Positions 1-25,798 of a stretch of 25,798 nt of DNA are shown here, piece by piece. The notes beneath the pieces were generated by a model. The model made no database searches and was not told the DNA's origin. It worked only from the letters and a program-made list of their open reading frames with translations. A program made the position numbers and the translations under genes. The stretch's first letter is position 1. Each line of letters opens with the position of its first letter. The stretch comes from an uncultured Pedobacter sp. (GTDB taxonomy: Bacteria; Bacteroidota; Bacteroidia; Sphingobacteriales; Sphingobacteriaceae), in assembly GCA_946478755.1 (NCBI GenBank), contig CAMLDJ010000050.1, forward strand, positions 1 to 25,798. The letters are read 5' to 3'.

Positions 1-546
1 CCCTCCGCCGGTGTGCTGTAAACTCATTGGCTCCCGGAGTCTTGGCAATCCGCTTTCCGAGAGAATATGTTTCAGGTGCAACGTGTCGCTTTGCATCGAA
101 AGCATTTCAGCTTCAGCATAGCCTTGCTCGTCCTCGCCCATGATCAGCCATCCGCGGGAATAAGGGGTTCCGACTGTTAAGTCAGCATTTGCTTGCCACT
201 CTACGCCAGTCTCCTTGTCGCGTACACGATAAAACAATTTGTAAGTCAGCGGGTTAAGTGCTACCGGATATTCTAGATTCCTGAAGTAACCGATAGTGTC
301 TATATTAATTCCTTCTCTCACCATCCACAGGTAGCGGTACTTTGTGGTATCTCCTCCATCCATTGTGGAAGCCAGGCCCGGTGTGATCCGCAGCGTGTCG
401 ACGCCACGACGCACTGTATAGGTACTGTTAACGCCAGTTATTTTAACATCGTTTATGTCATGGTAATCGTAGGTTCCCAGGTCTTTAGCGCAGGACGCAA
501 GAAATAGGGCAGACATGACTAGAATAGTATGTTGATATATTTTCAT
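1..546 (-). CDS. PKD-like family lipoprotein (3' end outside window)
   Basis: The reading frame is open from an ATG at 546 to the window edge, giving 182 residues without a stop, so the C-terminus is missing. It begins with a short basic-hydrophobic signal peptide ending in a lipobox (LASC, Cys19), which predicts an outer-membrane or surface lipoprotein. The text after it (CAKDLGTYDYHDIND, then a beta-rich stretch with YRYLWMV and TYKLFYRVRDKETGVEW) resembles the PKD-like lipoproteins that follow SusC/SusD/DUF4843 genes in Bacteroidota. It lies 84 bp downstream of the DUF4843 gene on the same strand and is probably the distal gene of the SusCD operon, acting as an accessory substrate-binding surface protein. 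The gap upstream holds a sequence repeated at 12523-12581. The lipoprotein call is firm; the family name rests on recognition and context. Confidence 0.72.
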   Translation of the reverse strand, partial: MKIYQHTILVMSALFLASCAKDLGTYDYHDINDVKITGVNSTYTVRRGVDTLRITPGLASTMDGGDTTKYRYLWMVREGINIDTIGYFRNLEYPVALNPLTYKLFYRVRDKETGVEWQANADLTVGTPYSRGWLIMGEDEQGYAEAEMLSMQSDTLHLKHILSESGLPRLREPMSLQHTGGG

Positions 547-564
547 CGGAATATAATTGTTTTC

Positions 565-598
565 TAAAGGTTATGAAGCTTGCTTAGGCTTATGCAGG
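565..598. repeat. Two-block leader repeat, copy A
   Basis: Block 1 (TAAAGGTTATGAAGCTTG, 565-582) and block 2 (GCTTATGCAGG, 588-598) both recur exactly at 12523-12540 and 12571-12581. Here they are 5 bp apart. The element lies in the gap between the DUF4843 and PKD-like genes, with block 1 ending 18 nt before the downstream start codon. Within the copy, GGTTATGAAGC and GCTTATGCAGG are themselves near direct repeats (8 of 11 positions). Function unknown. Confidence 0.6.
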
Positions 599-630
599 TT
601 TCATTTGAATCTTTGTTTGATGGTTAGAAA

Positions 631-1476
631 TTAAGGAGTGTATGGAACGCCTATATAGGATGTCCATGGCACGGACCCGATGAACATTAACCGTCCGTCG
701 GCTTCCAAAACCGGTGTTCCCGCATCTTTTCGTTGAATTAAAATAGCGGTGGCATCACTTGCAATCAGTAATTGGCGTGCCAGTGGCATGGTAGCAGTAC
801 TTGCAAAATCCTCATATTTCAAACCGAGATTCTCGCTCAGAAAATCCATCTTCTTTCTCGAAAAGACTCCGAAAAGTCCTGATTCCTTATTCCCTGGCTG
901 TATGGATCCCGACCACACCGCTGGCCGCACCAAAACATCATTCAATCTTACAGTATGCAGACTGGCATCAAACTTAGGAACTACCGTTCCCGAATTGTTT
1001 TCTGGGATGGCGTCCCATTCGGGAAAAGATAAGGAGAAATGTTCAGTAGGAACAAGGCGTAAACCGAGTGTTTTCATGTTTTCCTCCAGATCTGGTGTGC
1101 GCTTCACCTTCACAGTGATGTTGGTAGAAACTGCTCCGGCGGGGATGGTCCATAACGCTTGCAGCGCTGCGTAATGTTGGCCTTCAATGGCGGTAGTCGA
1201 GTCTGGATTTACTTCTACTCGAAAGGTCCGATCATAATCTTTTACGGGACCAGTGATCATTACTTTTACGGGAAAGTCGACCTCATCTTTTGCGAGAAGC
1301 GCAAATTCAACAGTACTATATGGCTGAAAAGGCCATAAGTTAGGTAAAAAGGTATTGCCGTGTTGTACAGCAAAATACACCCCTTCGCGGCCTTCATAGC
1401 CCATGATGTCCTTTTCGCAACCCGCGAATAAAGTCAGCAATGGAAGGCAAATCAGGTATATTAATATTCTTTTCAT
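631..1476 (-). CDS. DUF4843 family lipoprotein
   Basis: The 281-residue product has a lipoprotein signal peptide with lipobox LFAGC (Cys20), followed directly by the DUF4843-like opening CEKDIMGYEGREGVYFAV. The body is beta-rich, with a central segment (IPAGAVSTNITVKVKRTP, LGLRLVPTEHF) typical of this family, which occurs almost only downstream of SusD genes in Bacteroidota. It probably sits on the cell surface beside the SusCD complex and may help hold substrate, like SusE/F; no enzymatic motif is visible. It starts 15 bp after the susD stop, so it is in the same operon. Length is normal for the family. The substrate cannot be read from the sequence. Confidence 0.78.
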   Translation of the reverse strand: MKRILIYLICLPLLTLFAGCEKDIMGYEGREGVYFAVQHGNTFLPNLWPFQPYSTVEFALLAKDEVDFPVKVMITGPVKDYDRTFRVEVNPDSTTAIEGQHYAALQALWTIPAGAVSTNITVKVKRTPDLEENMKTLGLRLVPTEHFSLSFPEWDAIPENNSGTVVPKFDASLHTVRLNDVLVRPAVWSGSIQPGNKESGLFGVFSRKKMDFLSENLGLKYEDFASTATMPLARQLLIASDATAILIQRKDAGTPVLEADGRLMFIGSVPWTSYIGVPYTP

Positions 1477-1491
1477 GCTTATCTAGTTAAG

Positions 1492-2970
1492 TTAGTTCCT
1501 TTGTGAAATTTCGCTATCCGGTAGTGGGACCACATAATTGGTTAGTACCATGGCTTTTGTTCCGGTAACCGCCGAGTGGTTGGGAACGGTTTGCTGGGCA
1601 GTGCGCTTGTAGAAATAAAACTGCTGACCTTCACCGATCGTTTCTTTTCTGAACTCGTTCATAATTGCGGTTTGCAGTGCAGTGCCGGAAGCGGGATTGA
1701 GGTTTAAACTATTGCGACTCGTTCTCACCTTGTTGAGATAGGAAATGCCAGTGGCTAAATCCGGGTGGCATTCAGCTGCAATAAGCAGTACCTCTGAAAG
1801 TCGGATCAGAGGAACCATATATCGACCAGGTGCGTTTACCACATCCATATATTTGATGTTAGTTAGGGCGGTTGTTGTTCCCGACGATGCATTTTGCCAG
1901 ATGCGGCGACGGTAGTCGTTCGCATCGTCGTAGAGCGCATTTACACGAGCTTCATTGGTGTCGCCGTTGCTGAAAGACAGCTTATTATTGAGGTCCAGAT
2001 TAACATCAAACTGCCGGTCAAACATTTCAGAACGATTGATGTCATAAAGAGAAAACATTACCTCTGTTGAGAAAACCCGATCTGGCGGAATTTGTGGCGT
2101 TACCGAGGGATTACCCAGGGCACCGATGCGTGTGACGTACGGAAATACATCCTTCGCCTGCACTTCGGTCAGCAGCGCTTCCGCCTCGGTCAGTGCGTTG
2201 ACTTTATCGCCTTGCCATAGATATGCCCTTGCCAGAAGTGCTTTGGCGGCATAATAGTTTAGACGGTATTGTCTGTAATATAGATCATTAGTGCCTGTAG
2301 GATTGTTGCCGTTTCTTACGCCGGAAGTCCTTATCGGATCGGTATTTTCCAGTAGAGATAATCCCTTCTTCAGATCATCTGTAATGTGCTTCATTACTTG
2401 CTCGGCAGTCAATAGGGCTGACACCTCGAAGCCACTTTTGGTTACATAAGGGATAGCTGGTTTGGCCTTGCTAGCTGCTGTATAGATCGGGCCGAAAAGA
2501 CGAAGCATATCCAAATGTAAAAAAGCACGCAGTGCTATAGCTTCCCCTTTTATAATACCGTAATACGGCTCGGGCAATTTCTGGCTTGGGGCATCGCCGC
2601 ATTTTTCAATAATTACATTGCAGTTGGCTACCAGTTCGTAAGACTTTTTCCAGGCATTCTCAAATGTTGTCTTAACCTTCTCGCTGGTGTATACAAAAGT
2701 AGCATGCTCAAAGTAACGGTGTGTAGAAGATGTCAATACATAGTATTGCGCCATCACATCTACACCTCCTGTTGTCATTTCCTGACCATAGAGTGCCGTG
2801 TTAGCCAATTCTACGTACACGCCATTGATCGCTTTGGTATAGCCCGCCGGATCAACAAACAGCTGATCTTCGCCCAGGCGGTCAGTAGGTTTCACATCAA
2901 CCCACTTGTTGCAGGAGAGTGTGAACAGACTCAAAAAGAGGCAGAAGAATATTTTATGTAGTGTTTTCAT
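1492..2970 (-). CDS. SusD/RagB family nutrient-binding lipoprotein
   Basis: This 492-residue lipoprotein has a lipobox ending in LSC (Cys20), then NKWVDVKPTDRLGEDQLF, a classic SusD start. The N-terminal half carries the helical SusD-like region, including ALRAFLHLDMLRLFGPIY and YYAAKALLARAYLWQGD (TPR-like helices). The C-terminal half contains YMVPLIRLSEVLLIAAE and LNKVRTSRN and ends in the usual P-L-P-x-x-E-I motif (PLPDSEISQRN). It caps the SusC pore and delivers substrate at the outer membrane. It follows susC by 18 bp and precedes the DUF4843 gene by 15 bp. No glycoside hydrolase is linked on this strand, so the ligand (glycan, peptide or other) cannot be named. Confidence 0.93.
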   Translation of the reverse strand: MKTLHKIFFCLFLSLFTLSCNKWVDVKPTDRLGEDQLFVDPAGYTKAINGVYVELANTALYGQEMTTGGVDVMAQYYVLTSSTHRYFEHATFVYTSEKVKTTFENAWKKSYELVANCNVIIEKCGDAPSQKLPEPYYGIIKGEAIALRAFLHLDMLRLFGPIYTAASKAKPAIPYVTKSGFEVSALLTAEQVMKHITDDLKKGLSLLENTDPIRTSGVRNGNNPTGTNDLYYRQYRLNYYAAKALLARAYLWQGDKVNALTEAEALLTEVQAKDVFPYVTRIGALGNPSVTPQIPPDRVFSTEVMFSLYDINRSEMFDRQFDVNLDLNNKLSFSNGDTNEARVNALYDDANDYRRRIWQNASSGTTTALTNIKYMDVVNAPGRYMVPLIRLSEVLLIAAECHPDLATGISYLNKVRTSRNSLNLNPASGTALQTAIMNEFRKETIGEGQQFYFYKRTAQQTVPNHSAVTGTKAMVLTNYVVPLPDSEISQRN

Positions 2971-2988
2971 CTGTTATAATATTAATTG

Positions 2989-5900
2989 TTAAAAACGGAC
3001 TGCGGCTGAAAAGGAAACAGAACGGGCAAAGGGGTAATCCAGGCCGCGTTCATTTTTGATTGTAGAGACATAAAATATATCATTCATGTAAGCTCTGAAT
3101 GTGATCGAAGAGGCCCGGATTGACCTTAGCCAGGATGCTCTGCTGGTTTCATAGCCCAGAGAGAATGATTCTCCGACGAGCATATTGTTGTCGGCCACAA
3201 AGCGGGAAGACATCGGTGTATATTCCGTCCTTGAAATGGCCTTGAATTTTGCGTTATCGCCGGGCTTTTGCCATCTGTCGTACAATGCACGTTTGTCTTG
3301 GTTGAGCGCAACACGCTGGGTAGTGATATTTTCTACCTTATCATACAGCGTATTCATAAATGCCTGTCCGCCTAAACGATAACGTAAATTTACCGAGGCA
3401 GTGAAACCTTTGTAAAGGAAGCTTGTACCAATAATCCCCTCCAGATCGGGTTCGCTATTACCTACTACTACTTCGTCTTGATAGTTGTAAACAAATGTCT
3501 GCTCATTGTTTTTGTTTAGAAAGATCTCGCGCCCGGTTGCCGGGTCTATACCTACAGAGCGTACCGACCAAAGGTCTGAAGGACTGCCTCCGTCGTAATA
3601 ACGGACCATGTTACGACTCCTGTTGGCCAGGTTAAAATTGTCTAACTGATTACCCATTTTGCGATACTCCGATTTAAACCGTCGCAGATTTAGGTTGACA
3701 CGCCAGTTTACTTCATCACGACGCAAAATCGTGTAATCGGTAGTTAAAGTTAAACCATTTGTCAGTTGTTCACCGATATTTTGTGCTACCCGGGCGACTC
3801 CGGTCGACGATGGGAGTGTTAGCAGTACCAACAGCGGATCTGTATTCTTAACGAAGTAATCAAAGGTGACGCGGAACCTGTTCTCTAAAGTGGTAAAGTC
3901 CAGGCCAATGTTTCGGTCGAGCGTGGTTTGCCAGCGCAGGTTGCTGTTTCCCATATTGCTGATGATGGCACTCGCACCAAATGGATTCCGGTTTTCGTTA
4001 TTATAGCGATAAACCCTCGCAGATATGTAATCGTCGAAATTTTGATTTCCGGGATTACCAATAGATCCTCTCAAACGCAGTTGGTTTATCCAGCTGGATG
4101 CGCTCAGAAAGGATTCTTTGTGAACGTTCCAACCCAGTCCGACAGACCATATAGTTGAAAACTGCCTGCTTGATCCGTAAATTGAAGATCCGTCAGAGCG
4201 CACTGTAGCATCTATCAGGTACCGCTGATCGTAGGCGTAGCCAAAGTTCATAAAGAAGCTGGCACCGCGACGTTTAGACTCCTGGTACCCTGCACGCTGG
4301 CCTTCTTTATAACCTAAAGCAAAGCTGGGATTGGAAAACTCATCATCAACAAAGCCGCTTACGCCAAAAGCGCTTTGGTTACGTACGTTCTGTTCCATAC
4401 GCATACCCGCGACGGCATTAATCATATGCCTGGCTGCAAACAGTTTTCCGAAGGTTAGGCTCAAATCGCCGTCATAGTTAACGTCTTTGCCGTTAGTTTC
4501 ATCATACCGGCCTCTTTGCAATACGTCAGTTTGTAAGAATTCAGTGTTGAAAGGTGATCTGAAAATTTCATCCTGCGTCCTGAAACTGCGGATGCCGAAA
4601 CGTGCACGTGCGCGAAGCGACTCCATAATACGCCATTCAGCCTCAAAGTTATTGGTAAAGCCTTGAGATGCTGATGAGTTGATGTTTAAATTACTTTGGT
4701 CATATAGCGGACTATAGATAGGTACCAAAGAAGTATTGCCAAGGGCTTTAAAATCTTCTAAAATCATTCTCACATTGCCCTCGTCGTCATATTTTCTATA
4801 ATATGGATTAGCCCGCGAAAATTTGGAAAATGGTTGTGTTTCGCGGTTTGCAACTACATTATCAATACTCAGAGTGTTATTTACCGAGACACTACCTTTT
4901 CTGTAAAGCAGGCGTATATTACCATTGGTCGCTGTCCTGTTCGAACCTTCCATCACACCTGGAGTGAGGCCATAATTCAGAGATACGCTATAACGAAGAT
5001 TGGCATCCCCACCTTCAGCAAATAAGGTATGTCGCTGTGAAATAGCCGTTTTCAGGGGCTCGTCAGCCCAATAGGTATTAACGCCTCGCCGTACTTCCTT
5101 TAAGCGGTTGAAATAATTTGCTTCACTAACCGCATTCGAACCAACAATGATGTCCCCGTCTGCATTTAACAAACCATAAAATTGCGACAGACGCTCAAAT
5201 TGCAGCTTTTCCTCGGCATTCATCAGGTTGTAATCCGTCAGGTCTGCAAAGCTAACGCTAGAGCTGAAATTGTAATTTATTCGCAATGAGCCCGCTGTAG
5301 GTCTTTTAGTTTCTACGACAACAACCCCATTTGCCGCCTTCGATCCGTAAATGGCAGTAGCACTGGCATCTTTTAGCAAGGTAATCGATTCAACCCTGTC
5401 CATACTCAGGTCACTGATAATTGCTAATGTACTCTCAAATCCATCGAGGATAAATAACGGTTGATTAGGGTTTGAACTATATTCATCGGTTAGCCCGATT
5501 ACACTGCTCTTTCCGCGGATCTCGATATCCGGAAAACGGTTTGGATCTGAGCCGAATGTATTATTGTCTATAATGGCAAAGGAAGGGTCGAGTGTTTTTA
5601 AGCTTTGCAGGATACCCTGATTGCCGACGATCTGCAGCTCTTTTGCAGAAAACCTGGTAGATGAACCGGTGAAACTCTGGCGTTCTCTTTGAAAGATTCC
5701 GGTGACCACAACTTCGTTCATAGCCCCTTCGTCTGGCTGCAGTTCAATATCCAGCTTTTCCTGTTTCTGGTAGCTGATCTCCTGGGTTTTCATCCCCACA
5801 TAGCTGAACACCAGCGTTTGTTTTTTATCGGATAAGGGGATGGTTAATCGATATTGTCCTTTTGAGTTGGTAGAGCTGGTCAAACTGCTGCCTTTTAATT

Positions 5901-6327
5901 TGATAGTTACATTTTCCAAAAGTTCTTTGGTTTCTGCATGGCGAACTGTGCCGGTTAGGGATTGCTGCTGCGCATTCGAAGCCGGTTTAACAGTCATTTC
6001 CGGCTGTGGGGTACCCGAAAGTGATATGGTCTTGTCTTCTATGACATAGGTTAAGGGCTGACCTTCTATGATCTTTTCCATAAACCGGGACAAAGGCATA
6101 TTTTTGGCGTCGACGGTGACTGGCTCGGCTGATGCGATAACTTTTTTAGTTCCAAAAACAGTGTAACCACTTTGTTTTCTAATGGCGTCGATCACAGTCG
6201 AAAAGGGGATGTTTTTTCCTTTGAGTGTGATCTGCTGGGAATAGCTGGAGGCACTTACTGTCGTAAATCCCGCTATAAGTAAGAACATGATGATTTTCAT
6301 CACTCGTGTAAAGTAATATATATTCAT
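2989..6327 (-). CDS. SusC/RagA TonB-dependent outer-membrane transporter with STN domain
   Basis: The 1112-residue product imports substrate through the outer membrane with SusD, powered by TonB. In order: signal peptide (cleavage near VSA, about residue 26; Met10 is an alternative start); STN secretin/TonB short N-terminal domain, about 31-105; carboxypeptidase-like regulatory domain, about 122-197; a TonB-box-like NEVVVTG at 204-210; plug, about 215-345, with LFILDGFES and RVESITLLKDASATAIYGSK; then a long beta-barrel ending in phenylalanine, as outer-membrane proteins do. The STN domain is the part that talks to a FecR anti-sigma factor, which fits the FecR and ECF sigma genes immediately upstream. 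Between fecR and this gene lie 160 bp containing a strong hairpin. Length and architecture are normal for the signalling subclass. Confidence 0.95.
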   Translation of the reverse strand: MNIYYFTRVMKIIMFLLIAGFTTVSASSYSQQITLKGKNIPFSTVIDAIRKQSGYTVFGTKKVIASAEPVTVDAKNMPLSRFMEKIIEGQPLTYVIEDKTISLSGTPQPEMTVKPASNAQQQSLTGTVRHAETKELLENVTIKLKGSSLTSSTNSKGQYRLTIPLSDKKQTLVFSYVGMKTQEISYQKQEKLDIELQPDEGAMNEVVVTGIFQRERQSFTGSSTRFSAKELQIVGNQGILQSLKTLDPSFAIIDNNTFGSDPNRFPDIEIRGKSSVIGLTDEYSSNPNQPLFILDGFESTLAIISDLSMDRVESITLLKDASATAIYGSKAANGVVVVETKRPTAGSLRINYNFSSSVSFADLTDYNLMNAEEKLQFERLSQFYGLLNADGDIIVGSNAVSEANYFNRLKEVRRGVNTYWADEPLKTAISQRHTLFAEGGDANLRYSVSLNYGLTPGVMEGSNRTATNGNIRLLYRKGSVSVNNTLSIDNVVANRETQPFSKFSRANPYYRKYDDEGNVRMILEDFKALGNTSLVPIYSPLYDQSNLNINSSASQGFTNNFEAEWRIMESLRARARFGIRSFRTQDEIFRSPFNTEFLQTDVLQRGRYDETNGKDVNYDGDLSLTFGKLFAARHMINAVAGMRMEQNVRNQSAFGVSGFVDDEFSNPSFALGYKEGQRAGYQESKRRGASFFMNFGYAYDQRYLIDATVRSDGSSIYGSSRQFSTIWSVGLGWNVHKESFLSASSWINQLRLRGSIGNPGNQNFDDYISARVYRYNNENRNPFGASAIISNMGNSNLRWQTTLDRNIGLDFTTLENRFRVTFDYFVKNTDPLLVLLTLPSSTGVARVAQNIGEQLTNGLTLTTDYTILRRDEVNWRVNLNLRRFKSEYRKMGNQLDNFNLANRSRNMVRYYDGGSPSDLWSVRSVGIDPATGREIFLNKNNEQTFVYNYQDEVVVGNSEPDLEGIIGTSFLYKGFTASVNLRYRLGGQAFMNTLYDKVENITTQRVALNQDKRALYDRWQKPGDNAKFKAISRTEYTPMSSRFVADNNMLVGESFSLGYETSRASWLRSIRASSITFRAYMNDIFYVSTIKNERGLDYPFARSVSFSAAVRF

Positions 6328-6387
6328 TAATTTTACGTTGGTTTAGTTGGTGCAATGTCTGCTTCTACGTTTTGGCTGGGCGGCACT

Positions 6388-6434
6388 AATCAGACCTTAG
6401 GGGGAAGGATGGCAGTCCTTTTCCCTTTCTGATT
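6388..6434 (-). other. Long imperfect hairpin in the susC 5' leader
   Basis: Arms AATCAGA (6388-6394) and TCTGATT (6428-6434) pair over 7 bp. A 5/2-nt internal loop follows, then GGGGGAAGGA (6400-6409) pairs with TCCTTTTCCC (6416-6425) over 10 bp, two of them G-T, closing on a 6-nt loop. It lies between fecR and susC, about 60 nt upstream of the susC start. No T-tract follows on the minus strand, so it is not a standard intrinsic terminator. An attenuator, processing site or mRNA-stabilising structure separating regulator from transporter expression is plausible. Confidence 0.6.
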
Positions 6435-6487
6435 TTGGCGCTCTTTTTCGGGTCAGTTTTTTCTCATATGCGTTTTTGTTTTTTGGT

Positions 6488-7657
6488 TTACATTCTGTTC
6501 TTTTTTCCTTTTATGGTCAGTTTTCTGTGGAGTACATCAAGGCTATAGTCAATTTCGGCAACATCCAATAAGCGTAAAACAAGGCTGATGTTCTGGTTAC
6601 GAAAGGCATCACCTACGAGTTCTTCTTTTGGTATTTCTTTGTCATATACAATATCCAGATCATACCAACGTCCGATATCATTCATGGTCTCTTCAAACGT
6701 TTTTCCGTCAAAACTAAACTTGCCATCTCGCCAGGCGGTATAATTAGCTGGATTTACGGATTTTACTGTCGTTTTTCCCATAGTGGTAATGGCCTGTTCG
6801 TTCGGCTTCAGGATAAAGCGGCCTTGCTGACCGCGGACCGCAACTTTTCCTTCAACAAGTGTCGTCTTGCCAGCTACTTGCCCGGCGTAGGCGTTCATGT
6901 TAAATTGCGTACCGAGGACTTCCACTTCCTGTTGCTTGCTGATGACTTTAAAGGGGATCTTCTCACCGCTTGTACGGAATATTGATTTCACTTGAAAAAA
7001 GGCTTCACCTTCCAGTTCGACAATACGTTCTTCCGCATTGAAGTGCAGCGGATATTTGATGGTACTCTGGGCATTGAGCCAGACCTGAGAACCGTCTGGT
7101 AAAATGATTTTATAAGTGCCTCCGCGAGGGGTATGAAGGGAAAGTAATTTTTGGGCATCTGCGGATTGTCCGGCTGCGGTGTTTTCTACCGGGCTACCGT
7201 CCGTGTAGGTGATTTTTTCTCCTGCTACAATACCTGCCTGGGAATTTTTCAGTTGAATTGTCCGCCCGTTGGAAAGGGTGAGCGTTGCTTTGTTGCCCCC
7301 AGGTTCAATGCTTGTCTGTACATGTTCCGAATTCCCGACTGGTGTGTTGTATTCCAGTACCATCCAGGTTCCAAATGCAACGATAAGTATTGCCGCTGCT
7401 GCTGCGGTTATCCAGCGGGCTTTAAACCGAATTTTGAGCGGTAGTTGAACCCGATCTTTTCCTACTTTAGACAACAGTTGGGCCAACATACGTGATTTGA
7501 TCACATCATGGGATTCATCCGTTGTTGATGGGATAATTACCTGCTCGTCGTCATGGCTGTTATACCAATCCATTAGGATCTGCAGTTCCTCCGGACTGAT
7601 ACTTCCGTTATTAAATTTAAAAACTAAATGTTCTATATTTTCGGTGTTCAAGGGCAT
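6488..7657 (-). CDS. FecR family anti-sigma factor
   Basis: The 389-residue protein has a short cytoplasmic N-terminal region (1-80, the sigma-binding part), a single transmembrane helix (about 82-101, AAAAAILIVAFGTWMV), a periplasmic FecR domain at about 173-275 (HTPRGGTYKIILPDGSQVWLN, EGEAFFQV, VLGTQFNMNAY) and a C-terminal DUF4974/STN-like domain at about 312-385. It is expected to hold the ECF sigma factor at the inner membrane and release it when the SusC STN domain signals that substrate is bound. It lies 60 bp downstream of the sigma gene and directly upstream of susC, the standard order sigma, anti-sigma, susC. Length is normal and no defect is visible. Confidence 0.94.
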   Translation of the reverse strand: MPLNTENIEHLVFKFNNGSISPEELQILMDWYNSHDDEQVIIPSTTDESHDVIKSRMLAQLLSKVGKDRVQLPLKIRFKARWITAAAAAILIVAFGTWMVLEYNTPVGNSEHVQTSIEPGGNKATLTLSNGRTIQLKNSQAGIVAGEKITYTDGSPVENTAAGQSADAQKLLSLHTPRGGTYKIILPDGSQVWLNAQSTIKYPLHFNAEERIVELEGEAFFQVKSIFRTSGEKIPFKVISKQQEVEVLGTQFNMNAYAGQVAGKTTLVEGKVAVRGQQGRFILKPNEQAITTMGKTTVKSVNPANYTAWRDGKFSFDGKTFEETMNDIGRWYDLDIVYDKEIPKEELVGDAFRNQNISLVLRLLDVAEIDYSLDVLHRKLTIKGKKNRM

Positions 7658-7717
7658 TATATTTGCTTTTCTACCTGTATAGACAGAAAAATATGGCCTA
7701 GGGGTGAGTGCAACTGA

Positions 7718-8308
7718 TTAATTTTTGAAAAAAATATAAGCAGATATCAATGTGGTCAGCAAATTGATATTTCCCTGAATATCCCTGTTCGCTTTTTTGA
7801 TATGTGATTTGATCGTGTTTTCCGAGAGATTTAATCTTTCGGCGATCTCTTTATTAGAAAGGCCTTCCTGCCGGCTAAGTTTAAAGACGATTTGACATTG
7901 AGGGGGAAGTGAGTTGATGGAATTGTCTATCTGCTCCTGTAATTCACGTATGATCAGCTGACGTTCTGGTGAAAGCAGGTTGATGTCTTTCGCGGGAGTA
8001 TAGTTTTCGGACTTGATACGTTCACGATAGCGCCGATCCAGTATATTGAAGGATTGGTTACGTATGGCGCGGGCCAGGTAATTTGAAAGCTCAACTTTTG
8101 CAAGCGAAAAATCATCGCGCAGTTTCCAGAGCTTATACAGCACGTCTTGAACACATTCTTCAGCTTCTTCCTGATTGCCCAAACGATTAAAGGCTACTGC
8201 CAGCATTTTGTCCCAATAACGATTATAAATCTCTATCAATACACGTTCGTCACCATTTTGCATAAGTTGGACTAGCTCCTGATCTCCATATGATTGATAT
8301 TGCCCCAT
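7718..8308 (-). CDS. ECF RNA polymerase sigma factor (Bacteroidota SusCD-associated type)
   Basis: The 196-residue protein has sigma region 2 at about 24-64 (IYNRYWDKMLAVAFNRLGN, AEECVQDVLYKLWK) and region 4 at about 126-175 (INSLPPQCQIVFKLSRQEG, then the HTH SNKEIAERLNLSENTIKSHI). It ends in a short hydrophobic tail. It should direct RNA polymerase to the SusC operon and perhaps its own, under control of the FecR protein encoded 60 bp downstream. The start at 8308 is supported by a -7 box at 8328-8335 that leaves a 5' leader of only about a dozen bases. The family corresponds to the Bacteroides expansion family of sigma-70 factors. Confidence 0.94.
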   Translation of the reverse strand: MGQYQSYGDQELVQLMQNGDERVLIEIYNRYWDKMLAVAFNRLGNQEEAEECVQDVLYKLWKLRDDFSLAKVELSNYLARAIRNQSFNILDRRYRERIKSENYTPAKDINLLSPERQLIIRELQEQIDNSINSLPPQCQIVFKLSRQEGLSNKEIAERLNLSENTIKSHIKKANRDIQGNINLLTTLISAYIFFKN

Positions 8309-8327
8309 TACTGTATGCCCTCGTTTG

Positions 8328-8335
8328 CAAATATA
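8328..8335 (-). promoter_or_regulatory. Bacteroidota -7 box of the ECF sigma gene
   Basis: TATATTTG on the minus strand matches the TAnnTTTG consensus of the Bacteroidota housekeeping sigma factor exactly. Its last base is 20 nt before the first base of the sigma start codon. No clear -33 TTTG was found at the usual spacing. An identical box sits at almost the same distance before the EamA gene (9941-9948). Confidence 0.6.
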
Positions 8336-8387
8336 TAATTTTCAGAGTTTTATATCGCGGCTAAATCTTTTGATTCTTTGCTCACGC

Positions 8388-8440
8388 GCCTCTTTTATCT
8401 CAAGGCTACCTTTTTGCCTAACCTGTAGCATAAAAGAGGC
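8388..8440. repeat. Perfect 11-bp inverted repeat with nested second stem
   Basis: GCCTCTTTTAT (8388-8398) and ATAAAAGAGGC (8430-8440) are perfect reverse complements. Inside, GCTAC (8405-8409) pairs with GTAGC (8425-8429), leaving a 6-nt bulge on one side. It lies between the 3' end of the broken regulator (8466) and the sigma promoter (8335). On the plus strand it is followed after 4 nt by TTTTT; on the minus strand no T-run follows. It may be a terminator-like hairpin protecting the sigma gene from read-through, or a remnant of the rearrangement that destroyed the regulator. Confidence 0.6.
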
Positions 8441-8465
8441 AGAGTTTTTAAACCTTTGTACGCTT

Positions 8466-9066
8466 TTACACCGTTTTTTTCTTTTTTCTTTTTTCCCGTT
8501 TAGCGGTAATATATTCCGAAGGGAATACACCAAACTGCTTATGGAAGTTTCTTCCAAATTGCCGGTAAGAATTAAAACCCACCCTTTCAGAGACTTCATA
8601 AATTTTATGTTCCTGATTAGCCAATAGTTCAGCAGCAATTTTCAAACGGGCCACATTAATCAATTCATTAGGGGATAGGTTAGAGATCTCTTTGATTTTG
8701 CGGTATAGCGTTGCCCTGCTCATGTTCATGACCGTAGCCAATTGATTCAGTAAAAAAAACTTTCCTGTTGGTTTTAAGATATATCCAGTCTTTATCCAGG
8801 CCCTCTAGTTTATAGGCGTATTCTGTCATTTCAGGAGCGGTAAAGCTTAATGCAGCAAAGTCGATACTAAATGAGGATTGATTATATTGAAGCGTGATGG
8901 TATCTGTGTTGGTGATCGATTTTTGTAAGGGAGAGCCCTTCTTATTTATTTCTAATTCCTTATTATATACCTGAAAACTCGTAATGTAAACAGGTGGAAG
9001 AAAAGTGTTTTTTATAAATTCGGCTGGATGATCTGGAAGGAAATGAAAGCACAGGGTATCACCCAA
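8466..9066 (-). pseudogene. Relic of a hybrid two-component regulator (Y_Y_Y fragment plus AraC-type HTH)
   Basis: Two minus-strand frames overlap here. The upstream one (open 9066-8680) encodes a Y_Y_Y sensor-domain segment: PPVYITSFQVYNKELEI, ITLQYNQSSFSIDFAALSF, YAYKLEGLDKDWIYL. At a run of eight T's (8752-8759 on the minus strand) sense passes to another frame, which reads LLNQLATVMNMSRATLYRKI and continues through a complete AraC-type HTH (FNSYRQFGRNFHKQFGVFPSEY) to a stop at 8466. A normal hybrid protein of this class has over 1,200 residues: beta-propeller, Y_Y_Y, histidine kinase, receiver, AraC domain. Here the propeller, kinase and receiver are missing and the junction is out of frame, so it is almost certainly non-functional, though a small AraC-HTH peptide starting at 8741 could still be made. 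It lies next to the SusCD regulator genes and may once have controlled a neighbouring glycan locus. The 5' boundary is approximate. Confidence 0.85.
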
Positions 9067-9375
9067 TCTGCATTGATGGAGGCGCTCGATATGTCCGGTT
9101 TGCGACTAGGGGAGGTACTTAAAAAAGAGCAAATGGATGTGTATATTCTGGTAATGATCTGCGGGGTGCTCAAAAAGAATCTTTTTCAATACCTGGAAGT
9201 CGACGAACTGGAAAAAGTGCTTATGATTGATAGAATTAAAGTGCTAAAGGGAAGGATTGCGGACCTGGTGGATACCAGTACTGAGAAGGATATACTTTTG
9301 CAAAACAGAAATAGGGAGATCAGTCGCCTGCTAACCACAATCGAAAGACTTCGGAACGGGAATACCAAAGACTGA
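9028..9375 (+). CDS. XRE-like HTH protein with C-terminal coiled coil
   Basis: The 115-residue product starts at 9028 with a helical region (WKEMKAQGITQSALMEALDMSGLRLGEVLKKEQMDVYILVMICGVLKKNLFQYL, split here into its HTH helices at about 11-25 and 26-50) like the small XRE/Cro-type proteins common in Bacteroidota. A heptad-rich tail follows at about 62-110 (LEKVLMIDRIKVLKGRI, LLQNRNREISRLLTTIERL), probably a dimerising coiled coil. The start is uncertain: the frame is open upstream to 8956 without another ATG, family members normally have a few more residues before the glycine that matches Gly at 9022-9024, and the first 39 bp overlap the relic on the opposite strand. The natural start may have been lost in the rearrangement. 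An imperfect -7 box (TAAATTCG, 9015-9022) would favour the ATG at 9043. Target unknown. Confidence 0.6.
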   Translation: MIWKEMKAQGITQSALMEALDMSGLRLGEVLKKEQMDVYILVMICGVLKKNLFQYLEVDELEKVLMIDRIKVLKGRIADLVDTSTEKDILLQNRNREISRLLTTIERLRNGNTKD

Positions 9376-9505
9376 ACTGAGAATTGTACTGGTAAAAAGA
9401 CAACAGTACCTTGCCATCTGCTAAATAGAGAATTTTTACACAATTGCCGGATATCTTTGTTTAAAAGTTCATTGCTACGTGGTTAAAAATAATCTGGTTC
9501 TTTTT

Positions 9506-9922
9506 CTATTGAAAAATGAGGATAATGGTGCCGCCTATAATCATCAATACGGCAATTACTGTTTTATAGGTAAGGGGCTCCCCAAGAAAAATAACAGATA
9601 ACAATAAGACAATGGCTACACTGGCCTTGTCTACCGGAGCGACCTGCGAAACCTTGCCAATTTGCAAGGCTTTGAAGTAAGATATCCAGGACAATCCTGT
9701 TGCCAGGCCTGACAGGACCAGGAAGATCCAGTTCTGTTTTGTTAAGCTGGAAATGCCTGCCTGCCCGCCTCTAATGAAAACGATTGCCCAGGCCAAAAGC
9801 AATATGATAACGGTTCTGATCGCGGTAGCTAAATTTGAATCGATACCTTTTATTCCAATTTTAGCGAGGATTGCCGTTAATGCTGCAAAAAAAGCGGAAA
9901 GTAAAGCGTAGATCCACCACAT
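9506..9922 (-). CDS. Half-size EamA/DMT family transporter
   Basis: The product is a small integral membrane protein of about 138 residues with one EamA domain, where classical EamA transporters have two. Five hydrophobic segments can be seen, from WWIYALLSAFFAALTAIL through VIILLLAWAIVFI and WIFLVLSGLATGLSWISYF to the C-terminal VIAVLMIIGGTIILIF. The segment YFKALQIGKVSQVAPVDKAS is typical of single-domain EamA proteins, which are thought to work as dimers in export of small metabolites. The ATG at 9922 is preferred. The frame can be extended 7 codons to a TTG at 9943, but that TTG falls inside the -7 box at 9941-9948. It appears to be a single-gene unit; substrate unknown. Confidence 0.85.
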   Translation of the reverse strand: MWWIYALLSAFFAALTAILAKIGIKGIDSNLATAIRTVIILLLAWAIVFIRGGQAGISSLTKQNWIFLVLSGLATGLSWISYFKALQIGKVSQVAPVDKASVAIVLLLSVIFLGEPLTYKTVIAVLMIIGGTIILIFQ

Positions 9923-9940
9923 ACGGTCTGAATTTATGAC

Positions 9941-9948
9941 CAAATATA
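9941..9948 (-). promoter_or_regulatory. Bacteroidota -7 box of the EamA gene
   Basis: TATATTTG on the minus strand matches TAnnTTTG exactly and ends 19 nt before the first base of the ATG at 9922, the same geometry as the sigma-gene box. It overlaps the TTG codon at 9943, which argues that TTG is not the start. A TTTG lies upstream at a longer than usual spacing (about 25 nt), so the -33 element is uncertain. Confidence 0.6.
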
Positions 9949-10025
9949 ACCTAATGATTTTTCATCTCTGCTACAAAAAATATTTGAAGAGGGTTTTAAT
10001 TAGTGGTGGAATAGGTCGATTTCAT

Positions 10026-10961
10026 TCAGACGTGATTCAAAATGGAATCTTCCTTTGGTTTTGCAGATGGGGGGCCTGCGGGCATTTGTAAATCCTCCGG
10101 CTTGAATTTCCACCTTCTGTGTGACCAAAGCCAGTACTCGGGCTGCTCACGGATCACAGCTTCCAGATATTGGACATGTCCATCGGTGATCTGATAGGCA
10201 GCGGTATTACCCGGGTCATTAAATAGGGGTATGAATGTGCATTTATAGTGTCCTCTTCTTACCAGACGGATATCACAAAATACTACCGCACTATCAGTGG
10301 TTTTTGCGAGTTTTTCCGCACCCAGGAAAACTGCAGTCGGCTGATTCAGAAATCTGGTAAAATACTGAATTTCGCTTTTTGCAGGGGTTTGATCACTCGC
10401 CAAAACTGTTACCGTACGGTTGTTTTTGTGTGAAGCCAGGATACGCGCTGTGTTGCGCATTGGAATCAGGGTAGCACCAAATCTTGACCGCATACGTTTC
10501 AGTACCCTGTCAGCATATTTATTGGATAGGGGCTTGTATACAATAATTCTGGGTTCAATAAAAAGCTGGCTGAACCGAAGGGCGGTAATTTCCCAGTTTC
10601 CAAAATGGCCCGACACAGCGATCACACTTTTGCCACAGCTGAATATACCGCTGATCAGCTCAGGATTTGCAAATTTTACTCTTTTTGCGACTTCCGTCTC
10701 ACTAATCGTTAATAATTTGATGGCTTCCACCATGAGGTCTGCCAGGTATCGGTAATACTTTTTTCGTATCACGACACGTTCTTCGGGAGACTTCTCAGGG
10801 AATGCATTCAGCAGGTTCTGGTCGATTATTTTTTTGCGGTATCGCAGCATATTGCCCAATATCAGGTATAGTACATCAGCTATTTTATAAAGAGCCAGGA
10901 GCGGAAAAAATGAGAGGAGATAAAGCAGCCCAAAAAGCAGGATGGATAACGTCTTTTTCAT
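10026..10961 (-). CDS. LpxL/HtrB-like lysophospholipid acyltransferase
   Basis: The protein has about 311 residues from the ATG at 10961; an earlier ATG at 11003 adds 14 residues and is less likely because MKKTLSILLFGLLYLL makes a natural membrane anchor. It carries the acyltransferase H-x4-E motif in SGHFGNWEIT (about 60 residues past the QNLLNAFPEKSPEER helix typical of LpxL), the conserved LASDQTP segment, and EYWLWSHRRWKF near the C-terminus. It should transfer an acyl chain at the cytoplasmic face of the inner membrane, classically in lipid A late acylation. It is the last gene of a minus-strand cassette with two methyltransferase-like genes (gap 77 bp from the preferred start), so another lipid acceptor is possible. 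Confidence 0.88.
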   Translation of the reverse strand: MKKTLSILLFGLLYLLSFFPLLALYKIADVLYLILGNMLRYRKKIIDQNLLNAFPEKSPEERVVIRKKYYRYLADLMVEAIKLLTISETEVAKRVKFANPELISGIFSCGKSVIAVSGHFGNWEITALRFSQLFIEPRIIVYKPLSNKYADRVLKRMRSRFGATLIPMRNTARILASHKNNRTVTVLASDQTPAKSEIQYFTRFLNQPTAVFLGAEKLAKTTDSAVVFCDIRLVRRGHYKCTFIPLFNDPGNTAAYQITDGHVQYLEAVIREQPEYWLWSHRRWKFKPEDLQMPAGPPSAKPKEDSILNHV

Positions 10962-11038
10962 GATTCGTTTTCGGTTGATGATCCTAAACAAAAAGAAAAT
11001 CACAAAGGTTTCGATAATCGTTTTGTTATAGCTTCAGC

Positions 11039-11761
11039 CTATCCTTTCCATGATCCGGACTTTTTCAAATACCGTATCGTTACATAATATATACCCAAAA
11101 GAACCATTGAAACTATAAAAACCTTGTCCCTGATGGCATTGTCATAATGTGTCAACTGAGGATACTTGAAAAGCAGGATAACTATTATCCCGGCCAGCCA
11201 AACGGTCTGGGTGTTGTATTCTTTTATCAACCATCTTTTCCCGTTAAACTGCATATTTGAAATGGTCTTACTGATGTTCTTGAGATTGACGAACCACCGG
11301 CTTACACCTGAACAGTATTTAGTAAACTCCTGTCCAAATTTATTCTGCAGAAATTGTTCTTCAGCCAACACAATGGCCTGATATATAAATAAGAAAACAG
11401 GAATAAAAAAAAACACGAACAACAATGAATTAATTAATATCCCAACACCCAAAAGCATCAAAATATTTCCCACGTACAAGGGATTCCGGCAGTGAGAAAA
11501 TATTCCTTCTGTAACAAGTTTATCCGCATATACTTCTTTGTTTTTTCCGCCTCTTACAATATAGGCCAGGGCAATCGTTAGTCCCCGGAGAAGTTGCCCC
11601 GCAAGGGTTATAGCCAAACCAAGGATGAGCGGGTATAAGTAAAAGTTTGAACCAAAAACAGCTGGCCTGAAAATATATGGGGAAGGAATAAATAACGCAA
11701 GGTATAAAAATATGAACAGGACATTCCTGTACTTAAAGAAAAAATTACCAATGGTAAGCAT
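11039..11761 (-). CDS. ICMT/PEMT-like membrane methyltransferase
   Basis: The 240-residue protein has about six hydrophobic segments. The signature region is VTEGIFSHCRNPLYVGNIL at about 83-101, then two closely spaced membrane helices and AEEQFLQNKFGQEFTKYC at about 133-150. These are the RNPxYxG and EExxL motifs of the isoprenylcysteine carboxyl methyltransferase / phospholipid methyltransferase family, which uses SAM at the membrane. An extra C-terminal part (about 165-240) with two more hydrophobic stretches is longer than the minimal family. Its ATG comes 1 bp after the stop of the CmoA-like gene, so the two are translationally coupled. The substrate is probably a lipid or membrane-embedded small molecule; it cannot be specified. 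Confidence 0.82.
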   Translation of the reverse strand: MLTIGNFFFKYRNVLFIFLYLALFIPSPYIFRPAVFGSNFYLYPLILGLAITLAGQLLRGLTIALAYIVRGGKNKEVYADKLVTEGIFSHCRNPLYVGNILMLLGVGILINSLLFVFFFIPVFLFIYQAIVLAEEQFLQNKFGQEFTKYCSGVSRWFVNLKNISKTISNMQFNGKRWLIKEYNTQTVWLAGIIVILLFKYPQLTHYDNAIRDKVFIVSMVLLGIYYVTIRYLKKSGSWKG

Positions 11762-11762
11762 G

Positions 11763-12503
11763 TTAGTTTTTTATACTGATAAATCCTGAAAAGTTATACC
11801 ATTTAAAAAATGTTTCTGTATGTGAAAAGCCCGCTTCCCGAAGCATCTTTAGATTTTCACTTAATTTATACGGAATCAGCACATTTTCTAATGCTTCCCT
11901 TTTTTGGGAGATTTCCATTTCACTATAGTTATTCCGTCTTTTGTAGTCATAATAGTATTTAATAAAGTTTCTGTTGAACAAGCTGTCTTCGGCCAGGATC
12001 TTTTCGAAAATAATAAGGACACCCCCATTAACCAATCCGTCAAATATTTTTTTGATCAATTTCTCCCGGTACAGCGGACGCACAAACTGCAGGGTAAGGC
12101 ATAAAATTACGACCGAAGCGTTGTCAATTCTCACTTCTGCATGAAGGTCAGCAAGTACCAGCTCATATTGCCTTTTGAAGTGTTTCTGTTTTAATTTAAT
12201 CTCACATTTCTTTAACATCTCAGCAGAATCATCTACACCTATAAATTTAATGCTTTCATTAATAAATGGATCTAAACCAATCATGGTCGTTCCAGTTGAA
12301 CAGCCCAGGTCCACGATATTCGTATCCGGTAGTACATGCTCACTTGCCAGTTCAATTATCATCCGCTGCATCTCGTTATAAAATGGTACCGAGCGCTCCA
12401 CCATATCATCAAAAGCATTCGCAACTGTGGCACCAAATTTAAAATCAGAGGGTTTTTTGATTTCTGCGCTGAACACATGATCTAGATTTTCCTTTTTTTT
12501 CAT
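11763..12503 (-). CDS. CmoA-like carboxy-SAM synthase / SAM-dependent methyltransferase
   Basis: The 246-residue protein matches CmoA nearly end to end in motif order: FSAEIKKPSDFKFGATVANAF, DDMVERSVPFYNEM, the SAM loop VDLGCSTGTT (64-73), acidic VDDSAEM (90-96), LTLQFVRP (137-143), YYDYKRRNNYSEMEISQKRE (184-203) and LENV. The Arg in SQKR (Arg202) aligns with what I recall as Arg199 of E. coli CmoA, the residue that holds the carboxyl group of carboxy-SAM. CmoA makes carboxy-S-adenosylmethionine from SAM and prephenate for tRNA wobble-uridine modification by CmoB. No CmoB is nearby, and this copy is coupled to a membrane methyltransferase, so its use here is open. The gap upstream carries the two-block repeat shared with 565-598. 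Confidence 0.82.
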   Translation of the reverse strand: MKKKENLDHVFSAEIKKPSDFKFGATVANAFDDMVERSVPFYNEMQRMIIELASEHVLPDTNIVDLGCSTGTTMIGLDPFINESIKFIGVDDSAEMLKKCEIKLKQKHFKRQYELVLADLHAEVRIDNASVVILCLTLQFVRPLYREKLIKKIFDGLVNGGVLIIFEKILAEDSLFNRNFIKYYYDYKRRNNYSEMEISQKREALENVLIPYKLSENLKMLREAGFSHTETFFKWYNFSGFISIKN

Positions 12504-12522
12504 CAGTATGTTATTTGTTTTT

Positions 12523-12581
12523 TAAAGGTTATGAAGCTTGTAAAGCTTAATCATTGTGTTTTGTAAGAAAGCTTATGCAGG
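12523..12581. repeat. Two-block leader repeat, copy B
   Basis: It contains the same 18-bp block as copy A (12523-12540) and the same 11-bp block (12571-12581), here 30 bp apart instead of 5. The 18-bp block ends 19 nt before the CmoA-like start codon, against 18 nt in copy A. The inserted 30 bp bring an additional AAGCTT (12543-12548), and AGCTAAGC follows at 12589-12596, so AGCTT-type words are enriched here. Confidence 0.6.
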
Positions 12582-12675
12582 ATTTATTAGCTAAGCTATG
12601 TTGTTAACTTCTTCAAACTCCGCCGGATCTGAATCCTGAATGTAGTCGTGAAATCTGTAGAAAATCTGAATCAAT

Positions 12676-12691
12676 CAACAAGTAATTGTTG
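12676..12691. promoter_or_regulatory. Perfect dyad, candidate operator upstream of rocD
   Basis: CAACAA and TTGTTG flank a 4-bp spacer (GTAA) as a perfect inverted repeat in the divergent rocD / CmoA-like intergenic region, about 65 bp before the putative rocD -7 box. A 9-bp direct repeat, ATCTGAATC, sits at 12627-12635 and 12664-12672 beside it. These fit a binding region for an arginine- or ornithine-responsive regulator, but no regulator gene is adjacent. Confidence 0.35.
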
Positions 12692-12755
12692 TAAAAGTTT
12701 ATCTTTTTTACGATTTTCTTCCTGTTTTCGCAGTATTAGGACAGTTAATTTTCTT

Positions 12756-12763
12756 TAACTTCG
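12756..12763 (+). promoter_or_regulatory. Putative -7 box of the rocDF operon
   Basis: TAACTTCG agrees with TAnnTTTG at five of six fixed positions and ends 27 nt before the rocD ATG. No convincing -33 element is visible. Confidence 0.35.
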
Positions 12764-12790
12764 CTTTTAACTAACATAAATTATTCGACG

Positions 12791-14050
12791 ATGGGAACTA
12801 CAGAAAGTCTTAGTAAAAGTGGACATTTAATAGAAAAAGAAAACAAATACGGTGCACACAATTACCACCCTTTGCCTGTAGTACTGGAAAGGGGACAGGG
12901 CGTATTCGTTTGGGACGTAGAAGGTAAGAGATATTACGATTTTCTTTCCGCTTACTCAGCTGTGAACCAGGGGCATTGCCACTCCCGAATTGTCAATGCA
13001 TTAAAACTTCAGGCCGAGCAATTAACGCTTACGTCCCGGGCCTTCTATAACAATAAACTGGGTGATTTTGAAGAATTTATCTGCAGGTTGTTTGGCTTCG
13101 ATAAAGCTTTGATCATGAATTCCGGTGTTGAAGCTGTAGAAACTGCCATGAAGCTTTGTAGAAAATGGGCTTATCGGGTAAAAGGTATTGCTGAAAACCA
13201 GGCAAAAATTGTTTTTGCTAAAGGAAACTTCCATGGCCGGACCATTTCAGTCATCTCTGCATCTGACGACGAAAGTGCAAGAAGAGATTTTGGTCCTTTT
13301 GTAGATGGGATAGGTCAGGTCCCATATAACGATGTGGAGGCTTTTGAAAAGTTGTTAGTATCAGATAAAAACATTGCGGGTTTTATAGTAGAACCTATCC
13401 AGGGTGAGGCCGGGGTGGTGGTACCCGATAGCGATTACTTGCCTCGCATAAAAGCTTTGTGTAAAACATATCATGTGTTATTTATTGTTGATGAAATCCA
13501 AACGGGAATTGCCCGTACTGGAAGTATGTTGGCTTCATACGATGTCGATCTTGAGGATAAAAGTAAGCAGCCCGACGTTTTAATATTAGGAAAAGCCATC
13601 TCGGGAGGCGTATTGCCGGTTTCAGCAGTGCTGGCTAGTGACGAAATTATGCTGACGATAAAACCGGGAGAACATGGTTCGACTTATGGAGGCAACCCAC
13701 TTGCCTGTGCAGTAGCCCAGGAAGCTTTGCAGGTGGTAATTGATGAAAACCTTGCTGAAAACGCCTTTAAACTTGGTGAAATTTTTCGCTCAGGATTGGA
13801 ACATATTGCAGAAAGAACAGGCATGATTAAGCTGGTAAGAGGTAAAGGCTTGCTCAACGCTATTGTGATTGATAGTTCTGAAGCGTCTGACCTGGCTTGG
13901 GACATTTGCCTTAAATTTAAAGAGAATGGCTTGTTAGCAAAACCTACTCATGGCAACAAGATCCGCCTTGCTCCGCCACTGGTCATTACTGAGGAGCAAA
14001 TAAACGAAAGCCTGGCTATTATTGAAAAATCTTTATTGGAATTTGTGTAA
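12791..14050 (+). CDS. rocD: Ornithine aminotransferase
   Basis: The 419-residue class III PLP aminotransferase converts ornithine and 2-oxoglutarate to glutamate-5-semialdehyde and glutamate in the cytoplasm. The sequence shows the family start ([20 protein letters not shown]), the ornithine-aminotransferase signature [18 protein letters not shown] (109-126), NFHGRT (146-151), the cofactor aspartate in [13 protein letters not shown] (232-244) and the PLP lysine Lys268 in [33 protein letters not shown] further fixes the subfamily. Length matches bacterial and eukaryotic enzymes. The arginase gene follows after 6 bp, so the two form an arginine-degrading operon that feeds glutamate or proline synthesis. 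Confidence 0.95.
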
Positions 14051-14056
14051 GAATTT

Positions 14057-15001
14057 ATGAGAAAACCGATAAAGCTAATAAAAAACAGATCTGATATTGG
14101 CGCAGGTACACGTGGATCGGATATGGGAATAGATGCTATCGAAATCGCCGCAATTAATAAAGGAAGTGAATATTTTAACTGTTTCCCTTTTGTTGATGTA
14201 GAAACCCATAACGAAACGATCTATAACAAGGATCGGAATTCTTTTGCCAAAAGAATCGAGCATGTGCTACAGCAATGTACCCGTGTAGCCAAAGTCGTTG
14301 AACACAGTTTATCAGAAGGATACTTCCCACTGGTATTTTCCGGGGATCATTCCTCGGCTTTAGGGACAATCAGCGGGATTAAAACTGCGTATCCCGATAA
14401 AACGCTCGGTGTGATCTGGCTAGATGCCCATGCCGATTTGCATTCCCCTTATACCTCCCCCTCGGGAAACATACACGGAATGCCGCTGGCTGCCGCATTG
14501 GCCAATGATAATTTAGGCTGCCAGGTGAATAAGGTTGAAGGAGAAACCTTGCTTTTCTGGGATAAGTTAAAAACGATCGGAACCAGCGAGCGTAAATTGA
14601 ACCCAGAACACTTAATCTATTTTGGAGTGAGGGATACCGAAGAAGCCGAGAACATTCAAATCGATAATTTAAGGATTAGAAATTATAGGGTAGAAGAATT
14701 ACGCTTCAGGGGATTAGAGATCTGCGTACAGGAAGCGCTGAAAAAATTAGCGGATTGCGACCTGATTTATGTTTCTTTCGACGTGGACAGCATGGATTGC
14801 GATTTGATCTCCCATGGAACCGGAACCCCTGTTTCAAAAGGGTTTGACCAGCAGGAAATCATTGCCATTGTAAACACAATTATCAGCGGACAGAAAGTGG
14901 TATGCTTTGAGGTGGTTGAGGTTAATCCCCTGCTGGATAATAAAGGAAATAAAATGGCTGAAACTGCATTTGAAATATTGGAGCAAATTTATTTTGGTTA
15001 A
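14057..15001 (+). CDS. rocF: Arginase
   Basis: The 314-residue enzyme hydrolyses arginine to ornithine and urea using two manganese ions. Metal ligands are visible as His98 in SGDHSSALG, Asp123/His125/Asp127 in WLDAHADLHSP, and Asp242/Asp244 in SFDVDSMD. GNIHGMPLAAAL (137-148) and Glu288 in FEVVEVNP are arginase-type features that separate it from agmatinase. It lies 6 bp after rocD, so its ornithine product is used by the preceding gene's enzyme. Start ATG at 14057 gives the normal N-terminus (KPIKLIKNRSDIGAGTRGS). No urease or urea transporter is in the window, so the fate of urea is not shown. Confidence 0.94.
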   Translation: MRKPIKLIKNRSDIGAGTRGSDMGIDAIEIAAINKGSEYFNCFPFVDVETHNETIYNKDRNSFAKRIEHVLQQCTRVAKVVEHSLSEGYFPLVFSGDHSSALGTISGIKTAYPDKTLGVIWLDAHADLHSPYTSPSGNIHGMPLAAALANDNLGCQVNKVEGETLLFWDKLKTIGTSERKLNPEHLIYFGVRDTEEAENIQIDNLRIRNYRVEELRFRGLEICVQEALKKLADCDLIYVSFDVDSMDCDLISHGTGTPVSKGFDQQEIIAIVNTIISGQKVVCFEVVEVNPLLDNKGNKMAETAFEILEQIYFG

Positions 15002-15214
15002 GCCTAAGGGTAGAAGCCGGCAATTGAGACAAAACGTAGAAAAGTTGATTTATACTGTTGTAGTCTAGCTGATTTTTCTATGTTTCTTTGTAAGTACTTG
15101 GTTAACAATTTGTCATCACAAGAATCGGAGCGTTTTACAGGTTACTGCAGGTATTCCAGGTGTTGGTGTTGATATTAAATTGGATACCAAGTTTTATTAT
15201 TTTAATTTGTGTAG

Positions 15215-16615
15215 ATGAATGCGAAACGGTATAAGCTATATAAAGTATTAATAGGCCTGGGGCTTCTTGCCAGTTGCCTGCCGGTATCGGCGCAAAGTCA
15301 GGGCGCGAAAAAGCAGCAATCACGACCGAATATTATCATTATTCTGACCGACGATATGGGCTATGGTGATGTCGGGACATTTGGCGGCAATTTTGTGCAG
15401 ACACCGAATATAGATAAGATTGCAGCCAAGGGGCTAAAGCTTAGTCAATATTATAGTGGCGCTCCAATATGTTCCCCTTCACGGGCAAGCCTCTTTACTG
15501 GCATGCATCCCGGAAAATGGAACTTCACCACTTTTCTTGACACTAAAAAACACAACAGAAATGCTGAGCAGATTGATTTTTTGAGCACGGAGGCGCCCTC
15601 AATCGCCAGGTTCTTTAAGCAGTCGGGCTATACAACAGGGCATTTTGGAAAGTGGCATATGGGGGGCGGAAGAGATGTAACTGGCGTACCTGGCTTCGAT
15701 AAATATGGTATTGATGAGCATGCAAGTACTTATGAAAGCCCTGATCCAGATCCCGCAATTACTGCTGCCAACTGGATCTGGTCTGAAAAAGACAGCATCA
15801 AACGATGGGATAGAACAAAATATTTCGTGGATAAGACCTTAGATTTCATGAAGCGGCACAAAGGAACGCCTTGTTTTGTGAACCTTTGGCCGGATGATGT
15901 GCATACACCATGGGTGCCTACGAGTGGAACTGAATTTAACGGCAAGTTTCCAATGAACCCTCAGGAGGAGGCCGCATTTAAGGGGGTATTGAAAGCATAC
16001 GATGTCCAAATTGGCCGCTTGCTTGACGGATTGAAAGAGATGGGACTTGCAGAAAATACCATCATCATCTTTACCAGTGACAACGGACCAGCTCCGAGCT
16101 TTAGGGGAAGCAGGAGCGGCGGTTTTCGGGGAGCCAAAGCTTCCCTGTATGAGGGAGGAATCCGTATGCCCTTTATCATCAGTTGGCCCGGACATATCCC
16201 TGCCGGCAAAACCGATGAAGGTTCTGAGTTGAATGCAACCGATTTATTACCCTCGCTAGCAAGGATGGCCGGTGTTAAGCTTCCTCATAACTACCGGGGA
16301 GATGGCATTGACCGGTCCGAGCTTTTGCTGGGCAAGCCCTCGTTAAGGAAAAAGGATATGTACTGGGAATACGGAAGAAATGACATCGCTTATGGCTTCC
16401 CGAAAGGCCGCGACAGGAGCCCGAGACTGGCTATACGATCCGGTGAATGGAAGCTTTTGATGGATAGCGATGGCCGTAAAATTGAGCTTTACAATATTGT
16501 CAGGGATGCTAAAGAGACCACTAACCTGGAAGCTGAAAAGGTAAAGATAAGAGAGCAGCTGAGTGGTAAATTGATGGCGTGGTGGAAATCGCTCCCAAAA
16601 CTAAGTGCGAACTAA
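15215..16615 (+). CDS. Exported S1-family sulfatase (arylsulfatase-type)
   Basis: The 466-residue enzyme should remove sulfate esters, probably from sulfated glycans. It has an N-terminal export signal ending near VSAQS; LLASC at residues 17-21 could alternatively be a lipobox. The catalytic set is intact: TDD (45-47, metal ligands), Cys86 in ICSPSRASLFTG (the C-x-P-x-R signature whose Cys becomes formylglycine), HFGKWH (143-148), and TSDNG (287-291, metal ligands). Length is normal. The 213 bp upstream separate it from rocF and contain no gene; I found no full -7 box there. A second sulfatase follows after 33 bp. No maturation enzyme (anaerobic SME or FGE) is in the window. Confidence 0.93.
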   Translation: MNAKRYKLYKVLIGLGLLASCLPVSAQSQGAKKQQSRPNIIIILTDDMGYGDVGTFGGNFVQTPNIDKIAAKGLKLSQYYSGAPICSPSRASLFTGMHPGKWNFTTFLDTKKHNRNAEQIDFLSTEAPSIARFFKQSGYTTGHFGKWHMGGGRDVTGVPGFDKYGIDEHASTYESPDPDPAITAANWIWSEKDSIKRWDRTKYFVDKTLDFMKRHKGTPCFVNLWPDDVHTPWVPTSGTEFNGKFPMNPQEEAAFKGVLKAYDVQIGRLLDGLKEMGLAENTIIIFTSDNGPAPSFRGSRSGGFRGAKASLYEGGIRMPFIISWPGHIPAGKTDEGSELNATDLLPSLARMAGVKLPHNYRGDGIDRSELLLGKPSLRKKDMYWEYGRNDIAYGFPKGRDRSPRLAIRSGEWKLLMDSDGRKIELYNIVRDAKETTNLEAEKVKIREQLSGKLMAWWKSLPKLSAN

Positions 16616-16648
16616 TCTTTTACGAATACCTATTAATCAGGTGAAAAA

Positions 16649-18067
16649 ATGAAAATAAAATCGAAACTGATTCCTATTTGTGCATCAATTGCTTTACTCA
16701 TCCTGGCACAATCCTTTACCAAAAATGCCGGCAATGAACAAAAAGCGAAATCAAAACCTCCGCAATCCCGGCCGAATATTGTGATTGTAATGGCTGACGA
16801 CCTGGACAGCAGGCAACTGAGCTGTTACGGTGGGAAAAATCTGCAGACGAGAAACATAGACGCATTGGCGTCCGAAGGGATGAAATTTGAGCAAATCATC
16901 TGTTCGGAGGCGATGTGCGTGCCGACCAGGGCATCCCTGTTTACAGGGCTTTTCCCAATGAGACACGGTTCTTTTCAGAACCATAAATCAGTTTATAATA
17001 CCGGACTAAAAAGTATTTGCCAGTATCTGAAAGCCCAAAATTATAGTGTTGCCCTAACTGGAAAAAACCATAGTACTAAACCTGAATCGGTATTCCCATT
17101 TGAGTTTATTAAGGGATTTCAGCCCAACTGTGTTTCAGCAAATGATGATTATCAACTTGACAGCATCAGAACATTTATCACTCGAAAGAACGCAGATCCG
17201 TTTTGCCTTTTTGTCATGAGCATTAACCCACATGCGCCCTGGGTATCGGGCGATCCGACAGAGTTTGACCCTGATAAAATAGTCCTTCCACCACACATGG
17301 TGGACACGAGGGATGTACGGGAGCTGTATTGTAAGTATCTGGCGGAAGTCAGACGATTGGACAATCAGGTCGGTGACATTAGAAATCTTTTGAAAGAAAC
17401 GGGACAGGATAAAAATACCATCTTTATATTTCTGGGAGAACAGGGGCCACAGTTTCCCGGCGGGAAATGGACCTTGTACGACAATGGTCTGAAAAGTTCC
17501 ATGATTGTGAAATGGCCGGGAAAAGTAAAGGCTAATGTGACCACAGATGCCATCGTACAATATGAGGACATCACTCCGACATTGATCGATATTGCAGAAG
17601 GTAAACCCATCAAAGGATTGGATGGACGTAGCTTTTTACCCGTGCTTACTGGTAAAAGCAATTCGCATAGAACCGAAGCTTTCGGAATACACAACAACAT
17701 ACCTGAAGGTACACCTTATCCAATGAGATCGGTTCGTGATCATCACTATAAATTGGTGATGAACCTTTTGTCTGATCAGCCATATTATATCAAGTATATG
17801 ATGAATCCTGCAAATAAGAAGAGCTATTGGAATGCATGGGTAACCCAGGCGCAAACCTCGTCGGAAACAAAGAGACTGGTAGACAGAATCACCACGAAAC
17901 CCGCTTTAGAACTTTATGATCTGCAAAAAGATCCTTATGAGTTAAACAACATCGCTGGAGACAAAAAGTACGAAAAGCTTGTTCAGGCTTATGAATTGAA
18001 ACTAAAGAACTGGATGGAGCAACAAAATGATCCGGGTGCTTCCGTCGATCGTGTATACTCAAGGTAG
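16649..18067 (+). CDS. Exported S1-family sulfatase of the E-Q variant subfamily
   Basis: The 472-residue protein starts with an apparent signal peptide (IPICASIALLILAQS). It has the formylglycine signature Cys90-V-P-T-R, the metal-binding ADD (49-51) and GKNH (138-141) in place of GKWH. Where canonical S1 sulfatases have the ligands D-N in TSDNG, this one reads LGEQGPQFPGGKWTLYDNGL, i.e. Glu263-Gln264. I recall this E-Q form, followed by FP-x-x-KWT-x-YD, in a subfamily often annotated as heparan N-sulfatase-like, so the enzyme is probably active but with another substrate than its neighbour. An AGGTGA at 16639-16644 is a fair ribosome binding site. It forms an operon with the upstream sulfatase and converges on the GH1::RmlD gene 18 bp away. 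Confidence 0.9.
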   Translation: MKIKSKLIPICASIALLILAQSFTKNAGNEQKAKSKPPQSRPNIVIVMADDLDSRQLSCYGGKNLQTRNIDALASEGMKFEQIICSEAMCVPTRASLFTGLFPMRHGSFQNHKSVYNTGLKSICQYLKAQNYSVALTGKNHSTKPESVFPFEFIKGFQPNCVSANDDYQLDSIRTFITRKNADPFCLFVMSINPHAPWVSGDPTEFDPDKIVLPPHMVDTRDVRELYCKYLAEVRRLDNQVGDIRNLLKETGQDKNTIFIFLGEQGPQFPGGKWTLYDNGLKSSMIVKWPGKVKANVTTDAIVQYEDITPTLIDIAEGKPIKGLDGRSFLPVLTGKSNSHRTEAFGIHNNIPEGTPYPMRSVRDHHYKLVMNLLSDQPYYIKYMMNPANKKSYWNAWVTQAQTSSETKRLVDRITTKPALELYDLQKDPYELNNIAGDKKYEKLVQAYELKLKNWMEQQNDPGASVDRVYSR

Positions 18068-18079
18068 AGCGATGCTCTA
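18065..18079. terminator. Small hairpin between convergent genes
   Basis: TAGAGC-GAT-GCTCTA is a perfect 6-bp stem with a 3-nt loop that starts on the sulfatase stop codon and ends 6 bp before the end of the opposite-strand gene. With only 18 bp between the two genes it could act as a two-way transcription stop, but no T-run follows on either side. Confidence 0.3.
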
Positions 18080-18085
18080 TATAGA

Positions 18086-20230
18086 TCAGGAAGTTTTTCT
18101 GTGGAGAAAAAAGCTGTCTAGGGCATGGTCCAGGCTAGGCATAAGGATACCGCGACTGCTTTTCAGCGCACTGAATAATGGGCGCTCGGCCTGGAAACCG
18201 AGGTCGGCAAGAGTTGAGGGTATCAAGAGCGCCTGATTAAAGCCAGCGCGTGCAGTTACTTCTTTTGCCAGATCAAACCAGCTCACTGTACCATAATTGG
18301 TAAGGTGCCAGATACCGGACTCGTCATCAATCATCAGATCTATCGTGCGGTCGACCAGGTCAGGAACATAGGTCGGTGAGATGAAAACATCTTCCGCAAT
18401 TCTTAAGGTCCGTTTTTCCTGTAAAGACCGGAGCGTTTCGTATACGAAGTTGTATTGGTCCCAGGGCCCGAAGAAAGCACTCGTCCTGATGATCAGGGCC
18501 TCCTGATTTTTGTTTAAAACCTCATGTTCTGCAGCTGCCTTACTTAAACCATAAACATTAAGCGGATTTACAATGTCCTCTTCAAGGTATTCTGCTTGTT
18601 TTCTTCCATCGAAAACAAGATCGGAAGAAAACGTTACTAACTTAACACCATATTTTTTGCAGCATGATGCCAGATTTCCTGGTCCCATGGTATTGCTCAA
18701 AAAACAATCGCGATATTCGAGCTCAGCAGCATCAACATTTACATATCCTGCGGCATTAAGGACCGCCCAGGGCCTATGTCTTTGAATTACATCTTCAATC
18801 TGCCCGGGATAGATCAGGTTGACCTCATTTTTCACAGGTGCAACATAGTTGATGTCGCGCCGGATACAAGCCCTCATCAATGCATTGCCCAGGGTGCCGC
18901 TTGCGCCGATGATCAGAACTGGAGGGCTGTTTCTGCTGGTTACCTTATGTTTAAAAAGTGCCCGGTCGGGATAGATGATCCTGCTTTCATTCTCCCACCA
19001 TCCTTCTCCGTTCAATACCGGGTGCTGGTAGTTCCTTCCGCTAGCCAGATGTTTAACCATTTTGGAAAGTGCGGTTGCCCTGGGGCTGCGTGAGCTGATA
19101 TCAAAAGTGCCACTCTCATAGTTTCCTGCGGGGAGCGTTAGTAAACTATCCCAGCCATAAGCCCCAAATAACGACCATACCGTTACCGCACGGATATCCA
19201 CACGCTCTCTTTCCAGCTCATTTGCTGCCTTCCAGATGTTGTTTAACCACCTTAGCTGATCTTCCCTGCCGCAATATAGGTGGGCTTCGGTAATTGCCAT
19301 AGGCACCTTGTACCGGTCCCAGGCTTCCCGTAAGACTGCTTTTGCTCCTTGAGGTTTGACTGCTGCTACCCGTATGGCTTCGACGTCTGCATAGCTGCAC
19401 TTTCCGTTACCGCCGTGTAAATGTTTCGGATAGCCATCAGTCTGCTCGTCAAGATAACGCTCAGAGGTAATGTAATGGTTAAAACCCATGATATCGGGAA
19501 TGGTAAGATGGGCTATGAAAAAATCTAGTTCTAATTCGCCAATACCATTTGCGATGAGGTGGTTAAACATCGGATGGTCCCTATTGATCCTTCCACAGAT
19601 CAGGTCCAGTCCAAGCCACCGGCGTTCATTCTCAAAGTCTGCCTGATACTGCAAGCCGGGACTGCTGTACACCTTTCCCAGGTCTTCAGTATGGACCAAT
19701 TGAGCAAGTGGGTTAATTTCTCTGATGGCCTGCATCGCCTTAACCGTGGCCTTGCATTCGTTGACGAGGATCCTTAAAAAAGTTTTTTCATTAGCTGCAT
19801 GCGGATGCCAGAACCCGTAAAGTCCGCAGAATCTGGCAGTGGTAAGCGGTTCATTTACAGGGGTGAAGTGGTTGATCCATGGAAATTTCAATGCAACCTG
19901 CCGGGCATACCTGGCCAGACCCTCCTCAAAGGTAGGGTCAGTGAGCCTCACATATTTTGGCCCGCTGCCATGATGTACCAATCCTGCGATTACATCAACG
20001 CTGTTTTCTTTCAGAAATGATAAATTATCGGCTATTACGCCCCAATCTGTGATTGCAACTTCCCGCTGGTGTTCTTCCCATAAAACGGGATACCTGACTT
20101 TTTTGATACCCAGCTCAGCTATGAGTTGCGGATCGTTTATTCTGTCGTAATGTCCCTGGTAAACCAGCTGATTAAAATACTGATCTTTAACCCTGTTGAT
20201 GGTGCATTCAATGCCGCCCCAGACTTCCAT
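18086..20230 (-). CDS. Fusion of GH1-like glycosidase with RmlD-like sugar-nucleotide reductase
   Basis: The 714-residue protein has two enzymes in one chain. Residues 1-400 form a GH1-type TIM barrel with acid/base Glu127 in FTPVNEP and nucleophile Glu315 in MAITEAH, so retaining glycosidase chemistry appears intact. Residues 437-705 form an RmlD/extended-SDR domain with GASGTLG (442-448), LNAAGYVNVDAAE, FSSDLVFDG and the catalytic Y560-G-L-S-K564. RmlD enzymes reduce dTDP-4-keto-rhamnose or related 4-keto sugars with NAD(P)H. There is no signal peptide, so it acts in the cytoplasm. Its ATG lies 23 nt inside the end of glf, indicating tight coupling. I recall this fusion as present but uncharacterised in diverse bacteria. 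Activities of both halves are inferred; the linker and missing RmlA/B/C genes leave the substrate unknown. Confidence 0.88.
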   Translation of the reverse strand: MEVWGGIECTINRVKDQYFNQLVYQGHYDRINDPQLIAELGIKKVRYPVLWEEHQREVAITDWGVIADNLSFLKENSVDVIAGLVHHGSGPKYVRLTDPTFEEGLARYARQVALKFPWINHFTPVNEPLTTARFCGLYGFWHPHAANEKTFLRILVNECKATVKAMQAIREINPLAQLVHTEDLGKVYSSPGLQYQADFENERRWLGLDLICGRINRDHPMFNHLIANGIGELELDFFIAHLTIPDIMGFNHYITSERYLDEQTDGYPKHLHGGNGKCSYADVEAIRVAAVKPQGAKAVLREAWDRYKVPMAITEAHLYCGREDQLRWLNNIWKAANELERERVDIRAVTVWSLFGAYGWDSLLTLPAGNYESGTFDISSRSPRATALSKMVKHLASGRNYQHPVLNGEGWWENESRIIYPDRALFKHKVTSRNSPPVLIIGASGTLGNALMRACIRRDINYVAPVKNEVNLIYPGQIEDVIQRHRPWAVLNAAGYVNVDAAELEYRDCFLSNTMGPGNLASCCKKYGVKLVTFSSDLVFDGRKQAEYLEEDIVNPLNVYGLSKAAAEHEVLNKNQEALIIRTSAFFGPWDQYNFVYETLRSLQEKRTLRIAEDVFISPTYVPDLVDRTIDLMIDDESGIWHLTNYGTVSWFDLAKEVTARAGFNQALLIPSTLADLGFQAERPLFSALKSSRGILMPSLDHALDSFFLHRKTS

Positions 20231-21353
20231 GATCTGTCGTAATTAAGTATCTGTTCGCCGTTATTCCGCTGGTAATCTTTTTGAATGTTGACAGGGCCTG
20301 CGCAACAACCTGATCCATGTTGTAATATTTATAGGTAGCCAGCCGTCCAACAAAATGAGTGCTGTTTAATTTTTTTGCCAGGTCTTCGTACTTGCGGTAA
20401 AGCTCCGCATTATCCGGTTTCGGAATAGGGTAGTAGGGATCTCCCTCTGCTTTTGGAAACTCATATACGACAGAGGTCTTACTGTGTTTCTGGCCACTCA
20501 GATATTTGAATTCCGTTATCCTCGTAAAAGCATAATCATTTGGATAGTTTATCGTTCCGGTTTCTTGAAATACTTCCTGATCATAGGTCTCAAACTTAAA
20601 CTCAATTGAGCGGTAAGGGAGCTTCCCATACCGGTAATTGAAAAACTCATCTATCGGACCAGTGAAGATCAGCTCTTTATAGCCGATTTCATTGATGATG
20701 TCTTTATAATCCGTATTTAACATGATGTTGATAAACGGATGGTTGAGCATCTGCTCAAACATTTTTGTATAGCCATGTAAGGGCATAGCCTGATAAGTAT
20801 CTGTAAAGTACCTGTTGTCTTTATTGGTTCGTGTCGGAATCCTCGCCGTAACTGAGGCGTTGAGTTCAGAAGGATCTAAGTCCCACTGCTTTTTGGTATA
20901 TCCTTTAAAAAACTTTTCGTACAATTCCCTTCCAACGGCATTAACAACAACATCTTCGGATGTGCTTACCTCTTTCCGTTTTTCTGAACAGGATTCGAAA
21001 AAACTGCGCAGCTCATCGCTGGACAAATTTAATCCATACATGCTGTTAATGGTGTTGAGGTTAATGGGGATGGGGAACAGCTGCCCGTCTACATTAGCCA
21101 GTACGCGATGCTGATAGTTTCTCCATTTTGTAAACTGCGACAGATAGTCGAAAACCTGCTTGCTGTTGGTGTGAAAAATATGAGGGCCATATTTATGGAC
21201 CAGGACTCCGGACTCGTCATAATGGTCATAGGCATTCCCGCCTATGTGATTTCGTTTGTCGATGATTAACACTTTTTTATTGGCCTGGCTGGCCAACCTT
21301 TCTGCCAGCACGCTTCCTGCGAATCCAGCTCCCACTATCAAATAATCATACAT
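20208..21353 (-). CDS. glf: UDP-galactopyranose mutase
   Basis: The 381-residue flavoenzyme interconverts UDP-galactopyranose and UDP-galactofuranose, the donor for galactofuranose in surface glycans. It shows the FAD Rossmann motif VGAGFAGS (7-14), RNHIGGNAYD (34-43), HKYGPHIFHT (53-62), PIPINLNTIN, FFKGYTKKQW, and near the C-terminus FVGRLATYKYYNMDQVVAQAL, all Glf hallmarks. Length is standard. It starts 3 bp after the glycosyltransferase gene and overlaps the next gene by 23 bp, so the three are one operon. This places Galf or a related sugar at the centre of the cluster's chemistry. Confidence 0.95.
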   Translation of the reverse strand: MYDYLIVGAGFAGSVLAERLASQANKKVLIIDKRNHIGGNAYDHYDESGVLVHKYGPHIFHTNSKQVFDYLSQFTKWRNYQHRVLANVDGQLFPIPINLNTINSMYGLNLSSDELRSFFESCSEKRKEVSTSEDVVVNAVGRELYEKFFKGYTKKQWDLDPSELNASVTARIPTRTNKDNRYFTDTYQAMPLHGYTKMFEQMLNHPFINIMLNTDYKDIINEIGYKELIFTGPIDEFFNYRYGKLPYRSIEFKFETYDQEVFQETGTINYPNDYAFTRITEFKYLSGQKHSKTSVVYEFPKAEGDPYYPIPKPDNAELYRKYEDLAKKLNSTHFVGRLATYKYYNMDQVVAQALSTFKKITSGITANRYLITTDHGSLGRH

Positions 21354-21356
21354 AAA

Positions 21357-22511
21357 TTAACTCGCTATAGAGATTGTGTTGTTGTTTACGTTCAATGTAC
21401 TGCGGATCTGTTTCCGCATTTCCATATAAGTGTCGTCCCAGGAAATACTACTTAAAAATTGATCTACATTGCTGAGCCATGCTTTATGTTTAGGTTGCTT
21501 TAATTCGAGCGCGATTGCCTCAATAAATTCATTTGCTCCAGCGGCAATAGAAACCAGCTTTTTGATGCCGTATGGTTTGATCACGTCTTTTATCGAAGTA
21601 GAAACCACCGGAATGCCGGCTGCGAGATATTCCGGGGTTTTGGTTGGACTAATATAACGCGTTGAATCATTCAGCAAAAAAGGAATCAAGGCCACATCCC
21701 AGCCCGAGAGGTAGGCCGGCAGCTCCGCATATGATTTTTGTCCCAGATAGTGAATATTTGGATTTTTTGGAAGGGTAGCCTCATCAATTTTTACTACAGG
21801 TCCAATTAATATCAGTTGCCAGTCTGGGCGTTGTTCTGCGATCCCCCTAATCAATTCAATATCAAACCTTTCATCAATTACCCCGTAAAAACCAATTTTC
21901 GGCCCCCTAATGCAAGCCTGATCGCCCGGTTCCCCGCGCTGTTTCCTTGCTCTTGCGAAATGTTCCTTCTCGATGCTGCTGGGAAAAGGAAAAATATTGT
22001 TATGCTGGTCTTTCTTCGCCTCATATAAGGAATGCCCGCCGGTAAAAACCAGATCCGCTCTGCTCATCAGTTTTTTTTCGAATCCTGGTAATTCTTCAGG
22101 TGCGAACTTGAAGGCGGACAGTTCGTCCATACAGTCATAGATGGTCAGTTTTGGTTTGTATTTCTCTGAAAACTCAAGAGCCATGGGTGTATAATACCAG
22201 AATATCCAGTCTTCTAACACAGCATCTTTGAAAAAACCGGCTAACAATGTCGTTATCGCTGAGACCGTCCCCTTTCTATCCGTTTTATGTTTACCCAAAT
22301 GAGGCGTAATGACCCGCAATTTTTCTCCCCTATTAGAAATGTTTAAATGATCTTCCTGATCTGAATCAAAATGCGGTTCTTCAAAAAAGTAAACATTCAT
22401 GTCCTTTCCAAATCGACTCAGTAGGTGTTGTGGACGCTGAAATACAAAGTCCCATCTCAAATGTGAAAAACACATAAGATTTCTAGGCGGAGTTTCAATT
22501 GAGCTTTTCAT
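21357..22511 (-). CDS. GT-B fold glycosyltransferase linked to glf
   Basis: The 384-residue protein opens with CFSHLRWDFVFQRPQHLLSR (14-33), has YDCMDELSAFKFAPEEL (125-141) in the N-terminal Rossmann domain, KIGFYGVIDERFD at the start of the second, and the donor-binding SPTKTPEYLAAGIPVVST (288-305, with Glu294) typical of GT1/GT4-like enzymes. No signal peptide or membrane segment is visible, so it works at the cytoplasmic side. It is the first gene of the operon with glf and the GH1::RmlD fusion. It may transfer galactofuranose from the UDP-Galf made by glf, but donor and acceptor are not shown by the sequence. Confidence 0.87.
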   Translation of the reverse strand: MKSSIETPPRNLMCFSHLRWDFVFQRPQHLLSRFGKDMNVYFFEEPHFDSDQEDHLNISNRGEKLRVITPHLGKHKTDRKGTVSAITTLLAGFFKDAVLEDWIFWYYTPMALEFSEKYKPKLTIYDCMDELSAFKFAPEELPGFEKKLMSRADLVFTGGHSLYEAKKDQHNNIFPFPSSIEKEHFARARKQRGEPGDQACIRGPKIGFYGVIDERFDIELIRGIAEQRPDWQLILIGPVVKIDEATLPKNPNIHYLGQKSYAELPAYLSGWDVALIPFLLNDSTRYISPTKTPEYLAAGIPVVSTSIKDVIKPYGIKKLVSIAAGANEFIEAIALELKQPKHKAWLSNVDQFLSSISWDDTYMEMRKQIRSTLNVNNNTISIAS

Positions 22512-22935
22512 AGTAGGTTTTTAAAAGTTAATACAATAGTTAGCAGGAGTAGCCGGAATTGTTTAAGGATTCCTTTAGATATTTAAACAACAACCGCTAA
22601 ACAGGCCATATTGTTTCTGATTTATATACGTGTTTTAACGGAAAAAGGCTCTTTACTATAGGTAGAAATACGTAATAACGTTAAAGAGGGGAATCAAAGA
22701 AAAATTTCCGGTTAGCAGCCAATTAGCTGGGATAAATACCTGTTTTTAGGAGCGAAGTTCCCAATTAAAGGAATCAAACTACTCGAAAGTGTCTTTTTGA
22801 AATGACATTGCACTCTTAGAATGAGGTATTTCGGCCTGCGGCCTGGTTTCAGAAGGGTCCGATCAGATTTCACCTGCACTGCATGGAACAAAAATTGTGA
22901 TTTTTCTGTTGTGAAAGAAGATATCCATTGGGTAG
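22512..22935. promoter_or_regulatory. Divergent 424-bp regulatory region of the glycan cluster
   Basis: No gene is seen here. It holds the divergent promoters of the glycosyltransferase (minus) and GH2 (plus) genes. Visible structure: a perfect 8-bp inverted repeat, TTGTTTAA (22559-22566) and TTAAACAA (22583-22590), in the glycosyltransferase leader; two copies of TTAAAG...GAATCAAA (22681-22698 with 4 extra bases, 22765-22778 without); and a tandem CGGCCTG pair (22832-22845). No exact TAnnTTTG was found on the minus strand. Confidence 0.4.
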
Positions 22936-24780
22936 ATGCTGTCCCTTAAACTTGCTACTATGAATAATTCCCACCCAAATTATAGTTTAACAAAGTGCAA
23001 AAACGATACGGAAACTGATGAGGGCTTCATTAATCCGTTGCCAAGGGCGGTGTTGCGGCCAAATTCATTTGTACTGTTAGATGGAAGCTGGAACTTTGAA
23101 CATGATCCCAGAAATAGGGGCCTTGCTGAGGCCTGGTATGTTTCGCATAAATACACCGGGACGGCAGACTGGCCGGGCAGCGTTGAGTCGCATATGGTTG
23201 CTTTAGACCCGACTATCGGCCACTGGCGTGATCAGGTCATCGTTTGGTATGAAAGGTGTTTCCCCCTTCCTGATCTGGAGGAAAAATCGCCGAATTCACA
23301 GTTGCAATTAACTTTTGGTGCCTGTGGATATGCCACCAAAGTATGGCTTAACGGCCTTCCTTTAAAAACAATTGAAGGAGAGGAAAGGCACGTTGGTGGC
23401 TACACTTCTTTTTCCTACGAACTTGATGACATCATATTGGTCGCCGAAAACCGGCTTACGGTGCGCATACAAGGTACAATGGATGCAGATACGCCCCGGG
23501 GCAAGCAAGAGTCAGTTGTTTACAAACGAGGTGGAATCTGGTACCAGACCTATACTGGAGGAGTGCGCAGTATCTGGCTGGAGACCGTAGAGCGGAACCG
23601 GCTTCGTTCCAGAATTGGGGTGGTTAGCCTGGTTGAAGATAATCTGGTACGCTTGAATTTAACAACCCGGATCCACAATCCGGGCCATTACACCATTAGA
23701 TTGCGGGTATTCCATAAGAATCAGGAAAGCGATCAGCCAATTGCTGAAGATAATTATCCGCTGCTTTTGGAGGCTGGCCAGAAGCAACAGCGCCTGGTCA
23801 TCGAAATTCCTGATGTTAAGTTGTGGTCAATTGATTCGCCGCACCTGTACCGGCTTAAGGCGCAGCTAATTGATAAAGATGGTTATGTTGCCGAGATTGA
23901 AGCTCGTTTTGGCCTGAGAAAGGTTGAAGCCCGCGGCTCAGCGGTTTATCTAAATAACAAGCCAATTTATTTAAACGGTATTCTTTATCAGCCGGGTATC
24001 GCGGGGTATGAAGAGATCAAGCGGCATATGCATGCGATGAAACAGCTGGGCTGTAACATGGTGAGGATCCACATCGCAGGTGTAGATCCGCGGATCTACA
24101 ATCTTGCAGATAAGCTTGGGCTGTTGCTGTGGGTAGAAGTTCCCAGTCCCCACCGGTCAACGGTCAAAAGCAGGGAAAATCATAAGGGTGAGCTCTTCAG
24201 GATGCTTGATGTTGTTGGTACGCATCCATCGGTTATCATATGGAGCCTGTATAATGAGAGCTGGGGTGCACAGGATATTGCCACAAACAGAGCCACGCAA
24301 AAATACATTGTAGACATGTATCATTTTATGAAACTTGCGCATCCTCAGTTCTTAGTGGTTGACAATGACGGCTGGCAACATATCTCCTATCTTGGACGTT
24401 TGAAAAGTGATCTGTTAACCGCTCATCTATATACACCTGACCGGGAAAAATGGGAAGAGATGCTGGATAATCTAATCGCAGACCGCCCGGACAATGTTAC
24501 GGCTTTGCCACTTATTGTTGGTGATCCTTTCTTTTTTCGCAGGCAAATGCCGCTGATCATTAGTGAGTGGGGGGGCTTCGGCTTTGTAGACTATGGGGGG
24601 CCACAGGACGATATGGAACGGGCAGAAAAAATTAAGCTTTTTAAAAAGGAGCTGAGAAAGCGCCCTATAGCAGGAGACGTTTATACACAGGCAACAGATA
24701 TTGAGGAGGAAAAGAACGGCCTGATCGATTTTAACACCGGTACCCTGCAGGTTCCGCCTGGTCTGTTCGACTCCCCATAG
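22936..24780 (+). CDS. Cytoplasmic GH2 family glycosidase (beta-galactosidase/glucuronidase-like)
   Basis: The 614-residue protein has the GH2 order: jelly-roll sugar-binding domain (about 35-215, with LLDGSWNFEHDP and YERCFPLP), immunoglobulin-like domain (about 225-330) and TIM barrel (about 335-600). The acid/base Glu441 is in WSLYNESWG and the nucleophile Glu544 in LIISEWGGFG; DVYTQATDIEEEKNGLIDF matches the family's last barrel motif. Catalytic residues are therefore complete. Unlike most Bacteroidota GH2 enzymes it lacks a signal peptide. The ATG at 22960 (residue 9) is an alternative start, favoured if the -7-like box at 22947-22954 is real. It is transcribed away from the glycosyltransferase-glf operon. 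Substrate is unknown; a cytoplasmic glycan intermediate is likely. Confidence 0.9.
   Translation: MLSLKLATMNNSHPNYSLTKCKNDTETDEGFINPLPRAVLRPNSFVLLDGSWNFEHDPRNRGLAEAWYVSHKYTGTADWPGSVESHMVALDPTIGHWRDQVIVWYERCFPLPDLEEKSPNSQLQLTFGACGYATKVWLNGLPLKTIEGEERHVGGYTSFSYELDDIILVAENRLTVRIQGTMDADTPRGKQESVVYKRGGIWYQTYTGGVRSIWLETVERNRLRSRIGVVSLVEDNLVRLNLTTRIHNPGHYTIRLRVFHKNQESDQPIAEDNYPLLLEAGQKQQRLVIEIPDVKLWSIDSPHLYRLKAQLIDKDGYVAEIEARFGLRKVEARGSAVYLNNKPIYLNGILYQPGIAGYEEIKRHMHAMKQLGCNMVRIHIAGVDPRIYNLADKLGLLLWVEVPSPHRSTVKSRENHKGELFRMLDVVGTHPSVIIWSLYNESWGAQDIATNRATQKYIVDMYHFMKLAHPQFLVVDNDGWQHISYLGRLKSDLLTAHLYTPDREKWEEMLDNLIADRPDNVTALPLIVGDPFFFRRQMPLIISEWGGFGFVDYGGPQDDMERAEKIKLFKKELRKRPIAGDVYTQATDIEEEKNGLIDFNTGTLQVPPGLFDSP
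22947..22954 (+). promoter_or_regulatory. Possible -7 box overlapping the first GH2 ATG
   Basis: TAAACTTG fits TAnnTTTG at five of six fixed positions; a TTG at 22928-22930 is 16 nt upstream. If used, transcription would begin at or just before the ATG at 22960 and that codon, not the one at 22936, would be the start. Equally it may be chance. Confidence 0.25.
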
Positions 24781-24878
24781 TGTCCCGGAAACTAGCTCCC
24801 TGGTTCATGCACAGTTTAATAAAAGGTATAGCACTTTTTGGTAGCGCTTGCCCAAAGAAAAAGAGCGGCTTAGGTGGT

Positions 24879-25619
24879 TTAAATATCTGTTAGAAAATAT
24901 CCGCAGGGATGGTCTTTCTCCAGGATGGGGAGGGCAACATTGAACACTTTCAACTCGCCACCCAGATAGCCCTGCAATTTTCCTGAATGGGCGTGCCCGT
25001 GAAAAGCTGCAGTTATATTTCTTCGAACAAGTGGTTCTGCGAGTCTGGAGCAGCCGAGGAAGGGATATATGGTTTCCGGCTCGCCAATAACCGTTTCAAC
25101 AATAGGGGAGTAATGCATTACTGCAACTTTTTTGATCTGGCCATGTTCCTGGTCAAGTCGTGCCAGGGCCCGGTCCAGCAGCAAGGCCTCGTTCACAGCT
25201 TCCTGCACAAAAGATTTCATTGCACTTTCCCCGAACATAGAAAGCATATGATTGTCAAATCCTCCGCCAAAACCTTTTATTCCGGCAAATCCAATACCTT
25301 CAACAACTACAGATTCGCCGTCAAGTATATACGTGTTATGCGTTTGCAGCCGGTGTCTGATTAGCTTCTCTCTTCCTTTTTCGTAGTCATGATTGCCAAG
25401 GACGGCAATTACCGGAATGGTGCATTGTTTCAATTCTTCTGCCAGTACTGCAGCTTCGGCTTCATCGCCTGTATTAGTGAGGTCACCGGCTATGACGAGC
25501 ACTTTTGCTACGGCTGAAATTTGCCTGAAACAATCAGCCCACTTTCCTTTGTCCGTTTCGCGTACATGGATATCTGCCATGGCCGCGATCTTTACTGTTT
25601 TTATTTCTGTCTCACTCAT
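24879..25619 (-). CDS. Calcineurin-like metallophosphoesterase
   Basis: The 246-residue protein carries the full metallophosphoesterase motif set: MADIH (14-18), AGDLTN (44-49), LGNHDYEKG, VMHYSP and FHGHAHSGK. No signal peptide is seen, so it is cytoplasmic. The segment GFAGIKGFGGGFDNHMLSMFGE, and GEPETIYPFLGCSRLAEPLV between the last two motifs, mark a distinct subfamily that I recall as widespread and uncharacterised. Its ATG comes 1 bp after the stop of the partial gene upstream, so the two are coupled. It converges on the GH2 gene with 98 bp between; that gap contains no clear terminator. It may remove phosphate from a sugar phosphate or cleave a phosphodiester in the glycan pathway. Confidence 0.88.
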   Translation of the reverse strand: MSETEIKTVKIAAMADIHVRETDKGKWADCFRQISAVAKVLVIAGDLTNTGDEAEAAVLAEELKQCTIPVIAVLGNHDYEKGREKLIRHRLQTHNTYILDGESVVVEGIGFAGIKGFGGGFDNHMLSMFGESAMKSFVQEAVNEALLLDRALARLDQEHGQIKKVAVMHYSPIVETVIGEPETIYPFLGCSRLAEPLVRRNITAAFHGHAHSGKLQGYLGGELKVFNVALPILEKDHPCGYFLTDI

Positions 25620-25620
25620 G

Positions 25621-25798
25621 TTAAGTCGTTTTGATGGTGCTTACCTTATAATTCCAGTTTCTAATGTCTACTTCATATTGAGTTTGGTCTATGACGGGAC
25701 CTCGGCAGACTTTTTCGACGGCGGGAGGGATTTCATACTGCTCCCTGGCACGTTCCATTAAAGTATCAAACAACCATTTTGGGATGATGTCGCGGTAA
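25621..25798 (-). CDS. Unidentified protein, C-terminal 58 residues only
   Basis: A minus-strand frame enters from the window edge and stops at 25621, giving 58 residues that include IPKWLFDTLMERAREQYEIP and GPVIDQTQYEVDIRNWNYKV. I do not recognise the family. The stop codon is 1 bp from the metallophosphoesterase ATG (TAAcATG), which is strong evidence that the frame is a real gene of the same operon. The rest lies outside the window. Confidence 0.6.
   Translation of the reverse strand, partial: YRDIIPKWLFDTLMERAREQYEIPPAVEKVCRGPVIDQTQYEVDIRNWNYKVSTIKTT

What the first reader, a model, noticed from the sequence alone, without database searches (positions are those of the whole stretch)
18086..25798. 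Candidate undescribed intracellular glycan system: GT, Glf, GH1::RmlD, GH2, phosphoesterase
Glycosyltransferase, UDP-galactopyranose mutase and the fusion are overlapping or nearly so; a divergent GH2 and a phosphoesterase coupled to an unknown gene adjoin. None of the five complete proteins has an export signal. I recall similar Glf / GH1::RmlD / phosphoesterase neighbourhoods in other phyla, which would imply a conserved module that travels as a unit. A cytoplasmic galactofuranose-containing glycoconjugate that is both built and trimmed would fit.
Basis: partly seen in the sequence, partly recalled or inferred. Interest (0 to 1): 0.8.

Follow-up and report, generated by a model that had tools for sequence, protein, structure and literature searches.

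The report
Intracellular galactofuranose make-and-recycle gene module
A small gene set found in several distant groups of bacteria appears to build a sugar compound containing the rare ring form galactofuranose, and also to carry apparently unsecreted enzymes that could take it apart again; the neighbouring phosphoesterase does not look like part of it.

Summary
Glycosyltransferase (GT), UDP-galactopyranose mutase (Glf) and the GH1::RmlD fusion form a real core: GT lay within 2 kb of the fusion in 71 of 90 loci, GT and Glf shared one open frame in 32 of 90, and GT occurred in 28 of 28 fusion genomes. The GH2 tracks the module in cyanobacteria: its orthologue was in 10 of 11 sampled genomes with this GT and 0 of 183 without; in Bacteroidota the link is weaker (4 of 16 against 0 of 231). 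Its frame overlaps galT in 12 of 21 cyanobacterial GH2 loci, and the window GH2's best solved match is a beta-D-galactofuranosidase. A crude test saw no export signal in the fusion, GH1 or GH2 frames. The phosphoesterase forms a separate pair with a nucleotidyltransferase; in 7 of 7 Bacteroidota genomes holding it, it lay on another contig or at least 197 kb from this GT. Best reading: a cytosolic galactofuranose glycoconjugate is made and galactose is recovered from it. The product is unknown; an envelope glycolipid remains a serious rival. Ten open-access searches listed no description.

The parts
18086..20230 (-). GH1::RmlD fusion: N-terminal GH1-fold glycosidase domain (about residues 1-425) with acid/base E127 and nucleophile E315 kept; C-terminal RmlD-type SDR domain (433-714)
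20208..21353 (-). Glf, UDP-galactopyranose mutase, closest to PDB 3HDQ (Deinococcus radiodurans enzyme; organism recalled)
   Evidence: TIGR00031 415.7 bits over cut-off 303.75; 3HDQ 603 bits against 305 for the next entry
21357..22511 (-). GT-B fold glycosyltransferase, distantly TuaH-like, no solved relative by sequence profile; in one open frame with Glf in 32 of 90 loci
22936..24780 (+). GH2 glycosidase without visible export signal, close to GH2 Group III furanosidases; E441/E544 kept, T584 in the YTQ.TD motif; likelier start 22960
24879..25619 (-). Calcineurin-like phosphoesterase; judged NOT part of the module (separate conserved pair with the next gene)
25621..25798 (-). 3' end of a nucleotidyltransferase-like gene (DUF2204 / NTP_transf_5 matches in the two full-length relatives scanned), partner of the phosphoesterase; cut by the window edge; not part of the module

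Best explanation
A cytosolic galactofuranose (Galf) pathway with its own turnover. Shown by sequence: Glf scores as a UDP-Galp mutase; the GT is its frequent neighbour or fusion partner; a GH1-type glycosidase is the usual third gene (here fused to an RmlD-type sugar-nucleotide reductase); an apparently unsecreted GH2 close to the furanosidase group co-occurs with them. Inferred: Glf makes UDP-Galf; the GT puts Galf on a cytosolic acceptor; GH2 cleaves Galf (or a related furanose) off again; the freed galactose returns through GalK/GalT (beside GH2 in cyanobacteria) to UDP-Gal. The GH1 domain trims or transglycosylates a second, pyranosidic linkage, and the RmlD-type domain reduces a deoxy-sugar nucleotide, possibly making dTDP-rhamnose, for the same product.
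For: GT within 2 kb of the fusion in 71 of 90 loci, and in 59 of the 71 loci with over 3 kb on both sides; GT and Glf in one open frame in 32 of 90. GT in 28 of 28 chosen fusion genomes, also where not adjacent. Phylum samples: 10 of 10 non-centre fusion genomes have GT, against 24 of 677 others (Fisher p 2e-14). Glf somewhere in 38 of 40 fusion genomes. In 24 GT-only genomes, Glf lies within 140 b of GT in 21, and a short GH1 within 111 b of GT/Glf (either strand) in 13 and 2.7-2.9 kb away in 2. N126, E127, E315 kept in 30 of 30 GH1-type sequences. GH2 in 10 of 11 GT+ and 0 of 183 GT- cyanobacteria (over 1000 bits; centre included; p 1e-14 without the centre); all 4 GH2+ Bacteroidota of 247 are GT+ (p 2e-4 without the centre). 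GH2 profile: 317-380 bits on 7XYR, 7SF2, 9J6N and 9J6M, next about 160; 9J6N, a beta-D-galactofuranosidase, is the window protein's best match. PMC12243196 (passages) puts 9J6M and 7XYR in Group III, with Araf/Galf activities and a Trp-to-Thr change; one search shows the matching YT(Q/E).TD stretch. GH2 and galT frames overlap in 12 of 21 cyanobacterial GH2 loci. No signal-like N-terminus in 99 fusion, 27 GH2 and 28 short GH1 frames.
Against: No product, acceptor or activity is known; Galf transfer by this GT is inferred from neighbourhood. The GT model resembles GT-B enzymes, several of them retaining, at about 14% identity; a retaining GT would give alpha-Galf, while GH2 Group III cleaves beta-Galf or alpha-L-Araf. 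In 18 of 90 loci GT is by the fusion with no Glf in the stretch, and 2 of 40 fusion genomes lack Glf. GH2 is absent from 12 of 16 GT+ Bacteroidota in the sample and from 13 of 31 fusion genomes tested. One GT- cyanobacterium (G320) has a weaker GH2 match, 316 bits. The window GH2 alone separates furanosidases from other GH2 only modestly (112.8 against 86.3 bits), and its best match is of GH2_18, which is about 80% secreted, unlike GH2_19 at about 10%. galK/galT are near the module in cyanobacteria, hardly elsewhere, and not in the window. RmlD falls short of the NCBIfam cut-off (213.4 against 224.05); rmlABC were not looked for. Fisher tests ignore kinship.
Confidence: 0.5

Rival explanations
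1. Envelope glycolipid or surface-glycan module. GT and Glf build a Galf-bearing glycolipid or polysaccharide at the inner membrane face; transporters or other GTs nearby finish and export it; the cytosolic GHs edit or recycle intermediates.
For: An ABC transporter protein of about 590-600 aa follows the short GH1 in Skermanella and Azospirillum records, and relatives of it are at 5 of 15 loci counted as proteobacterial. Large GTs follow GT::Glf in Sinorhizobium and Rhizobium. A capsule-type cluster with ABC permease and ATPase flanks it in Caballeronia. ABC-ATPase-type frames cluster in 9 of 90 loci, some of them Bacteroidota, and an MFS in 3 (not examined further). Envelope GTs (GumK, PglA, WaaG, PimB') are among the fold matches of the GT. 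Thermus thermophilus has a glycolipid ending in beta-Galf (PMC3398001, passages).
Against: No flippase, polymerase, ABC exporter or initiating transferase adjoins the module in the window (the nearest transporter-like match is an EamA piece at 9506-9943). Transporters are at a minority of the 90 loci. It does not by itself explain unsecreted GH1 and GH2 or the GH2-galT overlap.
Confidence: 0.3
2. Sugar scavenging: imported oligosaccharides are hydrolysed in the cytosol by GH2 and GH1 and channelled through GalK/GalT; GT and Glf are incidental neighbours.
For: galK/galT beside GH2 in cyanobacteria; ABC-ATPase-type frames at 9 and MFS at 3 of 90 loci could be importers; exported-type sulfatases and a SusCD locus elsewhere in the window.
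Against: GH2 tracks the GT in 10 of 11 against 0 of 183 cyanobacteria, also in genomes where it is on another contig or about 31 kb away; GT::Glf and GH1::RmlD fusions join parts that look synthetic.
Confidence: 0.1
3. Glycosylated secondary metabolite: the module decorates a natural product with Galf and a deoxysugar, and the GHs are maturation or resistance glycosidases.
For: RmlD-type domain fused to GH1; AMP-binding, acyl carrier and condensation-domain genes lie about 5-10 kb upstream in Gloeothece.
Against: Such genes are not among the recurrent neighbour clusters that I named (ten representatives; other clusters stayed unnamed); the core is shared across phyla.
Confidence: 0.1

Closest known systems
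UDP-galactopyranose mutase of Deinococcus radiodurans (PDB 3HDQ; its identity with DR_A0367 is recalled)
   Same: Best solved match of the window Glf, twice the bits of the next; in D. radiodurans a glf also follows a GT of this family.
   Different: No GH1::RmlD, short GH1 or GH2 is annotated in the D. radiodurans stretch viewed.
GH2 Group III (GH2_18/GH2_19) furanosidases, e.g. beta-D-galactofuranosidase 9J6N/9J6M
   Same: Closest solved structures; shared YT(Q/E).TD motif; NE motif and nucleophile Glu kept in the window.
   Different: Only about 110 bits to the window protein alone; specificity and subfamily untested.
dTDP-4-dehydrorhamnose reductase RmlD
   Same: C-terminal domain with GxxGxLG, YxxxK and SPT stretches (motif roles recalled); fold match TM 0.90-0.92 over the targets.
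   Different: Just under the TIGR01214 cut-off; fused to a GH1 domain; no rml operon in the window.
GH1 beta-glycosidases (e.g. Thermotoga maritima beta-glucosidase, 2J77)
   Same: Fold match and both catalytic Glu.
   Different: About 17% identity; N-terminal to a sugar-nucleotide reductase.
Galf-containing capsule / O-antigen / glycolipid clusters
   Same: Glf beside a GT.
   Different: No export machinery beside the module in the window; apparently unsecreted GH1 and GH2 instead.

Membership tests
UDP-galactopyranose mutase (Glf) | Score above the TIGR00031 equivalog cut-off over full length | tested here: met
   415.7 bits against 303.75, residues 1-360 of 381
UDP-galactopyranose mutase (Glf) | Mutase activity | not testable with these tools
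   Needs an enzyme assay
Glycoside hydrolase family 1 | GH1 fold with acid/base and nucleophile Glu | tested here: met
   Pfam 23.7 bits against cut-off 22.6; AF2/Foldseek to GH1 beta-glucosidases; E127 and E315 in 30 of 30 aligned and in A2, 22 rows
dTDP-4-dehydrorhamnose reductase RmlD | Score above the TIGR01214 equivalog cut-off | tested here: not met
   213.4 against 224.05 bits; so called RmlD-type, not RmlD
dTDP-4-dehydrorhamnose reductase RmlD | rmlA, rmlB, rmlC in the same genome | not tested
   No genome held for the window; not searched in relatives
GH2 Group III furanosidases | Closest solved structures are of GH2_18/GH2_19 | tested here: met
   Mixed profile (11 of 15 rows cyanobacterial): 7XYR, 7SF2, 9J6N, 9J6M 317-380 bits, next about 160; window alone: 9J6N first, narrower margin. 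7SF2's subfamily was not looked up
GH2 Group III furanosidases | Trp of subsite -1 replaced by a conserved Thr | tested here: met
   T584 invariant in 15 of 15, in line with YTQ of 7XYR and 7SF2 and YTE (9J6N), against VWNFAD in 4JKM; that this is the paper's Thr is my reading
GH2 Group III furanosidases | CAZy subfamily HMM and furanosidase activity | not testable with these tools
   CAZy HMMs not on hand; needs an assay
Exported Galf polysaccharide/glycolipid cluster | Flippase, polymerase, ABC exporter or initiating transferase next to GT/Glf | tested here: not met
   None beside the module in the window; present at some relatives
Polysaccharide utilisation locus | Secreted glycosidases with SusCD | tested here: not met
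   GH1 and GH2 lack signal-type N-termini; the SusCD genes lie at 1492-6327, about 12 kb away
Five-gene module including the phosphoesterase | Phosphoesterase recurrently near the fusion | tested here: not met
   1 of 90 loci; elsewhere in the genome in 7 of 7 Bacteroidota holding it. The closest relative, L010, ends 465 b beyond GH2 and cannot tell

The most novel reading that the evidence does not exclude
An undescribed cytosolic galactofuranoside cycle: bacteria of at least four phyla make a soluble Galf-containing glycoside (a store or protectant) and reclaim it with dedicated intracellular furanosidase and GH1 enzymes that feed galactose back to UDP-Galf.
Probability: 0.3. Interest if true: 0.85.

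Novelty: new variant of a known kind. Interest (0 to 1): 0.6.

Why it matters
Galactofuranose is known mainly from cell surfaces (general knowledge). A module that pairs UDP-Galf synthesis with apparently unsecreted glycosidases, one of them close to the furanosidase group and tracking the GT almost perfectly in the sampled cyanobacteria, points to a Galf compound turned over inside the cell. It would give a testable role to the D. radiodurans mutase, whose product I do not know, and to the GH1::RmlD fusion. That fusion is common: 120 of the 120 listed best hits cover it nearly end to end, out of 7997 scored at E <= 0.001, the rest of which I did not see.

Tried and rejected
Phosphoesterase as a member: rejected. 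'GT always with the fusion': rejected; 24 of 34 non-centre GT genomes lack the fusion, which exposed the short GH1 as an alternative third gene. GT family from solved structures by sequence profile: no match. GT stereochemistry from the fold: left open. Literature: the listings of ten searches showed no paper that describes this module; only open-access papers are held and I opened three, so this is weak. A link with dry or irradiated habitats was suspected from organism names (habitats recalled) but not tested against a background. The promoter/terminator scan gave nothing clearly above shuffles (7 promoter-like against 13.7, 11 terminator-like against 8.3, sd 2.8). The Pseudomonadota centre genome G012 (L049) nests with Mucilaginibacter and is probably a mis-binned contig, so the Pseudomonadota evidence rests on G179 and named plasmids. 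Clustering of neighbours left most clusters unnamed.
Full report
Observation. The ORFs and families are as described. Glf overlaps the fusion by 23 b and lies 3 b from GT, so GT-Glf-fusion reads as one operon on the minus strand. GH2 is divergent on the plus strand. The phosphoesterase is on the minus strand behind the 3' end of another gene. No whole genome is held for the window.

The core is real. A protein search scored 7997 proteins matching the fusion at E <= 0.001 (a capped candidate list); the 120 listed cover 98-100% of it and, where an organism is named, it is a Bacteroidota one. tblastn against plasmids found 19 records covering at least 80% of the fusion, in cyanobacteria, Bacteroidota, alpha- and betaproteobacteria and Deinococcus; I viewed 9 of these. 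Over these 9 and 80 and the window (90 loci), GT is in 73, within 2 kb of the fusion in 71, and within 2 kb in 59 of the 71 loci with over 3 kb on both sides. Glf is in 56, and GT and Glf share one open frame in 32. GT was found in 28 of 28 chosen fusion genomes, 26 of them at 599 bits or more; the Abditibacterium and Chloroflexota ones gave 359 and 374 bits. In evenly drawn phylum samples (249 Pseudomonadota, 194 Cyanobacteriota, 247 Bacteroidota; the centre genome included in each) the fusion occurred in 2, 7 and 4 and the GT in 10, 11 and 16; every fusion genome had the GT. Without the three centres, 10 of 10 fusion genomes against 24 of 677 others carry it (Fisher p 2e-14, kinship not corrected). 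Glf was somewhere in 38 of 40 fusion genomes, also where not adjacent; it was not found in G012 and G725. Tree distances of GH1 and GT correlate at 0.75 (81 loci), GH1 and Glf at 0.81 and GT and Glf at 0.92 (60 loci); relatedness alone will produce part of this. The GH1-domain tree is mostly phylum-structured.

The third gene is often a GH1. In 24 sampled genomes with the GT and no fusion, Glf lay within 140 b of GT in 21 (three showed none). A short GH1-like frame (about 370-505 aa, on either strand) lay within 111 b of GT/Glf in 13 and 2.7-2.9 kb away in 2 more; clustering without a length filter counted 16. Eight of the 90 fusion loci carry a further 402-405 aa GH1 (one is the doubtful L049). 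The 29 short GH1-type frames aligned (one is the GH1 half of L079) and the window domain all keep N126, E127 and E315. In Solirubrum (L079) GH1 and RmlD are two abutting frames. AF2 gives a two-domain fusion model (mean pLDDT 84.5) matching RmlD and GH1 enzymes.

GH2. It is in 21 of 90 fusion loci. In the cyanobacterial sample its orthologue (over 1000 bits) is in 10 genomes, all among the 11 GT carriers; the exception is G329, and 0 of 183 genomes without the GT have it. Two weaker matches, 316 and 293 bits, are in G320 (no GT) and G329. In G350 and G281 the GH2 is on another contig than the fusion and in G007 about 31 kb away. In the Bacteroidota sample the 4 GH2-positive genomes all have the GT, but 12 of the 16 GT genomes have no GH2 at this threshold. 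18 of 31 fusion genomes tested have GH2. The two GH2 branches are 27-29% alike. A mixed profile and the window protein alone both rank GH2 Group III structures first, and the alignments show the C-terminal YT(Q/E).TD motif. PMC12243196 (passages read) says Group III holds the Araf/Galf activities and has the Trp-to-Thr change, and that secretion signals are predicted in about 10% of GH2_19 but about 80% of GH2_18; the window's best match is of GH2_18. In cyanobacteria the GH2 and galT frames overlap in 12 of 21 GH2 loci (in four others GH2 sits near the edge of the stretch), galK is at 15 of 42 cyanobacterial loci, and an epimerase-family gene lies within 700 b of the fusion in 14 of 38. This is what a loop reclaiming galactose would look like; it is an inference.

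Location. With a hydropathy test on the first 45 residues, 0 of 99 fusion, 0 of 27 GH2, 0 of 18 and 0 of 10 short GH1 frames look signal-like; 1 of 71 stand-alone GT frames does (L049); four exported-type controls in the window all do. The test is crude. Glf passes it in 32 of 47 and so does the phosphoesterase, and frames were taken at their longest, so a signal behind a wrong start could be missed.

Phosphoesterase. Near the fusion in 1 of 90 loci; the closest relative (L010) ends too early to tell. Orthologues are in 8 of 28 fusion genomes (7 Bacteroidota at 61-71%, one Chloroflexota at 48%), in 8 of 8 beside a 247-291 aa gene related to the window's cut-off gene (divergent and only 28% alike over the matched piece in the Chloroflexota one); the two scanned match nucleotidyltransferase families. 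Against the GT coordinates, the 7 Bacteroidota copies lie on another contig (5; draft assemblies) or about 300 kb and 198 kb away (2). So the window's neighbourhood is local.

GT. No solved relative by sequence profile. The AF2 model (pLDDT 92.1) is a GT-B enzyme, best MshA at 14% identity; sucrose-phosphate, trehalose-phosphate and bacillithiol enzymes follow, but so do GumK, PglA, PimB' and WaaG, which serve the envelope or glycoconjugates (roles recalled). This does not decide between soluble and envelope products.

Judgement. Shown: the module, its breadth, the GH2 link in cyanobacteria, the independence of the phosphoesterase in the genomes tested. Inferred: Galf transfer, turnover, product. 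Transporters at some loci and the Thermus Galf glycolipid keep an envelope product open. Ten searches of an open-access library listed no description of the module; three papers were seen as passages only (PMC12243196, PMC7022480, PMC3398001).

Noticed in passing
window 24879-25798 and L090-L097: A conserved pair of calcineurin-like phosphoesterase and a nucleotidyltransferase-like protein (DUF2204/NTP_transf_5 matches) in 7 Bacteroidota genomes and one Chloroflexota genome; function unknown.
   Followed up: partly
L049 (G012): A contig labelled Rhodoferax nests with Mucilaginibacter in the GH1-domain tree; probably a mis-binned contig.
   Followed up: partly
L001-L089, record titles: Many carriers belong to taxa that I recall as dry-soil, crust, aerial, Antarctic or radiation-resistant (Microcoleus vaginatus, Scytonema, Nostoc desertorum, Abditibacterium, Deinococcus); an uncontrolled impression.
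   Followed up: no
L079:9992-12229: In Solirubrum the GH1 and RmlD parts are two abutting frames, a possible split or ancestral state of the fusion.
   Followed up: partly
L137, L140: Sinorhizobium and Rhizobium plasmids carry a long glf (GT::Glf) followed by two large glycosyltransferases; no GH1 is annotated there.
   Followed up: no
L005, L116-L118, L138, L139: An ABC transporter protein of about 590-600 aa directly adjoins the short GH1 in proteobacteria.
   Followed up: partly
D. radiodurans, PMC7022480 Table 1: dr_A0367 (UDP-galactopyranose mutase) is down-regulated in a deletion mutant of the heat-stress RNA dsr11 (passage).
   Followed up: no
window 15215-18067: Two sulfatases with signal-like N-termini in tandem on the plus strand, convergent with the fusion.
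   Followed up: no
window 1-8308: ECF sigma, FecR, SusC/SusD-like, DUF4843 and PKD-like genes: looks like an ordinary Bacteroidota uptake locus.
   Followed up: no
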